A stretch of 64,000 nt of DNA from an uncultured Paenibacillaceae bacterium (GTDB taxonomy: Bacteria; Bacillota; Bacilli; Paenibacillales; K13): the NCBI GenBank assembly GCA_913056365.1, contig CAJXLT010000001.1, forward strand, positions 372,001-436,000, written 5' to 3'. This document shows positions 1-64,000 of the stretch, piece by piece. Every line of letters starts with the position of its first letter. Position 1 is the stretch's first letter. Position numbers and translations under genes: made by a program. The notes beneath the pieces are model-generated. The model was given only the letters and a program-made list of their open reading frames with translations, was not told the DNA's origin and did no database searches.

Positions 1-72
1 ATACTGAGCATCGTCCTGTTGATTGCAGCCAACGGCATTGCCAGAAGATTGGGCAGAACGAGCTTATGGTAA
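1..72 (+). CDS. Sugar ABC transporter permease, C-terminal end only (LplB-like)
   Basis: The window opens inside a reading frame that runs 23 codons to a TAA at 70-72 and ends in ARRLGRTSLW. A short hydrophobic stretch followed by an Arg-rich cytoplasmic tail is the usual end of the first inner-membrane permease (LplB type) of a two-permease oligosaccharide importer. It lies 29 bp before the second permease, which supports a co-transcribed importer. Only the tail is visible, so the assignment rests mainly on context. Confidence 0.7.
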   Translation: MLSIVLLIAANGIARRLGRTSLW

Positions 73-101
73 GCGCGAACGATAATAGGGAGGTGCACTA
101 G

Positions 102-989
102 ATGAAGCTGTCCTTGGGCGACAAGTTGATGCGGGTAATGATTTATATGATCCTTGCGGTTCTCGCTTTCATTACCTTTTATCCGTTCTGGAATTCTCTC
201 GTGCTTTCATTCAATACAGGCTCAGACACTTCGCTTGGCGGCGTGTCGTTCTGGCCGAGGGACTTCACCTTGGAAAATTATCAAATCGTATTCGAAGAGA
301 AGAAGATATTCCAAGCTTATCTGATTACGATATTGCGGACTTTGGTCGGCACGGCTGTGGCGATGTTCTTCACGTCGCTGTTCGCTTACGCGCTGTCGAA
401 GAAAGGCATTGTGTTCAAAAAGTTTTACATGATCTTCGCTGTGTTCACGATGTTTTTCAACGGCGGACTGATTCCGTACTTTATCGTTATGTACCATTTG
501 AACCTGTACAACACCTTCGCCTTCCTGATCTTGCACGGCTTGATCAATGTGTATAACGTGATCATCTTCCGGACGTTCTTCCTGGAGCTGCCGGACGGGC
601 TGGAGGAGTCGGCGAAGATCGACGGCTGCACCAATTTCGGCGTGTTCTTTCGCATCGTGCTCCCGATTTCGGGGCCGGTGTTCGCTACATTGTCTTTGTT
701 CACGGCTGTGTTCCTGTGGAACGATTGGTTTTTCCCGGCGGTGTTTATCAACGATCAGAATTTGATCCCGCTGCAGACAATGATGGTGCAAATTATCAAT
801 GAAGGCACGACGGCGACGCTGATCTCGAATCTCAACACGTATGCGCAGAACTTGGTGGAGAACTCTGTTACGGTACGGTCCATCCAAATGGCTACGATGA
901 TGGTCGCTACCTTGCCGATTCTGTTCATCTACCCGTTCCTGCAGCGGTTTTTCGTCAAGGGCGTGCTGGTCGGTTCGCTGAAGGAGTAG
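102..989 (+). CDS. Carbohydrate ABC transporter permease, LplC/YtcP-like
   Basis: A 295-residue inner-membrane protein with about six hydrophobic segments. It carries the cytoplasmic EAA loop that contacts the ATPase (residues about 165-190, EESAKIDGCTNFGVFFRIVLP). Start with WNSLVLSFN after TM1 and the ending VLVGSLKE are typical of the second permease of LplABC-type importers. The ATG at 102 has a GGGAGGTG ribosome site. It pairs with the upstream permease and the lipoprotein downstream. No ATPase gene is present, as expected where a shared MsmX-type ATPase serves many importers. Substrate is inferred, not shown: xylo- or other plant oligosaccharides, from the neighbouring xylanases. Confidence 0.9.
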   Translation: MKLSLGDKLMRVMIYMILAVLAFITFYPFWNSLVLSFNTGSDTSLGGVSFWPRDFTLENYQIVFEEKKIFQAYLITILRTLVGTAVAMFFTSLFAYALSKKGIVFKKFYMIFAVFTMFFNGGLIPYFIVMYHLNLYNTFAFLILHGLINVYNVIIFRTFFLELPDGLEESAKIDGCTNFGVFFRIVLPISGPVFATLSLFTAVFLWNDWFFPAVFINDQNLIPLQTMMVQIINEGTTATLISNLNTYAQNLVENSVTVRSIQMATMMVATLPILFIYPFLQRFFVKGVLVGSLKE

Positions 990-1069
990 CTTCGGTTATG
1001 AAGCAGGACTTGTCAACAAGTCCGCTTATAACATAATATTCAATCAGGGAAGAGGGGTAAGGAACAAAC

Positions 1070-2788
1070 ATGAAGAACAAGACTTTGCTTACGCTGCTCA
1101 TCGTAGTATTGAGTACGGTGATGGTGCTGTCTGCATGCTCTGGCAGCAATAACGGTACTGGCAACAACAATCAAGGATCGGAAAATGCAATGAATACTGA
1201 AGGAAACAACGGTGCTAATGCCAATAACGGCAACGAAGTTGATGCAGGTAGCGAATCGGAAACAGGCGTCAAGCCTGTTACATTCACGCAATATGTGAAT
1301 TACGATTGGTTTACCGCTCCTACATGGATGGAGCGTCCGCATGCGCAATGGATGACGGAAAATCTGGGCGTGGAAGTCGTACCGGTACAATCGAACGGTG
1401 CAGCAGCGCAGAAGTTGAACTCTATGATCGTAGCGAACGAGCTGCCGGACGCGATCGTTCTGGATCGCGGCAAAGACGTTGAACGTCTGGTGGAAGCGGG
1501 CCGCTTGGTAGCGCTTGATCCTTACTTGGAGAAGTATCCGGAGTTTATAGAGACGATTGGGGAAGAGACGCTGAATATGCTCAGAAGCGCCGACGGCAAG
1601 CTGTATCAAGTCCCGAACTGGTTCATTAGCGGCGACAACGGCAACGGCAACGCGGCCTACCTGGTGAATAAGAAGATTTATAAGGAGCTAGGATCTCCAG
1701 CCTTGGCAACGTGGGCCGATCTGGAATCTTACCTGCAGCAAGTCAAGGAGAAGTACCCGGACGTAGTTCCTCTCGATTTCGGCGAAATTCGCGACGGCTC
1801 CGAGCTGCAAATGCTCGGCATGCTGTACAGCGGCGCGGTCAACGGCGCTACGCCTGCCTACTTGTCACCTGGCGGGGTGTTCGGCGTTCCGAACGGAGAC
1901 GAGCTGACTTCGATTTACAAGGACCCGGCGTTCAAGGATACGGCGATCTTCGCAAGCAGACTGTTCCGCAACGGCCTGACATCGCAAGACGTGTTCACCC
2001 AGACGCGCGATCAAATAGTAGAGAAGCTGAAGAACGGCAAGGTGGCGGTATTCGGCGCCTATGATTCTGTAGTGGAAGGCATTGGCCGCGAGGCGAACAA
2101 TGTGCTGCAAGCCGAAGATCCAGAAGCCGGCTACCAAGTGATCTGGCCGTTCCACAAGGAAGGCATTGACAAGAATCAGGTGTTCCCGAGCGGGTTCAAC
2201 ACATTGGGTTGGAATGTCAACGTCATTACGACGAATGCGGAAGATCCGGAGGCGATATTCTCCTTCATGAATTGGGCGATCAGCGAGGAAGGCCAGCGCA
2301 TCTTCTTCTTCGGCCCGCCGGGACTGTTCTATGATGAGATTGAAGACGGCGTGCCGCTTCCGAACGATGCCTATATCAACCGTGATCCGAAGGCTTACGA
2401 TGATATGAAGATCGGCGAGTTCAACTGGTACGGCAATACCAGCTATGTCGATTCCACGAAGGCGAAGCGCGAGCAGTTGCTGCCGGAGGAAGCGCAGGAC
2501 TGGACGACAATCGCCCAATCTACGGTTTCCTTCAAGACGTCCAAGAATATGACTGAATTTTCGAATTTGGATCCGCTTCCGAACTCGGAGGAGGGCATTA
2601 TTATGCAGCGCCTGAAGGATCATTACAAGCAATCGATTCCGAAGATCATCTTCTCGAAGAGCGAGGAAGAAGTAACGCAGCAAATCGAAGAAGCTGCCGA
2701 GGAAGCGGACCGCTTGGGTTATCAGCAAATTCTGGATTGGAAAACCGCCAAGTGGCAGGAAAATCAGGAACTCATGGGGAAAAAGTAA
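1070..2788 (+). CDS. Extracellular solute-binding lipoprotein, LplA-like
   Basis: A 572-residue secreted binding protein. A signal peptide leads to a lipobox LSAC with Cys23 as the lipidation site, followed by an Asn/Gly-rich tether (about 24-65) that spans the wall. The rest resembles the large Lpl-type family of oligosaccharide-binding proteins (FTQYVNYDWF near the start, Asp/Trp-rich C-terminal part). AGGGGTAAGGA precedes the ATG. It lies 80 bp after the permease, so the order is permease-permease-binding protein followed by YesN/YesM sensors. Ligand unknown; xylan or glucan fragments are the inference from context. Confidence 0.92.
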   Translation: MKNKTLLTLLIVVLSTVMVLSACSGSNNGTGNNNQGSENAMNTEGNNGANANNGNEVDAGSESETGVKPVTFTQYVNYDWFTAPTWMERPHAQWMTENLGVEVVPVQSNGAAAQKLNSMIVANELPDAIVLDRGKDVERLVEAGRLVALDPYLEKYPEFIETIGEETLNMLRSADGKLYQVPNWFISGDNGNGNAAYLVNKKIYKELGSPALATWADLESYLQQVKEKYPDVVPLDFGEIRDGSELQMLGMLYSGAVNGATPAYLSPGGVFGVPNGDELTSIYKDPAFKDTAIFASRLFRNGLTSQDVFTQTRDQIVEKLKNGKVAVFGAYDSVVEGIGREANNVLQAEDPEAGYQVIWPFHKEGIDKNQVFPSGFNTLGWNVNVITTNAEDPEAIFSFMNWAISEEGQRIFFFGPPGLFYDEIEDGVPLPNDAYINRDPKAYDDMKIGEFNWYGNTSYVDSTKAKREQLLPEEAQDWTTIAQSTVSFKTSKNMTEFSNLDPLPNSEEGIIMQRLKDHYKQSIPKIIFSKSEEEVTQQIEEAAEEADRLGYQQILDWKTAKWQENQELMGKK

Positions 2789-2831
2789 AACTATGAAGGT
2801 AAGTCTAATGAGTAGGTGAGAGTAGGCTAGA

Positions 2832-2950
2832 GTGTAAAATGATTCTGGAGAAGCGAAGCGTTCGCCTCTTGTTTCCGGATTTCTACCACATATGCATCTA
2901 GTGAATCAAGGAAATCTGGAAACAACAGCGATCGGAGGAACATTTTACAC
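2832..2950. repeat. 119-bp imperfect palindromic element
   Basis: The ends are a perfect 10-bp inverted repeat (GTGTAAAATG at 2832-2841, CATTTTACAC at 2941-2950). Inside, GTTTCCGGATTTC (2871-2883) pairs with GAAATCTGGAAAC (2911-2923) with one mismatch that would be G-U in RNA. A nested hairpin GCGAA-GCG-TTCGC lies on the left arm. It fills most of the gap between the binding protein and the response regulator. It could be a MITE-like mobile repeat, or an RNA hairpin that separates expression of the transporter from that of the sensors. No target duplication was seen. Confidence 0.75.
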
Positions 2951-2982
2951 GGCAGCCTTACTGTTCCACCTGATGCGTATGT

Positions 2983-3009
2983 AGAGGTATACCTATACGG
3001 TATGCCTCT
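2983..3009 (+). terminator. Hairpin after the importer genes, weak terminator candidate
   Basis: AGAGGTATACC (2983-2993) pairs with GGTATGCCTCT (2999-3009) around a 5-nt loop, with one wobble. No good T-run follows, so it may be a processing or partial termination hairpin between the transporter and the regulator genes. Confidence 0.4.
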
Positions 3010-3035
3010 TCTCCCGTTTATGTATTCCGTATTAC

Positions 3036-3049
3036 TGTAAGCGTTTACC
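3036..3049 (+). promoter_or_regulatory. cre-like site (CcpA) upstream of the response regulator
   Basis: TGTAAGCGTTTACC matches the catabolite-responsive element consensus TGNAANCGNWNNCA except for the last base. It lies 33 bp before the response-regulator start, so glucose repression of the sensor pair is plausible. The ribosome site of that gene lies inside a small hairpin (GCAGG-GGG-CCTGC, 3068-3080). Confidence 0.55.
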
Positions 3050-3082
3050 CCATACAAAATCCGTGAAGCAGGGGGCCTGCCC

Positions 3083-4642
3083 ATGTACAAAGCCGTGCTA
3101 GTCGACGATGAGACCTATGATCTGGAGGGAATGCGCAAGCTCATCCCGTGGGAAGAGTTGAACATAGAGATCATGTGCTGCGAGAACAAGCCTCTAGCGG
3201 CATTGCGCTATATTGAAAACCATGAGATAGACATTCTCGTTACGGATATCAAGATGCCGGTGTTGTCCGGCCTGGAGCTTGCCAAGCGGGCTGCGGAACG
3301 GAATCCGGCGCTCAAAACGTTGTTTATTAGCGGCTACCAGGATTTCCAATATGCGAAGCAGGCGCTCCACCTGAAAGCAGAAGGCTATGTGCTCAAGCCT
3401 GTAGACGATCATGAAGTCGTTGCCATCCTGAAGAACATGACTACCCAATTGGATGCGGAACGAACCGGTGACAACCTTATTGACTCCTTCGATTTTATTA
3501 TGCATGATTTTATCCTGCATTTGCTTGAAGGGAGCGTCGAATCCGACAAACTGAAGACATTCGTAGCGAAATACCGGGTGGAGATTCCGCAAGGTCCGAT
3601 CCATGCGGCGTTGATCGAGATCGATGGAGCAGCATGGAAGCAGAAGCATCAATCGGATTCTGACCAAACCCAGATAATAGCCTATCTCCAGCAAACTGTG
3701 CAAGTGATAGAGGAACGGCGTCTGGGGTATTGGTGCAAGCTTACTCCTTACCAGCTCGGCCTTGTCTACACGCAGGACAGCAGTGAAATCGAACGATTGC
3801 TAACGCGGTTCATTGCAGCTATTCGGCAATCGTGCGCCTTCACGGTAACGGTCAGCTATGGACATGCGGTGGACCAGCTCGAATCGATTCATCATTCCTT
3901 CAAGCAAGCGCAGGAGTCGATGGCATACAAGATGTTTCTGGGGAAGAACAGGCTGCTGTCTTCAGATGCAGCGCAGCAGTCTGAAGATACAGAATCATCC
4001 GATATGAATCTAGTATTGGATCAGCTGTTCTCAGCCATGGCGAATTACAGGCTCGTTCCAATCTGCGACTGCATTGAGGAGCTCTTCCAACTGGTGAGTG
4101 GCTTCGAGCAGCCTACGAAGGTGCATAGCTATGCCATCCATATCGTCACTAGGCTGGAAAGCTATCTGCACTCGCTACATGAATCCTTCCACAGCTTGCT
4201 AGGTCTGGATATGGATACGGTCACCATCGTGCAGCAATTCGAAACCGTTGAAGATATTCAGAGATGGATGCGCCGAACGACCTTCGAAATTTCCGAGCAT
4301 CTCTTCATGAAGAGACAGAACAAGAACCGCAAGCTGTTCGAGGATATTGTGCAGTACGTAGAGGACCGTCTATCGGGAGAGATCACCTTGAAGGAAGCGG
4401 CCAACCATTTCTCTTATTCGCCCAATCATCTTGGCTTACTCTTCAAGGAATATATGGGGGCAAGCTTCAATGAATATGTAGTGAAGCAGAGAATGCAGAG
4501 AGCGAAGCAGTTGCTGCGTGACCATCAATGGAAGGTGTACGAAGTAGCCGATCAAGTTGGCTACAAGAGCTTGACGTACTTCAGCAGAACGTTCCGCGAA
4601 ATGTTCGGCCTGACGCCAGGAGACTATAGAAAGCAGAGCTGA
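3083..4642 (+). CDS. Response regulator, YesN type (REC + AraC HTH)
   Basis: A 519-residue cytoplasmic regulator. The N-terminal receiver domain (1-120) has the acidic pair VDDE, phospho-acceptor Asp55 in VTDIKMP, and Lys105 in LKP. A long middle region of unassigned fold follows. The last 105 residues form a double helix-turn-helix of the AraC family (ITLKEAANHFSYSPNHL, then VYEVADQVGYKSLTYFSRTF). This is the standard YesN layout. It is 6 bp from the paired kinase and follows the importer, so it probably activates the importer and perhaps nearby hydrolase genes when sugar is sensed. Confidence 0.93.
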   Translation: MYKAVLVDDETYDLEGMRKLIPWEELNIEIMCCENKPLAALRYIENHEIDILVTDIKMPVLSGLELAKRAAERNPALKTLFISGYQDFQYAKQALHLKAEGYVLKPVDDHEVVAILKNMTTQLDAERTGDNLIDSFDFIMHDFILHLLEGSVESDKLKTFVAKYRVEIPQGPIHAALIEIDGAAWKQKHQSDSDQTQIIAYLQQTVQVIEERRLGYWCKLTPYQLGLVYTQDSSEIERLLTRFIAAIRQSCAFTVTVSYGHAVDQLESIHHSFKQAQESMAYKMFLGKNRLLSSDAAQQSEDTESSDMNLVLDQLFSAMANYRLVPICDCIEELFQLVSGFEQPTKVHSYAIHIVTRLESYLHSLHESFHSLLGLDMDTVTIVQQFETVEDIQRWMRRTTFEISEHLFMKRQNKNRKLFEDIVQYVEDRLSGEITLKEAANHFSYSPNHLGLLFKEYMGASFNEYVVKQRMQRAKQLLRDHQWKVYEVADQVGYKSLTYFSRTFREMFGLTPGDYRKQS

Positions 4643-4648
4643 TTCCGA

Positions 4649-6379
4649 ATGAAAATACGTAAACCGCTGTTTATCCCTTTCTCCTATAAACTGTTTATTT
4701 CCTACCTGTTCATCATGTTAGTTCCGGTGATCGTGATCGGCAGCTATGCCTACATCACCTCCGTCCAATCGATCGAGAAGCATACGCGAGACAATCTAGA
4801 CGTCGCCGTTAAGCAGATTAAGCGAAATGTAGAATACCGGGTGAACGATGCGATGCGAAGCTCGGATGAAATCTACGCCGATCAGGTGCTGAGTCGCTAC
4901 TTGTCCGGATATTACGTAGATTGGGACCGCTATGTCGCGACAACACAGTATGTGCTGCCTCGGGTAGAGCTCGCCTCCAATTTGCCGACGCTGAACGTTC
5001 GACTATCCTTGTATTTGGATGAAGCCAACTTCAGCGAATATTACTACAAGGAGACGGAGGAAGTACTTCGCAACGGTGCTCGCCAGTTTGGCATCTTCCA
5101 TACGATTCGAATCAAGGATGAGGTATGGTATCAAGCGCTCGATATGGATTACGACAGTACCATATGGAAACAGGTGGGGAATGACTTTCAATATCACAAT
5201 CTATCCTTCCTGCGTCCGCTGATCGACTATGAGACGTTCGATTCCATTGGGCTTATTAAAGTTACGGTCAAGCTGAAAGATATCTTCGAAGATGTCGAAT
5301 TCAACACGCTTGCCCCCGGCTCCCAGCTGTTCGTAGTCGATCAGAATCAGGACGTTCTCTTCGCCAGCTCGCACAATACGATGATGTATACCGACTCTCT
5401 GCAAGTGGATGAAGACGAATATTTGGTGATCGAAGAGGAGATAGCGAATGTGCCGGCCAAGGTCATCGCGCTGATCCCGGTTGCCTCCTTCCAGGACAGC
5501 TCGAGACAGGTGCGCAATATGACGATCTTGATCTGTCTGGTCAGCTTGCTGGTCCTTTCCCTGTTCAGCGTGTTGATCTCGCGCTACTTCTCTAAGCGGT
5601 TCCTGAAGCTGATGGCTTCGTTACGATCGTTCAAGGAAGGGGATTTGCACAAGCGGATGCAATACCGGGGTCATGACGAGTTCGCGCTCATTAGCGATGC
5701 GTTCAATGACATGGCATCCACGATTGAGAATCTCATTGACGAGGTGTACATCAGCAAGCTGGAGAAGAAGGAAGCCGAGCTGCAAGTGCTGCATGTGCAG
5801 ATGAATCCGCATTTCCTGTACAATACCTTCTCCTCGATCAGCCGCATGGCGAAGCTTGGGGAAATGGAGAAGCTGCATGAAATTATTCGTGCGTTGGCGA
5901 AGTTTTATCGGCTCACCTTGAATAAGGGGGAGATGGTCATCCCGATCGAGAAGGAAATTCAGATTATTGAAGCCTATCTCGACATTCAAAATATTAAGTA
6001 TGGCGACCGCATTCGGATCGATACCGACATTGACCCGGACATTCTCCGTTATGAGACGGTGAAATTCATCTTGCAGCCTTTCGTAGAAAATGTGCTGGAG
6101 CATGCCTGGTACGACGATGAAATTGCGATTAAGCTGACGGCAGGCAGGGAGAAGGAGCGGATCGTGATAGAGATTGCGGATAATGGACTTGGCATGCGTG
6201 AGGATACGATTCAAGCGATCTTCAAGAAGACGGGTGAAGCGCTCGGCTACGGCATCCGAAATGTAGATCAAAGGCTTAAGCTGCAATTCGGCACAGACTA
6301 TGGCGTTCGCATCCAAAGCGGGGTAGGGGAAGGAACGACGATCCGGATTGAATTCCCTATGCGGGAATATGTAGAGTAA
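4649..6379 (+). CDS. Sensor histidine kinase, YesM type
   Basis: A 576-residue membrane kinase. TM1 is about 13-35, an extracellular sensor domain covers about 36-290, TM2 is about 292-312 and HAMP about 313-365. The His_kinase domain has the H-box QMNPHFLYNT with His388. The ATPase domain has FVENVLEHAW and IADNGLGM. HPHFLYN-type kinases pair with AraC-type response regulators, as here. The ATG is 6 bp after the regulator stop and has no strong ribosome site of its own, which suggests translational coupling. It probably senses oligosaccharide outside the cell, directly or through the binding protein. Confidence 0.93.
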   Translation: MKIRKPLFIPFSYKLFISYLFIMLVPVIVIGSYAYITSVQSIEKHTRDNLDVAVKQIKRNVEYRVNDAMRSSDEIYADQVLSRYLSGYYVDWDRYVATTQYVLPRVELASNLPTLNVRLSLYLDEANFSEYYYKETEEVLRNGARQFGIFHTIRIKDEVWYQALDMDYDSTIWKQVGNDFQYHNLSFLRPLIDYETFDSIGLIKVTVKLKDIFEDVEFNTLAPGSQLFVVDQNQDVLFASSHNTMMYTDSLQVDEDEYLVIEEEIANVPAKVIALIPVASFQDSSRQVRNMTILICLVSLLVLSLFSVLISRYFSKRFLKLMASLRSFKEGDLHKRMQYRGHDEFALISDAFNDMASTIENLIDEVYISKLEKKEAELQVLHVQMNPHFLYNTFSSISRMAKLGEMEKLHEIIRALAKFYRLTLNKGEMVIPIEKEIQIIEAYLDIQNIKYGDRIRIDTDIDPDILRYETVKFILQPFVENVLEHAWYDDEIAIKLTAGREKERIVIEIADNGLGMREDTIQAIFKKTGEALGYGIRNVDQRLKLQFGTDYGVRIQSGVGEGTTIRIEFPMREYVE

Positions 6380-6577
6380 GCGGAAGAACCCGCACCGGGC
6401 TTCCTGCGATAGTGTCCGATGGGACATGGAAAGCCTGTGAGGCAGATGTTCTTTCATATTGGCTAACATTCGTTGATTTGTGCAGTGTTTTGTCAGGCAC
6501 CTGCATTATACAATAAAAGGTAGCATTCAGGCTGCGCTTATTCGATGACTGACTATTATTGGAGGAGGCATGGCAAG

Positions 6578-8158
6578 TTGATAGACTTAAACATTCAACC
6601 GATCAAAAACGGAGGGAATTGCTTTGACGATGTTCTGCATACAGTGACAAATTGGTATGGATTGGATTTCCGTATGGTGCATGCGGAAGGACTGAAGTTT
6701 TCTTTTCATCCGGCATCGCTGGACAAACCTACTCTTGGCATGCGGATGCAGCTGGATTTCCAGAGTGCCTTTGGTTTAATGGAGACCTTCCATGGCTTAC
6801 GTATGAGGCTGCATCGACAGCTTCCACCGCAGGAAGCGATCCGTCTCTTGGAGGAACAGCTAGGCAGCGGACATCCGGTTATCTTCGCGCTGGATGATCA
6901 TTATAATCCGTGGAGTCCGAATTTCGGCCTGCGTCACGACGCGCAGCATATGATGATTGCAATTGGCTTCGATCCGGAAACACGAGGCTTGCTCTGCATA
7001 GACCCTTTCTTCGAAAGGGAGAAGTCCATGCTCTCTTATAACCTGTTCGAACAAGGATTTGACCGCTGCATCACCGTCGAGCCTGTAGAACCGGCTGTGA
7101 AGGATAGTACCTCCGTCCTTGATCGATTGCGTGAATTTGTGCGTGGTGAATTGGATCAACGTATAACAGAAGCAGGCATGCAGGCACTGGCGGAAGCCCT
7201 TCCAGGGTTGCGACTCGAAGAGGAGACTAGAGGCTGTGCCACCTTTGGCCATTGCTTGCTGTTTGTAAGCTTGGGCGCATTGATCATGGCCCGTCGCAAT
7301 TATGCCTTGATGCTTCACTATGTGGCTGAGGCTACCGACAAGCCCTCTCTGAGCACCGTAGCGGATGAGTGCGACCAACTGGTGAACAGATGGACTGTCA
7401 TTCGCGGACATCTGACCAAGCTATATTCGCAGTCCAGACATGGGAAGGATAATGCGGCAGCGCAAGACGCTCTAACTAGCCAAATGGCAGAAAAAATTCA
7501 TAGCGCAAGCAAAGCTGAGATTCAGATGCTGGAGACCCTCTATGACCTCCTGGGCAAAGCCGATAGGATGGTCGAAGCACGTGAAGCCGTCAAGACAAGC
7601 AATGTAGAAATGCTTGCGGCGCAGCACTGGGTTCATGTTGATCTGATTCCTTACTTTCATACTAGAGCAATCGAGAATGACGCCGATACAGCCGACATCG
7701 ATGGAGAGGGGTATCATTTTGCACGCGGACCGGCCCCACATGGAGTCCTATCTTTAGCTGACATGTCATTCGCCTTCCCGGCACGCGAACTGGACGATTA
7801 CGACAGCCTTCTCTGTGAAGGACAAGTTATCGATTTGCCTGCTGAGCCGTCTAAGGGCATCATGCTTCTTGGGTGTAGCAGCTTCGGCGACTATCAAGCT
7901 ATGCTTACCGTAGCATTCGACGACAAGTCCACTTTGGATCTGAAGTTCGGCTTCTCGGATTGGTGGACGCATACACCTGTCGATGGCGAAATCATCGCCT
8001 GGCGCTCCAAGGCTATGCGGAGAGGGATGGGCGAACTGCCTACAGAAACCAATTTGTATGCCAAGAAGATTTCGTTCTCAGCTGTGCGCACCCCGGTGAG
8101 ATTGCATCTGCCCGATCTGTCTAACATTCATCTCTTCGGGCTTACGCTGTGGAGATAG
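6578..8158 (+). CDS. BtrH-like protein (cysteine acyltransferase/peptidase fold)
   Basis: 526 residues from TTG at 6578. I prefer this TTG to the in-frame ATG at 6545 because GGAGGAGG (6561-6568) sits 9 bases before it, whereas from 6545 that site would be translated as WRR. The N-terminal half resembles BtrH N-terminal domains, papain-like folds used to move acyl or aminoacyl groups from carrier proteins in butirosin synthesis. The candidate triad is Cys15 (GGNCFDD), His in RHDAQHMMIAIG and Asp in CIDPFF. The C-terminal half, of DUF4872 character, ends in a beta-rich segment. No carrier protein, NRPS or aminoglycoside genes flank it, so its substrate is unknown. Confidence 0.7.
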   Translation: MIDLNIQPIKNGGNCFDDVLHTVTNWYGLDFRMVHAEGLKFSFHPASLDKPTLGMRMQLDFQSAFGLMETFHGLRMRLHRQLPPQEAIRLLEEQLGSGHPVIFALDDHYNPWSPNFGLRHDAQHMMIAIGFDPETRGLLCIDPFFEREKSMLSYNLFEQGFDRCITVEPVEPAVKDSTSVLDRLREFVRGELDQRITEAGMQALAEALPGLRLEEETRGCATFGHCLLFVSLGALIMARRNYALMLHYVAEATDKPSLSTVADECDQLVNRWTVIRGHLTKLYSQSRHGKDNAAAQDALTSQMAEKIHSASKAEIQMLETLYDLLGKADRMVEAREAVKTSNVEMLAAQHWVHVDLIPYFHTRAIENDADTADIDGEGYHFARGPAPHGVLSLADMSFAFPARELDDYDSLLCEGQVIDLPAEPSKGIMLLGCSSFGDYQAMLTVAFDDKSTLDLKFGFSDWWTHTPVDGEIIAWRSKAMRRGMGELPTETNLYAKKISFSAVRTPVRLHLPDLSNIHLFGLTLWR

Positions 8159-8168
8159 GCATTCCCTG

Positions 8169-8228
8169 AGTGATTCCTCCTTCGATCCGACGAATTCTTC
8201 CTATGCGGATTGGGAACGTGTATTTTTC
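8169..8228 (+). pseudogene. Fossil fragment of a CBM3 C-terminus
   Basis: Translated in the frame of 8169, this reads SDSSFDPTNSSYADWERVFF. The CBM3 modules of the three full-length enzymes here end in near-identical text (for example SYDPTKTAYSDWDRVTLY). The match stops abruptly upstream, 10 bp after the BtrH-like stop, and there is no start or ribosome site. A CBM3-bearing hydrolase probably once ended here and was deleted or replaced, leaving about 20 codons. Confidence 0.7.
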
Positions 8229-8245
8229 TCTCTATGTCTCAATAT

Positions 8246-8287
8246 ACTAAGTTTTTTACAGTGCAAACTAAGTTTACTCTGGTCCAA
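8246..8287 (+). promoter_or_regulatory. Two 21-bp direct repeats upstream of the GH11 gene
   Basis: ACTAAGTTT occurs at 8246 and again at 8267, each followed about 8 bp later by GTGCAA or GTCCAA. The exact 21-bp period (two helical turns) is typical of AraC-family binding sites. Related ACTAA(A/T)TTTTT elements lie upstream of the other polysaccharidase genes in the window. Binding by the YesN regulator is an inference. Confidence 0.5.
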
Positions 8288-8316
8288 TAGTATAACAGGC
8301 TCTGATAAAATAAAAA

Positions 8317-8330
8317 TGTAACCGCTTACA
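8317..8330 (+). promoter_or_regulatory. cre site upstream of the GH11 xylanase gene
   Basis: TGTAACCGCTTACA fits the CcpA consensus TGNAANCGNWNNCA at every fixed position. It lies about 97 bp before the xylanase start, consistent with glucose repression. Confidence 0.75.
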
Positions 8331-8426
8331 ATTTAACAAGAGGAAAGGGGGGATCATGCAGCCTGTTAAGGGCTACACATCCAGACAAGACGGAATAGCA
8401 CTTGAATTCAAAAGGAGGAATGGAAA

Positions 8427-9512
8427 ATGAAACAAAGAAGATTGAAGTTTTGTCTCGCGATTTTGCTATGTCTGGCACTGGCAATTCCTGCTTCAAGCGC
8501 TTATGCGCAAACGGTTACCTCTAACCAAACGGGCACGCATGGCGGCTATGATTATGAATACTGGAAGGATAGCGGCAACGGGACGATGGTGCTCGGCAAT
8601 GGCGGTACATTCACCGCAGAATGGAACAATATTAACAATATCTTGTTCCGGAAGGGCAAGAGGTTCAATGAGACACAGACACATCAGCAAATTGGCAATA
8701 TCTCCATCGACTACGGCGCCAATTATCAGCCAAACGGCAATTCGTATTTGACTGTTTATGGCTGGACGGTTGATCCGCTCGTGGAATACTATATTGTCGA
8801 AAGCTGGGGAAGCTGGCGTCCGCCAGGTGCATCGTCGAAGGGGACTGTTTCGATTGATGGGGGAACCTATGACATCTATGAGACGACGCGAACGAACCAA
8901 CCTTCCATTAAAGGTACACAAACGTTCCAACAGTATTGGAGTGTTCGGACATCCAAACGTACAAGTGGAACAATCTCTGTAAGCAATCACTTCAGCGCAT
9001 GGGAGAACAGAGGAATGCCGATGGGCAAAATGTATGAAGTAGCGCTTACGGTAGAAGGCTACCAGAGCAGCGGCAGTGCTAACGTATACAGCAATACGTT
9101 AACGATTGGCGGAGGCGGTAACGATGGCGGAGGCAACAACGGCGGAGGCAACGCAACTAGAGTAGAAGCAGAGAGCATGAGCAAGAGCGGTCAGTACACC
9201 GGGAATATCGGCTCGCCATTCAACGGTGTTGCCCTGTACGCCAACAATGACAAGATCAGCTACAACCAATACTTTGCAAGCGGTACGCATAGCTTTTCGC
9301 TTCGCGGCGCTTCGAATAACAACAATATGGCTAGGGTCGACTTACGAATCGGCGGACAGTATAAGGGTACTTTCTATTATGGAGGAAGTTATCCTGCGGT
9401 CTATACGATCAACAATGTGAGCCATGGAACCGGCAATCAGCTAGTAGAGCTAATCGTTACAGCTGACAACGGGCAGTGGGATGCGTTCGTTGATTATTTG
9501 GAAATCAATTAA
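8427..9512 (+). CDS. Secreted endo-1,4-beta-xylanase, GH11 + CBM36
   Basis: 361 residues. Signal peptide about 1-27 (cut near AYA-Q). The GH11 jelly-roll domain spans about 30-228, with nucleophile Glu120 in PLVEYYIVE and acid/base Glu210 in [11 protein letters not shown] Gly/Asn linker leads to a CBM36-type module (about 244-361, from [12 protein letters not shown] to [11 protein letters not shown]), a calcium-dependent xylan binder known from P. polymyxa. It cuts internal xylan bonds outside the cell. AAAAGGAGG precedes the ATG. A cre and paired direct repeats lie upstream, implying repression by glucose and control by an activator. Confidence 0.96.
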
Positions 9513-9556
9513 ATAAGCTGCGATTTATTATGCATTTGTGATTGGCGGCCAAGTGG

Positions 9557-9590
9557 AATCCCGGCAGGAGCTTTTCTCTCCGCCGGGATT
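9557..9590 (+). terminator. Terminator hairpin after the GH11 gene
   Basis: AATCCCGGC pairs with GCCGGGATT over a 16-nt inner segment that can extend the stem with one bulge. Only three T follow, so efficiency is uncertain. Confidence 0.55.
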
Positions 9591-9644
9591 TCATGTGTGA
9601 TATAGTGATGAAATCCTACATGAATGCTTACCACATCGAACAAT

Positions 9645-9875
9645 GCCTGCGATCCGAGTAAATTTCATAATAACAACATGTACAGCATGAAATTGACTCA
9701 AATCTGCAGGCTTCCCCTCCTCAATCTGTCCGATAGTGGCAAATTCCTGCGGATATACATCCTTTTGAAGCTCAGACCGCCTAAACTAGCCATTTTCCAA
9801 AAACAAAGCTGCAGATTCGCAGGCATTTCGGGAAATCGTCTGTTCTGTATGCGCTAAGCCTGCACAATCGCAGGA
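9645..9875. repeat. Interspersed repeat, copy 1 (partner of the 54764-55330 array)
   Basis: On the minus strand, 9875 to 9700 aligns with 54859-55039, sharing blocks such as CCCGAAATGCCTGCGAAT and GCTTCAAAAGGATGTATA. On the plus strand, 9645-9672 (TGCCTGCGATCCGAGT, then ATTTCATAAT) matches 54767-54797. The unit is built from a module close to TGCCTGCGAATGTGCATC and its reverse complement, so folded RNA or a protein-bound palindrome is possible. The reading frame at 9624-9857 is made of this repeat and is not a gene. This fills the gap between the xylanase and the transporter. Confidence 0.8.
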
Positions 9876-9915
9876 ATTTTCCATGGCAAGTGTTCATTCT
9901 CACAATGTTACATCT

Positions 9916-11127
9916 TCAGTGCAATTCGGCATATTCCCTATCAGGAAACAACCTGTTCAGCCATTCAGAGCATACAGCTACAACTACGATCAAGAGAAGC
10001 ACAGCTATTGGCAAGATGCCGATCGTAGAGTACGATGCAATATAGCCAATGAACGGAGGCAATACGGCGCTTCCTGTGAAGGCTGCGGCCATTTGGTAGC
10101 CAATGATCTTCTGTGCTCGTCTCTTGCCGAAGCGTACGGGTGTTTCATGAAGCATACAAGGGAAGATTGGCGCATAGCCCAACCCGATAATAATGAAGCC
10201 AGCAAGTGAGTAGCTATCCGGCAACGGTAACAGCAACAGTAATGCCCCGGCCACTGATAGGCTCAGACCACCGCGTATGATGCTCCGATTGCTCAGCCTC
10301 ATGGTCACAAATCCGGATAGAAATCGACCGACTGCAATTCCAGCATAGAACAACGAAACCCAGCGTGCAGCAACACTTACGTCCATCTCCTTCACATTGA
10401 CGAGGAAGCTGGCTCCCCATAATCCAACAGCTGTCTCAGCTCCGCAATAGAGCAGGAAGGAGGCAAGGGCAAGCTTCGTACCTGTCCGCTGTCGAGGCGC
10501 AGGCACATCTGCTAGGAATGGATCTTCACTTCCAGTACTGCGCGTTGCTGCGTTGTCCTCTGCCACACGATGGACGTGGGATACACGACTCCATACAGGC
10601 AGTGAGATGAATAGAACGAGGACCAAGGCAAATTGGATACAAGCAATCGCCGCATAACCTTGTCTCCATTCATGCTGTTCCGTAATGAAGGATGCAGTAA
10701 TAATCGGCCCGAGCGTCGCGCCAACGCCCCATAAGCAATGCAGCCAGTTCATATGGCTCGCTTTGTAATGCGCAGCAACATAATTGTTCAAGCTTGCGTC
10801 TACAGCACCTGCACCCAAGCCCAACAGAATTGCACCTGGCAATAGCCACAAGTAGGAAGGGGCAGCAGCAAATCCGAGCAGCGCACAGGCAGTCAGTAAG
10901 GTGCTGACCGTAGTCACGTGACCGGTTTGGAACCGTCTCAGTATATATCCGCTAGCCAAGCTGGAGGCAATCGTGCCTGCTGTAATGGTCATATATAATA
11001 AGCCAGCTGACTCGAGCGGTGCGTGCAAATCCGGCTGCATAGCAGGCCATACCGCGCCAAGCAATGAATCGGGTAAGCCCAGGCTGATGAACGCCAAATA
11101 TATAATGAGCAGAAGCAAGGTAGTCAA
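9916..11127 (-). CDS. MFS transporter
   Basis: 403 residues from TTG at 11127, with about 12 membrane helices in two halves and a charged central loop (about residues 190-220). Typical MFS text includes SGYILRRFQTGHV after helix 2 and GLGYAPIFPCMLHE in helix 10. An in-frame ATG at 11175 is unlikely, because a TATAAT box lies only 6 bp before it and the codons for YEGE are an AAGGAG ribosome site. It stands alone between the xylanase and the esterase and faces the opposite way. Sugar export or import is possible; the substrate cannot be told. Confidence 0.8.
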   Translation of the reverse strand: MTTLLLLIIYLAFISLGLPDSLLGAVWPAMQPDLHAPLESAGLLYMTITAGTIASSLASGYILRRFQTGHVTTVSTLLTACALLGFAAAPSYLWLLPGAILLGLGAGAVDASLNNYVAAHYKASHMNWLHCLWGVGATLGPIITASFITEQHEWRQGYAAIACIQFALVLVLFISLPVWSRVSHVHRVAEDNAATRSTGSEDPFLADVPAPRQRTGTKLALASFLLYCGAETAVGLWGASFLVNVKEMDVSVAARWVSLFYAGIAVGRFLSGFVTMRLSNRSIIRGGLSLSVAGALLLLLPLPDSYSLAGFIIIGLGYAPIFPCMLHETPVRFGKRRAQKIIGYQMAAAFTGSAVLPPFIGYIASYSTIGILPIAVLLLIVVVAVCSEWLNRLFPDREYAELH

Positions 11128-11291
11128 GTTGTTAAGTTCTCCTTCATAGGTAGTATCGTATCGCGAGGCTGCCATATCGCATTATATCAATAACGGGTTC
11201 AGTCATGTAGAGATCGCAAGCAGGAACGTAAAAAAACACCCCCCGATTCATCAAGTTCGTTCATCTTCAATCACAGTGAATCGTTTCGGAA

Positions 11292-11377
11292 ACTAAATAT
11301 AATGAAGTGGATGCTTAAATTTTGTGGTGTGAAGAGCATAATAGTTCCATGATATAATGTAAATGCAAGCGCTTACA
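11292..11377 (+). promoter_or_regulatory. Promoter region with cre for the CE1 esterase
   Basis: An ACTAAATATAATGAAG element starts at 11292, a TATAAT -10 box lies at 11353-11358, and TGCAAGCGCTTACA (11364-11377), a full cre match, lies at the expected transcription start. CcpA bound there would block initiation. No convincing -35 box is seen. Confidence 0.65.
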
Positions 11378-11461
11378 TCATAAATGAATAAGGAGGTGAA
11401 CAGCTGCATCCCAACTAGAACGAACACAATACATTCTGTAGAATACCAAGGAGGTAGGATG

Positions 11462-13171
11462 ATGTTACGAAGATTCAAATGGATAAGTTTATTCAGTGCG
11501 CTCGTACTGCTCGGTTGTTTGCTGTTGCCGGCGTCATTGACAACGCAGCCAGCTCACGCGTCACCGCCAGGAGTAACGCCAGGCACACTCTCTCAGGTAT
11601 CGTCGTTCGGGAACAATCCGAGCGGTCTGAACATGTACATCTATGAGCCGAGTAATCTGGCTGCGAACCCAGCCTTGCTCGTAGCTGTACATTATTGCTC
11701 AGGTTCAGCATCAGCGATGTACAATGGCTACGCTCGCGATTACGTCACGGCAGCTGAACAGTATGGGTATGTCATCGTTTTTCCAGAGTCTACACATAGC
11801 CAATACAGCAACTGCTTCGACGTGTGGAGCCCGGATGCGCTCACTCGCGGAGGGGGCAGCGATCCAGTCGGGATCATGTCGATGGTGTCGTGGACACGAG
11901 CGAATTACAACATTGACAGCAGTCGGATATACGCAATGGGCGCATCCTCCGGTGCGATGATGACCAACGTCCTGCTAGCTTCGTATCCTGATGTGTTCGC
12001 GGCGGGCACTTCATTCATGGGTGTGCCTGCCACTTGCTTCGCTACTGGTAGCGCGACGAATTGGTGGAACAGCCAGTGTGCGAACGGTCAGCTCACACAA
12101 TCCGCACAGCAGTGGGGTGACGCTGCCCGCGCGATGTATCCGGGCTACACGGGATCCTATCCGCGCATGCAGCTCTGGCATGGCACTGCTGACAGTACGC
12201 TAAGTTACAATAACTTCGGCGAGGCTGTGAAGCAGTGGACCAACTTGCACGGACTCTCTACTGCCCCGGCTATGACGGACAGCCCGCAGTGGAATTGGAC
12301 ACGAACTCGCTACGGTGGCACCTCAACCGAGCCGCCAGTCGAAGCAATAAGCGTACAAGGCGTGGGGCATTCTATTCCCCAGTCGGGCATGGTCGCTTAC
12401 TCGATCGACTTCCTCGGCTTGGACAATGGGGGAGGCGGGGGACCGACAGTGCCGGCTGTCCCGACTGGATTGACAGCTACAGCGGGTGATGGCAGTGTGT
12501 CGCTTAGTTGGTCAGCTTCATCAGGTGCCGACAGCTATATTGTACAGCGAGCGCAGACTAGCGGAGGACCGTATACGACGATTGCCGCGAACGTAACGAC
12601 GACGAGTTATGCGGATTCGGGTCTGACGAACGGCACGACGTATTATTATGTTATCCGTGCATCCAATAGCGCTGGCACCAGTGCGGATTCCGCACAAACG
12701 AGCGCTACACCGCAGAGCAATGGGAATGGCGGCGGTGGCTCGGGAGATTTGGTTGTGCAATACAGAGCGGGAGATACGAATGCTGCAGACAACCAGATTA
12801 AGCCGCACTTGAATGTGAAGAATACTGGCACTAGCGCAGTAGATTTGAACGATCTTACACTTCGTTATTACTTCAGCAAGGATGGCAGTCAAGCTATGAA
12901 CGCTTGGATCGATTGGGCGCAGATCGGCGGCAGCAATATTGCCACTGCCTTCACGAATGATTATGTGGAACTGAGTTTTGCAACGGGTGCCGGAAGTATT
13001 CAGCCAGGAAGTCAGACAGGGGATATCCAGTTAAGGATGTCGAAGGCAGATTGGTCCAATTTCGATGAAACGAACGACTACTCCTATGATCCGACGAAGA
13101 CAGCTTATTCGGATTGGGACCGTGTCACGCTCTATCAGAATGGCACATTAGTATGGGGCATTGAGCCATAG
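11462..13171 (+). CDS. Secreted polysaccharide esterase, CE1/PHB-depolymerase family + FN3 + CBM3
   Basis: 569 residues from the ATG at 11462, 7 bp after GGAGG (the ATG at 11459 is possible; the longer frame from 11384 is not needed). Signal peptide to about residue 33. The alpha/beta-hydrolase domain (about 34-320) has nucleophile Ser162 in MGASSG, Asp244 in HGTAD and His303 in GVGHS. FN3 covers about 331-416 and a CBM3 cellulose-binding module about 431-569. This family removes acetyl or feruloyl groups from xylan, opening it to xylanases. Neighbouring xylanases and the CBM3 favour that role over polyester degradation, which cannot be ruled out. Confidence 0.9.
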   Translation: MLRRFKWISLFSALVLLGCLLLPASLTTQPAHASPPGVTPGTLSQVSSFGNNPSGLNMYIYEPSNLAANPALLVAVHYCSGSASAMYNGYARDYVTAAEQYGYVIVFPESTHSQYSNCFDVWSPDALTRGGGSDPVGIMSMVSWTRANYNIDSSRIYAMGASSGAMMTNVLLASYPDVFAAGTSFMGVPATCFATGSATNWWNSQCANGQLTQSAQQWGDAARAMYPGYTGSYPRMQLWHGTADSTLSYNNFGEAVKQWTNLHGLSTAPAMTDSPQWNWTRTRYGGTSTEPPVEAISVQGVGHSIPQSGMVAYSIDFLGLDNGGGGGPTVPAVPTGLTATAGDGSVSLSWSASSGADSYIVQRAQTSGGPYTTIAANVTTTSYADSGLTNGTTYYYVIRASNSAGTSADSAQTSATPQSNGNGGGGSGDLVVQYRAGDTNAADNQIKPHLNVKNTGTSAVDLNDLTLRYYFSKDGSQAMNAWIDWAQIGGSNIATAFTNDYVELSFATGAGSIQPGSQTGDIQLRMSKADWSNFDETNDYSYDPTKTAYSDWDRVTLYQNGTLVWGIEP

Positions 13172-13188
13172 GAATGTTGTATACAATG

Positions 13189-13228
13189 AGAAAGCCGGAG
13201 CCCGCACATTGCGGGTCTCCGGCTTTCT
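13189..13228. terminator. Bidirectional terminator between the esterase and GH5 genes
   Basis: AGAAAGCCGGAG plus CCCGC pairs with GCGGG plus CTCCGGCTTTCT around a 5-nt loop, one of the strongest hairpins in the window. It separates two convergent genes. Confidence 0.88.
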
Positions 13229-13238
13229 GCTATATTCG

Positions 13239-15392
13239 TTAAGGTTCCATACCCCAAATTAGCTGGTCATTATGGTATAAGGTGACTTGCTCCCAATCTG
13301 CGAAGGAAGTTTTCGCAGGGTCGAATGAATAGTCATTGGACTCATCGAAGTTGGACCAGTCACTCTTGGCCATACGCAGCTGAATATCTCCGGATTGTCC
13401 TCCAGCGGGAATCGATCCAGCGTTAATACAGAAGCTAAGCTCTACATAAGAATCTGTTACCGTTCGGTGAATATTGGCGCCGCCAATAGCTGCCCAATCG
13501 ATCCAGCTGTTCACCTCCGCCGAACTATCCTTGGAGAAGTAGTAGCGGAGCTTTAGATCACTTAGTTCAACCGCACTCGTGCCATTGTTGATAATGTTGA
13601 AATACGGCTTGATCTGATTGTCAGTCGCATTCGTATCAGCTGCTTTGTACTGAACTGTCAGGTCACCAGTAGGTGTTGGGTCTGGATTGTCGTCGGAAGC
13701 TACACCTACGACATTGCTGCCGCTCTTCGTGATCGTGTAAGTGACGATCTCGCCGCTCCAAAAGTGGAAGGTCAAGTGCACTTCTCCATCCTGAACTTCG
13801 TTGAAGAATTCCGGGAGCACCTCGATTTCATTGGATGCATAGGAAGGAGAGAAAGCATAGCCAAACTCCTTGTATGATGTCCAATTTTGCGGTCCGGCAA
13901 TGCTTCCGTCCGCATAGACGGCCTCCATCGTGGCGAGGCTGTCGCCGTGGAAGGAAGTCGGAATGGCGAATTCCTCCGTCGTACCTGTAGTATCTTGCAT
14001 CACAGGGGGAACATGGACGACGACTCGGAAGCGCCAATCAGCACCGCTGTCGAAAGCTGCGGTAATGACAGCATTCGTGCCTAGCTGCGTTGAATTGGAC
14101 CAGCTGGACAACAGGTCAGACTTGAAGGTCAATATGTTGCCATTCAGCTCATAATCGGTGCCGCTCTGCAGGCTTATCCCATTAACGCTTAGAGATACAA
14201 GCTGATTACCATTCAAGTTCAGTGCAACGGAAACGTCGGACGCCATGCTGCTGCGCTGCAAGTGAATGAGATCGGTCTCCGCTGTAGCCGAACGACCGTC
14301 CCAGCTTGCTTGCATCATCTCGTACAATTCGGGATCATTCCACTCGTAGGACGTGCGATTGAAGTGCTGGCCATTGTCCCATACCATGTGCGTAATTTGC
14401 TTATCTTGCACATAGTGAATCAAGAATTCGAAGAACTTCAGCTTCTCGCCCTGTTCGATGACACCGGTATGCTTATCGAAGCCGAGCAAGCCGTATTCGC
14501 CAAGAATAACCGGAATGCCATTGGCAGTGAACGTATCGTATACACGATCGAAGGTTTGAATAATATCGTTCCTCGTATCATCCTCGAAGTGTGTGTAACC
14601 GGCAATGTTCACACTGAACGGCCAGAAGCCGTAATAGTGCACAGTGGCAATCAGATTCGGATCGTTGAGCTGAACGATCGTGTCATAGAGCTCATCGAGG
14701 TTCTCTTGGGCGGTCGCTGTCTCTACTGTTGGCAGCACTAGGGGACGCACATCGTTATTACCTCCAGATGCCCGCACAATTTGATGGAAGGAAGTGTTCA
14801 GTTGATACAGCAGTTCGAAGTGCTCGGGAGTCACGCTTCCCCAACCGTCAGTGAATCGCGGTTCATTGATGCTTTCGAACATCAGATTGGTCGAATGATG
14901 TTTGAAGTGATCAGCGATTTGTGTCCAACCGGCATTATAGCGGGCTAGCACATTCGAAGGGTCGGTGTCCATCTGGTTAACCCAGAGCCACGAATCGTGA
15001 TGCATGTTAATCATGACATATAGGTTGGCGTCTAATGCCCAATCGACTACTTCTTCTATACGATCGAGGAAAGCGGGGTCTATCGTATAGTTCGGTGCGC
15101 TGCCGATTCGATGATCCCATGTGATAGGGATGCGAATACTCTTGTAGCCTTGAGCGGCAATTTCATCAATGAAGGCTTGCGTCACTGTCGGGTTACCCCA
15201 CGCGGTCTCATCACCGCCGGTGGCATCGAACGTGTTGCCGAGGTTCCAGCCTGGCTGCATCGCTTCAACATATGCTTCAATATCCGTGACTGCAGCTGTC
15301 GGTTCTGCTCCCGCAGCAGGGGCAAACATAGCGACTAACAAGGTCAGGGCGAGCAACAGGGAATAAATGGATTTACTTCTTTGTGTCATCAT
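13239..15392 (-). CDS. Secreted GH5 endo-beta-glucanase + X2 + CBM46 + CBM3
   Basis: 717 residues from ATG at 15392, preceded by AAAGGAG; the longer frame to 15410 would translate that site. Signal peptide about 1-29 (cut near AGA-E). The GH5 domain, closest to subfamily 4, spans about 38-370, with acid/base Glu177 in ESINEPRF and nucleophile Glu299 in VILGEYG. Then come an X2/Ig-like module (about 372-465), a CBM46 (about 470-570) and a CBM3 (about 580-717). GH5-Ig-CBM46 is known from Bacillus Cel5B-type enzymes active on cellulose mixed-linkage glucan and xyloglucan. It faces the esterase and has its own cre. Confidence 0.94.
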   Translation of the reverse strand: MMTQRSKSIYSLLLALTLLVAMFAPAAGAEPTAAVTDIEAYVEAMQPGWNLGNTFDATGGDETAWGNPTVTQAFIDEIAAQGYKSIRIPITWDHRIGSAPNYTIDPAFLDRIEEVVDWALDANLYVMINMHHDSWLWVNQMDTDPSNVLARYNAGWTQIADHFKHHSTNLMFESINEPRFTDGWGSVTPEHFELLYQLNTSFHQIVRASGGNNDVRPLVLPTVETATAQENLDELYDTIVQLNDPNLIATVHYYGFWPFSVNIAGYTHFEDDTRNDIIQTFDRVYDTFTANGIPVILGEYGLLGFDKHTGVIEQGEKLKFFEFLIHYVQDKQITHMVWDNGQHFNRTSYEWNDPELYEMMQASWDGRSATAETDLIHLQRSSMASDVSVALNLNGNQLVSLSVNGISLQSGTDYELNGNILTFKSDLLSSWSNSTQLGTNAVITAAFDSGADWRFRVVVHVPPVMQDTTGTTEEFAIPTSFHGDSLATMEAVYADGSIAGPQNWTSYKEFGYAFSPSYASNEIEVLPEFFNEVQDGEVHLTFHFWSGEIVTYTITKSGSNVVGVASDDNPDPTPTGDLTVQYKAADTNATDNQIKPYFNIINNGTSAVELSDLKLRYYFSKDSSAEVNSWIDWAAIGGANIHRTVTDSYVELSFCINAGSIPAGGQSGDIQLRMAKSDWSNFDESNDYSFDPAKTSFADWEQVTLYHNDQLIWGMEP

Positions 15393-15456
15393 ATCATCTC
15401 CTTTATACATTGTGATGGTGTCAAGCTAGAACAATTCCACCTCCTAGCAAGAAGTT

Positions 15457-15519
15457 TGAAAGCGCATACAACCCTACTGTAATTGAGCTTCACTAAGTTG
15501 TAAACTCCAAAAATTAGTG
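15457..15519 (-). promoter_or_regulatory. cre and ACTAA element upstream of the GH5 gene
   Basis: TGAAAGCGCATACA (15457-15470) matches the cre consensus at every fixed base. On the gene strand CACTAATTTTTGGAG (15519-15505) resembles CACTAAATTTTTAAAG before the GH10 gene. CACTAA and TTAGTG at 15491 and 15514 also form a 6-bp inverted repeat. Confidence 0.65.
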
Positions 15520-15562
15520 TCCATACATGGGGGAATAAAGTAAAATTACTATATGAAGTAAA

Positions 15563-16576
15563 CTATGATTTTTGTGCGGTTTCCTGTACTTTTGTCTGAT
15601 TCTTCTTCTTCTTCAGAAAGCCTTTGTGAATTTTCTCATATCCGGCCGTACTGAATGGACACACTTGAATGCATTTTGCGCAGCCGAAATTAGCGGAGAA
15701 GTAGGGCACACATTTCGTATAGTCGATGCAAGTAGCATCCCCATGCTCATTGCTCTGCGGCTCCGGCAGGATGGCGCTGGCCGGACAGCTGCGAACACAT
15801 TTTCGACAGTATTGGCAAAAATCTCGCACCCAGAGATGCGGATTGTCCGTCTCGACAGGGAAATTGTCAATATTGGTAAAGATCGTGCTAATTCTGACCC
15901 GCGCTCCAGCCTGTGGAGTCAGGAGCAGACCATGGTAGCCAATGGCGCCGAGCCCGGCCATTTCGGCAAGCGCGACATAGTCCATCTGACCTCCAAGCGC
16001 TGTGCTTGGATAGGCAGAGTAGCCCAACTCCCGCAAATGCTTGCTCAATGCATTGGAGATTGCGGCAAGATTGCCGTAGCCTTTATTCACCTCCAGGAAG
16101 CAATCGAAGCTCGGAGCTGTTTGAATAGGCTCATTGTCCATCTCTACTGTGAAAATGAGCGCATGGCGGTACGGAATCGATTTCTCCTTGAAGATTTGCT
16201 TTTGCGGGATATCCCGTATAAATTTCATATCAACAGCACCCATAGATTGGGCTAGCTGCTTCAACTCTGCAAACAATCCGTCGGAAGCATGCTCGACTGT
16301 AGGATAGACCGGTTTGTTGTACATACGCTTGCCCTTCCACATTCTGCTGAACAGCTTGCTCATCGCGGGAGTGAGTCGAATGGACTGCTTCAAGGTCAAG
16401 TTTCGCAAGGATGTCTCGCGCTCCGGAATACGGGGAGCGAAGGATCGACGTGGTTTGGATTGGCTGTCAGCATGGATCAAACCAGGGAACGATTTAGGCT
16501 TCTTCTCCAAGTAATCAATCATCTCGTCCAGACGGCTCTCCATCGCTGGTTGGGTTTTGTCTTTTCGCTGATGCAT
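15563..16576 (-). CDS. 4Fe-4S reductase, QueG/reductive-dehalogenase-like
   Basis: 337 residues, soluble, no signal peptide. The C-terminal part carries two ferredoxin-type clusters: CQYCRKCVRSCP and the motif set CIDYTKC ... CAKCIQVCP. Upstream text (MDYVALAEMAGLGAIGYHGLLLTP) resembles the cobamide-binding core of epoxyqueuosine reductase and reductive dehalogenases. It is longer at the N-terminus than QueG and lacks a neighbouring anchor subunit, so neither function is certain. It is divergent from a TetR gene; that intergenic region holds two identical TAATGATCACA boxes, one on the -35 of this gene, so the TetR protein probably represses it. Confidence 0.75.
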   Translation of the reverse strand: MHQRKDKTQPAMESRLDEMIDYLEKKPKSFPGLIHADSQSKPRRSFAPRIPERETSLRNLTLKQSIRLTPAMSKLFSRMWKGKRMYNKPVYPTVEHASDGLFAELKQLAQSMGAVDMKFIRDIPQKQIFKEKSIPYRHALIFTVEMDNEPIQTAPSFDCFLEVNKGYGNLAAISNALSKHLRELGYSAYPSTALGGQMDYVALAEMAGLGAIGYHGLLLTPQAGARVRISTIFTNIDNFPVETDNPHLWVRDFCQYCRKCVRSCPASAILPEPQSNEHGDATCIDYTKCVPYFSANFGCAKCIQVCPFSTAGYEKIHKGFLKKKKNQTKVQETAQKS

Positions 16577-16594
16577 GGACGTGACACCTCACTT

Positions 16595-16667
16595 TTGAAT
16601 TAGTTAATGAACATCGTGTATAGTAATGATCACAGTGTATATTATAGACGCTCCACTAATGATCACA
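16595..16667. promoter_or_regulatory. Divergent promoters with two TetR operator candidates
   Basis: Rightward: TTGAAT (16595-16600), 18 bp, TATAGT (16619-16624). Leftward: TATAAT (plus-strand 16641-16646) with a TTGTGA-like -35, 16 bp away. TAATGATCACA occurs at 16624-16634, covering both predicted start points, and at 16657-16667, covering the leftward -35. Identical 11-mers in these places fit autorepression by TetR and repression of the reductase. Confidence 0.75.
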
Positions 16668-16741
16668 ATCTGCAATGATGAAGCAGATGTCCATTACTAG
16701 ACACAGAGAGCCTCGAATGTTCAATAGGAGGGAAAAAAATT

Positions 16742-17353
16742 ATGGAACGATCACCTGACCGACGTGCACGCCGAACGAAACGAATGCTTCGGGATGCACT
16801 TACAGAATTGATAGAAGAGAAGGGGGTAGAGGCCGTTACAATCAAGGACTTAGCCGATAGGGCAGATATTAGCCGCGGCACGTTTTATATTCATTATCAA
16901 GATAAGTACGATCTGCTGGAACAGAGCGAGCACGAATTGCTTATCGGTGTCGAACGAGTATTGAGTACGGTAGATAAGCTGGATGCCGGTACGGCCTTGT
17001 TGTATGTAAACCGGAATCAACCGTTTCCATTAATTCTGCGGCTGGCGGAATACGTATTGCAGCATGCGAAATTACTGCGCGCCATCTTGGGACCGAAGGG
17101 GAATCCTTCCTTTCATATGCGGTTCAAGCAAGTATTGGAACGAAACTTGATTTTACATCTCGACTATTTGTGGCAAAAAGGCGAGTTTATCGTCCCTAAG
17201 GCTTATTTGATCGCATATGTCATCTCTGCAGTGCTCGGTGTCATGCAATACTGGCTGGAATATGGGCAGGAGCAATCTGTTGACGAGATTGCGCTGATTT
17301 TGTCCAAAGCGACTATATTGGGACCCGGATATGTGGTAGGAATGAAGGGGTGA
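16742..17353 (+). CDS. TetR/AcrR family transcriptional regulator
   Basis: 203 residues with a good GGAGGG ribosome site. The N-terminal HTH reads LTELIEEKGVEAVTIKDLAD, then ISRGTFYIHYQDKYDLL, the standard TetR recognition helix. The C-terminal ligand-binding half is not recognised further. Two identical TAATGATCACA boxes lie on its own promoter and a related GTGATCAC (17448-17455) lies before the C39 exporter, so it probably controls the reductase, itself and the graspetide genes. The inducer could be the peptide, an intermediate or a chemical stress; not shown. Confidence 0.92.
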   Translation: MERSPDRRARRTKRMLRDALTELIEEKGVEAVTIKDLADRADISRGTFYIHYQDKYDLLEQSEHELLIGVERVLSTVDKLDAGTALLYVNRNQPFPLILRLAEYVLQHAKLLRAILGPKGNPSFHMRFKQVLERNLILHLDYLWQKGEFIVPKAYLIAYVISAVLGVMQYWLEYGQEQSVDEIALILSKATILGPGYVVGMKG

Positions 17354-17447
17354 AAGGAGAAAACCAGCAGAATCCGATGTAGATGATGCCATGCCAGTAT
17401 GCTAGTTGTATGACCGATTTGGCAGTTTATTGTGGCCATAGGTCACG

Positions 17448-17472
17448 GTGATCACGGTAAGTATCACTCCAT
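17448..17472 (+). promoter_or_regulatory. TetR-box-like site upstream of the graspetide exporter
   Basis: GTGATCAC (17448-17455) shares the TGATCAC core with the two boxes in front of the TetR gene, and GTAAGTATCAC follows. The 280 bp between the TetR stop and the exporter start otherwise show only short repeats (CATGAAGAATGACATGATG region) and no clear -35/-10 pair. Confidence 0.5.
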
Positions 17473-17634
17473 CAGTCATGAAGAATGACATGATGATAGT
17501 GCTTATGTATCAATTTGTTAGGATCGACAAATTCAGAGATAAATCGTCAAAGGAATTTGTCCAATCTGAGCGAATATGCCTTGTATGTCATTCAAGCTGA
17601 ATGTTCAAGCCAACAGACGGCAGGTGAAATACTT

Positions 17635-19845
17635 ATGAAGCAACGCTTCGCTCAACGACATCTCGTACGCCAGCAGGATACGACAGACTGTGGACCAGCT
17701 TGCATAGCTACAATATTGTCCATGTTTGGCGTGCATACATCGCTGTCGCAGCTGCGGGAATTGGCGTGTACGGATACCGAAGGAACGAACCTGCTTGGAT
17801 TGACCAAGGCGGCTGCTCATTATGACTTCCAAGCGAAGGCGGTGCGTATACCTTCAAGTGATCTAGCGGAGGCTCCCGTCCCGTGTGTAGTCCATACTGA
17901 AGTGCGCACAGCTCAGCCGCACTATCAGGTGTTGTATAAGGTAGAACAGGATGCTGTTCATCTTGCTTGTCCGGATCAAGGCTTGATCCGCATGACTAAG
18001 GATGCGTTCCATGCACAGTGGAGCGGTATACTGCTGTTGCTGTCGCCTAACGGTGAAGTGCGAGCTCAAGTGCGTAGACCAGGCAAAGTGGCAAGGCTTC
18101 TGCACTTGCTGCTGCCTCATCGGAGGACGATCGCGGCAATCTTTGGCCTTTCCCTGCTATACACGCTTATCGGAATTGTAACCGCTTTCTACTATCAATA
18201 TTTGTTGGACGAGCTAGTTCCCAATCGGCAGTTGTCCCTGTTGCACGCATTGTCTATTGCACTAGTTTCCATCTATGTCGTGCAAGTGATCTTAAGTGCC
18301 ATTCGCACACAGTGGTTGCTTCGCATTGGCAAGGAACTAGACGATACCTTGCAGCGCAAGTTGTATGAGCATCTGCTAGATTTGCCTGCCAGTTTTTTCG
18401 CTCGAAGGAAGGCTGGGGAGATCGCGTCACGTTTTATGGATGCGTCCAAGGTGAGGGAAGCATTGGCCAATGTATCGCTTACGGTGTTTATCGATGTGCT
18501 GCTCGTATTAATCGGCGGATGGATGCTGTACCGGCAAAGCGCCTTCTTATTTCTTATTACGATAAGTGTGATACCCTGCTACGCAGTGCTGATGGGGATC
18601 TCTCATCGTTATTTGGAGCAGGCCAACAGGAAGACGATGGAGCACTACGCACAGCTGCAGGCTTATGTAACGGATTCGATTCGCGGTATGGAGACGTTGA
18701 AGGCGTACCATGCAGAGCAGCATGCCGCGCGTGAAGCAGGGACAAGGCTTGATCATGTACTGCAAGCGGTATGGAAGCAAGGGAGCTTGCTCAATGCGCA
18801 GTCTTCTGTCAAGCTGCTGCTGCAGTTTCTAAGTGGAGGGATTATTCTGTGGCTCGGCGCGCGAGAGGTATTGGTGGGCGATATGAGCATAGGAGAGCTG
18901 CTTACATATCAAGCGCTGCTCGTCTATTTCCTGCAGCCAATCCAAAATCTTGTCAACCTGCATCCGAATATGACGACTGCTCTCGTTGCTGGAGAACGGA
19001 TGTGGGACATGATGGACTTGGAGAAGGAAGGTGCAAGCTGCAAGGGCGAAGATCGTCAAGCTGCTTGTACGGAACCGACTGATTGGAGAGGTCCGGTGTC
19101 CTTCGAGCAAGTGTCCTTCCGATATGATACGAAGCCGCTCTTGTTGCACAACTTCACCTTGACCATACAGGCAGGTGAGAAGATTGCTTTCGTCGGGGAA
19201 AGCGGTTCTGGCAAGTCAACTCTCGTCAAGCTATTGCTTCATCTGTATCCGCTTGAGCAAGGGGATATCTTCATACAAGGCATGTCAATTAGGAAGCTTG
19301 CAACCGGTCAATTACGAAGTCGGATCGCTTATGTTTCGCAGGAGCTGGCATTCTTCCATGGCACAGTGCTCGATAACTTGTGTTTGGGACGCGACATCCC
19401 GCAAGACCGTGTGCAAGAGGTTTGTCGCGGTTGTCAGCTTGAGGAGGTGGTCGGAGCAATGCCTCGCGCTTATCATACTTGGTTGGAAGAAGGGGCGAAT
19501 AACTTGTCATCCGGTGAGAAGCAACGGCTTGCGATTGCCCGCGCCTTGCTCGGCGATCCCGATGTGCTTATCCTGGACGAAGCGACAAGCCATCTGGATG
19601 TGCAGCTGGAGGAAGCGGTATTGACGTATATACAGACGAATTGTACAGATAAAACGATCATCTATGTGGCACACCGGTTGCATACGATTGTTGACAGTGA
19701 TCGTATTATCGTTATGGATCATGGAACAGCATCAGAGATGGGTACACATGCACAGCTGCTTCAAGTCGGAGGACGCTATGCAGCGATGTGGGACAAGCAG
19801 CTGCCGCGCGAAGCGGTATTAACAGGACACGTGGCAGACAGCTGA
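17635..19845 (+). CDS. C39 peptidase-containing ABC transporter, graspetide leader cleavage and export
   Basis: 736 residues from ATG at 17635, 8 bp after AGGTGA; the extended frame from TTG at 17515 is unsupported. The C39 peptidase domain (1-135) has Cys19 in TTDCGPAC, His96 in PHYQVLYKV and Asp114 in ACPDQG, so the catalytic set is complete. About six membrane helices (160-450) follow. The ATPase domain (about 490-725) has GESGSGKST, the signature LSSGEKQRL and VLILDEATSHLD. Such PCAT-type exporters cut after Gly-Gly and export the core. The next gene encodes a peptide with exactly that leader end (LSVDELTETSGG). Confidence 0.96.
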   Translation: MKQRFAQRHLVRQQDTTDCGPACIATILSMFGVHTSLSQLRELACTDTEGTNLLGLTKAAAHYDFQAKAVRIPSSDLAEAPVPCVVHTEVRTAQPHYQVLYKVEQDAVHLACPDQGLIRMTKDAFHAQWSGILLLLSPNGEVRAQVRRPGKVARLLHLLLPHRRTIAAIFGLSLLYTLIGIVTAFYYQYLLDELVPNRQLSLLHALSIALVSIYVVQVILSAIRTQWLLRIGKELDDTLQRKLYEHLLDLPASFFARRKAGEIASRFMDASKVREALANVSLTVFIDVLLVLIGGWMLYRQSAFLFLITISVIPCYAVLMGISHRYLEQANRKTMEHYAQLQAYVTDSIRGMETLKAYHAEQHAAREAGTRLDHVLQAVWKQGSLLNAQSSVKLLLQFLSGGIILWLGAREVLVGDMSIGELLTYQALLVYFLQPIQNLVNLHPNMTTALVAGERMWDMMDLEKEGASCKGEDRQAACTEPTDWRGPVSFEQVSFRYDTKPLLLHNFTLTIQAGEKIAFVGESGSGKSTLVKLLLHLYPLEQGDIFIQGMSIRKLATGQLRSRIAYVSQELAFFHGTVLDNLCLGRDIPQDRVQEVCRGCQLEEVVGAMPRAYHTWLEEGANNLSSGEKQRLAIARALLGDPDVLILDEATSHLDVQLEEAVLTYIQTNCTDKTIIYVAHRLHTIVDSDRIIVMDHGTASEMGTHAQLLQVGGRYAAMWDKQLPREAVLTGHVADS

Positions 19846-19914
19846 AGAGGACGAAACGATAAAGGCGGTAATCGGTGTGATAGTCGAGGCTGCGAGAGTC
19901 GATTTAGGATGATG

Positions 19915-19941
19915 TTGATTCTCATACGCCTAGTCTATAAA
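19915..19941 (+). promoter_or_regulatory. Possible separate promoter for the precursor gene
   Basis: TTGATT (19915-19920) and TATAAA (19936-19941) are 15 bp apart, shorter than ideal. It lies in the 126 bp between the exporter and precursor genes and could allow the precursor to be made in excess. Confidence 0.3.
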
Positions 19942-19971
19942 TCAACATATGTTCAAGAAGGAGGTGATATG

Positions 19972-20229
19972 ATGAAGATGAAGCTGGATGAGCTGCAGAT
20001 GAAGACGTTATTGGAGAAATTCCAAGCGAATGCGACGCATGTCGAGCTGTCTGTTGATGAATTGACTGAGACAAGCGGCGGCAGCAAGTGGGATGCTACA
20101 ACATTGGCAATTGGCGAAGAAGATGTAGCCACGACGCTTGCTATCGGGGAAGAAGGCGATCCTGTCTATACGACGATGGCAGTAGGCGAAGAGGATGGGG
20201 CAACTACTATGGCAATCGGCGAAGAATAA
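19972..20229 (+). CDS. Graspetide precursor, plesiocin-type, four TTxxxxEE repeats
   Basis: 85 residues from ATG at 19972, 7 bp after an AAGGAGG site; the longer frame from 19909 would translate that site as QEGGD. Leader 1-37 ends LSVDELTETSGG, the double-glycine signal cut by C39 peptidases. Core 38-85 holds four repeats at 43-50, 54-61, 67-74 and 78-85: TTLAIGEE twice, TTMAVGEE, TTMAIGEE, the last ending at the stop. Spacers are DVA, GDPVY and DGA. In plesiocin-type graspetides each TTxxxxEE receives two Thr-Glu side-chain esters. The repeats use different codons, so selection acts on protein. The adjacent ATP-grasp ligase and exporter fit. Target unknown; protease inhibition is common in this class. 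Confidence 0.93.
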   Translation: MKMKLDELQMKTLLEKFQANATHVELSVDELTETSGGSKWDATTLAIGEEDVATTLAIGEEGDPVYTTMAVGEEDGATTMAIGEE

Positions 20230-20242
20230 GCATCGGCACAGG

Positions 20243-20266
20243 TGGGACAGGCAGAAGCCTGTCCCA
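20243..20266 (+). terminator. Hairpin between precursor and ligase, partial terminator or stabiliser
   Basis: TGGGACAGGC and GCCTGTCCCA form a perfect 10-bp stem with an AGAA loop, starting 14 bp after the precursor stop. There is no T-run, so read-through to the ligase is expected. Such a hairpin can hold precursor mRNA above enzyme mRNA. Confidence 0.65.
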
Positions 20267-20350
20267 TTCATGTCCTTATTGAAATGTGCTGTAATACGAA
20301 TGCCGTTGCAGCCAACAACAATGTACAGCGTATGTATGGGAGGGAATTCC

Positions 20351-21511
20351 ATGACGATTATACTGATGAATCCAGTGAATGACATTCACTGCCAGTTCAT
20401 GCTGGCTCAGCTTCACCAGCGGGGTATTCCTTACATGGAACTCGGCTCGCCACTGGATCATGACTACGGCATGCACAACGGTCAGCTGCTCTATGACGGC
20501 AAACCGCTGCCGCAAGTTCAGGCCGTCTATTTCCGCGGAGTGCTGTCGCATAACCCCGATCCGCTAGATCAAGAGGATGCAAGGAAGCGATTGACTGATA
20601 ACATGCAATTTGCCGCAAGAGTCGAGGTTGTGCAAAGCTGGCTGCACATCATGGCTGAATCTGGCGTGACTATCCTGAACCAGCCTGGCAATCGATCCAA
20701 GGTTGTGCAGCTGCATACGCTTCAGCAAGCGGGTATTCCGATTCCAGCCACGTGTATAACCTCGTCACCTGAAGTTGCTAGGCAGTTTATCCAGCAGGTT
20801 GGCAAGGCTGTTATCAAGCCGGTTCGCGGAGGAAGCTATTGCCGCAAGGCAGACGCTGCACTGCTGAGTGAGCTGGATCGGATTACGGCAGAACCAGTCA
20901 TTGTGCAGGAGGAAATACCGGGAGAGGATGTGCGTGTCAATCTATTAGATGGAAAGGTCATCTCGGCACATATTATTCATACTGCGGAGGGGACGCTCGA
21001 TTACCGAACCGATCCTAATTATCACGCTGGGAAGTCTGAATATGAATTAATTACACTGCCTGAGGAAGCGGCGGCAATATGCAGGCAAGCAGCGTATTGT
21101 CTTGGATTGCGCTTCACCGGCATAGATCTTCGGCGATATGGCGACAGCTATGTGCTGCTGGAATGCAACAGCATGCCGGCATACATGGACGTTGAGCTTA
21201 AGACACAAGTACCGATAACCGCAGCTTTGATCGAAGCGTTGTTGAAGGCAAAGCCGGCGGCATTATCCCGATCGTCTGGCCCCGCATTCGATACAACGGC
21301 CAAACCTGCTGCGCGAAGAGGGGATACATTATTTGCTTACGATGATGTCGTACGAGCGTGGCAGCAACAGTCGGCAAGGCGGCAGAAGCGACAGCTGCTG
21401 CCGTTGAATGACGAACAAATTGCGCAGTGGCAGGAACAGACAGGCAAGCGATTCGCATTTATGGAAGTGGAGATGAATCGGGGCAACGCTCAGGTCATTC
21501 GTGTATTTTAA
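20351..21511 (+). CDS. ATP-grasp ligase, graspetide ester-forming (MvdD/PsnB-like)
   Basis: 386 residues from ATG at 20351 after GGGAGGG; the frame extends upstream only through untranslated sequence. RimK-like ATP-grasp layout: NRSKVVQLHTLQQAGIP (114-130), Lys156 in VIKPVRGGSY, hinge IVQEEIPGEDVRV (184-196), metal ligands Asp259 in FTGIDL and Glu271/Asn273 in LLECNSMPAY. These enzymes activate Glu or Asp side chains as acyl phosphates; those paired with TTxxxxEE peptides join Thr hydroxyls to Glu. Residues 285-386, rich in Gln/Arg and ending MEVEMNRGNAQVIRVF, extend past the fold and may bind the leader. It is 121 bp after the precursor, with a hairpin between. Confidence 0.93.
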   Translation: MTIILMNPVNDIHCQFMLAQLHQRGIPYMELGSPLDHDYGMHNGQLLYDGKPLPQVQAVYFRGVLSHNPDPLDQEDARKRLTDNMQFAARVEVVQSWLHIMAESGVTILNQPGNRSKVVQLHTLQQAGIPIPATCITSSPEVARQFIQQVGKAVIKPVRGGSYCRKADAALLSELDRITAEPVIVQEEIPGEDVRVNLLDGKVISAHIIHTAEGTLDYRTDPNYHAGKSEYELITLPEEAAAICRQAAYCLGLRFTGIDLRRYGDSYVLLECNSMPAYMDVELKTQVPITAALIEALLKAKPAALSRSSGPAFDTTAKPAARRGDTLFAYDDVVRAWQQQSARRQKRQLLPLNDEQIAQWQEQTGKRFAFMEVEMNRGNAQVIRVF

Positions 21512-21559
21512 TGACACTCAAATATATTCATCTCATTTGTTTAATTTTCTAAGAATGTC

Positions 21560-21602
21560 ACTAAATTTTTAAAGCGCTTTCATAATGCAATGCCTTTATA
21601 AT
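21560..21602 (+). promoter_or_regulatory. GH10 promoter region: ACTAA element, cre and -10
   Basis: ACTAAATTTTTAAAG begins at 21560. TTAAAGCGCTTTCA (21569-21582), read on the other strand TGAAAGCGCTTTAA, is a palindromic cre. TATAAT lies at 21597-21602, so CcpA would cover the -35 region. The 5' leader from here to the start is about 180 nt. Confidence 0.65.
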
Positions 21603-21790
21603 GAAGATAGGCTTGCAGCTTCTTCAGAACGTGATCCAGCAATTTAGCAAGGGAGGGGCTGGTGATCGGACTTGAGGAGTGAACAGCAGGCTTCATCATA
21701 GGCGCAAAGGGGATGATCAAAGTTTAATCCATTGCCAAGACACGAACAACTCGTACTAGGCTGAAGAAGAATATGAAGGAGGGAATATTC

Positions 21791-23503
21791 ATGTTAAGGT
21801 CAAAACTGGTTAAGGTTTTAGCTACAGCTTCGTTGGTCGGAACGTTGTTCACCGGGGCGGTATCGCCGAGCGCAGATGCGGCTCTGGCAGACGGAGAAAG
21901 CAAGTTTCTGGGGAATGTGATCGGGGCAAGCGGCATCCCGTCACACTTCGCAACGTACTGGAACCAGGTGACACCGGAAAATGCGACAAAATGGGGCTCT
22001 GTCGAATCATCGCGTGACAATTACAATTGGAGCGGCGCAGACCAAGCCTACAATTATGCGAATACACAAGGCTTCCCATTCCGCTTCCATACGCTCGTAT
22101 GGGGCAGTCAGGAGCCGGGCTGGGTATCTGGATTGTCAGCCGCGGAGCAAAGAGCCGAAGTGGAGGAGTGGATTGAGGATGCAGGACAACGGTTTGGCGG
22201 CTCAGACTATATTGACGTAGTGAATGAACCGCTGCATGCGCCTCCAAGCTATAAGAATGCGATTGGCGGTGACGGAGCGACAGGCTGGGATTGGGTCATC
22301 TGGTCCTTCGAGCAAGCGCGTCAAGCATTCCCTAATTCTGAGCTGCATATTAATGACTATGGCATCATCGGCGATCCGAATGCGACGGATCAGTATGTGC
22401 AAATTATCAACTTGTTGAAGGACAGAGGGCTAATTGACGGCATCGGTATTCAAGCCCATCACTTCAATATGGACAATGTAACGATCAGCACGATGAATCA
22501 GGTGCTGAGCAAGCTAACGGCGACAGGCTTGCCGATCTACGTAACGGAGCTAGACATGACGGGTGATGACAATACACAATTGCAGCGTTACCAACAGAAA
22601 TTCCCAGTTCTCTGGGAACATCCGAATGTTGCAGGTGTGACCCTGTGGGGGTATATTGTCGGCCAAACATGGAGAGACGGTACAGGCCTAATCACAAGCT
22701 CAGGTCAAGAACGCCCTGCTCTACAGTGGTTGAAGCAATATTTCGAGAACAGTGGCGGTCCGGTAGTTCCTTCCACCCCGACTGGATTGTCGGCGAATGC
22801 TGGGGACGGTCAAGTATCATTGAACTGGAATGCTTCCAGCGGTTCGGTTGATCAATATACCGTCAAGCGGTCGGTATCTAACGGCGGACCTTATGCGAAT
22901 ATTGGGACTACAAGCAGCACTAGTTATACGGATAACAGCGTGTCCAACGGCACGACTTACTACTATGTCGTAAGTGCCTCCAATAGTACGGGTTCCAGCA
23001 ACAACTCCTCACAGGTTAGTGCGACACCTACTAGCGGCGGCGGAGGCCCGACTGGTGATCTCGTCTTGCAATATCGCGCAGCAGACACGAATATTTCCGA
23101 CAATCAGATCAAGCCGCATTTCAACATCAAGAACGAAGGAAATAGCGCGGTTGACTTGAGCTCGCTCAAGATCCGTTATTACTTCACGAAGGACAGCAGC
23201 CAGAATATGAATGCCTGGATTGATTGGGCGCAGGTTGGCGGAAGCAATATTCAGACGACGTTCTCAAGTGCGTCTGGAACGAACACGGATACGTATGTAG
23301 AGCTCAGCTTCTCAGCTGGCGCAGGTTCTATTCAGTCTAATGGTCAGTCTGGCGATATTCAGCTGCGCATGTCCAAGACAGATTGGTCCAACTTCAACGA
23401 ATCGAACGACTATTCCTTCGATTCGACCAAAACATCTTATACTGATTGGGATCGCGTAACCTTGTACCAGAACGGTACGCTCGTATGGGGAACGGCTCCT
23501 TAA
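21791..23503 (+). CDS. Secreted endo-1,4-beta-xylanase, GH10 + FN3 + CBM3
   Basis: 570 residues from ATG at 21791; the frame from 21773 would translate the AAGGAGGG site. Signal peptide about 1-29 (cut near ADA-A). The GH10 barrel spans about 35-320, with acid/base Glu146 in VVNEPLHAPP and nucleophile Glu253 in IYVTELDMTGDD. FN3 covers about 328-420 and CBM3 about 427-570. GH10 enzymes yield short and decorated xylo-oligosaccharides that Lpl-type importers take up. Its CBM3 and FN3 closely resemble those of the CE1 esterase. The graspetide genes separate it from the other hydrolases. Confidence 0.96.
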   Translation: MLRSKLVKVLATASLVGTLFTGAVSPSADAALADGESKFLGNVIGASGIPSHFATYWNQVTPENATKWGSVESSRDNYNWSGADQAYNYANTQGFPFRFHTLVWGSQEPGWVSGLSAAEQRAEVEEWIEDAGQRFGGSDYIDVVNEPLHAPPSYKNAIGGDGATGWDWVIWSFEQARQAFPNSELHINDYGIIGDPNATDQYVQIINLLKDRGLIDGIGIQAHHFNMDNVTISTMNQVLSKLTATGLPIYVTELDMTGDDNTQLQRYQQKFPVLWEHPNVAGVTLWGYIVGQTWRDGTGLITSSGQERPALQWLKQYFENSGGPVVPSTPTGLSANAGDGQVSLNWNASSGSVDQYTVKRSVSNGGPYANIGTTSSTSYTDNSVSNGTTYYYVVSASNSTGSSNNSSQVSATPTSGGGGPTGDLVLQYRAADTNISDNQIKPHFNIKNEGNSAVDLSSLKIRYYFTKDSSQNMNAWIDWAQVGGSNIQTTFSSASGTNTDTYVELSFSAGAGSIQSNGQSGDIQLRMSKTDWSNFNESNDYSFDSTKTSYTDWDRVTLYQNGTLVWGTAP

Positions 23504-23525
23504 AGACGGAGTGTTGCGTCGAATA

Positions 23526-23553
23526 GTCGGCTGCTGCGGCAGCCGGCTTTTTT
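23526..23553 (+). terminator. Terminator of the GH10 gene
   Basis: GTCGGCTGC pairs with GCAGCCGGC around a TGCG loop, followed by six T. Confidence 0.88.
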
Positions 23554-23614
23554 ATATACTTCAAGGCTTTATGTGTTACAATTTGTCCATAAACCCATCC
23601 ATGATGGAGGCAGC

Positions 23615-24589
23615 ATGTCAAACTACCTATATACGTATGCACGCCATGAGGATGAACAGGAATTTTGCAGCATGGAGCTGCGAGCATTGTTTCAATCGGA
23701 TTACATACAATCACATAATCGACAAGCGTTCGTATCCAATCGGGAGATAGCATCTAATCGCAGTCCGTTCGTCAAGGAGCGTCTCGAAGTTGTTCTCACA
23801 GGAAGTGACCCGGACGAGCTTGCGTTGAGAGTAGCTGATGCACGTATGCAAGCAGCTAGATTCAAGGTGCAGTACATGAAGACCGGTCAAGACATACCCT
23901 ATGCTCAGCGGCGGGAGGCAGAGCGCATTGTCGGAGGGCACATTCGCGGCCAAGCGGAGATGCGGAAGCCAGACATAGTATTCGGTCTAGCGCGATTGGA
24001 CAACCGCTGGCTATTCGGGTTGCATAGTGCAGGGGAAGCAGTGTGGATTCGCCATTCTCGCAAGCCGCAGCAATATTCAACGGCGCTAAGCGCCCGTGTC
24101 GCCCGTGCACTCGTTAATATAGCGGCTCCGGTTCCAACCACAGAGAGCTGCAAGTTAGTGGATCCATGCTGCGGCATCGGTACGGTATTGCTAGAAGCTT
24201 GCTCGCTTGGAATAGATGTGCGGGGATTCGATCGTAATTGGCAAGCTGTGCGAGGGGCGCGGCGCAACCTAGCGCATTTCGGTTATCCGGATGTGGTAGC
24301 AGTAGCGGATATCAGTGAGCTGAGCGGGGAATATAATGCAGCTATTATAGATCTGCCTTACAACGTGCTGACGAAGCAGTCCGGAGCAGAGTTAAGGAAG
24401 ATGCTGCTGGCAGCTCGAAGGCTGGCAAGTCGGGCTGTCATCGTGTCTATCGGAAGCATAGAGCAAGCATTGATAGAAACGGGCTGGCATACAATGGATC
24501 GTAGTGTGCTCCGCAAATCGTCATTCGAGAGGCAAGTGCGTCTTTGCGTACACGATAAGGACATACAAGCTGGCGTGGTCAGATCATGA
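23615..24589 (+). CDS. TRM11-like SAM-dependent RNA methyltransferase
   Basis: 324 residues from ATG at 23615, 6 bp after GATGGAGG; the longer frame includes that site. The C-terminal Rossmann domain has the SAM-binding loop LVDPCCGIGTVLLEA, the acidic strand-2 region RGFDRN and a catalytic DLPYNV motif of the N/DPPY type used for amino-group methylation. The N-terminal region is shorter than typical THUMP domains and reads YTYARHEDEQEFC. A tRNA guanine or adenine N-methylation is likely; the position cannot be told. It overlaps the next gene by ATGA, so the two are translationally coupled. Confidence 0.8.
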   Translation: MSNYLYTYARHEDEQEFCSMELRALFQSDYIQSHNRQAFVSNREIASNRSPFVKERLEVVLTGSDPDELALRVADARMQAARFKVQYMKTGQDIPYAQRREAERIVGGHIRGQAEMRKPDIVFGLARLDNRWLFGLHSAGEAVWIRHSRKPQQYSTALSARVARALVNIAAPVPTTESCKLVDPCCGIGTVLLEACSLGIDVRGFDRNWQAVRGARRNLAHFGYPDVVAVADISELSGEYNAAIIDLPYNVLTKQSGAELRKMLLAARRLASRAVIVSIGSIEQALIETGWHTMDRSVLRKSSFERQVRLCVHDKDIQAGVVRS

Positions 24590-25230
24590 GTGCTCAGATT
24601 ATAATAGACAGCTGGAATCAGGTGTTAGATGTGCAGGGCAGCAACAGGTATGAAGCGGCAACAGCAATTGCTTATGGCACGATAGTGATCGCAATGATTG
24701 CAGCACTACTATCTATTGTGCTCTCTACGATTCGCAACGGTATATCCCCCATGCCGTCCTCCCCTGCAGCTCGTCATACGGTTGCACGCGAAATAGAACG
24801 CCTTGTACATGCAGGTGTGTTGTCCGAACACGATACTATCATCGAAGCGGGTTCCGGCTGGGGTCATCTGGCCTTCCATCTGGCGCGGAGATTTCCGCAG
24901 CTGTCCATTGTCGGTATGGAGAATTCCCCGCTTCCGCTTATTACTTCCCGATTATGGCGTATGCAGACTATATATGCCAACGTCCGGCTGTCACACAGCG
25001 ATCTATTCCGAGCCGATTATTCCGAAGCGAAGCTGATCATCTGTTACTTGTACCCCGGCGCGATGCAATGCTTGCAACGAGCAGTAATGGAAGGATTGAA
25101 GTTGAAAGCATCGAATGAATGTTGGCTGATTAGTGTAGGCTTCGCTATTCCGAACATGACGCCAGTACGCACTTCGATTAGTCGAGATATGTATCGCACA
25201 CCGGTCTACCTCTATCTTCTATCGATCTGA
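24586..25230 (+). CDS. Membrane-anchored class I SAM methyltransferase
   Basis: 214 residues, overlapping the previous stop by 4 bp. One transmembrane helix lies near the start (about 25-47, IVIAMIAALLSIVLSTI). The methyltransferase fold begins near HDTIIEAGSGWGHLAFHLA, with VGMEN as the acidic strand-2 site. No active-site NPPY motif is visible; AKLIICYLYPG occupies that place. Substrate unknown. The coupled RNA methyltransferase upstream suggests a shared pathway but does not prove it. Confidence 0.7.
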   Translation: MSAQIIIDSWNQVLDVQGSNRYEAATAIAYGTIVIAMIAALLSIVLSTIRNGISPMPSSPAARHTVAREIERLVHAGVLSEHDTIIEAGSGWGHLAFHLARRFPQLSIVGMENSPLPLITSRLWRMQTIYANVRLSHSDLFRADYSEAKLIICYLYPGAMQCLQRAVMEGLKLKASNECWLISVGFAIPNMTPVRTSISRDMYRTPVYLYLLSI

Positions 25231-25342
25231 GGAAAGTGTGTTCATACTGTCCGTATTGTGTTCATTCAGTCATGAATGAGATAGGCTTAAAGGTGAAATT
25301 GAAATATAATTGAAGAAAAAAGGAAACAGGAGATGGCCTGTT

Positions 25343-26479
25343 ATGAACAAATGGATCGACCGCCTTCCCCTTACGCGCACACGCCGCAGCATATGGGGAA
25401 CTTGCTTAGTGCTGGCAATTGCCTTGTCCGGCTGTGGCGTACAAGCCCCGGTCTCTTCGCACGCGGATGATACGTATTGGGAGCTTGCCGATCCTAACGA
25501 TTTCGGATGGGGAGAAGCGGAACACACCCTGATTGAAGAAGCAATTGCACAATACCGAGAGAAAATCAACAGCGTGATCCTCATACGCAATGGCAAGCTC
25601 ATCTACGAACAATATTTTCATCATACAGAGCCTGACGCTGCTTATCCGGTATATTCCGTTTCCAAGAGTATTTTATCTGCTTTGACTGGGATCGCGATTC
25701 GGGAAGGCTACTTGTCGGGAACGGATGAGCGGATTGCGGATCTGATGCCTGAACGGTTCACAGATCGTGACTCGTCTAGCCTGAGTCAACTAACAGTGGA
25801 GCACTTGTTGACGATGAGCGGCGGCTTGCGCTCGGTTGACCCGATCATCAATAGCTGGTACAGAAGCAACAGCTGGATCAACTTCGTGCTGGATCAACCC
25901 GCATTGGCAGACGCTGGCCTGCGATTCGATTACAACACTGGGTTGACGCATCTGCTGTCCGCAGTTTTGACTGAAGCGTCTGGAATGTCAACGAAGGAGC
26001 TGGCAGACAAGTATCTATTCGGTCCAATGGCTATTACGAACTATGAATGGGAGAAGGATCCCGAAGGCTATTATATTGGGGGGACGAAGCTGTCTATGAC
26101 CGCTCGCGATATGGCGAAGTTCGGCTACTTATATTTACATCATGGCAACTGGGAAGGCGAGCAGCTTATTCCGAAGGAGTGGATTGAACAGTCGCTTGCA
26201 TCTAGTCATACTGCGTCTGATTACGGCTACTTGTTCTGGTTGGAGGAGCTGACAGTTAGCTCAGGCCAGATGCTGCAAACCTTCGAAGCGAACGGCTATG
26301 GTGGCCAGCATGTCCGTATCGTTCCGGCACTGGATGCAGTCATAGTAGTTACATCGAATCCGAATATTTCGCCAGCTAATGCAGATGATCTGATTGATGA
26401 ATATATGGTGCCAGCATTGGCGAATCAATTGCCTGAAGTGCTAGAGCCTGTGCATAGATTGGCTAGCTTGCCGCAGTAG
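25343..26479 (+). CDS. Serine hydrolase lipoprotein, class C beta-lactamase family
   Basis: 378 residues from ATG at 25343, about 10 bp after AGGAG. Signal peptide and lipobox LSGC (Cys about 24) indicate a membrane-anchored, outward-facing enzyme. The catalytic SxxK is SVSK in YPVYSVSKSIL; the second motif is YNT in RFDYNTGLTHLL where many relatives have YSN; GGQHVRI lies at the third motif position. Family members include penicillin-binding-protein-like esterases and peptidases. A true beta-lactamase is less likely. It stands alone in its own unit. Confidence 0.85.
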   Translation: MNKWIDRLPLTRTRRSIWGTCLVLAIALSGCGVQAPVSSHADDTYWELADPNDFGWGEAEHTLIEEAIAQYREKINSVILIRNGKLIYEQYFHHTEPDAAYPVYSVSKSILSALTGIAIREGYLSGTDERIADLMPERFTDRDSSSLSQLTVEHLLTMSGGLRSVDPIINSWYRSNSWINFVLDQPALADAGLRFDYNTGLTHLLSAVLTEASGMSTKELADKYLFGPMAITNYEWEKDPEGYYIGGTKLSMTARDMAKFGYLYLHHGNWEGEQLIPKEWIEQSLASSHTASDYGYLFWLEELTVSSGQMLQTFEANGYGGQHVRIVPALDAVIVVTSNPNISPANADDLIDEYMVPALANQLPEVLEPVHRLASLPQ

Positions 26480-26644
26480 TATAAGGCATGGACTTATCAG
26501 CATGCGCCATCGACATTCATGCATGAGCGTAAGTGACTGAACAAGCTTGCTTCTTCGTTGATTCGAAGAGGCAGGCTTGTTATGCTTATAGGGAAGATGA
26601 TGGGAATAGATCCAACTAGCGTGTAGAAGAAGAGGAGGAGAGCG

Positions 26645-26938
26645 ATGGGGAAGAAGAAGAAACAACGTCATGGCATGCATACAGCATCCGGCACTGCATC
26701 CGGCAGATCGCAGCAGTTATCCTCAGATGTACAGGCAACCTTGAAGGATCGCTTGTCTGGAGAAGTGTTAGACAAGTTGAAGATGCAAGCGAAGGAATGG
26801 AAGAAGGATGAGGCCGATCGCAAGGAACAGGAAAGACTGCGCAAGGAAGAAGAACGACGTGCAGAACAGCAACGGCTGGAGAATGATTTCACCTACCTGC
26901 TGAACAACAGCAGCGCAGATTGGCGCAAGTTCAAATAA
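26645..26938 (+). CDS. yqkE: YqkE-like protein (DUF3886)
   Basis: 97 residues with a strong GAGGAGGAG ribosome site. A Lys/Gly/Ser N-terminus is followed by a charged coiled coil (about 45-83, LKMQAKEWKKDEADRKEQE) and a short conserved tail FTYLLNNSSADWRKFK. This layout is typical of YqkE, widespread in Bacillales and of unknown function. Between its stop and the next gene (26939-27129) there is only AT-rich sequence. Confidence 0.8.
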   Translation: MGKKKKQRHGMHTASGTASGRSQQLSSDVQATLKDRLSGEVLDKLKMQAKEWKKDEADRKEQERLRKEEERRAEQQRLENDFTYLLNNSSADWRKFK

Positions 26939-27129
26939 TACACTTGTTAACCTAGTGATACTAGCGCATTATGAAATGGACGAAACTATTAGCACATTAA
27001 GACTGTACCATTTCGAATAGGGCGAGTTAAGTGAGTGTTACTTAGTGAAGAGAAGTTAAGTTCTTTTGGTTCACAGGCAACAGCGGTATAATGGTAAAGC
27101 ATAGAAAAAGTTGGGAGGAACACATCACG

Positions 27130-28110
27130 ATGAGTATTATGCCACTTGAACAAAGAGGAATATCTACTAGTCGTCTCGTCATGGGCAATATGCCGTTCGG
27201 CGGCGCTTGGAACCGCGATCCTGTTACGAAGGAGCAGGTGTTGGAAGCGGAGAAGGCGGTTGACGCTGCACTATCGATCGGAATTTCGATGTATGATCAT
27301 GCAGATATCTATACACGCGGGAAGGCAGAGCAAATTTTCGGTCAAATTCTGAAGGCAAGACCGAGTCTGCGTGAACAGATCGTGCTGCAATCGAAGGTGG
27401 GCATCGTGCTCAGCGAAGGCAAAGTGCCTGGTCACTTCAACTTCTCCAAAGACCACATCTTGAACAATGTCGACGGCACATTGGAACGCCTCGGTATTGA
27501 CTATTTGGATGTGCTGCTGCTGCATCGTCCAGATCCATTAATGGAGCCGGAGGAAGTTGCAGAGGCTCTTGCACAACTTAAGGCAGCGGGCAAGGTGCGC
27601 TATTTCGGTGTATCCAATATGAACGTAGCTCAAATTGAATTTTTGCAGCAAGCGATTCCGGATCAACTCTGTGTCAATCAGCTGGAAATGGGACTTGGTC
27701 GTGTTGATTTCGTTAATCAAGATATATTCGTCAACCAGACGAAGGGTGTTCAGACGCACTTCTCGCCAGGACTGATGGAATATTCCAGAATGAAGAAGAT
27801 TCAACTGCAGGCTTGGGCTCCGCTTGCGCAAGGAAGATTCTCCGGCAGAGCGGTGGACAATGAACCGGAGCATATTCAACAGACAGCCTCGCTAGTGAAG
27901 CAGATGGCCGCAGAGAAGGAAACGACGGCTGAGGCGATCGCGCTTGGCTGGCTGATGATGCATCCGGCGAAGATTCAGCCGGTTATCGGCTCTACGAAGG
28001 CGGAGCGGATTGTTGCTTGCAAGGATGCGGAGCGGCAGTCTGAGCTGATGACACGTGAAGAATGGTACACGCTCTACATGAGTGCTCGCGGCGACAAGCT
28101 GCCGGAATAA
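27130..28110 (+). CDS. Aldo/keto reductase, YdhF/YcsN-like
   Basis: 326 residues from ATG at 27130 with GGGAGG 11 bp upstream. Active-site residues of the family are present: Asp and Tyr in YDHADIYTRGK, Lys in LQSKVGI and His in LLLHRPDPL. The NADP-binding end includes PVIGSTKAERI. It reduces carbonyls with NAD(P)H; the natural substrate is unknown. It is in a single-gene unit. Confidence 0.88.
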   Translation: MSIMPLEQRGISTSRLVMGNMPFGGAWNRDPVTKEQVLEAEKAVDAALSIGISMYDHADIYTRGKAEQIFGQILKARPSLREQIVLQSKVGIVLSEGKVPGHFNFSKDHILNNVDGTLERLGIDYLDVLLLHRPDPLMEPEEVAEALAQLKAAGKVRYFGVSNMNVAQIEFLQQAIPDQLCVNQLEMGLGRVDFVNQDIFVNQTKGVQTHFSPGLMEYSRMKKIQLQAWAPLAQGRFSGRAVDNEPEHIQQTASLVKQMAAEKETTAEAIALGWLMMHPAKIQPVIGSTKAERIVACKDAERQSELMTREEWYTLYMSARGDKLPE

Positions 28111-28125
28111 GACGAAGGAATAGAG

Positions 28126-28168
28126 AAGGAGCTGTCCCATTCGGTATACCGACGGTCGGCTTCTTCTT
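28126..28168 (+). terminator. Terminator after the aldo/keto reductase
   Basis: AAGGAGCTG pairs with CGGCTTCTT (two wobbles) around an inner CGGT-ATA-CCG hairpin, with a T-rich tail. Confidence 0.6.
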
Positions 28169-28243
28169 CATCCCATTCTTCCATTGACGGGCTCTCCATT
28201 CGCTGATATAATAGGAACAAATATTCGTATTGGCGGTGGTTGA

Positions 28244-28498
28244 ATGTCTGAACACAAACTCAACCAGATCGAGCAGATGTTAAGTGATTTGATTCAGAGT
28301 GTAGGGCCCTTGAAGGTGTATTTTGAAGAAGAGAAGGAAGAGAATCAACGCAGATTCGAACAGTTCGACAAGCGCTTCGATGATGTGATGGCTGAGCTGC
28401 GTGCCAATAAGACGGAACATAATTATATGGCTACCCGTTTGTTTCGAGCCGAGATGGAATTGGACAGCTTGAAGGAACAATTGTCTAAGCAGTCCTAG
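28244..28498 (+). CDS. Small coiled-coil protein of unknown function
   Basis: 84 residues, acidic, almost wholly helical with heptad-like spacing (LNQIEQMLSDLIQSVGPLKV; FEQFDKRFDDVMAELRANK). No membrane segment or cysteine. A weak GGCGGTGG precedes the ATG. A terminator lies 67 bp after its stop, so it is probably expressed alone. I do not recognise a family with confidence. Confidence 0.6.
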   Translation: MSEHKLNQIEQMLSDLIQSVGPLKVYFEEEKEENQRRFEQFDKRFDDVMAELRANKTEHNYMATRLFRAEMELDSLKEQLSKQS

Positions 28499-28564
28499 CA
28501 GAATCTAAGGGATTAGATTCCATTCACTGTACGTAAGCGTCTGCCTAACCATATATGGGAAACT

Positions 28565-28607
28565 AGAAGCTGTCCGGATGCGATGTGATAGGGATAGCTT
28601 CTTTCTT
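28565..28607 (+). terminator. Terminator after the coiled-coil gene
   Basis: AGAAGCTGTCC pairs with GGGATAGCTTCT, allowing one bulge, and T-rich TTCTTATT follows. Confidence 0.7.
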
Positions 28608-28629
28608 ATTGCTTCAACGAACGTCTGAA

Positions 28630-28731
28630 CTAACATGCTGCTAACAATCACGTATTAATGTTAGGGAATAAACTAACATATAACAACAATCGACGAATTG
28701 TTATGACAGACAAGGGGAAGCATGCTATAAT
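28630..28731 (+). promoter_or_regulatory. Promoter and operators of the first LacI-family gene
   Basis: ATGACA (28703-28708), 17 bp, TATAAT (28726-28731) is an excellent promoter. ATAACAA (28680-28686) and TTGTTAT (28698-28704) form an inverted repeat on its -35, and ATGTTAG (28658-28664) with CTAACAT (28673-28679) forms another. CTAACA copies also lie at 28630 and 28641. The regulator just downstream probably binds here. Confidence 0.6.
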
Positions 28732-28769
28732 AGGTTCAATGTGAGTAAAATGGGTTGGTGGCTACTACT

Positions 28770-29840
28770 ATGGCGAAAAAAGTAACAATGCAGCAAATCG
28801 CGGATCATCTAGGCGTGTCCAAATTTGTCGTATCTAAGGCGTTGTCCGGCAAAGGCGGGGTAAGTGAATCAACCAAGGAGCGGGTTATACAAGCCGCTTC
28901 TCAACTAGGTTACTTCGCACAGAAGAACGCATATATGAAAAATGTACGCAGGGATATTCCAACTTCAGTAACAGGAGGAAGCAAGCAATCCGTGCTTGTA
29001 CTCATGCCGAATATTCGTTTCCAAACACGAGATTCCCTGTACTGGGGCAAAATATTGGACGGCATCTCAGCGAAATTGGAAGAAGTCGGACTAGGTATGG
29101 TCATTATCTCTGAACAGAGCATCGACCATTTCCTGCATATCTTGAACCCGAACGGCATCTTAGGTTTAGTTGGTGTCGGAGAGATATCCACTTCACTGTT
29201 GCTGGAAGTTCATCGTATCGGATTGCCCATGACACTGGTTGATCATGAGGACCCGCTGATTCCTTCTGATACAATCTTCGTCAATAACTATGATTGTATG
29301 AGCCGGTTGACGAAGCACCTCATCGGAATCGGTCACAAGCGAATGAATTTCATTGGGAACGCGCGTTATTCGCGCAGCTTCCATGACCGTTGGATTGCAT
29401 TTCGCAGCGTCATGGAAGAGAATCAGCTGGAGACCGATATGAAGGAAGAGTGGTTGATTCAACTGGAGGGAATACAAGACTTCCAAGACCAGATCAAACA
29501 GTGGGCCATACGCAAGCAGCGGGCTGGAAGCATGCCGACAGCTGTATTGTGTGCGAATGATATGATTGCAATTGATGCGATGCATGCATTCAGAGAGCTT
29601 GGCTTGTCGGTTCCGCATGATATTTCCGTTACGGGGTTCGATAATGTTGAGGATGCTTATGCTATGCAGCCTGCTCTGACGACAGTGAATGTCCCGAAGG
29701 AAGCAATGGGGCGCAAAGCAGTCGAACAGCTGTTGCTTCGCATTGACAGGAAGCAGGAGCCGCTAGAGAAGATTCTAATCTTGGGCGAAGTCGTGTATCG
29801 CGAATCCATTACTCGACTTGTACAGAAGCAGCATAGTTAA
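28770..29840 (+). CDS. LacI-family transcriptional regulator (first)
   Basis: 356 residues from ATG at 28770 (a TTG at 28755 is possible; neither has a good ribosome site). The HTH reads VTMQQIADHLGVSKFVVSKA, with LSGKGGVSESTKERV, the LacI layout. The rest is a periplasmic-binding-like ligand domain (SVLVLMPNIRFQ, VTGFDNVEDAYAMQP, TTVNVPKEAMGRKAVEQLL). Sugar ligand unknown, with no transporter or enzyme gene beside it, so it may regulate a distant locus. Palindromes on its own promoter suggest autoregulation. Confidence 0.9.
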   Translation: MAKKVTMQQIADHLGVSKFVVSKALSGKGGVSESTKERVIQAASQLGYFAQKNAYMKNVRRDIPTSVTGGSKQSVLVLMPNIRFQTRDSLYWGKILDGISAKLEEVGLGMVIISEQSIDHFLHILNPNGILGLVGVGEISTSLLLEVHRIGLPMTLVDHEDPLIPSDTIFVNNYDCMSRLTKHLIGIGHKRMNFIGNARYSRSFHDRWIAFRSVMEENQLETDMKEEWLIQLEGIQDFQDQIKQWAIRKQRAGSMPTAVLCANDMIAIDAMHAFRELGLSVPHDISVTGFDNVEDAYAMQPALTTVNVPKEAMGRKAVEQLLLRIDRKQEPLEKILILGEVVYRESITRLVQKQHS

Positions 29841-29872
29841 TCGTGCAACGGTGTATGCTGTTCGATTAAAGC

Positions 29873-29922
29873 AAAGGTCGCGCGTGATAACCGGATGACT
29901 GGTTATGCACGTGCGACCTTTT
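29873..29922 (+). terminator. Terminator after the first LacI-family gene
   Basis: AAAGGTCGC and CGTG/TAACC blocks pair with GGTTA/CACG and GCGACCTTT around a short loop; TTTTG follows. Confidence 0.85.
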
Positions 29923-30082
29923 GTTTGTGTCACAGCGCCTACTGCTTAATGAAATGTGGAAATAATATGAAACGATTCTGTTCCATCCATACATCGAGTG
30001 CCTACAGATTCCATGTACGTATGGTACAATACGGATGAAAGACTTACATAATCGAATGGACGTAATGAGGGAGGGACCATCT

Positions 30083-30871
30083 ATGTCATCATTAACAGGC
30101 AAGCGAGCGCTCGTATGCGCGGCTAGCCAAGGGTTGGGCAAAGCAATTGCTGAGAAGCTGGCGGCTGGCGGGGCCCGTGTAGCTATATGCAGTCGAACGT
30201 TGGAGCGAGTACAGGCTGCAGCAGAACAGATCGAGCAGGCGACGGGACATCGTCCGCATGCATGGGAGGCTGATTTGTCTCATCCGGCGGATATAGAGCG
30301 GCTTGTGCAGCAGACGACTGAAGCACTTGGCGGGATCGACATTCTCGTGACGAATGCGGGCGGACCGCCAGCTGGAATGTTTGAGGATTTCGATGACGAT
30401 GCTTGGCAGCAGGCACATGAACAAAACTTCCTCAGCGTAGTTCGGCTCATTCGGTACGTTCTTCCTGGAATGAAGGCACAACAGGCAGGCTCCATCGTGA
30501 ATATTATTTCGATGTCGGTCAAGCAGCCGATCTCTGGCTTGATCTTATCTAATGCTTATCGTTCCGCTGTTGTTGGTATGGCGAAGACGCTGTCCGAAGA
30601 GATGGGACCGCATGGCATTCGAGTGAATAATGTGGCGCCAGGACGGATATATACCGAACGGATTCAGCACTTGGACAAGACGAAGGCTGCCAGCTCAGGC
30701 ATGAGCGCTCAAGCAGTGGCTGAAGCTGCTGAAGGCGTGATCCCGCTTGGGCGATCCGGCAAGCCTGAAGAGTTCGCTAATGCGGTTGCTTTTCTCAGCT
30801 CGGATGAAGCATCCTATTTAACAGGTGTCACCATGCAGGTGGATGGCGGTATGGTGAAGTCGCTGCTCTAA
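30083..30871 (+). CDS. SDR-family oxidoreductase-like protein with altered catalytic site
   Basis: 262 residues from ATG at 30083 after GGGAGGG. Rossmann start CAASQGLGKAIAEKL, NAG motif as TNAGGPPAG, and SDR end FLSSDEASYLTGVTMQVDGG. The usual catalytic YxxxK is missing: the aligned segment reads LSNAYRSAVVGMAKTL, giving Ser and Arg at those positions. A subgroup of 3-oxoacyl-ACP-reductase-like SDRs has this LSNAxR signature and lacks the standard tetrad, so activity may differ or be lost. It is followed by the ankyrin gene 30 bp on, probably in one operon. Confidence 0.85.
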   Translation: MSSLTGKRALVCAASQGLGKAIAEKLAAGGARVAICSRTLERVQAAAEQIEQATGHRPHAWEADLSHPADIERLVQQTTEALGGIDILVTNAGGPPAGMFEDFDDDAWQQAHEQNFLSVVRLIRYVLPGMKAQQAGSIVNIISMSVKQPISGLILSNAYRSAVVGMAKTLSEEMGPHGIRVNNVAPGRIYTERIQHLDKTKAASSGMSAQAVAEAAEGVIPLGRSGKPEEFANAVAFLSSDEASYLTGVTMQVDGGMVKSLL

Positions 30872-30901
30872 TTGTCTAATGAAATATTAGGAGGGATGAA
30901 C

Positions 30902-31558
30902 ATGCTGGAACAGTTAATGGTTGCTGCCAAGGAAGGCGATACAGAAACGATGCGTACTCTTCTGCAAGAGCGACCGGAATTGTTGCATGAAACGATGGAA
31001 AATGGAGAAAGTCCGCTAACAGTTGCCATGTATTACGGAAGGCAAAACAGCGTGGAGTTTCTGCTACAGATGGGCGTAACGGTAACAATTCACGAAGCTG
31101 CAATGCTAGGGGATACTGACAGTATCGCTTACTTGCTCGATCAGGAGATCAGCTTGCTCCATGCATACAGCTTTGATGGCTGGACGCCGCTACACTTATG
31201 TTGTTTTTTCGGAGGGTATGAAGCAGCAGACCTGTTGATTCAGCGTGGTGCTGATGTGAACATACGTTCCAAGAATGATTTGTTAAATTACCCGATACAC
31301 GCAGCAGCTGCGGGTAAGCGTACGCTACTCGTCAAGCTGTTGCTAGAGCATGGGGCAGATCCGAATGCGCAGCAGCATGGTGGTTGGACAGCGTTGCATC
31401 AGGCCGCCAATCAGTTCGATGTAGGCATGATTGAGCTGTTGCTGGCTTATAAGGCTGACCCGACTGTCCAGGAGAAGAGCGGATTAACGCCAAGAAACAT
31501 TGCCGAAGAGAAAGATTACACGGACATCATTGCGGCGTTGGACAAGGCTAGCCAGTAA
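30902..31558 (+). CDS. Ankyrin-repeat protein
   Basis: 218 residues from ATG at 30902, 8 bp after AGGAGG. About five ankyrin repeats are visible (MENGESPLTVAMYYGRQNSV; GWTPLHLCCFFGGYEAADLL; LLNYPIHAAAAGKRTLLVKL; GWTALHQAANQFDVGMIELL; SGLTPRNIAEEKDYTDII). No signal peptide or catalytic motif, so it probably binds a protein partner in the cytoplasm. It directly follows the SDR-like gene. Confidence 0.88.
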   Translation: MLEQLMVAAKEGDTETMRTLLQERPELLHETMENGESPLTVAMYYGRQNSVEFLLQMGVTVTIHEAAMLGDTDSIAYLLDQEISLLHAYSFDGWTPLHLCCFFGGYEAADLLIQRGADVNIRSKNDLLNYPIHAAAAGKRTLLVKLLLEHGADPNAQQHGGWTALHQAANQFDVGMIELLLAYKADPTVQEKSGLTPRNIAEEKDYTDIIAALDKASQ

Positions 31559-31607
31559 TTGTTGAAGATGGACGCATAGATCGAAGTCAATCGGCACATA
31601 CTACTTT

Positions 31608-31812
31608 TGCAGCGGTGATCGAAGAGAGGTGTGGTTCCGTTGAACGTATCCACGCATCACCCGGTGCTTCCACAAGGACCGCAAAACGATGTGAAGGAGT
31701 GCCTAGTCACTTAAGCGCAATACGGTTAGTATTGTACGAAAGGGCAACAGGTTACAAGCTTGAATCGTTTTTTGCACAGTGTAGGTTGCCACAAAATACG
31801 CTCACCGCTGCA
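31608..31812 (+). ncRNA. Candidate structured RNA, family unknown
   Basis: TGCAGCGGTGA (31608-31618) is perfectly complementary to TCACCGCTGCA (31802-31812), an 11-bp closing helix over about 180 nt. Inside lie further stems: GGTG/CACC near 31628-31660, GGTGCTTCCACA with TGTGAAGGAGTGCC (31663-31703, bulged), CAATAC/GTATTG (31718-31733) and GGCAAC/GTTGCC (31743-31790). A hairpin AAAGTCCG/CGGACTTT and a strong terminator follow. No convincing protein is encoded. It is not a match to riboswitch classes I know, and it could be a 3'UTR element of the ankyrin transcript. Confidence 0.55.
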
Positions 31813-31840
31813 TAGAAAGTCCGATTTGCGGACTTTCGCG

Positions 31841-31885
31841 AAAGCTGTCCTTATCCGTCATCATGACGGTAGGGACGGCTTTTTG
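31841..31885 (+). terminator. Intrinsic terminator after the structured RNA
   Basis: AGCTGTCC pairs with GGACGGCT (31873-31880) around an inner CCGTCA/TGACGG hairpin, followed by five T. Between here and the chromate transporter start (31886-32092) I see nothing beyond AT-rich sequence. Confidence 0.88.
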
Positions 31886-32092
31886 TATGATGGTGGGCGA
31901 TCGAATGCACAGATGGAAGCATCATGAGTTATGTGTCAAGCCGCAATAAATAGCTTACCTAGTGGAATAGTTGGTATAAGGGGACCTTATAGGATTTATA
32001 TGAAATTGCAATAGTAGATTAGGTCCATGTATGTTTCAACAATGTGCAAAGTTCGTTATGATGGATAAGACATAAATAGAGGACGTGATCTA

Positions 32093-32728
32093 ATGCTTAA
32101 GAATTTCAACAACAAGAAGCTGCTACTGCAAATATGGATCACCTTCTTGCGAATTGGTCCTGTGACCTTCGGCGGAGGTTATACGATAATTGCGTTGCTG
32201 GAACGGGAAACGGTAGAAAAGCGCAAATGGATGAAGTCTAGTGAGATTGCTGATATCGTGGCGGTTGCCGGTTCGGTTCCCGGTGCGTTGGCTATAAACA
32301 CAGCAATTTTCGTAGGATACAGATTGGCGGGTGCTGCAGGCGCAATTACAGCTATGATTGGCGTGCTGCTTCCAACCTTCTGCATTATTGTAGGATTAAG
32401 TATCGGCTATATGTATGTTCAGGATTATCCCAAGGTAGAAGCTGCACTGGTAGCCATTCGAGCAACCGTTGCAGCTCTCATAACCTATGCTGCGATTCGA
32501 GTTGGCAAAACCGCGGTCGTAGATAAGACGTCAGCTCTCCTTGTACTCGTAACAGTGCTCGTGCTCCTGCTTCTTCCTATTCATCCGATATGGATCATCT
32601 TAGCGGGCGGGATCGGCGGAATAGCGATTGTATTCTTGCGCAACCGGATTGGATTGCACACCCGCTTGGATGAAGGCGGCGTACAGGAATACAAGTATGA
32701 TGATTACTTTATTGGGGACGGAATTTGA
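32093..32728 (+). CDS. Chromate transporter subunit, first half (short-chain ChrA)
   Basis: 211 residues, about five to six membrane helices. Family signatures: FGGGYTIIALLERE near the start and SVPGALAINTAIFVGY. Short-chain chromate transporters work as a pair encoded by adjacent genes, as here. They are thought to expel chromate with protons; many members have other, unknown anion roles. It is 18 bp ahead of its partner in one operon. Confidence 0.9.
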   Translation: MLKNFNNKKLLLQIWITFLRIGPVTFGGGYTIIALLERETVEKRKWMKSSEIADIVAVAGSVPGALAINTAIFVGYRLAGAAGAITAMIGVLLPTFCIIVGLSIGYMYVQDYPKVEAALVAIRATVAALITYAAIRVGKTAVVDKTSALLVLVTVLVLLLLPIHPIWIILAGGIGGIAIVFLRNRIGLHTRLDEGGVQEYKYDDYFIGDGI

Positions 32729-32746
32729 GCCTTAGGAGGGTTAGAC

Positions 32747-33289
32747 TTGGAGTTATGGGAGTTATTTAGTACTTTTTTTCTCATTGGGCTCGTTTCTTTC
32801 GGCGGCGGCTATGCGATGATTCCGCTCATCCAAGAAGAGGTTGTATCAGACCAGCATTGGTTGACTGTGCAGGAATTCGCAGACATGCTGGCAATTGCGG
32901 GTATGGCGCCAGGTCCTGTTGCGACGAACAGCGCGATCTATGTCGGATTTCGGGTAGACGGTGCAGTTGGGGCAATCTCTGCAGTGCTGGGAATGATCTT
33001 GCCGTCATTATGTTTCATTCTGCTCCTCGGTTCGTTGTTCTACAAATTTCAGAAGCATCGCACAGTGAAATCAGCCTTCTATGGATTGCGCGCCGTCATC
33101 ACAGGTCTTGTTATATATGCGGCTATTGTGTTTGCGATCGGGAACGGCATGCTGGCCTCACTATCCTGGTACACAGCAAGCTTGTTGCTTATTTATTTAG
33201 GTTCCTTGGGAGCGTTGGCCTATTTGCGCTGGCATCCGATATACATCATAATAGCATCCGGGATATTGGGAGCAATGTTATATACGTAG
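32747..33289 (+). CDS. Chromate transporter subunit, second half (short-chain ChrA)
   Basis: 180 residues from TTG at 32747, 8 bp after AGGAGG. FGGGYAMIPLIQEEV and MAPGPVATNSAIYVGFRVDG repeat the same motifs as the upstream subunit, as expected for a heterodimer of homologous halves with antiparallel topology. No regulator gene of the ChrB type is near. Confidence 0.9.
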   Translation: MELWELFSTFFLIGLVSFGGGYAMIPLIQEEVVSDQHWLTVQEFADMLAIAGMAPGPVATNSAIYVGFRVDGAVGAISAVLGMILPSLCFILLLGSLFYKFQKHRTVKSAFYGLRAVITGLVIYAAIVFAIGNGMLASLSWYTASLLLIYLGSLGALAYLRWHPIYIIIASGILGAMLYT

Positions 33290-33372
33290 AACAGGTATGC
33301 TTCAAGTATGTTTAGGTAAGGAGAGCGCGGCGTGACAATACACTGTACATAGATGCAGCAATTGCGTTAAAC

Positions 33373-33542
33373 TGAAAACGATTGCAGAAGTAGTAACGAT
33401 CGATAATCGGTATACGCTAATTAACTTTATATGCTCGGAAGTCGTCTATTCATTGGAATAGTTGCAATTCGGCTTTTTTTGGGGACTGTTTCGAAAATGG
33501 TTGCGTTTCCTCAGAAATTATGATATTTTGAAAACGATTTCA
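33373..33542 (+). promoter_or_regulatory. Two operator-like sites before the second LacI-family gene
   Basis: TGAAAACGATTGCA (33373-33386) and TGAAAACGATTTCA (33529-33542) are nearly identical, 156 bp apart and both match LacI/CcpA-type operators. The second lies 44 bp before the regulator start. Autoregulation with DNA looping, or CcpA control, would explain them. Confidence 0.65.
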
Positions 33543-33585
33543 ATATTACTATTTATGGATGCTTATGAAAAGTGAGGGTTTCTAA

Positions 33586-34578
33586 GTGCGAAATGTAACG
33601 ATAAAAGAGGTTGCTCAGGCAGCCAGTGTATCGACGGCAACGATATCTCGGGTTTTGAATAAAAGCGGGTATGTGAGCGAGGATGTGCGGCAACGGGTGC
33701 TGGAAACGGTGCGGCAGTTGAATTATCGACCGAATGCAGTCGCTCGTAATTTGAAGAGGGATCGAACGCATTGTGTCGGGCTGATATTGCCGGATATGCG
33801 CAATCCGTATTTCATGAGATTGGCTCGCGAAATACAAGCGTTGCTTTCTGTGCGTAATTACCATATTCTGTATACTGACAGCGGGGCAGACGCCTCCAGA
33901 GAGCGCATTGCAATCAACTTTATGTTGGAAAATCGGATCGAGGCTCTAGTCATAGCAGGTGTGGGGGAGAATGCGGACAAGCTGCGCGAAGTACAAGAAC
34001 GCGGCATTCCGCTCATTCTGATTGATCGGCGAGTCGAGGACGTACACACGGATATCATTATTGATGATAACAAAGGTGCTGCGGAAAGGGCTGTGAAGCT
34101 TCTCATTGATAAGGGGCATCGGAAAATCGGAATACTGTGCGGACCTGAGGGGATCAGCACTGCGGACGAACGGCGGGAAGGTGTGTTGAATGCGCTTGTG
34201 CGGGCAGGTCTGAACTATGCGGATATGTTCTGGTATTCCGGAGATTTCTCACGCTCCTCTGGTCGTGAAGCCGCTCGCCAGATGACACGGCTGCTGGAAC
34301 CTCCCACGGCAGTGTTCTCCACGAACAATGAAATGACCTTCGGCCTATACTTAGGACTAAAGGAATTAGGACAACCGCTTGATTTCTGGGAGGTTGCTTC
34401 CTACGGTGAATTGGAGTTTGCGCCGTTGTTTGCTAACCGGCTTGCCTATGTGAAGCAGAATCCCGAAGCTATAGGCCGTACAGCAGCTGAACTAGTATTG
34501 GAACGCATAGGCGGCTCAGATCGTGAGGAGCAGTGTTCCGAACAAATTATGTTAACGCCGGACATTGTTTGCATGTAG
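33586..34578 (+). CDS. LacI-family transcriptional regulator (second)
   Basis: 330 residues from GTG at 33586 with GAGGG upstream. The HTH is VTIKEVAQAASVSTATISRV, with LNKSGYVSEDVRQRV and the hinge YRPNAVARNL, the classic LacI/RbsR signature. The ligand domain resembles ribose-type regulators (VGLILPDMRNPYFMRLAREI). An aldose-epimerase-like gene follows 94 bp downstream, which suggests a sugar ligand. Two near-identical operators lie upstream. Confidence 0.92.
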   Translation: MRNVTIKEVAQAASVSTATISRVLNKSGYVSEDVRQRVLETVRQLNYRPNAVARNLKRDRTHCVGLILPDMRNPYFMRLAREIQALLSVRNYHILYTDSGADASRERIAINFMLENRIEALVIAGVGENADKLREVQERGIPLILIDRRVEDVHTDIIIDDNKGAAERAVKLLIDKGHRKIGILCGPEGISTADERREGVLNALVRAGLNYADMFWYSGDFSRSSGREAARQMTRLLEPPTAVFSTNNEMTFGLYLGLKELGQPLDFWEVASYGELEFAPLFANRLAYVKQNPEAIGRTAAELVLERIGGSDREEQCSEQIMLTPDIVCM

Positions 34579-34672
34579 CTAGTGGGATGTTTATGTGTCG
34601 TAGTCATCTTTGCAGCGAATGTGGTATGCTAAGATGAGCAAATTTGGATAATCAACAGGAGGCGTCTCAATC

Positions 34673-35668
34673 GTGAACAAATCATCTGCCTATCAAGGTG
34701 ACTATCAAGGGTTGCACAGTATTTGGCTCACATATGGTCGTTATGAAGCTGCTGTATTACCGAACGTTGGCGCAAATTTGATCGCTTTTCGCGATACGGA
34801 GAATGGCTGCGCGTTTCTGCATGAGCCTTCTCCGAATGAATGGGATGAATTTCTAGAACGTCCTATTCTGCACGGCATGCCGGTGCTGTATCCTCCAAAT
34901 CGTTACGAGGACGGGAAACTTGCGTGGGAAGGCAAGGAGTACGCGCTGCCCATTAATGAAGAAGAGACGAACAATCATCTGCATGGCTTTATCTATAACA
35001 TCCCTTGGCAAGTAGAGAGTTACGCTGCCGACGAGCATTCCAGTTATGTTGTCTTGATGTTGCGTGTAGATGAACAGCATGAGGTGTATCGTTATTTGCC
35101 GTTCAGCTTCACGCTGCGTCTGCGTTATACATTAAGCGAGCTTGGGCTGCAGCAGCAAGTTTCGGTGCGCAATGAAGGCTCTACGCGCATGCCGTGGCTG
35201 CTTGCCTTCCATACTGCAATCAATGCACCGTTCGCGCCAGACAGCCAAGCTTCCGACTACCGCTTGAAAGTCACGGTCGGCGACCGCTATGAGATGAGCG
35301 AGCGCATGCTGCCGACAGGGAACATTCAGCCAATGTCTGAGGATGAGATTGCGATGAAGCAAGAGGGGATATACCCGTTCTATGGATCTATGGACAATCA
35401 TTACACAGCGGAGACACAGGATGGGCGCAATCGGATGGAATTGACTGATACGCGGACGAATACAACACTTGTCTATGACGCAAGCAGTGCGTATAAGCAT
35501 TGGATGATTTATAACAATGGTGGCAAGGAAGGCTTCTTCTGTCCCGAGCCGCAAACCAATCTAGTCAATGCGCCGAATATAGCAGGAATGTCGGCTGAGA
35601 GAAGCGGTCTGATCGGTCTGGAGCCAGGTGATATTTGGGAAGCTGCAAGCCGCTTGTATGTGAAGTAA
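34673..35668 (+). CDS. Aldose 1-epimerase family protein
   Basis: 331 residues from GTG at 34673 after AGGAGG. Galactose-mutarotase-like beta-sandwich: VLPNVGANLIAF at the start, HGMPVLYPPNRY, catalytic-type His in NNHLHGFIYN, and Glu in CPEPQTNLVNAPN. It probably interconverts sugar anomers or acts on a modified sugar. Regulation by the adjacent LacI-family protein is likely from context. Confidence 0.85.
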   Translation: MNKSSAYQGDYQGLHSIWLTYGRYEAAVLPNVGANLIAFRDTENGCAFLHEPSPNEWDEFLERPILHGMPVLYPPNRYEDGKLAWEGKEYALPINEEETNNHLHGFIYNIPWQVESYAADEHSSYVVLMLRVDEQHEVYRYLPFSFTLRLRYTLSELGLQQQVSVRNEGSTRMPWLLAFHTAINAPFAPDSQASDYRLKVTVGDRYEMSERMLPTGNIQPMSEDEIAMKQEGIYPFYGSMDNHYTAETQDGRNRMELTDTRTNTTLVYDASSAYKHWMIYNNGGKEGFFCPEPQTNLVNAPNIAGMSAERSGLIGLEPGDIWEAASRLYVK

Positions 35669-35685
35669 TCATTTGCATGATGATT

Positions 35686-35718
35686 CGGCTTTGTCTGTTA
35701 CAAGACAGGCCGTTTTTT
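35686..35718 (+). terminator. Terminator after the epimerase gene
   Basis: CGGC/GTCT pairs with AGAC/GCCG around GTTACA, followed by six T. Confidence 0.7.
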
Positions 35719-35776
35719 ATTGCGATGAGGTGGAAGGCAATACTATTGGACAAGTGCAGAGAAGGAGTGATGGCGA

Positions 35777-37147
35777 TTGATACCAGAAGTTCAGCAATAT
35801 CTTGAGACCGAGCGTGAGCGATACGTAGAAGAACTTGCGGCATTTCTGCGAATTCCGAGTATTAGTGTCGGTACGGAGCATAGGGATGATATTCATCAAG
35901 CTGCTGAATGGTTGGCACATAAGCTTCGGAGCGCTGGTATGGAGCATGTTGAGATTATGGAGACAGCCGGTAATCCGATCGTATATGCGGATTGGTTGCA
36001 CGCTCCGGATCAACCTACGGTGCTTGTATATGGCCATTATGACGTTCAACCGGCAGATGCCGCGGAAGGCTGGGATTCAGAACCGTTCGAGCCGATCGTG
36101 AAGAATGGCAAGATCTATGCAAGAGGAGCAACTGATGACAAAGGGCAGCTGTTGATTCACGTCAATGCAGTAGAGGCATTGCTTCGGACTGAAGGTAAGC
36201 TTCCGGTCAATGTTAAGGTGTGTATAGAAGGAGAAGAAGAGATTTCTAGCCCTAGTCTGCCGGGCTTTCTAGAACAGCATCGTGACCGATTGCAGACCGA
36301 TGTGATCGTCATCTCGGACGGCCCGATGATCGCGCCTCATACGCCGTCAATCTGTACATCCCTGCGCGGACTGGCGGGTATGGAAGTGCGGGTGATGGGA
36401 CCAGCGCAAGAATTGCATTCCGGCCTGTACGGAGGCGGTGTGCAAAATCCGATTCATGCGCTGACAGAGCTGCTGACCAGCTTGCATACGAGAGAAGGGA
36501 AGGTAGCTGTCGCCGGCTTCTACGAAGGAGTGATCGCGCTGACGCCGGAAGAACGTCAGCAGCTGCGTCTGCTGCCGCAAGATGACGAGCAAATTCGCAA
36601 GGATCTTCGAGTTCCAGAGCTGTACGGAGAGGAAGACTACTCGTTCATAGAGCGGACAACCGCGCGTCCGACATTGGAAGTAGTGAGTGTGACAGGCGGA
36701 TTCCAGGGAAGCGGATTGAAGCCGGCAATCCCAACTTCAGCATCGGCGAAGATTGCCTGTCGGCTAGTCGGTGAGCAGGACCCAGATGCAGTGATGGATG
36801 CGATTGAACAGCATCTGCAGCAACGATGTCCGCGAGGAAGTACTGTCGAGTTGATTCGTTCGCATGGCGGGCGACCATACCAAATTTCGGCGAAGCATCC
36901 GTATCTACAGGCCGCAGCAGATGCTTACGGCACCGCGTACGGCAAGAAACCTGTATATTCGCGGAGCGGGGGCTCTATTCCGATAGTTGAAGTATTCCAT
37001 ACGGTACTAGGCGCACCGATCGTGATGATGGAATTTGGGCTGCCTAGTGAGAATCTGCACGGACCGAACGAGCATTTTCATCTGGATAATTTGGAGAAGG
37101 GGATGCTGACATCTTGTCTGTACTTGCATCGGCTGGCCGAAGGATAG
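35777..37147 (+). CDS. M20-family dipeptidase
   Basis: 456 residues from TTG at 35777 after GAAGGAG. Di-zinc ligands are visible: His and Asp in YGHYDVQPAD, the bridging Asp in RGATDDKGQ, Glu pair in EGEEEISSPS, Asp in ISDGPM and the final His in GPNEHFHLDN. The lid/dimer domain sits between. These enzymes hydrolyse dipeptides or related amides in the cytoplasm. It is a stand-alone gene with a bidirectional terminator after it. Confidence 0.92.
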   Translation: MIPEVQQYLETERERYVEELAAFLRIPSISVGTEHRDDIHQAAEWLAHKLRSAGMEHVEIMETAGNPIVYADWLHAPDQPTVLVYGHYDVQPADAAEGWDSEPFEPIVKNGKIYARGATDDKGQLLIHVNAVEALLRTEGKLPVNVKVCIEGEEEISSPSLPGFLEQHRDRLQTDVIVISDGPMIAPHTPSICTSLRGLAGMEVRVMGPAQELHSGLYGGGVQNPIHALTELLTSLHTREGKVAVAGFYEGVIALTPEERQQLRLLPQDDEQIRKDLRVPELYGEEDYSFIERTTARPTLEVVSVTGGFQGSGLKPAIPTSASAKIACRLVGEQDPDAVMDAIEQHLQQRCPRGSTVELIRSHGGRPYQISAKHPYLQAAADAYGTAYGKKPVYSRSGGSIPIVEVFHTVLGAPIVMMEFGLPSENLHGPNEHFHLDNLEKGMLTSCLYLHRLAEG

Positions 37148-37192
37148 AGCTAGTGAATCAATGGCAAGTATTCATATTGGGTTAGAAGAAAA

Positions 37193-37230
37193 AAAGGTTG
37201 GGCAGAAGGAATACATTCTGCCCAACCTTT
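37193..37230. terminator. Bidirectional terminator between the dipeptidase and ilvD
   Basis: AAAGGTTGGGCAGAA is perfectly complementary to TTCTGCCCAACCTTT (15 bp, 8-nt loop), with A-rich and T-rich flanks for both convergent genes. Confidence 0.93.
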
Positions 37231-37261
37231 GTCGTTTCATTAGGGGGTGCGACACTAGAAA

Positions 37262-38953
37262 TTAGTCGATTTTCATAACGCCGCCCGTGCTTGCTGATGT
37301 GACGAGTTTGGAATAACGGGCAAGATAGCCGGTTTTCACCTTAGGCTCGAATCCTTTCCATTCTGCTTCACGACGCTTGGCCATCTCTTCGTCGCTAATT
37401 TCCAGCGTAATCGTACGTTCCTCCAAGTTCAAATCGATGATGTCGCCGTCATGCACGAAAGCAATCGGACCGCCTTCTGCCGCTTCCGGTGATATGTGAC
37501 CGATGCTGATGCCGCGAGATGCGCCGGAGAAGCGACCATCTGTAATCAAGCCGACCTTGGCGCCGAGCCCCATGCCCATAATTTGTGAAGTAGGGGCAAG
37601 CATTTCCGGCATTCCTGGACCGCCCTTTGGTCCCTCATAGCGAATGACGACAACGTGTCCTTCCTTAACCTTGCCATTGGCAATACCATGAAGCGCATCC
37701 TCTTGAGACTCGAAGCAGATCGCAGGGCCGCGGTGACGTCCGCCAACGGAAGGATCGACTGCGCCGACTTTGACAATCGCGCCGTTCGGTGCCAAGTTGC
37801 CGAACAATACTGCCAATCCGCCTTTTTTACTATGCGGGTTGTCCAGTGTATGAATGACGTCCGTATCTTGAATCTCGCAGCCTTCTACATTCTCTCGCAA
37901 TGTTTTGCCTGTCGCGGTAATGTTGTCACCATACAATGCACCTGGTTTTTTGAATAGTTCGTTCAGAACAGCGCTTACGCCGCCTGCATTATGCACATCT
38001 TCGATATGGTAGTCTGATGCCGGTGCGATCTTGGCGAGATGGGGCACACGCTCTGCAACTTCATTAATGCGCTCGATCGGGTATTCGATACCTGCTTCGT
38101 GTGCAAGTGCCAGCGTATGAAGCACAGTATTAGTGGAACCGCCCATCGCCATATCAAGCGCAAATGCATTATCGATCGCTTCGATCGTCACGATGTCGCG
38201 AGGCTTAATGTCTCGCTCGATCAGCTCCATGAGCTGAGTTGCCGATTTCTTCACGAATTCGCGGCGTTCTGGGCTGACAGCGAGAATCGTTCCGTTGCCC
38301 GGCAGCGCTAGGCCAAGTCCTTCTGCAAGACAGTTCATCGAATTAGCGGTGAACATGCCGGAGCAGGACCCGCAAGTTGGGCAGCCGAATTGTTCAAGCT
38401 CGGTCAAGCTCTGCTCGTCGATCTTGCCTGATTGGAATGCGCCGACCCCTTCGAATACAGAAGACAGTGAGATCGCCTTGCCGTCGCTCGTGCGTCCGGC
38501 CTTCATCGGACCGCCGCTGACGAATACAGTAGGGATGTCTACACGCAGAGCGCCCATCATCATGCCAGGTGTGATCTTGTCACAGTTCGGAATACATACC
38601 ATGCCGTCGAACCAATGGGCGGACACTACTGTTTCCAGTGAGTCTGCAATAATTTCGCGGCTTGGCAGCGAGTACCGCATGCCGATATGTCCCATCGCAA
38701 TGCCGTCATCAACACCGATCGTGTTGAACTCGAATGGCACGCCGCCAGCTTCGCGAATCGCTTCCTTGACGATTTTGCCGAATTCCTGCAAATGCACGTG
38801 CCCAGGCACGATATCGATATAAGAGTTACACACTGCAATGAACGGCTTGTCGAAATCTTCTTCCTGCACGCCGGCTGCACGCAGCAGACTGCGGTGAGGC
38901 GCGCGGTCGAAGCCTTTTTTGATCATATCTGATCGTCTTTTTTGGTTAGACAT
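37262..38953 (-). CDS. ilvD: Dihydroxy-acid dehydratase
   Basis: 563 residues from ATG at 38953 preceded by GAGGAGGT; the frame upstream to 39058 lacks support. Cluster cysteines and metal-site motifs are present: [27 protein letters not shown] and [19 protein letters not shown]. The end has the family motif [20 protein letters not shown]. It makes branched 2-oxo acids, the third step of valine, leucine and isoleucine synthesis, using a [2Fe-2S] or [4Fe-4S] cluster. It stands alone between the dipeptidase and xylR, not with other ilv genes. Confidence 0.97.
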
Positions 38954-39143
38954 GTTGCTATACCTCCTCAGTTCATTACGGTTGGGCTGCCTGTGCAGAA
39001 CCAGACCGGTTACTTGCTTAGTAAGCAAAAAAGAATAATATCCTCCATTGTACAACAAATCCGCGTGAAATGGGAGTCCCGTACGAATGGAACTATTGGT
39101 ATGAGTGCTAGATAATCTTCACCATGAGTGGTGACACCTTGCC

Positions 39144-40352
39144 TTATGTCGGTTCCTCCGAACCTGATTGGGGTGCATGCGTGCTCTGCAGAAATTGCTC
39201 AATGGCGAGTGAGGCTGCGCCTAATGCAGCAGATCGAAGACCCAAAGTAGCGAACACAATATCGGTATGACGCAGATGGGAACGGAGCCCGCTCTGTCGG
39301 GCTGTTTCAGCCAGCGGATCGGCGATCCATGTCTTAGCCAGCACCAGCCTGTTGCCGATCACAACAGCCTGCGGGTTGAAGCTGTTCATGATGCCTGCAA
39401 TGCCGATGCCAAGCTTGGCGCCGATATTGGCAAACAGCCGAATCGCCTCTGGCTGCTTGTCTGCTGCAAGCTTCGTTAACTGATCCAAGCCGGTATCGTC
39501 CGTCTCAGGTGCGGCAAGCAATCCGGCATTCCGTGCAGCATGAAGCAATGCATTCTCAGATGCGTACATTTCCCAGCAGCCTGCATTGCCGCAACGGCAT
39601 GGAAGCCCGTCCATCTCGATCGTCATATGGCCTACCTCACCCGACAATCCGCTGCTTCCTCGGAACAAGGCATCATTCAAGATAATGCCTGCGCCAATGC
39701 CGATTCCGGCACTAACATAGATGAAGTGCTCGTACGCTTGACCTGCGCCGAATCGTTTCTCACCGAGCGCGCCGACATTAGCTTCATTGTCGATCCATAC
39801 CGACAAGGGGACGGTTGCCTGAAGCTCTGCTTGCAGATCAATATTCCGCCAGCCTAAGTTTGGAGCAGATATGACGCTGCCGCCGTCGACCATGCCAGGC
39901 ACGCCGATGCCGATGCCGATTACGCCGTGCGGGCAGTCGGGCACTTGCTGTTGAAGCTCTGCAACTGACTCGCGAATGATACGAAGAATAACGTGTAAGG
40001 ACGTATCCGTTAACGGGCGCAGAATCTCTGCCTCCGCGTTGCCCTCGAGATCCGTTAAGATGGCGCGCAAATAATTAACGCCAAGATCGATCCCAATGGC
40101 GAAGCCTGTTCTAGCATGAAACAGCAGCATGACAGGCTTGCGACCGCCGCTTGATACACCGGTGCCTGTCTCCACGATGAGCTGACCGTCAATGAGCTCA
40201 CTGACTAGGTTGGATACCGTGCCTTTGTTCAAGCCGGTCTTCGCAGAGATGGCAGCACGAGAGATCGGACCGTCGGTGCGTATTGTGTCCAGAATAATCG
40301 ATTTATTCATGCGCTTGACCAATTGAAGGTCTCCGGTAACTTTCATGTTCAC
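39144..40352 (-). CDS. xylR: Xylose repressor, ROK family
   Basis: 402 residues from GTG at 40352 (an ATG at 40346 has better spacing to GGAA and is possible). The N-terminal winged HTH reads ISRAAISAKTGLNKGTVSNL; the ROK sugar-kinase-like domain has GIDLGVNYLRAILTD, and the zinc-binding CRCGNAGCWE motif is present. It represses xylose genes and is released by xylose. It is divergent from xylA, with an operator-like palindrome between them. Confidence 0.93.
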   Translation of the reverse strand: MNMKVTGDLQLVKRMNKSIILDTIRTDGPISRAAISAKTGLNKGTVSNLVSELIDGQLIVETGTGVSSGGRKPVMLLFHARTGFAIGIDLGVNYLRAILTDLEGNAEAEILRPLTDTSLHVILRIIRESVAELQQQVPDCPHGVIGIGIGVPGMVDGGSVISAPNLGWRNIDLQAELQATVPLSVWIDNEANVGALGEKRFGAGQAYEHFIYVSAGIGIGAGIILNDALFRGSSGLSGEVGHMTIEMDGLPCRCGNAGCWEMYASENALLHAARNAGLLAAPETDDTGLDQLTKLAADKQPEAIRLFANIGAKLGIGIAGIMNSFNPQAVVIGNRLVLAKTWIADPLAETARQSGLRSHLRHTDIVFATLGLRSAALGAASLAIEQFLQSTHAPQSGSEEPT

Positions 40353-40447
40353 TTCCGTCCGTTTCTATACAAGATCTCTTACAGCGTAACAACGCTAAAT
40401 GCAAGCTATTAAGTAGTGTAGCACGGGTATAAAAAAAAACCTACAAA

Positions 40448-40493
40448 AACTTTGTTTATCCAATAGACAAACTTCTTATGACTGTGATACGAT
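40448..40493 (+). promoter_or_regulatory. xylA promoter with XylR operator
   Basis: AACTTTGTTTAT (40448-40459) and ATAGACAAACTT (40463-40474) form a palindrome with 10 of 12 matches, whose halves resemble the XylR half-site AGTTTGTTT. A promoter TAGACA (40464-40469), 18 bp, TACGAT (40488-40493) overlaps its right arm, so bound XylR would block polymerase. Confidence 0.75.
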
Positions 40494-40529
40494 GTAGAAG
40501 AAATGATTACTTGGGGAGGTCATCTGAAG

Positions 40530-41837
40530 ATGAGTTATTTTCCGTCAGTAGGTAAAATCACATACGAAGGCAAGGATTCGAAGAACCCATACGCATTCAA
40601 GCACTACAATCCGAATGAAGTGGTAGCAGGCAAGACGATGGAGGAGCACATGCGCTTTGCTGTATCGTACTGGCATACCTTTACTGGTGCAGGCAACGAC
40701 CCTTTTGGAAGCGGTACCGCCATTCGCTCTTGGGATAAGTTCAACGGCGTTGATCTTGCCAAAGCGCGCGTGGAGGCATCGTTCGAGTTTTTTGACAAGC
40801 TTGGTGCGAAGTACTTCTGCTTCCACGATCGTGATATAGCGCCGGAAGGCAGCACACTTCGCGAGACGAACAAGATTTTGGATGAGATTGTGGGCATGAT
40901 TAAATCGAATATGGCCTCTAGCGGAATGAAGCTGCTGTGGAACACACAGAATATGTTCACGAATCCTCGCTTCGTACATGGTGCAGCTACTTCGAACAAT
41001 GCTGATGTATACGCTTACGCGGCTGCTCAAGTGAAGAAAGGATTGGAAACAGGCAAGGAGCTCGGCGCAGAGAACTATGTGTTCTGGGGCGGTCGGGAAG
41101 GATACGAATATTTGCAAATTACGGATATGAAGCTGGAGCTTGACAATCTGGCTCGTCTGTATCATATGGCGATTGATTATGCGAAGGAAATCGGGTTTGA
41201 TGCCCAATTCCTGATTGAGCCGAAGCCGAAGGAGCCGACGAAGCATCAGTATGACTTCGATGCGGCCACGACGATTTCATTCCTGCGCACGTATGGGCTT
41301 CAGGATCACTTTAAGCTGAACATTGAAGCGAACCATGCTACTCTTGCGGGACATACATTCGAGCATGAGCTGCGGGTTGCTCGCATTCAGGGAATGCTCG
41401 GTTCGATCGATGCCAACCAAGGCGATACGCTGCTTGGCTGGGATACAGACGAATTCCCAACGGACCTGTATTCTGTTACGCTGGCGATGTATGAAATTTT
41501 GCAAAATGGCGGTATCGGCAAGGGCGGCGTGAACTTCGACGCGAAGGTTCGCCGCGGTTCCTTCGAGCAGGATGACTTGTTCCTGGCGCACATTGCCGGT
41601 ATGGACAGCTTCGCACGTGGGATGAAGGCAGCTGCTAAGCTCATCGAAGATCGCGTGTTCGAAGGTGCGATTGAGGAGCGATATGCTTCATTCCAATCCG
41701 GTATCGGCGCAGATGTCGTTGCTGGCAAGGCAGATCTGAAATCGCTGGAGCAATATGCGCTGGATCTTGAGGACATTCAAAATCGTTCCGGTCGTCAAGA
41801 ACATCTGAAATCGATCATGAACGAGTACATCTTTTAA
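40530..41837 (+). CDS. xylA: Xylose isomerase
   Basis: 435 residues from ATG at 40530 after GGAGG; the upstream extension from 40503 is not needed. Active-site residues: His and Asp in [12 protein letters not shown], Glu/Lys in [18 protein letters not shown], His in [17 protein letters not shown] and Asp pair in [10 protein letters not shown]. Length matches class II enzymes. It converts xylose to xylulose with divalent metal. It heads a unit with xylB downstream and is opposed by xylR. Confidence 0.97.
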
Positions 41838-41881
41838 GTGCCCGAATAACGTTTCTTCAACTATATAGGGCAACGGATTAG

Positions 41882-41922
41882 GTCACAGGACCGGCCTGGC
41901 CGCTGGTCTTGTGGCTTTTTTT
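41882..41922 (+). terminator. Terminator between xylA and xylB
   Basis: An imperfect stem (CACAGGACCGGC with GCCGCTGGTCTTGTG) is followed by eight T. It lies 70 bp before xylB and may lower xylB relative to xylA. Confidence 0.75.
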
Positions 41923-41991
41923 TCCTCATCGCATGGGGTACGGATTCTATTATGACAGTTCCATTACGTAATCAAGAAGGAGGAACAACGC

Positions 41992-43485
41992 ATGTATGTT
42001 CTTGGTGTGGATTTGGGCACAAGCGCAGTGAAAGTATTGCTGGTGGACCGCTCTGGTGCGGTCAAGGCTGAAGCAACTCGTGCTTATCCGCTTATTCAGG
42101 AGAAGTCCGGGTACAGTGAGCAAGACCCGGCAGAGTGGGTCAGCGGCACGTCATCCGCAATTCGGGAAGCGCTTCAACAGACAGGAGCAAGCGGAAGCGA
42201 TATCGATGGCATGAGCTTCTCAGGTCAGATGCATGGGCTTGTGCTGCTGGACGAAGCCAGTCGTCCATTGCGGAACGCGATTCTGTGGAACGATACACGT
42301 ACTACGAAGCAGTGCAGGCAGATTGAGCAAGTATTGGGAGCTGATCTGCTAGGCATAGCGAAGAACCCGGCTTTGGAAGGATTCACGCTCCCGAAGCTGC
42401 TGTGGGTGAAGGAGCATGAACCGGAATTGTTCGCGAAGGCTAAGCAGTTCTTGCTGCCTAAGGACTATGTCCGTTATCAGATTTGCGGCGAGTACCATAT
42501 GGATGTGTCAGATGCGGCAGGAACGCTCCTGTTTGACGTGAAGAATAAGCGGTGGAGCGAACGGATTGCAGATGCGTTCGATATTCCGCTGTCGATCTGT
42601 CCGCCCATTGCAGAAGCACACGCATGTGTCGGAGAAGTGCAGGCGGCTTTCGCCAAGGAATCCGGACTTGCGCCGGGAACGAAGGTGTTCGCAGGCGGGG
42701 CGGACAATGCGTGTGGTGCAATCGGCGCTGGTATCTTGAAGCCTGGTATGGCGATGTGCAGCATCGGGACATCAGGTGTTGTGCTCACCTACGCAGATAC
42801 ATGTGATCAGGATTTCGGCGGCAAGGTTCACTTGTTTAATCACGGCAAGGAGCAAGCGTACTATGCGATGGGTGTGACGCTCGCTGCTGGCTATAGTATG
42901 AGCTGGTTCAAGGACACATTCGCGCCTGATGTCAGCTATGATGAGTTGCTTGCAGGGGTGGAAGATATACCGCCAGGAGCAGGTGGTCTGCTGTTCACGC
43001 CTTACTTGGCAGGGGAACGGACTCCTCACGCGGATGCCGTCATTCGCGGCAGCTTGATCGGATTGGACGGTTCACATAAGCGCAGCCATATCGGTCGTGC
43101 CGTGATGGAAGGGATTACGTTTTCGCTGCATGAATCGGTTGAGATGTTCCGGGAAGCAGGGGTGGAGATGAACGAGATCGTCTCGATCGGAGGCGGTGCG
43201 ACCAATCCGACCTGGCTGCAGATGCAAGCAGATATCTTCGGATTGCCTGTCGTCAGACTGACTAATGAGCAAGGTCCCGGCATGGGCGCAGCGATGCTAG
43301 CGGCATACGGCTGCGGCTGGTTCTCTAGCTTGGAGGCGTGCGGGGAGAAGTTCGTTCATAGAGCGGAGACGATTCAGCCGAATGCTGAACGTACGGAGCA
43401 GTATAAGAAGCTGTTCGCCATATACAAGCAAGTATATAGTCAGACGAAGAGCTTGAACGATCAGCTCGCATCGTTCCGTGTGTAA
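41992..43485 (+). CDS. xylB: Xylulokinase
   Basis: 497 residues, ATG at 41992 after AGGAGG. FGGY-family kinase: N-terminal phosphate loop GVDLGTSAVKVLLVD, substrate site SFSGQMHGLVLLD, catalytic Asp in FAGGADNACGAIG and ATP-binding GGGATNPTWLQ. It phosphorylates xylulose to enter the pentose phosphate pathway. It follows xylA by 154 bp; the terminator between them is probably leaky. Confidence 0.96.
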   Translation: MYVLGVDLGTSAVKVLLVDRSGAVKAEATRAYPLIQEKSGYSEQDPAEWVSGTSSAIREALQQTGASGSDIDGMSFSGQMHGLVLLDEASRPLRNAILWNDTRTTKQCRQIEQVLGADLLGIAKNPALEGFTLPKLLWVKEHEPELFAKAKQFLLPKDYVRYQICGEYHMDVSDAAGTLLFDVKNKRWSERIADAFDIPLSICPPIAEAHACVGEVQAAFAKESGLAPGTKVFAGGADNACGAIGAGILKPGMAMCSIGTSGVVLTYADTCDQDFGGKVHLFNHGKEQAYYAMGVTLAAGYSMSWFKDTFAPDVSYDELLAGVEDIPPGAGGLLFTPYLAGERTPHADAVIRGSLIGLDGSHKRSHIGRAVMEGITFSLHESVEMFREAGVEMNEIVSIGGGATNPTWLQMQADIFGLPVVRLTNEQGPGMGAAMLAAYGCGWFSSLEACGEKFVHRAETIQPNAERTEQYKKLFAIYKQVYSQTKSLNDQLASFRV

Positions 43486-43524
43486 GCACCTCTGTTAGAC
43501 GGGGTTCGCTGTGCTTGTGAACAG

Positions 43525-43558
43525 AAAAAGGTCAGCCGATTTTTTGGCTGACCTTTTT
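43525..43558. terminator. Bidirectional terminator between xylB and helD
   Basis: AAAAAGGTCAGCC pairs perfectly with GGCTGACCTTTTT around GATTTTTT, with T-runs on both strands. Confidence 0.92.
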
Positions 43559-43579
43559 TATTCACAGTAATGGTTAGCG

Positions 43580-45997
43580 CTATTCCACAGTCGTATACGT
43601 ATCCGGATCCACATCTTCGAGCAAGGTTGTCGGTGCGCCAATCGCTATGAGGAACAGATCATGCATGGCGCGCGTGCACGCGACATAGAACAGGTTGCGC
43701 TCTGCTTCGTCTCCGTACTCGGGAGCGGATGCATCATAGACGATGACGGCATCGAATTCCACACCTTTGGCCAAGTAGGCCGGAATAACTTGAATGCCGG
43801 GTTCGAATGCGATCGTTTCCTTACGGATCAGATGCACATTCTCAAGGCCGAGATTGCGTAGCTGCTCGGCAGTGTTCCGACTCGCATCGGCTGTCTTGCA
43901 GATGACAGCCAAGCTGGCGTGGCCGTATGCTTGCCATTCGTGCAGTTGAGCGGCTACTCGCTCGGCAGCTTCCTCTTGATTGCGGACTGTCGCTAGCCGG
44001 GGAGTAGTACCCGCACGTTGGAACGGCTCGATGTCATGACCGCCTACAATGCCGCGGGTGAACGCCACAATCGGACGAGTAGACCGATAGCTGCGTGTTA
44101 GCCGCAGTGTTGCTGTCTCATCGTTCGGATACAGACCATGCAGTGCTTGAAAGCCGGACAGTGCCAATGCGCTTGTGAATATGGCCTGGTTGAAGTCACC
44201 GAGTACTGTCATACGTGCGCGGGGGAACAACCGCTTCAAGAATTCATACTGGAACGGTGAGTAATCTTGCCCTTCATCCACGAACACATGACGCACATTC
44301 GTATTCGTATGAAACCCTTCCAGCAGTTCCTTCAGGTACAGGAACGGTGTCGCATCCTCATAAGACAGCGCTTTGCGTTGCAGCAGTTCTATGCTGAGCT
44401 CGCATGCTTCCTTCCAATGTTGAGGAAGCTCCGCATCTTGCGGCAAGCAAGACTTCAGCAGGCTCGTGTCTTCGAGCAATCGGCTGTACAATGCGCGAAT
44501 GTTCAAGAAGCGGTATAACTTAATGCCTCGGCGCAACGGCTTCATCTTCTCCTTGACGACCCAGCCGGCAAGTACGTCCAGTTCCTGCTCATAGCCATCT
44601 AACCGTTTGGCAGTCTTACCAGACTTCCCAGAGACATCGTCGGCATGAGTACGACGTTGCGCTGCGTCTCGCTTGTTACGTCTTTCTAATCTGCGGCGGT
44701 GACGATATGCTCGTTCATATACATCTGGATCTAGATATTCTGCGGCATCCTTGGCCCAGTCCATATTGCGCTCTTCTTCTTCAATCTGTGCAAGGCGATC
44801 CAACAGCCATTCCGCTGTATCTGCCAGACGGTTGTGGAACTTGTGATCGGGGTTCGTAGTGTAGAATCGATCATGTATTTCCTTCGCACTGATGAGCAGC
44901 TTGCCGCGAAAGCGAATATCTCGGAATAAGAGTCCGCTATGCTGCAAGCTATGCTTATAAGCAGTAATCGCGTTCAAGAAGGCGCGGGAAGCTTTGAATC
45001 GAATGGCTTCCATACGTGCCTCATAGCCATGAGTACCGCGTGAGGTTAACACATACTCCATTTGTTCGAATGGGTCTTCAACATCGAATTGGCGGCCTAA
45101 TCGATGCTCCAAATATTCTTGGAAGGTTGCTTGCTGCATATTCTCCTCTCCGAGTTCAGGCAATACGGTAGAGACATAACTGTTGAACAGTGGATTGGGG
45201 GAGAACAATACGATCTGATCAGCCTTGAGCCGTTCGCGATGTTTGTATAGCAAATAGGCGATGCGTTGTAACGCAGCGGATGTCTTACCGCTTCCGGCAG
45301 CCCCTTGCACAATGAGTAAGCGTGCACGGTCATTGCGGATGATCTGATTCTGTTCCTTCTGTATGGTAGCTACGATCGTCTTCATATTGGCGTCAGCACC
45401 TTGGCCCAATACTTGCTGCAGCAGCTCATCACCGATCGTCTCACCTGTATCGAAATAGGTATCAACATGTCCGTTCTGAATGATGAATTGCCGCTTGAGC
45501 GTCATCTCACCATCCTGGAATCCTTCAGGTGTCTCATAACGAGCTGGTCCCGGGACATGATCATAGTACAAGGAAGAGATAGGAGCGCGCCAATCATAGA
45601 TAAGAAATTGTTCCCCGTTCTCATCAATCAACGAAGATGTGCCAAGATAGATCGATTCATTCGCTGTTGCGCCACTGTCACGAAAGTCGATTCTGCCGAA
45701 ATATAATTTATCCCGCAGATTGTCCAGCTTGGACAGCTGTGCTGTCAAATGCTTGTGACTTCTCTCTCTTTCGGATAAAACTTCTGCTTGCTGCTTCATG
45801 CTCACGGCAGTTTCTATGACGTCATCTGGATTATCAATATTGACCGTCACATCTTCCCAGAAGTGTTTGCGAATATGCACAACCTGCTCCTTCAAACTGC
45901 CTGCTTCTTCAACCAGCTCATGGACTAGATTGCTGATCCGCTTGTGAACGTACTGTGCTCTTTGCTGCTCCTTCTGCAATTCCGTTTGCTCGTTCAT
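43580..45997 (-). CDS. helD: HelD-family RNA polymerase recycling ATPase
   Basis: 805 residues, UvrD-like superfamily I fold. A long N-terminal coiled coil (about 1-90) is followed by the first RecA-like half, Walker A GAAGSGKTSAALQRI, then the large inserted helical domain (about 340-560, with a basic stretch HRRRLERRNKRDAAQRR), then motif II FVDEGQDYSPFQYEFL and later SYRSTRPIVAFTRG. HelD frees stalled RNA polymerase from DNA in Gram-positive bacteria. AAGGGAG precedes the ATG. Its predicted promoter overlaps an opposing transcript, described below. Confidence 0.93.
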   Translation of the reverse strand: MNEQTELQKEQQRAQYVHKRISNLVHELVEEAGSLKEQVVHIRKHFWEDVTVNIDNPDDVIETAVSMKQQAEVLSERERSHKHLTAQLSKLDNLRDKLYFGRIDFRDSGATANESIYLGTSSLIDENGEQFLIYDWRAPISSLYYDHVPGPARYETPEGFQDGEMTLKRQFIIQNGHVDTYFDTGETIGDELLQQVLGQGADANMKTIVATIQKEQNQIIRNDRARLLIVQGAAGSGKTSAALQRIAYLLYKHRERLKADQIVLFSPNPLFNSYVSTVLPELGEENMQQATFQEYLEHRLGRQFDVEDPFEQMEYVLTSRGTHGYEARMEAIRFKASRAFLNAITAYKHSLQHSGLLFRDIRFRGKLLISAKEIHDRFYTTNPDHKFHNRLADTAEWLLDRLAQIEEEERNMDWAKDAAEYLDPDVYERAYRHRRRLERRNKRDAAQRRTHADDVSGKSGKTAKRLDGYEQELDVLAGWVVKEKMKPLRRGIKLYRFLNIRALYSRLLEDTSLLKSCLPQDAELPQHWKEACELSIELLQRKALSYEDATPFLYLKELLEGFHTNTNVRHVFVDEGQDYSPFQYEFLKRLFPRARMTVLGDFNQAIFTSALALSGFQALHGLYPNDETATLRLTRSYRSTRPIVAFTRGIVGGHDIEPFQRAGTTPRLATVRNQEEAAERVAAQLHEWQAYGHASLAVICKTADASRNTAEQLRNLGLENVHLIRKETIAFEPGIQVIPAYLAKGVEFDAVIVYDASAPEYGDEAERNLFYVACTRAMHDLFLIAIGAPTTLLEDVDPDTYTTVE

Positions 45998-46025
45998 GAA
46001 TGCCGCACTCCCTTAATATATGTTC

Positions 46026-46054
46026 TTGACTGTGATCCAAGTGTTTGGTATAAT
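46026..46054 (+). promoter_or_regulatory. Rightward promoter inside the helD upstream region
   Basis: TTGACT (46026-46031), 17 bp, TATAAT (46049-46054). The start point would be near 46061, running towards the hairpin at 46100-46132. Confidence 0.7.
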
Positions 46055-46060
46055 ATAATA

Positions 46061-46132
46061 GATGTACTGTAGAAATATGTGTCTGTTCCCAAAATTGCGA
46101 AGACCGTTCCTATTATAGCACGGTCTTTTTGT
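46061..46132 (+). ncRNA. Candidate short RNA, antisense to the helD leader
   Basis: A near-consensus promoter just upstream and an intrinsic terminator at the far end would give a transcript of about 70 nt with no reading frame. The minus-strand helD promoter (46112-46140) lies at its 3' end, so the two RNAs would overlap by about 45 nt. Not proven to be transcribed. Confidence 0.45.
46100..46132 (+). terminator. Terminator hairpin overlapping the helD promoter
   Basis: AAGACCGT (46100-46107) pairs with ACGGTCTT (46120-46127), with a T-run on the plus strand. Its loop contains the minus-strand -10. Confidence 0.7.
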
Positions 46133-46140
46133 GTTTACAA
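46112..46140 (-). promoter_or_regulatory. Predicted helD promoter
   Basis: On the minus strand TTGTAA (46140-46135), 17 bp, TATAAT (46117-46112). The helD leader would be about 108 nt. Between 46141 and 46349 I see only low-complexity sequence, a weak 26-codon minus-strand frame, and a TATAAT at 46350-46355 that may serve the kinase. Confidence 0.7.
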
Positions 46141-46398
46141 ATTCTCTTCGTTACATTCATTCGCCATCAACTTTCTGCTCCAATTTGCCATTCTCATTCG
46201 ACTCTGCTTCGATTCGAACCTCTGTACGCTCGTTCATTAAGGGATGACTTCCCCTTCTTATCCCACACACTTCTTCCAATCGACATTGTTCAACATTAAA
46301 AGTGCTGATTCGTCATTTTCTACCCGTATCATAAATAAGGTAAAAACGGTATAATAGATACAGATTTTAGTAGCAAATCAAAGAAGAGGATGATGTAA

Positions 46399-48009
46399 GT
46401 GTTAGCTGAACCGTCTTACATTGCCGAATCGAAATGGAGATGCAAGCGAGCAGGAATGAATCCACAGGCAATTCCAGATCCGGCAAGTCGGCTGTCAGAT
46501 GATGAAACGCAGATCCGTCTTGTTAGATATGGGAAAGTGTTAACGCAGATGCAAACGTTTTCAACTCGTTTGACGGGGACGTTGCAGGACGTACAGATGG
46601 TTGTGGCTTTAACGGACGAATGTGGCTATGTTTTGGACCTATATGGAGATTGTGCCGTCATGAAGGAGCTTGACCAACACGGGATTGGCGTGGGCGTTCC
46701 ATTGACTGAGTGTGGGATGGGAACGAATGCGGTCAGTCTCACCTTGCAGCATCAGCAGCCGATTCAGCTTGTCGGTGCAGACCATTATCGGCAAGGGCTA
46801 CATGCGATGGCTAGCTACGCTGCTCCGTTCTCTTATCTCGAGCCGAATGGATTGAAGGGTACAATCGCATTTATCGTGCCGCTGGAGCATCATCATCCGA
46901 TACTGCTCACGCTAGTCACGACACTAGTGGAGACAATCGAGAAGCAATTAGAACTGGATGTGAAAAATGAGCAGTTGAACCAATTTAACAGTATGATGTT
47001 TCATACTGTTCGCAATGGCATCATCTTAACGGATCAGGAAGGAAGAATACAAGAGCTGAATCCGTACATGGAAAAAATCATATCCAAAAGTAAGGAGCAG
47101 CTCATAGAAAAGTCGGTGTTCGAGCTTGAGCCTTTTGGCCGTTTAGTTAAGAGCGTATTACAGACTGGTAAGGAAATCGCAGACCGAGAAATTATATTTC
47201 ATGATGATATGATGCAAACAACGGTCTGCTTGTTCGATGCACTGCCTGTTCTGGATGAGAAGAAAGAAGCTGTAACAGGTGTATATTTGCAGTTCCGTGA
47301 CATTACAGATCGACATCAATTAGAGAAACAAATTTTACTCTCTGAGAAATTCACAGCAATTGGCAAGCTTGCGGCTGGTTTGGCACATGAAATTCGCAAT
47401 CCGCTTACGTCAGTCATTGGTTTCATTTATTTAATGAAGCAGAAATTTCAACATGCAGCGGAACGGCGTTACTTGGATATCATTGATCAAGAATTATCAA
47501 CATTGAATAAGCTTGTCTCACAATTTGTACTGATGACGAAACCGTCCAATCCGCAAATTCGCATGTGCAATATGCGTTCCTTAATTTTGGATACGGTTGA
47601 ACTGATGAAGAGCCAAGCTATATTAAGAAGCATTACATTAGAGACACGTGTTCCAGATGAAGCGCTTGAAGTGATGGCGGATGCCCAGCAAATTAAGCAG
47701 GTGCTAGTCAATTTGATTCAAAATGCGATTGAGGCGATGCAAGCCCAAGGTGTGGTTCGGATTATGCTGGAGCAAAAGGATGAATATGCAGTGATCCGTA
47801 TTAAGGATGAAGGGAAAGGCATTTCGGATGAGCATTTGAATCAAATTGTGACGCCTTTCTTTACAACGAAGGATGAAGGGATTGGACTTGGACTGTCCAT
47901 CAGTTACCGCATGATTGAAAGCCACAAGGGAAGTATTAATATTTCCTCTAAGCCTGGTGTAGGCACTACTTTCACCATACAGCTGCCAATCCGAATGACG
48001 AATGCTTGA
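46399..48009 (+). CDS. Soluble sensor histidine kinase with GAF and PAS domains
   Basis: 536 residues from GTG at 46399. No membrane helix, so it senses inside the cell. GAF-like region about 45-190 (VALTDECGYVLDLYGD; LTECGMGTNAVSLTL resembles the N-terminal part of acetoin-operon activators), PAS about 200-320, H-box GLAHEIRNPLTSVIGF, then N-box NLIQNAIEAM and G-boxes DEGKGIS and DEGIGLGLSIS. No response regulator is adjacent. Orphan kinases of this form in spore-formers often feed the Spo0 phosphorelay; that is inference. Confidence 0.88.
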   Translation: MLAEPSYIAESKWRCKRAGMNPQAIPDPASRLSDDETQIRLVRYGKVLTQMQTFSTRLTGTLQDVQMVVALTDECGYVLDLYGDCAVMKELDQHGIGVGVPLTECGMGTNAVSLTLQHQQPIQLVGADHYRQGLHAMASYAAPFSYLEPNGLKGTIAFIVPLEHHHPILLTLVTTLVETIEKQLELDVKNEQLNQFNSMMFHTVRNGIILTDQEGRIQELNPYMEKIISKSKEQLIEKSVFELEPFGRLVKSVLQTGKEIADREIIFHDDMMQTTVCLFDALPVLDEKKEAVTGVYLQFRDITDRHQLEKQILLSEKFTAIGKLAAGLAHEIRNPLTSVIGFIYLMKQKFQHAAERRYLDIIDQELSTLNKLVSQFVLMTKPSNPQIRMCNMRSLILDTVELMKSQAILRSITLETRVPDEALEVMADAQQIKQVLVNLIQNAIEAMQAQGVVRIMLEQKDEYAVIRIKDEGKGISDEHLNQIVTPFFTTKDEGIGLGLSISYRMIESHKGSINISSKPGVGTTFTIQLPIRMTNA

Positions 48010-48126
48010 CTGCCCGGGCAGCTTCAGTACGAGTAGGGAAATGCTGGTCACGTCATAAGCGTCACATAAAACCCGTCTATCGAAGATAAACTAAGCTTGA
48101 TTCTTCGGCAAAGGGGGTGGACGCGA

Positions 48127-48537
48127 ATGTGGAAGAAGCTTTCTGGTTTACTGATTGTTTCGCTGATGGCAACAGGACTTGCTGCGTGTGCTGGTGCTGA
48201 CGATAACAATCGGGTTGAGCGAAACAATGTCAACAATGTGCGCCCTTTGGACATGGACAACGATATCCGGCGCGGGATGCGGGATATGGACATGAACAGG
48301 AATGGTCGCAACGGCTTCAATGACAACGGAGCAGGCACGGGCATGAACGGTCGGAACGGCACGATGACGGATAGGAATGGCCGCAGCATCGATCGCAGCT
48401 TTGACCGTAACACTACGGATACCCGTAATGGCCGCGGTATGATGGATCCGGATATGAACCCGCTTGATGCGGACAATGATGATATCCTGCCAGATCAGGA
48501 TGACAGAATGAACCGCAACGGCGGAATGATGGACTAA
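48127..48537 (+). CDS. Small Asn/Asp/Arg/Met-rich lipoprotein
   Basis: 136 residues from ATG at 48127 after GGGGGTGG. Signal peptide and lipobox LAAC (Cys about 21). The mature part is low complexity, with recurrent NRN, MDMD and NGRNG elements and no predicted fold. It ends MNRNGGMMD. Similar small lipoproteins occur in spore-formers, some linked to germination or the spore coat, but I cannot assign a family. It follows the kinase by 117 bp and is closed by a hairpin. Confidence 0.7.
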   Translation: MWKKLSGLLIVSLMATGLAACAGADDNNRVERNNVNNVRPLDMDNDIRRGMRDMDMNRNGRNGFNDNGAGTGMNGRNGTMTDRNGRSIDRSFDRNTTDTRNGRGMMDPDMNPLDADNDDILPDQDDRMNRNGGMMD

Positions 48538-48546
48538 TGTATAAGA

Positions 48547-48573
48547 GGCTGTCCCTGAGTATGAGGGACAGCC
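48547..48573. terminator. Hairpin between the lipoprotein and the TIGR03943 gene
   Basis: GGCTGTCCCT pairs perfectly with AGGGACAGCC around a 7-nt loop. No strong T-run on either side. Confidence 0.6.
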
Positions 48574-48582
48574 CCTTGCCTA

Positions 48583-49695
48583 TTACAGACCAAAGTCGAA
48601 ATTTGGATATACATAAGGATCATCAGGCGCCTCAATGCTGCGCACCTTGAGAACCTCAATCGCCAACACTTCAGTTTCGTTCATCGTCGTTGTCTGGATC
48701 GTGCCGGTCACTTCGATCCAGCTGTCTTCTTCGAGCGAAGAGGCTCGCGGATAAGAGCTCAATACGCCATAAGGTGCAGCATCCGCAGAGCAACACTGCA
48801 TGGCGTAACGCGAGATGGCGAATTGATCGGATTCAAGTTCATCAGGCTTGTAGACGAATCCGCTAATTCGAATCGATTTGCCAGCGAATGTATGCTTGTA
48901 TAAGTCCAGTGTAGTCAATACCTCTGTATAGGAATGCTCAGGCACTTCAATGATTTCATCGTTGTAAACGGTACGTGCGTATTTGGCATATCCGGCAAAT
49001 AAAGCATTGTCTTCAGGGAATAGTAAGGCTAGCTCCTCTTCGGTCAAAGACCCTTCAGATACCGTTAAATCGTCAATCAACTGATTGTCCGGCTGTTCCA
49101 TGCTAGAAGCTGCTGTGTCGTCCCCGGAACTAGCGTGATCATCGCGATCATTAGAGGAGGAGCCGTCAGAAGCTTGGAATGTATTATCAGTAACGGTGCC
49201 GGAAGTAGTAGGAACTTCCGGTTGTTGCGGCTGTGTCTGCGGCTGCTGATAGTCGGCTTCATCTTGCAACACTGCAGAGTTCGGCTTCGGCGCGCTCGAT
49301 TGGAGGTTCGATGAAGCGGCGAAATTCATTCCCTTGCGTTCGATGAGTTGACTGCCTAGTGCGGTGTCAGGTGTGAATAGACCGAGTGCAAGTGGGAATA
49401 GGAAGAACATATAGATGCCAGTATGCTTCCACCAAGTACCTTGCGGTGCGGAAGAACAGCTGCTGCACGACTGATCAACTGTGCGGTGTTTCCATGAACG
49501 ATAGGCATGCAGGGCTTGCTGAATTGAGAGCGCATATAACGCCATTCCGGCTAGCTTCACGTACAGCTCCATTCGAGGTGCTATGTAATAATTGAGCGTT
49601 CCTTGCTCATTCAGATATAGGATGTAGAGTGTGAATCCGAACAAAATAATCGCTCTGACAAGCGCGTGAATACTCGTCTTGCTAGCCTCTGACAT
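48583..49695 (-). CDS. TIGR03943-family membrane protein, YcgQ-like
   Basis: 370 residues from ATG at 49695, 6 bp after AAGGGGG; the frame to 49755 adds no supported start. The N-terminal half has three or four membrane helices (IILFGFTLYILYLNEQG; ELYVKLAGMALYALSI), then a long acidic, Gln/Pro/Asp-rich linker (about 130-225), then a soluble domain (ISGFVYKPDELESDQFAISR, MQCCSADAAPYG). YcgQ and YcgR are neighbours under Zur in B. subtilis and may have a metal-transfer role. Here it follows the YcgR-like gene by 67 bp on the same strand. Confidence 0.85.
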   Translation of the reverse strand: MSEASKTSIHALVRAIILFGFTLYILYLNEQGTLNYYIAPRMELYVKLAGMALYALSIQQALHAYRSWKHRTVDQSCSSCSSAPQGTWWKHTGIYMFFLFPLALGLFTPDTALGSQLIERKGMNFAASSNLQSSAPKPNSAVLQDEADYQQPQTQPQQPEVPTTSGTVTDNTFQASDGSSSNDRDDHASSGDDTAASSMEQPDNQLIDDLTVSEGSLTEEELALLFPEDNALFAGYAKYARTVYNDEIIEVPEHSYTEVLTTLDLYKHTFAGKSIRISGFVYKPDELESDQFAISRYAMQCCSADAAPYGVLSSYPRASSLEEDSWIEVTGTIQTTTMNETEVLAIEVLKVRSIEAPDDPYVYPNFDFGL

Positions 49696-49762
49696 GTAAA
49701 ATCCCCCTTGTAGATTCGTGTGAATATGGCTGTGTCCATAACCGTCCATGCCCATAACCAGA

Positions 49763-50719
49763 TTAGCGAACTGCCAAATTAATCTTCAACCAATCAAGCA
49801 CCCATTCCTCCCATACTATCGAGAACGTCAATGTCGTAATCGTAATGAGGCACAGCAGGAGCAGGACGAATCGGAGACGAAATGCAGCCAAGAACATTAA
49901 GGTGTTCTTGAAATCAAGCATCGGTCCGAAGACCATGAAGGTCAGAAGTGGTCCTGCACTGAAGATTCCTTGGAAGCTCGTTGCGATAAAAGCATCAGAA
50001 GTAGAACAGATCGACAACAAATAGGCGAATCCGACCATGAACAGATGTGCGGTCCAGCTGCTGTCTGCTACAGCAGCCAAGATGTCGCGATCAAGTATCG
50101 TTTGAATGCCTGCTGTCAGGAAAGCGCCGAGCAGCAAGTATTTGCCCATTTCAAAAAACTCATCCGAAGCATGACTGATAACCGATCCCCATCGTCTGAG
50201 CGAGAACAACTGCACACCTGTCCCTCCTGAATATTCTGCACTTGCTGCTGGTTCGTGATGATGGTGATGGTGATGGTTAGCGCCATGAGCTGGTGACGAT
50301 TTCAGCGGCAAGCCGGATACGAAGCGATAGATGACCCAGCCGATGAACGCTGCTGTCACAAATCCGAGCGCCATGCGGGAATATACGATTTCGGACTGAG
50401 CTCGAAATGCCATGTATGTAGATGCGAACACAACCGGATTCAAGATAGGACCTGCCAGTAAGTAGGTAATGCCAACGTAGAGCGGCATACCTTGACGAAG
50501 CAAACGGCGAACGACAGGGATCATGCCGCACTCGCACAGAGGAAACACGATGCCGAGCAAGCAGGCGAATGGAATGCCCAGCCAAGGCTGCTTAGGTGTC
50601 CACTTGCGAATGGTGTCAGCAGATACGAATACATGAAGGAAGGAAGACAGTAGAACGCCGAGTAGGATGAATGGCAGTGCTTCCAGAATAATGCTTATAA
50701 ATATGGTCTTGAAGGCCAT
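49763..50719 (-). CDS. UPF0718-family permease, YcgR-like
   Basis: 318 residues with about eight membrane helices. The family signature PLCECGMIPVVRRLLRQG with paired cysteines is present, and a cytoplasmic loop has a seven-His run (ANHHHHHHHEPA), a likely zinc-binding tract. AAGGGGA precedes the ATG. A Zur-box-like sequence lies 17 bp upstream of the start, immediately after the predicted transcription start, so zinc probably represses it. Confidence 0.88.
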   Translation of the reverse strand: MAFKTIFISIILEALPFILLGVLLSSFLHVFVSADTIRKWTPKQPWLGIPFACLLGIVFPLCECGMIPVVRRLLRQGMPLYVGITYLLAGPILNPVVFASTYMAFRAQSEIVYSRMALGFVTAAFIGWVIYRFVSGLPLKSSPAHGANHHHHHHHEPAASAEYSGGTGVQLFSLRRWGSVISHASDEFFEMGKYLLLGAFLTAGIQTILDRDILAAVADSSWTAHLFMVGFAYLLSICSTSDAFIATSFQGIFSAGPLLTFMVFGPMLDFKNTLMFLAAFRLRFVLLLLCLITITTLTFSIVWEEWVLDWLKINLAVR

Positions 50720-50735
50720 GACGATCCCCTTTTAA

Positions 50736-50789
50736 GAGTAAAAATTACGAATAATTATTAGTATAGTCTATGAGGGATACGGATGTAAA
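50736..50789 (-). promoter_or_regulatory. ycgR promoter with Zur-box candidate
   Basis: On the minus strand TTTACA (50789-50784), 18 bp, TATACT (50765-50760). GAGTAAAAATTACGA (50736-50750, plus strand) matches 11 of 14 fixed bases of the Zur core TCGTAATNATTACGA. A second near-palindrome TACGAATAATTATTAGTA (50746-50763) overlaps the -10. Confidence 0.6.
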
Positions 50790-50915
50790 TAGAACAAGTT
50801 GTGAAGCAGCTGGAGCTTGAAGTCTCACATTTGTTCTCGTGCGTGCATAGGAATAACAAATAGAGCCCTGGCCGCATAGAAGCGACAAGGGCAACAGTCG
50901 GGCATCCTTCGTTCC

Positions 50916-51011
50916 TTAGATGTATATTGTGCGGGAAATGATAACGAGCAGAATGAACAGAACTAGAATAGCGCCAGTCGATGTGAAGCCGTATCCAGCA
51001 GCTGCGCTCAT
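50916..51011 (-). CDS. YjcZ-type small sporulation protein, 31 residues
   Basis: Too short for most gene finders. The ATG at 51011 is 7 bp after GGAGG (an ATG at 51017 is too close). A short Ser/Ala/Gly/Tyr N-terminus (MSAAAGYGFTSTG) leads into one hydrophobic helix AILVLFILLVIISRT and ends IYI. The same helix occurs in the 69-residue protein at 62579 (ILVLFILLVIITRS). These YjcZ-family miniproteins are made in sporulation and their function is unknown. The rest of the 50790-51125 gap holds nothing else. Confidence 0.85.
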   Translation of the reverse strand: MSAAAGYGFTSTGAILVLFILLVIISRTIYI

Positions 51012-51125
51012 AGTCATACCTCCTTTCAAGGAAGTGTTGCTCTATTGTATGACTGATTGGCAATTCAGGTATAGATATTCGCCCCGGCATATAGGAAATA
51101 TGCAAGAGCCCGGAGGGATCGACAA

Positions 51126-51854
51126 GTGGCGATAGAAGAGATGAATATCGTGGAATGGGTGCGTCATATTGGCAAGCAGCAGTTTCCGCACGCTTCAGCC
51201 TTGGTGCTAGGCGGCAGTCAAGCGATCGGGACAGCGAATGGTTCCTCAGATGTCGATATCGTCGTCATTGACAATAGCGCCGAAGTTGCCTATCGTGAGT
51301 CGGTATATATAGACGGAAAGCCAGTGGAGTGGTTCGTTTTCACGGAGAAATCGCTTCTGCTATTCTTCCGCGAGGCTCGCCGGACAGCATTGCCAACCGT
51401 GCTGCACTTGCTTGTGTATGGACAATGGGTAGAGACATCGCACATATGCTTACGTTGGCGCAGCAGAGCAGCACTGTTCTTGCGCAAGGGGCCGATCAGC
51501 TGGTCGTTGGATGCAATGAATGATGCACGCTATGAGCTGACAGAGCTGCTGGAGGATCTAGAGGTAAGTCGCGTTCGTGCGGAACGGCTTATTCTGTCAC
51601 ACCAGATTGCAGATCGATTGATTCGATTCATTCTCAGATCAGAAGGCTGCTGGCTCGGAGAAGGGAAGTGGCTGTTGCGCATGCTTCAGCAGTATAATGA
51701 GACACTTGCTTCTCGTTATATTGATGCATTGGAACAACTGTGCAGAAGTGATCAGGCAGAGCCATTCATTCGTTTGGCAGATGAGGTTCTGGAAGCGAAC
51801 GGCGGACGTTGGTTCCAGGGTTATTACACAGAAATTCGGCACGCTGACGATTGA
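51126..51854 (+). CDS. Nucleotidyltransferase-domain protein
   Basis: 242 residues from GTG at 51126, 9 bp after GGAGGG. The pol-beta-type motif GGSQAIGTANGSSDVDIVVID (split by one residue from the standard GSxxxG ... SDxD spacing) marks the catalytic centre. The C-terminal half is helical and resembles HEPN-like or kanamycin-nucleotidyltransferase tails. It could add nucleotide to a small molecule or protein, or pair with an antitoxin; substrate unknown. No partner gene is evident. Confidence 0.75.
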   Translation: MAIEEMNIVEWVRHIGKQQFPHASALVLGGSQAIGTANGSSDVDIVVIDNSAEVAYRESVYIDGKPVEWFVFTEKSLLLFFREARRTALPTVLHLLVYGQWVETSHICLRWRSRAALFLRKGPISWSLDAMNDARYELTELLEDLEVSRVRAERLILSHQIADRLIRFILRSEGCWLGEGKWLLRMLQQYNETLASRYIDALEQLCRSDQAEPFIRLADEVLEANGGRWFQGYYTEIRHADD

Positions 51855-51933
51855 ATGGTGTCAGGGGCTGGCAAGTTAAGCGGAATACCTTGTATAATAG
51901 GAGCAAGTCAAGGGAAGCGAAGGAGTTGCTCTG

Positions 51934-52179
51934 GTGAAACGCATCGTATTACTGCCTGTCCATCTGTATCGGAAATGGATTTCACCGTTAAAGCCGCCAA
52001 CGTGCCGTTTCTATCCAACTTGCTCGGCGTATGCGCTGGAGGCAGTAGAGAAGCACGGCGCAATGAGAGGGATTGGACTAACTGCGAAGCGCATCGCCAA
52101 GTGTCATCCGTTCCATCCTGGCGGCATTGATCATGTGCCTGAGCCTGTCAAGCATCGTCGCCGGGCTAGCGGGCGGTAA
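51934..52179 (+). CDS. yidD: Membrane protein insertion efficiency factor
   Basis: 81 residues from GTG at 51934, 7 bp after AAGGAG. Start [14 protein letters not shown] and the core [19 protein letters not shown] are the family signature. It helps YidC insert proteins in the membrane. Its C-terminal tail is short and basic ([10 protein letters not shown]). It is usually next to rnpA/yidC but is often elsewhere in Bacillales, as here. Confidence 0.95.
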
Positions 52180-52251
52180 TGGCGACTTGTCATTTCTTGA
52201 CTTTTGGCCGCACAATCGATATGCTGGATACAATATGTTATATGTTGCACT

Positions 52252-52575
52252 TCCTATGAATGGATGAGTAACAGGCGATGTGTCATGCCAGAGAGCCGGG
52301 GCAGCTGAGAACCGGTTGGCGCGAACCTGTGAAGATGGTCCGGGAGGAACTGCTGTCGAGACAAGCGGCGTGGGAGAGTAGAACGATACGCTCCAGATGC
52401 TGCGCAAGCAACCCGTATGAAGAGAGGGGCAATGTCAAGGCAGCGGCGCATGCCGGCGATAACGGCGAAGTCATCGACTTGAAGCGCCTTCTTCAGCCGT
52501 GAGGCAGGAAGGAAGTTGGGTGGTACCGCGTGAACGTAAGTTCTCGTCCCATTGTTGGGCGAGGGCTTTTTTTGA
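52252..52575 (+). promoter_or_regulatory. T-box leader (Met) of metG
   Basis: Stem I landmarks (GAGAGCCGGGG then GCTGAGAACCGG) are followed by a GAAG-ATG-GTCC loop whose ATG (52335-52337) is the specifier for methionine. The conserved T-box GGGTGGTACCGCG lies at 52518-52530 and the terminator CTCGTCCC/GGGCGAG with seven T ends about 52573. Uncharged tRNA-Met would switch off termination and raise metG. Confidence 0.92.
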
Positions 52576-52600
52576 GTTGACTAATAAGATGATCGATTAA

Positions 52601-54640
<2,040 letters not shown>

Positions 54641-54715
54641 GCTTGCTGTAGGGTGACGAATATGCGATGAGTACAATTGCATGAATGACACCAACTCATA
54701 GGATGCTATGCGCAG

Positions 54716-54747
54716 GAAGTCAGTCGATTATTTCGACTGGCTTCTTT
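54716..54747 (+). terminator. metG terminator
   Basis: GAAGTCAGTCG pairs with CGACTGGCTTC (one wobble) around ATTATTT, followed by TTTGG. Confidence 0.8.
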
Positions 54748-54763
54748 GGCGATCGGTGAAATG

Positions 54764-55330
54764 ACTGCCTGCGATCAGAGTCGATTTCATAATGCGCTGG
54801 CCCCGATTGCAGGTATTCACATACGCAGCGTGCATACATGACCTGCATGCAAGAAATACCTGCGAATGTGCAGGCTTGGGGCGCGCAGAGAAGGTGATTA
54901 CCCGAAATGCCTGCGAATGTGCATCTTTGCATACGAAAATTCGCTCGATTAGGCGCTCTGTGCTTCAAAAGGATGTATAATCGCAGGCAATCGCCATTCT
55001 CGGGCAAGTTTGAGCGGAAAGGATGTATAATCGCTGGCATTAACATCCGTAGTGGGGCATACACATGCCTTGCATGCCCCGCATGCACGAAATACAGCCT
55101 TGCATGCCTCCTGTGCACGAAATACATGCAATAGTGCAGGCACGGGGCGCGCAGACTAGGCGAATTCCCGAAATGCCCGCGAAAGTACATCTTCTCATTC
55201 CCCATTTGGTTGAATAGAACATGTCGAAGAGAAAATACATGTATGTTCGCAGTTTTTGACCTGATCTGTGACTTTTTCAGGTGAATGCCTGCACAATAGC
55301 ATCTTTTGGTATCGTGTGATTTGCAGCCTT
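54764..55330. repeat. Interspersed repeat array, copy 2, with tandem and inverted units
   Basis: About 570 bp without a gene. A module near TGCCTGCGAATGTGCATCTT recurs on both strands (for example near 54919, 54975, 55030, 55173, 55285). Two 85-bp blocks, 54853-54937 and 55119-55203, align along their length (GAAATAC at the start, GGGGCGCGCAGA, CCCGAAATGCC). 30-bp units GCCTTGCATGCC...TGCACGAAATACA stand in exact tandem at 55067-55096 and 55097-55126 (26 of 30 identical). The span 54859-55039 is the reverse of the 9700-9875 copy. Reading frames here are made of the repeat and are not genes. The remaining 55331-55400 shows nothing. Confidence 0.85.
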
Positions 55331-55400
55331 TGCTGTAGATTGGACATGTTCAGCTACACGGTTCTATGGAAGTGTAATCAGTCAGTGTGTAAAAATAGTG

Positions 55401-55460
55401 TTGACAGCCGCTTCGAACGAACAGTATAATCGTACGAGTGAAATCGTAATGATTACTATT
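55401..55460 (+). promoter_or_regulatory. znuA promoter and Zur box
   Basis: TTGACA (55401-55406), 18 bp, TATAAT (55425-55430). TCGTAATGATTACTA (55444-55458), inside AAATCGTAATGATTACTATT, has one mismatch to the Zur core TCGTAATNATTACGA and lies just after the start point, the same layout as at ycgR. Confidence 0.88.
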
Positions 55461-55545
55461 AAACAACCATACGATGAAAAAAGCTGGCTTGCTCTTTATA
55501 GTTAGCTGCTTGCTTAGGGAGTTCATGAGAGGAGAGAGAAGGAAC

Positions 55546-56643
55546 ATGAAGATGCGAATTAGGAGAGGGTTCAAACAAGCAGGGTTGCTTATTCTACTAT
55601 TGATGGTGACAGCGTGCTCGGCCAACCAAGCAGGTTTGGAAGAAGGGAAAGTAAATGTGGTAACGAGCTTTTATCCGCTGTATGACTTTACGAAGAAAAT
55701 TGGCGGTGAGCATGTTCATGTTATCAATTTGGTTCCTGCAGGAGTAGATGCGCATGACTGGGCGCCAAAATCAAGAGATATCGTGCATATGACCGAGGCG
55801 GATCTGTTGATCTATAACGGACTTGGCTTCGAGGGTTGGCTAGATGATTTCCTCGAATCACTCGATTCGGATGCGAATGTTAAGCCTGTAAGCGCGACTG
55901 CGCTGCTGGAGCCGATTGTGCTGGGCGAAGAGCATGAAGACGAGGAACAAGCACATGAAGATGACCATGGGCATGAGGAAGAAGCGGAAGCAGCAGATGA
56001 TCACGGTCATGAAGAAGAAGTGGCCGCAGATGATCATGCGCATGATGAGGAACAAGCACATGAAGATGACCATGGGCATGAACACGAAGAAGCAGCAGAT
56101 GATCACGGTCATGACCATGGCGGTTATGATCCACATACTTGGGTAAGTCCGTTGTCAGCGAAGTTGATGGCAGAGCAAATTCTGCATGCGCTCATCGAGG
56201 TCGATCCTGAGCACACAGATGATTATGAAGCCAATTACGAGAAACTAGCTGCCCAATTTGATGCATTGGATCAAGAGTTGAGGACGATCATTGACGAGGG
56301 CAATCGCAGCGATATCGTAGTATCTCACCATGCATACGGATACCTCGAGCGTGATTACGGCTTAGAACAGGTGGCGGTCATGGGCATAAGCCCTGAGAGC
56401 GAGCCTACTCCGCAAGACATGAAGCATATTGCACAATATGTGCAAGAGCATGAGGTGCAATATATCTTATTCGAGGAACTGGCTTCCTCGCGACTTGCTG
56501 ATATTTTGGCACAGGAGGCAGGGGTGGAAACACTCGTCTTCAATCCGGTTGAAGGGCTGACTGAGGAGCAAGCGGAAGCGGGAGAGGACTACTTCAGTGT
56601 GATGCAGCGAAATTTGACATCACTTGAGAAAGCATTACAATAA
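55546..56643 (+). CDS. znuA: Zinc ABC transporter substrate-binding lipoprotein
   Basis: 365 residues from ATG at 55546; earlier in-frame starts would translate the GGAGAGAGAAGG site. Signal peptide and lipobox VTAC (Cys about 23). Cluster A-I type fold: TSFYPLYDFTKKI, HDWAPKSRD with a zinc His, His in YDPHTWVSP, SHHAYGYL and FNPVEGLTEE. Between them is a His/Asp/Glu-rich loop of about 60 residues with 13 or more His, containing an in-frame 105-nt internal duplication (55942 and 56047). It captures zinc for ZnuCB. The start is 86 bp after the Zur box. Confidence 0.93.
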   Translation: MKMRIRRGFKQAGLLILLLMVTACSANQAGLEEGKVNVVTSFYPLYDFTKKIGGEHVHVINLVPAGVDAHDWAPKSRDIVHMTEADLLIYNGLGFEGWLDDFLESLDSDANVKPVSATALLEPIVLGEEHEDEEQAHEDDHGHEEEAEAADDHGHEEEVAADDHAHDEEQAHEDDHGHEHEEAADDHGHDHGGYDPHTWVSPLSAKLMAEQILHALIEVDPEHTDDYEANYEKLAAQFDALDQELRTIIDEGNRSDIVVSHHAYGYLERDYGLEQVAVMGISPESEPTPQDMKHIAQYVQEHEVQYILFEELASSRLADILAQEAGVETLVFNPVEGLTEEQAEAGEDYFSVMQRNLTSLEKALQ

Positions 56644-56727
56644 GATAAGATTATGGTTGGGGAATGCCCCATAATGCGGAGTCTAAGCGACAGCAGCAGC
56701 AAAAAGCGTGAAGGGGAGTAATCACCG

Positions 56728-57510
56728 ATGCAATCCAGCTTTCCATGCCACGAACCCATTGTCACAATGGAGCATGTGTCGTTCGCATACGGGCAGCAGC
56801 CTGTCCTGCGCGATGTGACATTCACTATATATGAGCGAGACTTTGTTGGTCTGATCGGCGCGAACGGCTCAGGGAAGACGACCTTGCTGAAGATGATTGT
56901 CGGACTGCTTAAGCCGGATCTCGGAGAGATTCGGCTATTCGGCCAGCCACTCCGCCAGTTTCGCGAATGGAACAGGATCGGGTACGTGCCGCAACGGAAC
57001 CAGCTCAATCCGTTGTTTCCAGCAACTGTGCGTGAAGTAGTGTTGTCCGGCTTATACAATCGTAAGAAAATGTTCAAATTCGTGAACAAGGCAGACCATG
57101 CCAAGGCCGACGATGCTATGCATGCACTCGGAATTGAGGATCTCGGTAGCCGTTTGATTGGCAAGCTGTCCGGCGGTCAGCAGCAGCGTGCTTTTTTGGC
57201 GCGAGCGCTCATAGATAACCCGCAGCTGCTCATATTGGATGAGCCGACGGTTGGCGTAGATGCGGAAACACAGGAAGGTTTCTTCCAGATGATCAAGCAC
57301 ATGCACCAGAAGCATAATATTACGTTCCTACTCGTATCTCATGACCGCGATATGATGAAGGAGTATCTAGGTGATGAGCCTGCCTATAAGCACGGCCGCA
57401 TTGGCTTCCACGTTCGGCATTCTCATGACTTGGAGGATTGCTCGCAGGAGGATTTGACTCACGGCCTTCGAGATTATCATCGACAATTAGCGGGTGAGTC
57501 CGTATCTTAA
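56728..57510 (+). CDS. znuC: Zinc ABC transporter ATP-binding protein
   Basis: 260 residues. Walker A GANGSGKTTLLKMI, Q-loop in YVPQRNQ, signature LSGGQQQRAFLARAL and Walker B LLILDEPTVGVD. The C-terminal end is an extra His-containing tail (RIGFHVRHSHDLED). It powers zinc import. ATG at 56728 is 9 bp after AAGGGGAG; it lies 84 bp after znuA and 30 bp before znuB, one operon. Confidence 0.95.
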   Translation: MQSSFPCHEPIVTMEHVSFAYGQQPVLRDVTFTIYERDFVGLIGANGSGKTTLLKMIVGLLKPDLGEIRLFGQPLRQFREWNRIGYVPQRNQLNPLFPATVREVVLSGLYNRKKMFKFVNKADHAKADDAMHALGIEDLGSRLIGKLSGGQQQRAFLARALIDNPQLLILDEPTVGVDAETQEGFFQMIKHMHQKHNITFLLVSHDRDMMKEYLGDEPAYKHGRIGFHVRHSHDLEDCSQEDLTHGLRDYHRQLAGESVS

Positions 57511-57540
57511 TTGTGCTTGTGAAAGGGAGTTGACCGGACT

Positions 57541-58344
57541 TTGGACATATTCGCATATGATTTCTTCCAACGCGCGTTGATTGGCGGGATCATGATCGGA
57601 CTGATGACACCGCTGATCGGAACCTTTGTTGTGCTGCGCCGGCTCTCCATGATCGGAGACACGCTTGCACACGTCTCTATCGCGGGTGTGGCGCTTGGTT
57701 TCCTAATTGACATATATCCGCTTGGTATGGGCTTGGTGTTTGCCATCCTGGCTGCCTTCGCGATCGAAAAGCTCAGAAGCGCGTACAAGGGCTATGCCGA
57801 GTTGTCCATCGCCATTCTGCTCTCCGGCGGGATTGCGCTGGCTTCCATCTTATTCACACTGGGCAAAGGCTTCAATATGAATGTGAACAGCTATTTGTTC
57901 GGCAACATCCTGTCCCTGAGTCAGTTGGACCTGCTATTAGTGACAGTTGTTACAGCTGCCGTACTGATTGCAGTATTGGTGCTGTTCAAGGAGTTGTTCT
58001 TAATGGCATTGGACGAGGATGCCGCAAGCGTGAACGGTCTGCCGCTATCGCTGCTGAACATCTTGACCATTGTGCTCACGGCATTGGTCGTAAGTGTCGC
58101 CATTAAGATTGTAGGGGCGTTGCTCATTTCGGCTCTGCTGACGATTCCGGTAGCTTGCAGTCTCGTGTTCGGCCGCGGATTCAAGCAGACTGTATTCATT
58201 GCGGTATTGGTCTCTGAGCTTGCTGTAATCGGCGGCTTGAGTATAGCCGGTATATGGAATCTCGCGCCTGGCGGTACGATTGTCATGCTGTTGATCGCGA
58301 CACTTGTGCTGCTACTTCTAGTTAGACGAAGTGTGCGGGTTTGA
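57541..58344 (+). CDS. znuB: Zinc ABC transporter permease
   Basis: 267 residues from TTG at 57541 after GGGAG, with eight or so hydrophobic segments. Family motifs: GTFVVLRRLSMIGDTLAHVS near the start and NVNSYLFGNILSL in the middle. It forms the pore for zinc uptake with ZnuC. The three-gene unit is Zur-controlled in many Bacillales, as the box upstream suggests. Confidence 0.94.
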   Translation: MDIFAYDFFQRALIGGIMIGLMTPLIGTFVVLRRLSMIGDTLAHVSIAGVALGFLIDIYPLGMGLVFAILAAFAIEKLRSAYKGYAELSIAILLSGGIALASILFTLGKGFNMNVNSYLFGNILSLSQLDLLLVTVVTAAVLIAVLVLFKELFLMALDEDAASVNGLPLSLLNILTIVLTALVVSVAIKIVGALLISALLTIPVACSLVFGRGFKQTVFIAVLVSELAVIGGLSIAGIWNLAPGGTIVMLLIATLVLLLLVRRSVRV

Positions 58345-58408
58345 CCGGCTGCACGCAGTTGTGTATGGTGTAAGAATGGGCTAACTGGAAAGGAGCAAGG
58401 GAACCGTT

Positions 58409-59134
58409 ATGGATTTGAATATTTGGGTTGCGCTGTGGGCAGGGTTGCTTTCCTTTATTTCGCCGTGCTGCCTGCCATTGTACCCTTCTTACTTGTCTTA
58501 CATTACTGGCGTTTCAGTGAGCAATCTGAAGTCCGATAAATCTGCGCAGGTGCGCACGAGGCTGCTGTTGCATACGCTCTGCTTCATCATCGGATTTTCG
58601 ATCGTCTTCTACACCTTTGGCTTGACGGCAGGATTGTTGGCAGATACGTTCCTGGATAGCCGCTACAGAGATTTGTTCAGTAAGCTTGCAGGTGTATTTA
58701 TCATTGTAATGGGCTTAATCTTGCTTGGTGTATTCAAGCCGCAGCTGCTGATGCGTGATAGGAAGTGGCAAGTTCCGGATAAGATCAAGAAGGCTGGTTA
58801 TCTTGGCTCCGTATTTATCGGCATCGGGTTTGCTGCTGGCTGGTCGCCGTGCATCGGCCCGATTCTTGGCTCTATCGGTGCGCTTGCTGCTACGGAACAA
58901 GGTGCTTGGTTCCCGCTAATTACGGCATATACACTAGGCTTTGCGATTCCGTTCTTCCTGGTCGCCTTCTTCTTAGGTTCTACCAAGTGGTTGATTAAAT
59001 TTTCCGTTCCTCTGATGAAAATTGGCGGTGCAATTATGATTGTAATGGGTGTCTTGCTCTATTCCGGCAAGCTGACAGAAATTACGATTATGCTGCAAGA
59101 GATTACACCGGATTGGATGCGGAATTTGGGTTGA
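58409..59134 (+). CDS. ccdA: Cytochrome c biogenesis protein CcdA
   Basis: 241 residues with six membrane helices. Two cysteine motifs face each other: FISPCCLPLYPSYLS in helix 1 and AGWSPCIGPILGSIG in helix 4, the redox pair that carries electrons across the membrane to reduce cytochrome c and spore thiols. GGAAAGGAG precedes the ATG. It follows znuB by 64 bp but has no functional tie to it. Confidence 0.94.
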   Translation: MDLNIWVALWAGLLSFISPCCLPLYPSYLSYITGVSVSNLKSDKSAQVRTRLLLHTLCFIIGFSIVFYTFGLTAGLLADTFLDSRYRDLFSKLAGVFIIVMGLILLGVFKPQLLMRDRKWQVPDKIKKAGYLGSVFIGIGFAAGWSPCIGPILGSIGALAATEQGAWFPLITAYTLGFAIPFFLVAFFLGSTKWLIKFSVPLMKIGGAIMIVMGVLLYSGKLTEITIMLQEITPDWMRNLG

Positions 59135-59165
59135 ACAGCCAACGGTGTGCTGTCTGTCACATTAT

Positions 59166-60230
59166 CTAAGTGAAGTATTCGATACGAGCTTCCGGAAACT
59201 GAGTGAAGATTTGTTCCGTAATGAATTCTCTTAGCGCTTCGGCTTGCTCGTTCGGATACACATACTTGCCGATGCCGTATCGGCCCCACTTGTATTTGCG
59301 CTTCGCTTCATCCATCTCCAGCTTCGTCTTCGGGTAGCGCTGCTCAATGACGCGCTTCGCTGTCTTCGTGAACCGATGCTGAATGAGCTCGAAGGTCAGA
59401 TCATTCTGAGCTGTCACCTGTACACGTTCCTTGAGCTTCTCCAGCAACTCGCGATAGCCTTCCTCCCACCCGTCAAACCATATTATCGGGGCAATGATGA
59501 AGCCGAGTGGATAACCCGCTTCAGCGACTTTGCCCGCAGCTTCAATCCGCTCTTCGAACCGGGACGTCGCCGGCTCGAAGTTGCGAATCACATAGTCCGC
59601 ATTTACGCTGAATCGGATACGGGTATGACCGTTGTGCTTGGCTTCCAGCAAGGAATCCACGTGGTGAAACTTGGTGACGAAGCGGAGCCGTCCGTGCGGT
59701 TGCTCAGCCATGAATTCGATAAGACGCTTCAATGAGCCCGTAATATGCTCAAGTCCGACAGGGTCTGAGGTGCATGCGGCCTCGAAGCGTGTTATTTCCG
59801 GTTCGCGATCAGCAATGTACCCTGCTGCAGCTTCCAGAATATCATCGACATTCACGTATACCCGAACATACGGCTTGGCCCCTAGCGTAGTTTGCAAGTA
59901 ACAATAATGACAGTGTCCCATGCAGCCGGTTCCGATTGGGATGGCATATTCTGCCGAAGGCTTGGATGTGTCGAATTTCAGTGTCTTGCGAATGCCGACA
60001 ACTAATGTGCGCTTGGCAATCTTGTACTTCTCCAGATCAGATTCGCCGGGCAGGTTCGTAATGCGGTTGTGGGAAGTTGTCATACGTATCGGCAGACCTT
60101 CCTTCTCCGCCCATTCATGAATATGCTTCCCGATCGGATACTGAAGCGCATCCGGTTCGAAATAAACCAATTCCGGCAAGAACGGCTTCGTGCTTGCTGG
60201 TGTGCGTCGTTCCAGAGTGGTCATTGACAT
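59166..60230 (-). CDS. splB: Spore photoproduct lyase
   Basis: 354 residues from ATG at 60230, 7 bp after AAGGGAG; the frame to 60404 adds an unsupported 58 residues. Radical SAM motif GCMGHCHYCYLQ (CxxxCxxC) holds the [4Fe-4S] cluster. The start FLPELVYFEPDALQYPIG and a conserved C-terminal part (WGRYGIGKYVYPNEQ) are typical. It repairs UV-made thymine dimers in germinating spores and shows the host is an endospore-former. It converges with ccdA and is divergent from mntR. Confidence 0.96.
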   Translation of the reverse strand: MSMTTLERRTPASTKPFLPELVYFEPDALQYPIGKHIHEWAEKEGLPIRMTTSHNRITNLPGESDLEKYKIAKRTLVVGIRKTLKFDTSKPSAEYAIPIGTGCMGHCHYCYLQTTLGAKPYVRVYVNVDDILEAAAGYIADREPEITRFEAACTSDPVGLEHITGSLKRLIEFMAEQPHGRLRFVTKFHHVDSLLEAKHNGHTRIRFSVNADYVIRNFEPATSRFEERIEAAGKVAEAGYPLGFIIAPIIWFDGWEEGYRELLEKLKERVQVTAQNDLTFELIQHRFTKTAKRVIEQRYPKTKLEMDEAKRKYKWGRYGIGKYVYPNEQAEALREFITEQIFTQFPEARIEYFT

Positions 60231-60408
60231 GGTGATGCTCCCTTCACTTGTAATTAGCAGTCCAGTGCTTATAGTATGGTAGTCAGCCGTTATTGATAAT
60301 GAGGAAATGACTGGACGAACGGAATGGAGCATCGATGCATGCTGTCGCTTGCTAAGGCTGGTGAAACGGTGTATCATTACGTGTAGTAAATAGAGGGAGG
60401 ACACGTTA

Positions 60409-60834
60409 ATGGCTGCTACACCAAGTATGGAGGATTATTTGGAGCGCATCTATCAACTCATTGATGAGAAGGGATACGCCCGTGTCTCCGATATTGCTGA
60501 AGGCCTTGAAGTGCATCCTTCATCTGTGACCAAGATGATTCAGAAGCTGGACAAGGATAACTATGTCGTATATGAACGATACAGAGGGCTTATTCTAACG
60601 TCCAAGGGCAAGAAGATGGGCAAGCGCTTGCTGGATCGTCATCATATGCTGGAGGAGCTGCTTGCACTAATCGGCGTGCCGGAGGAGACGATATACAAAG
60701 ATGTCGAAGGGATAGAGCATCATCTTAGTTGGGACTCGATTACTTGTATGGAAGCGCTAGTGGAATATTTCCGCAGAGACTCCTCACGCAGCGATCTGTT
60801 AAGGGACATTCGCAAGGAATTGGAAACCGAATAA
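60409..60834 (+). CDS. mntR: Manganese-dependent transcriptional regulator
   Basis: 141 residues, DtxR/MntR family. Winged HTH reads [20 protein letters not shown], and metal-site residues sit in [21 protein letters not shown] and EGIEHHLS. It represses manganese uptake when Mn is high. GGGAGGAC precedes the ATG. Adjacent to splB on the opposite strand; no Mn transporter gene is next to it. Confidence 0.95.
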
Positions 60835-60850
60835 GCAGGAACGTACATAC

Positions 60851-60890
60851 AGACGGACAGCGCCCGCATGGGAGTAGCTGTCCGTCTTTG
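60851..60890 (+). terminator. mntR terminator
   Basis: AGACGGACAG pairs perfectly with CTGTCCGTCT (17-nt loop), followed by TTG and ATTTT. Confidence 0.8.
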
Positions 60891-61033
60891 ATTTTCATGC
60901 TGCATACGGACAATCAATGTTCGCATACATGTTATTAAGAAGTGCTTACTTATGCAGGACATGACAAACATAACAATGAATAGACATCCTTACCATAATC
61001 TGATGGCGCTTCATCTGTTGGGGGGCAGGCGTT

Positions 61034-61900
61034 ATGTGGATCGATGAGCACAGCCAACAACAGCAGATTGCTGTAGCAATTGTTCATGGAATGGGTCGCC
61101 AGAAGCCGGATTTTGCGGTTCAGCTGCAAGCGAGGCTTGAGCATAATGTGGCAGGCTGCTTCCGCAAGCAAGGCATAGTGCCCCAGCGTGCACCGTGCGT
61201 ATTCATCCCGATTTATTGGGCACCGCTAGCCGATCAAATGCAAGACGAGCTAGAGAACCGAATCGGTCTGGAAGCATTGTGTTGGAGAAGATTGCGCAGC
61301 TATATTATCGGGTATTTGGGCGATGCCATCGCATACCAGCCGCCGCTTCTGCGAGATCAGTTCCTCGTCGATTCGATCCATCGTGAATTCAGGAAGAAGC
61401 TTGCGAAGCTAGCTGGTCTGTGCGGGTCTAGCGCCCCGCTATGTGTGATTTCGCACAGTCTTGGTACGGTAATTAGCAGTGAATACTTCAAGGCTGTACA
61501 GCAAGAGAGGATGAATAGCGGAACTACTCCATTGGCAAGCGGGCGAACGCTGTTGCTGTATTACACGACAGGAAGCCCGATCCCGATATGGGCAATGCGC
61601 GAACGGGATTATGGTTCTCCCCCGATTGTCCCATCCCCTTCGTTGCGGCAATGGTATCCGCACGCAACAGGGGAATGGATAAATTTTTACAGTAAATTTG
61701 ATACACTTGGCTATCCGCTCAAGGCCCTCAATGAAGCGTATTCACGTCAAGTGCGCAAGGATATGCAGGTTGCATCCGGCGGTTGGATGAGCCGCTATAC
61801 ACCGTTGTCACACAATTATTATTGGGACAACAAGCAAGTTGTTGCACATATAGCGGGAGCCTTGGTCCGCTCATGGCTATCTGTGAATGCGGATTCGTAA
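61034..61900 (+). CDS. Alpha/beta-hydrolase-like protein
   Basis: 288 residues, soluble. AVAIVHGMGRQKPDF resembles the oxyanion strand and ISHSLGTVISSEYF has the nucleophile Ser in the GHSxG-like SHSLG. A possible Asp/His pair lies in the C-terminal third. It may be a lipase or esterase of the cytoplasm; substrate unknown. GGGGGG precedes the ATG. The next gene encodes another small hydrolase, 46 bp on. Confidence 0.75.
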   Translation: MWIDEHSQQQQIAVAIVHGMGRQKPDFAVQLQARLEHNVAGCFRKQGIVPQRAPCVFIPIYWAPLADQMQDELENRIGLEALCWRRLRSYIIGYLGDAIAYQPPLLRDQFLVDSIHREFRKKLAKLAGLCGSSAPLCVISHSLGTVISSEYFKAVQQERMNSGTTPLASGRTLLLYYTTGSPIPIWAMRERDYGSPPIVPSPSLRQWYPHATGEWINFYSKFDTLGYPLKALNEAYSRQVRKDMQVASGGWMSRYTPLSHNYYWDNKQVVAHIAGALVRSWLSVNADS

Positions 61901-61946
61901 CCGAATCGCCCAGCTCCGAATCAGCTAACAGAGGTGGTGATAAGCA

Positions 61947-62459
61947 GTGAAACTTGGCTTTCAATCTGGAGATATTCTCGTTGCCTGTGACAATGTACTC
62001 TATGTTCCATCCGGATACGTGGGGCACAGTTCCATAGCTGTAGATGATGCTCATATGGTGGAGGCCGTACTTACATTTCCATATATACGACTTGCGCCAA
62101 TCAATCAATTCTTCTCAGAACATCGCAAGATGGCTGTATTTCGCGCGCGCAGTAGACGGGCAGGAGAAGCTGCTTCTGCCTACGCACGAACTTACTGCGC
62201 ACAAGCAACGCGTAATTATGAACAAGGCATGTTCGTGCCGCCGTTCTCATTCACTCCGTCAGTTCCATTGTCAGATCCATGGAGTTCCGTATATTGTTCC
62301 AAGCTAGTGTGGCTTAGCTATTATTATGGGGCTGGCATTCCATTGCCGAATGATTTCTTCCTCTTCACACCGGAAGACATAGCAGCAGCAGCCGAAACAG
62401 GAACGGAACTAGATATCGTATATATGCATACGGAGTTCCAGTTCGTACTCGACACTTAA
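61947..62459 (+). CDS. YiiX-like permuted papain-fold hydrolase
   Basis: 170 residues from GTG at 61947 after AGAGGTGG. His in YVGHSSIAVDD and Cys in SVYCSKLVWLSYYYG are in the order His-then-Cys, the mark of permuted NlpC/P60 enzymes of the YiiX/YebB type, which act on amide bonds. No signal peptide. It likely shares an operon with the hydrolase before it. Substrate unknown; spore or wall peptide is possible from neighbouring sporulation genes. Confidence 0.78.
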   Translation: MKLGFQSGDILVACDNVLYVPSGYVGHSSIAVDDAHMVEAVLTFPYIRLAPINQFFSEHRKMAVFRARSRRAGEAASAYARTYCAQATRNYEQGMFVPPFSFTPSVPLSDPWSSVYCSKLVWLSYYYGAGIPLPNDFFLFTPEDIAAAAETGTELDIVYMHTEFQFVLDT

Positions 62460-62578
62460 CGAGGTTATCCGTCTAATTGTAGGTGAAACTAGGTGAATGC
62501 CATTTCCACATTCGTCCTCCCTTCATAAGATGTCAATGTGCAAGCAGCACGAAATTAAGTAGAAGGAGTGACCCATAA

Positions 62579-62788
62579 ATGGCAGGTTTAGGCGGAAACT
62601 TAGGAGCAGGATTCGGCATGAATGCAGGATTGGATGCGGATATGTACGTGAACGCGCACGCTGGAGTTGGTGCAGGAGCGGGCTACCCCGGTTACTATGG
62701 TGCTCCGGCAGGAGCTGGATATTCGACTACAGGCTCTATTCTTGTTCTATTCATTCTCTTGGTCATCATCACAAGATCGATTCGATAA
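62579..62788 (+). CDS. YjcZ-type sporulation protein, Gly/Ala/Tyr-rich, 69 residues
   Basis: Gly/Ala-rich N-terminal half (AGLGGNLGAGFGMNAGLDAD; GVGAGAGYPGYYGAPAG) followed by one hydrophobic helix SILVLFILLVIITRSIR. The helix matches that of the 31-residue protein at 50916, but the N-terminus is a long extension. GAAGGAG precedes the ATG. Function unknown; probably made in sporulation. Confidence 0.85.
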   Translation: MAGLGGNLGAGFGMNAGLDADMYVNAHAGVGAGAGYPGYYGAPAGAGYSTTGSILVLFILLVIITRSIR

Positions 62789-62807
62789 TTACGCCCTCGA
62801 CACAACA

Positions 62808-62833
62808 AGGGCCTTGCTTCCCGGCAAGGCCCT
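62808..62833. terminator. Hairpin between YjcZ-type gene and the yqhQ operon
   Basis: AGGGCCTTGC pairs perfectly with GCAAGGCCCT around TTCCCG, serving convergent genes; no long T-run. Confidence 0.65.
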
Positions 62834-62858
62834 GCGTCCGATCTGTGAACGGTATAAA

Positions 62859-63125
62859 CTAATGGTAGCGCGGTGTGTCGTCATCATCATTTCGCTTCGT
62901 GCCGTCGATGACGTGGAACTTGGCTCGCTTGGCTCTGCGTTGCTTGGCTGATGCAGAACGCCGCTCGGACGATATTCCCCACCGATTAGGCGGGAACTTA
63001 TAGAGCAGGAAGATCGCGCCTAACACAAGGACGGGTACGAGCAGATGTCTGAGCATGGAGATAATCCCGATGATAACAAGTCCGAGGATCACATACCAGA
63101 AGAGGCGATCCCGTCTGAATTTCAT
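62859..63125 (-). CDS. Small membrane protein downstream of YqhQ
   Basis: 88 residues from ATG at 63125, overlapping the upstream stop by ATGA, so translation is coupled. Two close hydrophobic stretches (WYVILGLVIIGIISML; VPVLVLGAIFLLYKF), then a basic tail (RRSASAKQRRAKRAKF) ending in DDDDTPRYH. I do not recognise a named family. It very likely acts with the YqhQ-like protein. Confidence 0.75.
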   Translation of the reverse strand: MKFRRDRLFWYVILGLVIIGIISMLRHLLVPVLVLGAIFLLYKFPPNRWGISSERRSASAKQRRAKRAKFHVIDGTKRNDDDDTPRYH

Positions 63126-64000
63126 TTCACCACACCTACCTTCTCCAGCTCCAGCATACGCTTGAAGGAGGCAATCGACACCTCTACTTGGTCGTCTAAC
63201 GGCTCCTTGGTCGTCAGCTTCTGCAGCCATAACCCGGGATAGCCCAAGTATCTCAGTACCGGAATATCACGCATTAAGTTCGTCAGCTTCAATACTTCGA
63301 AGGAAACGCCGATCACGACAGGCAACAAGATGATACGTTGGATGAGACGGTCCCAGATGTTATCGTATGTCACTAAGGAATAAATAAACACACCGACGAT
63401 AACTGTGAATACGATGAAGCTGCTGCCGCAGCGGTAATGCAGCCGACTATGTTTCTGTACATTGTGTACCGTTAGTTCATCTCCAGCTTCATAAGCGCTA
63501 ATTACTTTGTGCTCTGCGCCATGATATTGGAACAATCGCTTAATAATCGGTGTCAGGGATATGAAGTAAATGTAGGCCAAGAGCAAGATCATCTTGATAA
63601 CGCCTTCCAGCAGGTTATGGCCGAATTGGCTCTCGAAGGCTCGTGCGAACAGCAGCTGCTCAATGGCTGGGGGAACAAGGGTGAATACGAACTTGCCGAA
63701 TAAGAATGATAATACACCGACTACTGCAACACCAAGAATCATGGACAAGCTCCAACCGGAATTCGCCGCTTCCTTCGCTTGTTCGATGTCTTCTCCGCTC
63801 TCCAGAGCTTCTTCCTCTGCGAAGATTTCCGCGGAGAAGTTCAAGTGCTGTGCACCCTTAGCGCTTGATTCAATGATCGCAACGAGTCCGCGCAGCAACG
63901 GGATCTTCTTCAATCCGGTTAATACTTTGTTAGACTTTCTAGGCAATTCATAAAACTCTATCGCATTCGTGCTCTTACGGCGCACAGCAGTGACATTCAC
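63122..64000 (-). CDS. yqhQ: YqhQ-like membrane protein (DUF1385), N-terminus missing
   Basis: 292 residues visible; the GTG at the window edge is probably not the start, since the family begins about 20-25 residues earlier with a GGQAVIEGVM-like motif. About five membrane helices, and the conserved YHGAEHKVISAYEAG and RCGSSFIVF motifs of DUF1385 with His and Cys residues. Function unknown. The gene continues beyond 64000. Confidence 0.92.
   Translation of the reverse strand: MNVTAVRRKSTNAIEFYELPRKSNKVLTGLKKIPLLRGLVAIIESSAKGAQHLNFSAEIFAEEEALESGEDIEQAKEAANSGWSLSMILGVAVVGVLSFLFGKFVFTLVPPAIEQLLFARAFESQFGHNLLEGVIKMILLLAYIYFISLTPIIKRLFQYHGAEHKVISAYEAGDELTVHNVQKHSRLHYRCGSSFIVFTVIVGVFIYSLVTYDNIWDRLIQRIILLPVVIGVSFEVLKLTNLMRDIPVLRYLGYPGLWLQKLTTKEPLDDQVEVSIASFKRMLELEKVGVVK

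Follow-up and report, generated by a model that had tools for sequence, protein, structure and literature searches.

In this Paenibacillus-like bacterium, does the run of + strand genes that ends at position 21511 encode a complete plesiocin-type graspetide system, and what does an additional domain on its ligase do there? Among the open reading frames of the window (the whole stretch of DNA analysed, 64 kb), a TetR/AcrR-type regulator gene (16742..17353; TetR_N E 4.9e-13, TetR_C_8 E 3.5e-15), a C39 peptidase-ABC exporter gene (17635..19845, 736 residues), a precursor gene (19972..20229, 85 residues) and an ATP-grasp ligase gene (20351..21511, 386 residues; RimK-like ATP-grasp E 1.6e-14) all lie on the + strand, with matching domains, as a first-pass annotation of the same DNA had described. 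Translation bears out the double-glycine precursor with four TTxxxxEE repeats that it proposed: a leader of 37 residues (19972..20082), with the two glycines at positions 36-37, precedes a core of 48 residues (20083..20229, stop codon included), in which the repeats occupy residues 43-50, 54-61, 67-74 and 78-85 (20098-20121, 20131-20154, 20170-20193 and 20203-20226).

An ATP-grasp ligase gene adjoining a short precursor gene is the arrangement by which graspetide genes are recognised, and TTxxxxEE is the core motif of group 2, the plesiocin-type members. A search of solved structures returned PsnB as the best relative of the ligase (E 2e-31, 112.7 bits; for 7drm, E 2.3e-31 over residues 3-298), followed by PruB (9bou, 54.9 bits), the best RimK (46.8 bits) and MdnB (34.4 bits). 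By score the ligase sides with PsnB (112.7 bits against 46.8 for the best RimK), and the outcome that had been named beforehand as counting against a graspetide, a grouping with RimK or glutathione ligases, did not arise. Since the core carries TTxxxxEE repeats and PsnB is the nearest ligase of solved structure, the locus is, judged by its core and its ligase, a plesiocin-type (group 2) graspetide cluster, that is, one of a known kind. An LFIxELE-like leader, the form seen in the ten loci of the canonical type, is absent from the precursor in the window and from the other precursors of its kind.

This difference in leader runs through all the TTxxxxEE loci found, which split into two sets, type I (the window's kind, 10 genomes) and type II (canonical). 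In type I, a GG leader stands before a TTxxxxEE-type core in all ten genomes (nine leaders were aligned); each of the ten type II loci has the leader [LM]FIx[EQ]LE, LFIxELE-like and unrelated in sequence to that of type I. The core repeats are alike across the types, GPIYTT being followed by xAxGEE in both. In a tree made up solely of eight type I and eight type II rows, with three of the ten type I and two of the ten type II genomes omitted as near-copies, split or incomplete genes, the type I ligases form one clade (support 100/99). A 12-bp hairpin between precursor and ligase (20241..20268, folding z -2.6), for which the terminator scan gave no entry, has comparable counterparts in all four further type I loci whose folding was computed (z -3.0 to -3.7). 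Scanning genome contigs with a single protein found nothing, and an alignment-based scan of them gave seven loci, five of type I; 38 records of a plasmid collection match the ligase, none covering 80% of the query and all below 60% identity. The type I branch may already have been described in print. With similar cores behind leaders of two unrelated kinds, and ligases in two clades of which one bears an additional conserved domain, two compact sets of genes would be enough to test how leaders are exchanged as RiPPs evolve.

The exporter has the parts of a PCAT/C39 protein, an N-terminal C39 domain with its catalytic Cys (Peptidase_C39 E 3.5e-34), a transmembrane domain (ABC_membrane E 1.2e-48) and an ATPase (ABC_tran E 2.1e-31); it carries the motif QQDTTDCGPAC and is the sole Peptidase_C39 match in the genome at E <= 0.001. 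Its best NCBIfam model is TIGR01193 (575.7 bits, cut-off 523.85), and it falls below the cut-off for TIGR03796 (NHLM). A C39-ABC gene is present in the stretches fetched from eight of the ten type I genomes, against none of seven type II stretches of 4.7-19.5 kb. No C39 motif was found within 8 kb in P. kobensis and P. xylaniclasticus, both of type I, and three type II stretches gave short ABC-protein matches to the exporter (40-71 bits, ORFs of 224-313 residues) with no C39 motif. Sequences resembling the C39 motif also turned up a few times in frames that are short or unrelated, and these were set aside. The proposal that graspetide genes here adjoin a C39 exporter is supported, plesiocin-type genes having one alongside. 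Plesiocin itself comes from a Bacillus. That a member of the Bacillota with its own peptidase-exporter would be unusual does not stand, the combination being already in print for group 2: a survey predicting 21,584 graspetides reports that this group co-occurs highly with NHLM-type (peptidase-type) transporters (PMC13097080, section 7).

The ligase itself extends past its catalytic part (residues 1-300, 20351..21250) into a conserved domain of about 60 residues (326-386, 21326..21511 with the stop codon), beyond the part matched to PsnB by sequence and by structure. Of 392 genomes of the order, nine show this tail clearly (E < 1e-27), always on type I ligases. All ten type I genomes have it on their ligase, in G067 on the latter part of a gene broken in two, and it is absent from each of the nine type II ligases that are complete at the C-terminus. 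Matches in three further genomes (G011, G109 and G370; E 0.002-0.006), in unrelated or non-coding frames, were judged to be chance. The Pfam and NCBIfam searches gave no match lying wholly within the tail (one chance-level match extends into it, E 0.044); against PDB profiles, where a recognition domain (RRE) was in question, the best match reached only E 0.61. Neither this domain nor the departure of the leader from the LFIxELE-like form was noted in the first-pass annotation.

Part of the tail (residues 349-374, 21395..21472) resembles residues 2-27 of the leader of its own precursor in one gapless register of 26 columns. The likeness was spotted by eye first, and all p-values attached to it are post hoc. 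It is the best of 1332 ungapped windows (11.7, the next 2.65), with a shuffle p of 0.005 and p-values of 0.0016-0.047 in single genomes, and hhalign gave P 5.6e-4 with a probability of 30% (2.4% in a second run). As a control, hhalign was run on a grid of 86 chunks, each 61 columns long. None of them reached the score of the chunk placed by hand on the tail (326-386; 17.4, P 0.0022); the off-centre grid chunk 316-376, which holds most of the tail, came third of the 86 (14.0), behind two overlapping exporter chunks (14.2 and 14.1). Six grid chunks have P < 0.05, namely 316-376 and five overlapping ones from exporter residues 1-121, so that the hhalign P values need caution. Same-genome co-variation of leader and tail was not found: the true pairing was equalled or outscored by 100 of 120 permutations. 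In the model of the precursor, a poor one (mean pLDDT 47), the only helix, residues 7-18, falls in register with tail helix 354-364, which is too weak to serve as structural proof.

We give slightly better than even chances to the reading that the tail is an ordinary accessory domain, an oligomer contact or the ligase's own leader-binding domain, and that it looks like the leader by chance or through a strand-helix-strand pattern common to the two. The likeness is short, with 2-8 identities of 27 per pair over its 26 columns; HMMER is weak (best E 0.0093, from 8 sequences of which one was empty, with four of seven matches in the tail register). The two low hhalign probabilities, the third place of the grid chunk, the lack of a same-genome pairing signal and the post hoc nature of the test point the same way. 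Against this, ungapped scoring, hhalign against the tail and hhalign against the whole ligase all return the identical register, and the gap between the first and second ungapped windows and the single-genome shuffles also speak for a relation; the tail-leader likeness is suggestive only. If it is real, the tail could be a captured copy of the precursor leader, a built-in leader that self-activates the ligase or pairs with the incoming leader and so frees the precursor to carry a C39 export leader. This we consider possible, if rather unlikely. It would be a natural case explaining how RiPP systems exchange leaders, and a ligase with a built-in leader might cyclise leaderless peptides, a useful property in a biocatalyst. 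In-cis activation by a fused leader is described for artificial, engineered RiPP enzymes in the introduction of PMC13003496.

Whatever the tail does, the type I ligase might make some other linkage on a look-alike core and not be a true group 2 graspetide enzyme, which we regard as very unlikely. The curated maturase model TIGR04187 is the best NCBIfam match of the ligase, yet it scores 97 bits against a cut-off of 350. Where type II ligases and PsnB have an MFxGF loop, type I has AYMDVE-like residues, a change by which the ring pattern of type I could differ. The RimK fold also nearly ties: a modest model of the ligase (mean pLDDT 72.7, tail 47-68) has PsnB as its top structural match (Z 24.8 over 283 residues, rmsd 3.1), and RimK follows less than one Z unit behind (24.0). 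However, the core repeats closely resemble those of type II, and K156, Q186, R195, D259, E271 and N273, which we take to be catalytic residues, are common to the eight aligned type I ligases and PsnB. The core is also under purifying selection. The sister species (G001) keeps the four repeats and the order exporter-precursor-ligase, and dN/dS between it and the window is 0.026 for the core (where dS is saturated, 3.3), 0.13 for the leader and 0.07 for the ligase; in a second pair, P. ihumii and P. bouchesdurhonensis, the core value is milder, 0.28, and still below 1. A silent cluster, or one in decay, is hardly credible: decay is seen elsewhere, where a frameshift splits the G067 ligase and P. 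xylaniclasticus has a remnant of a ligase, but the window copy is intact and dN/dS against the sister species is 0.03-0.13 over precursor, ligase and exporter.

The sister species also bears on the borders of the cluster. The TetR gene is missing from its collinear locus (L019), and its closest matches to TetR, 35% and 28% identical, both lie on other contigs. Since the collinear locus lacks it, TetR is probably not core to the cluster; we rejected it as a core part, and its earlier inclusion gives way to that of a neighbour that is not conserved with the cluster and is a doubtful member. As for the xylanase island in which the cluster had been placed, the order GH5-cluster-GH10 is shared only with the sister species, and a general link between peptide and xylan breakdown is not supported. 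In a Paenibacillus-family genome (L020), GH88 and GDSL-esterase genes lie about 1.5-3.8 kb past the exporter, and the cluster may have a looser tie to plant-polymer genes.

Taken together, the locus very likely specifies a group 2 graspetide system of a type I branch. The ligase would activate side chains of Glu in the core and join them as esters to both Thr of each TTxxxxEE, and the predicted product would hold four two-ring hairpins and eight esters in all, for a mass change of -144.1 Da. Cleavage after Gly36-Gly37 would fall to the exporter's C39 domain, and the 48-residue product would be pumped out, most likely as a serine-protease inhibitor. In the type I branch, a double-glycine leader stands in for the LFIxELE-like one and the ligase carries its additional C-terminal domain; we infer that upon this exchange of leaders the tail took over leader recognition or activation. 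For one group 2 graspetide expressed elsewhere, PMC9576775 gives a single dehydration only. In plain terms, the finding adds one more protease-inhibitor-like peptide to a class of more than twenty thousand predicted members (PMC13097080).

Among known systems, the window cluster is like that of plesiocin and PsnB (PDB 7drm-7drp) in its TTxxxxEE repeats and its single ATP-grasp ligase. It differs in having a double-glycine leader and not the LFIxELE-like one of type II loci, and a ligase with a 60-residue C-terminal domain and an AYMDVE-like loop in place of MFxGF; its ligase falls in a clade apart from type II. With the transporter-bearing groups of PMC13097080, group 2 being among the high co-occurrers, it shares a peptidase-type exporter that adjoins precursor and ligase; the transporters there are NHLM-type, whereas the window exporter passes the TIGR01193 cut-off and not that of TIGR03796. 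Should the leader likeness be real, the ligase would resemble the fused-leader RiPP enzymes of PMC13003496 in bearing a leader-like stretch covalently on the enzyme, which is engineered there and natural, diverged and putative in the window ligase.

We established that the four genes which the first-pass annotation had read as a plesiocin-type graspetide cluster are all present on the + strand: a TetR-type regulator (16742-17353), a C39 peptidase-ABC exporter (17635-19845), a precursor (19972-20229) and an ATP-grasp ligase (20351-21511). Translation confirmed the double-glycine precursor with four TTxxxxEE repeats, a 37-residue leader ending in Gly-Gly being followed by a 48-residue core that carries TTLAIGEE, TTLAIGEE, TTMAVGEE and TTMAIGEE. 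A GGAGG site lies 7 bases before the start at 19972, the sister-species precursor begins at the corresponding residue, and no Pfam or NCBIfam model matches the precursor at E <= 0.1. Upstream of the cluster are genes for a GH11 xylanase (8427-9512), a PHB-type esterase with CBM3 (11384-13171) and a GH5 cellulase with CBM46 and CBM3 (13239-15410); downstream is a GH10 xylanase with CBM3 (21773-23503). The protein encoded at 6545-8158, close to the xylanase genes, matches BtrH_N (butirosin biosynthesis H) marginally (E 6.6e-7), and a 4Fe-4S protein on the - strand (15563-16576), with reductive dehalogenase and QueG likeness under both cut-offs, adjoins the cluster.

Among solved structures, a sequence search placed the ligase nearest to PsnB, the plesiocin ligase (7drm; 112.7 bits, E 2.3e-31), ahead of PruB (54.9), RimK (46.8) and MdnB (34.4 bits). 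The predicted model (mean pLDDT 72.7) also has PsnB as its top structural match (Z 24.8 over 283 residues, rmsd 3.1); RimK follows within one Z unit, so that structure alone cannot part the two, while sequence does. Hence a ligase siding with RimK, the case that the first-pass annotation had set against a graspetide, was not seen by sequence. The best NCBIfam model is TIGR04187 (ATP-grasp ribosomal peptide maturase), and a score of 97 bits, far under the cut-off of 350, argues against the ligase being a textbook member.

The sister species (G001), the only other genome of the window's family in the comparison set, shares the gene order exporter-precursor-ligase, with homologues of the GH5 and GH10 genes on either side. 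Between the two, the core shows a dN/dS of 0.026 and the leader one of 0.13, and ligase and exporter stand at 0.07 and 0.10; with synonymous sites close to or beyond saturation (core dS 3.3), these ratios are rough. For P. ihumii / P. bouchesdurhonensis, a more closely related pair, the values are 0.28 (core), 0.04 (leader) and 0.09 (ligase), which points to a core that is more variable, yet constrained.

Overlapping genome sets yielded 20 genomes with the ligase in all: 13/392 in the order and 4/398 in the class at E <= 1e-12, and 10/394 and 4/104 in two families at E <= 1e-30; in the phylum set (299 genomes) the window's own ligase was the sole match at 1e-30. The loci are of two kinds. Ten genomes have the double-glycine leader, as in the window (type I: G000, G001, G267, G294, G319, G326, G334, G374, G830, G067), and ten an [LM]FIx[EQ]LE leader (type II: G007, G026, G149, G225, G411, G423, G459, G820, G838, G843). 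All ten type I genomes fall within the window's order, and include Paenibacillus ihumii, P. woosongensis, P. kobensis and P. xylaniclasticus, a scan of named genomes also giving P. bouchesdurhonensis; three of the ten type II genomes lie outside the order, inside its class. G026 has a single TTxxxxEE. In G067 the first repeat is TSMLVGEE and the ligase is frameshift-split, read as two overlapping frames (L026:8572-9884), through decay or sequencing error. In P. xylaniclasticus a single ligase is surrounded by three double-glycine TTxxxxEE precursors (L037:7368-10349) and accompanied by a broken ligase remnant (9687-10016), which suggests duplication of a precursor-ligase unit. GH88 and GDSL-esterase genes (pectin-type breakdown) adjoin one Paenibacillus-family type I cluster (L020:14670-16923).

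The exporter, the sole Peptidase_C39 match in the genome, passes the cut-off of TIGR01193 (bacteriocin type) and not the NHLM-type model. A C39 exporter occurs within the fetched stretch of 8/10 type I genomes; in G067 it is ~6 kb away on the opposite strand. The C39 motif was not found in seven type II stretches of 4.7-19.5 kb, the other three loci being too short to judge. The exporter immediately precedes the precursor in the window and its sister species. In five closely related Paenibacillus-family genomes (L020-L024) one gene of 460-474 aa separates the two, HlyD-like in both copies scanned (E 4.5e-16 and 1.3e-16); it is absent from the window. A strong hairpin, differing in sequence between genera, lies between precursor and ligase genes in all five type I loci folded, out of ten. 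A terminator is the less likely reading since there is no T-run; more likely, the hairpin is an RNA stabiliser or processing site holding precursor above enzyme.

We compared the ligases in a tree of 19 rows (eight type I, eight type II, PsnB, an archaeal plasmid protein and a deltaproteobacterial protein; RimK absent). Type I forms one group (support 100/99), as does type II, with a long-branch warning on the three ungrouped rows; ligase grouping matches leader type. Type I ligases have AYMDVE-like residues in place of the MFxGF of PsnB and type II. Their loop ahead of the ATP-binding lysine is shorter, their hairpin following DYR is longer, and they carry ~85 more C-terminal residues, the last 60 conserved. 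This tail (residues 326-386 of the window's ligase) is absent from 9/9 type II ligases whose C-terminus is complete, the tenth being cut by a contig end. A search of the order's 392 genomes with the tail by itself gave E < 1e-27 in nine, every one a type I ligase; three matches at E 0.002-0.006 sit in unrelated or non-coding frames. The linker before the tail evolves fast: its identity between window and sister species is 52% (tail 66%) and its dN/dS in the Paenibacillus pair 0.47 (tail 0.05), indicating that the tail is under selection. In a deltaproteobacterial MAG (L039:7153-7692 and 7725-8699), a tail-less ligase with type I-like motifs (DYRTDPNYH, YLDIE) has as neighbour an ORF whose repeats read TTAGPAGEED and TTLPAGGAEE; the locus may encode a further repeat graspetide.

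Ligase residues 349-374 align without gaps to leader residues 2-27: Leu-Asp-x-x-Gln of the leader stands opposite Leu-Asn-x-x-Gln of the tail and, 15 residues on, Val-Glu-Leu opposite Met-Glu-Val. In this post hoc test the register scores 11.7, the top of 1332 ungapped windows from alignments of the exporters and of both ligase types (runner-up 2.65). Shuffling the leader columns brings the score to 11.7 in 0.5% of 5000 trials when any place in the ligase counts and in 0.26% when the place must be in the tail; with tail positions shuffled, p is 0.0016-0.047 for single genomes. hhalign returns this register too, with P 5.6e-4 and a probability of 30% when the target is the isolated tail, and with P 0.02 and a probability of 2.4% when it is the whole ligase. 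In an hhalign control, a hand-placed tail chunk came first (score 17.4), and the regular grid chunk with most of the tail third of 86, behind exporter chunks. Helices predicted by weak models are in register (leader 7-18, tail 354-364). The possible likeness of tail and leader is weak in HMMER, each pair shares 2-8 identities of 27, and no same-genome pairing of leader and tail was found. Common descent of leader and tail is possible.

Each of the four repeats of plesiocin carries two ester cross-links (PMC12291112). By analogy, the ligase of the window would form eight esters on the core; the C39 domain would then cleave after Gly37, and the exported product would inhibit proteases outside the cell. 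Speculatively, it might shield the secreted cellulase and xylanase of the neighbouring genes. A search of part of the literature, with the main surveys and supplements outside its scope, found neither the double-glycine branch of group 2 nor its ligase tail described. In the part of PMC13097080 covered, plesiocin is a potent serine-protease inhibitor whose potency rises with repeat number, and group 2 and its tie to peptidase-type transporters are already published. In Makarova 2022 (PMC8939145), the covered part of Table 1 has the C39 peptidase-ABC transporter leading by weighted frequency (0.19); the accompanying text describes the C39 peptidase as not typical of its loci and about half of the precursors as bearing a GG motif. 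In-cis leader fusions are described, in the part of PMC13003496 covered, as an engineered route to constitutively active RiPP enzymes.
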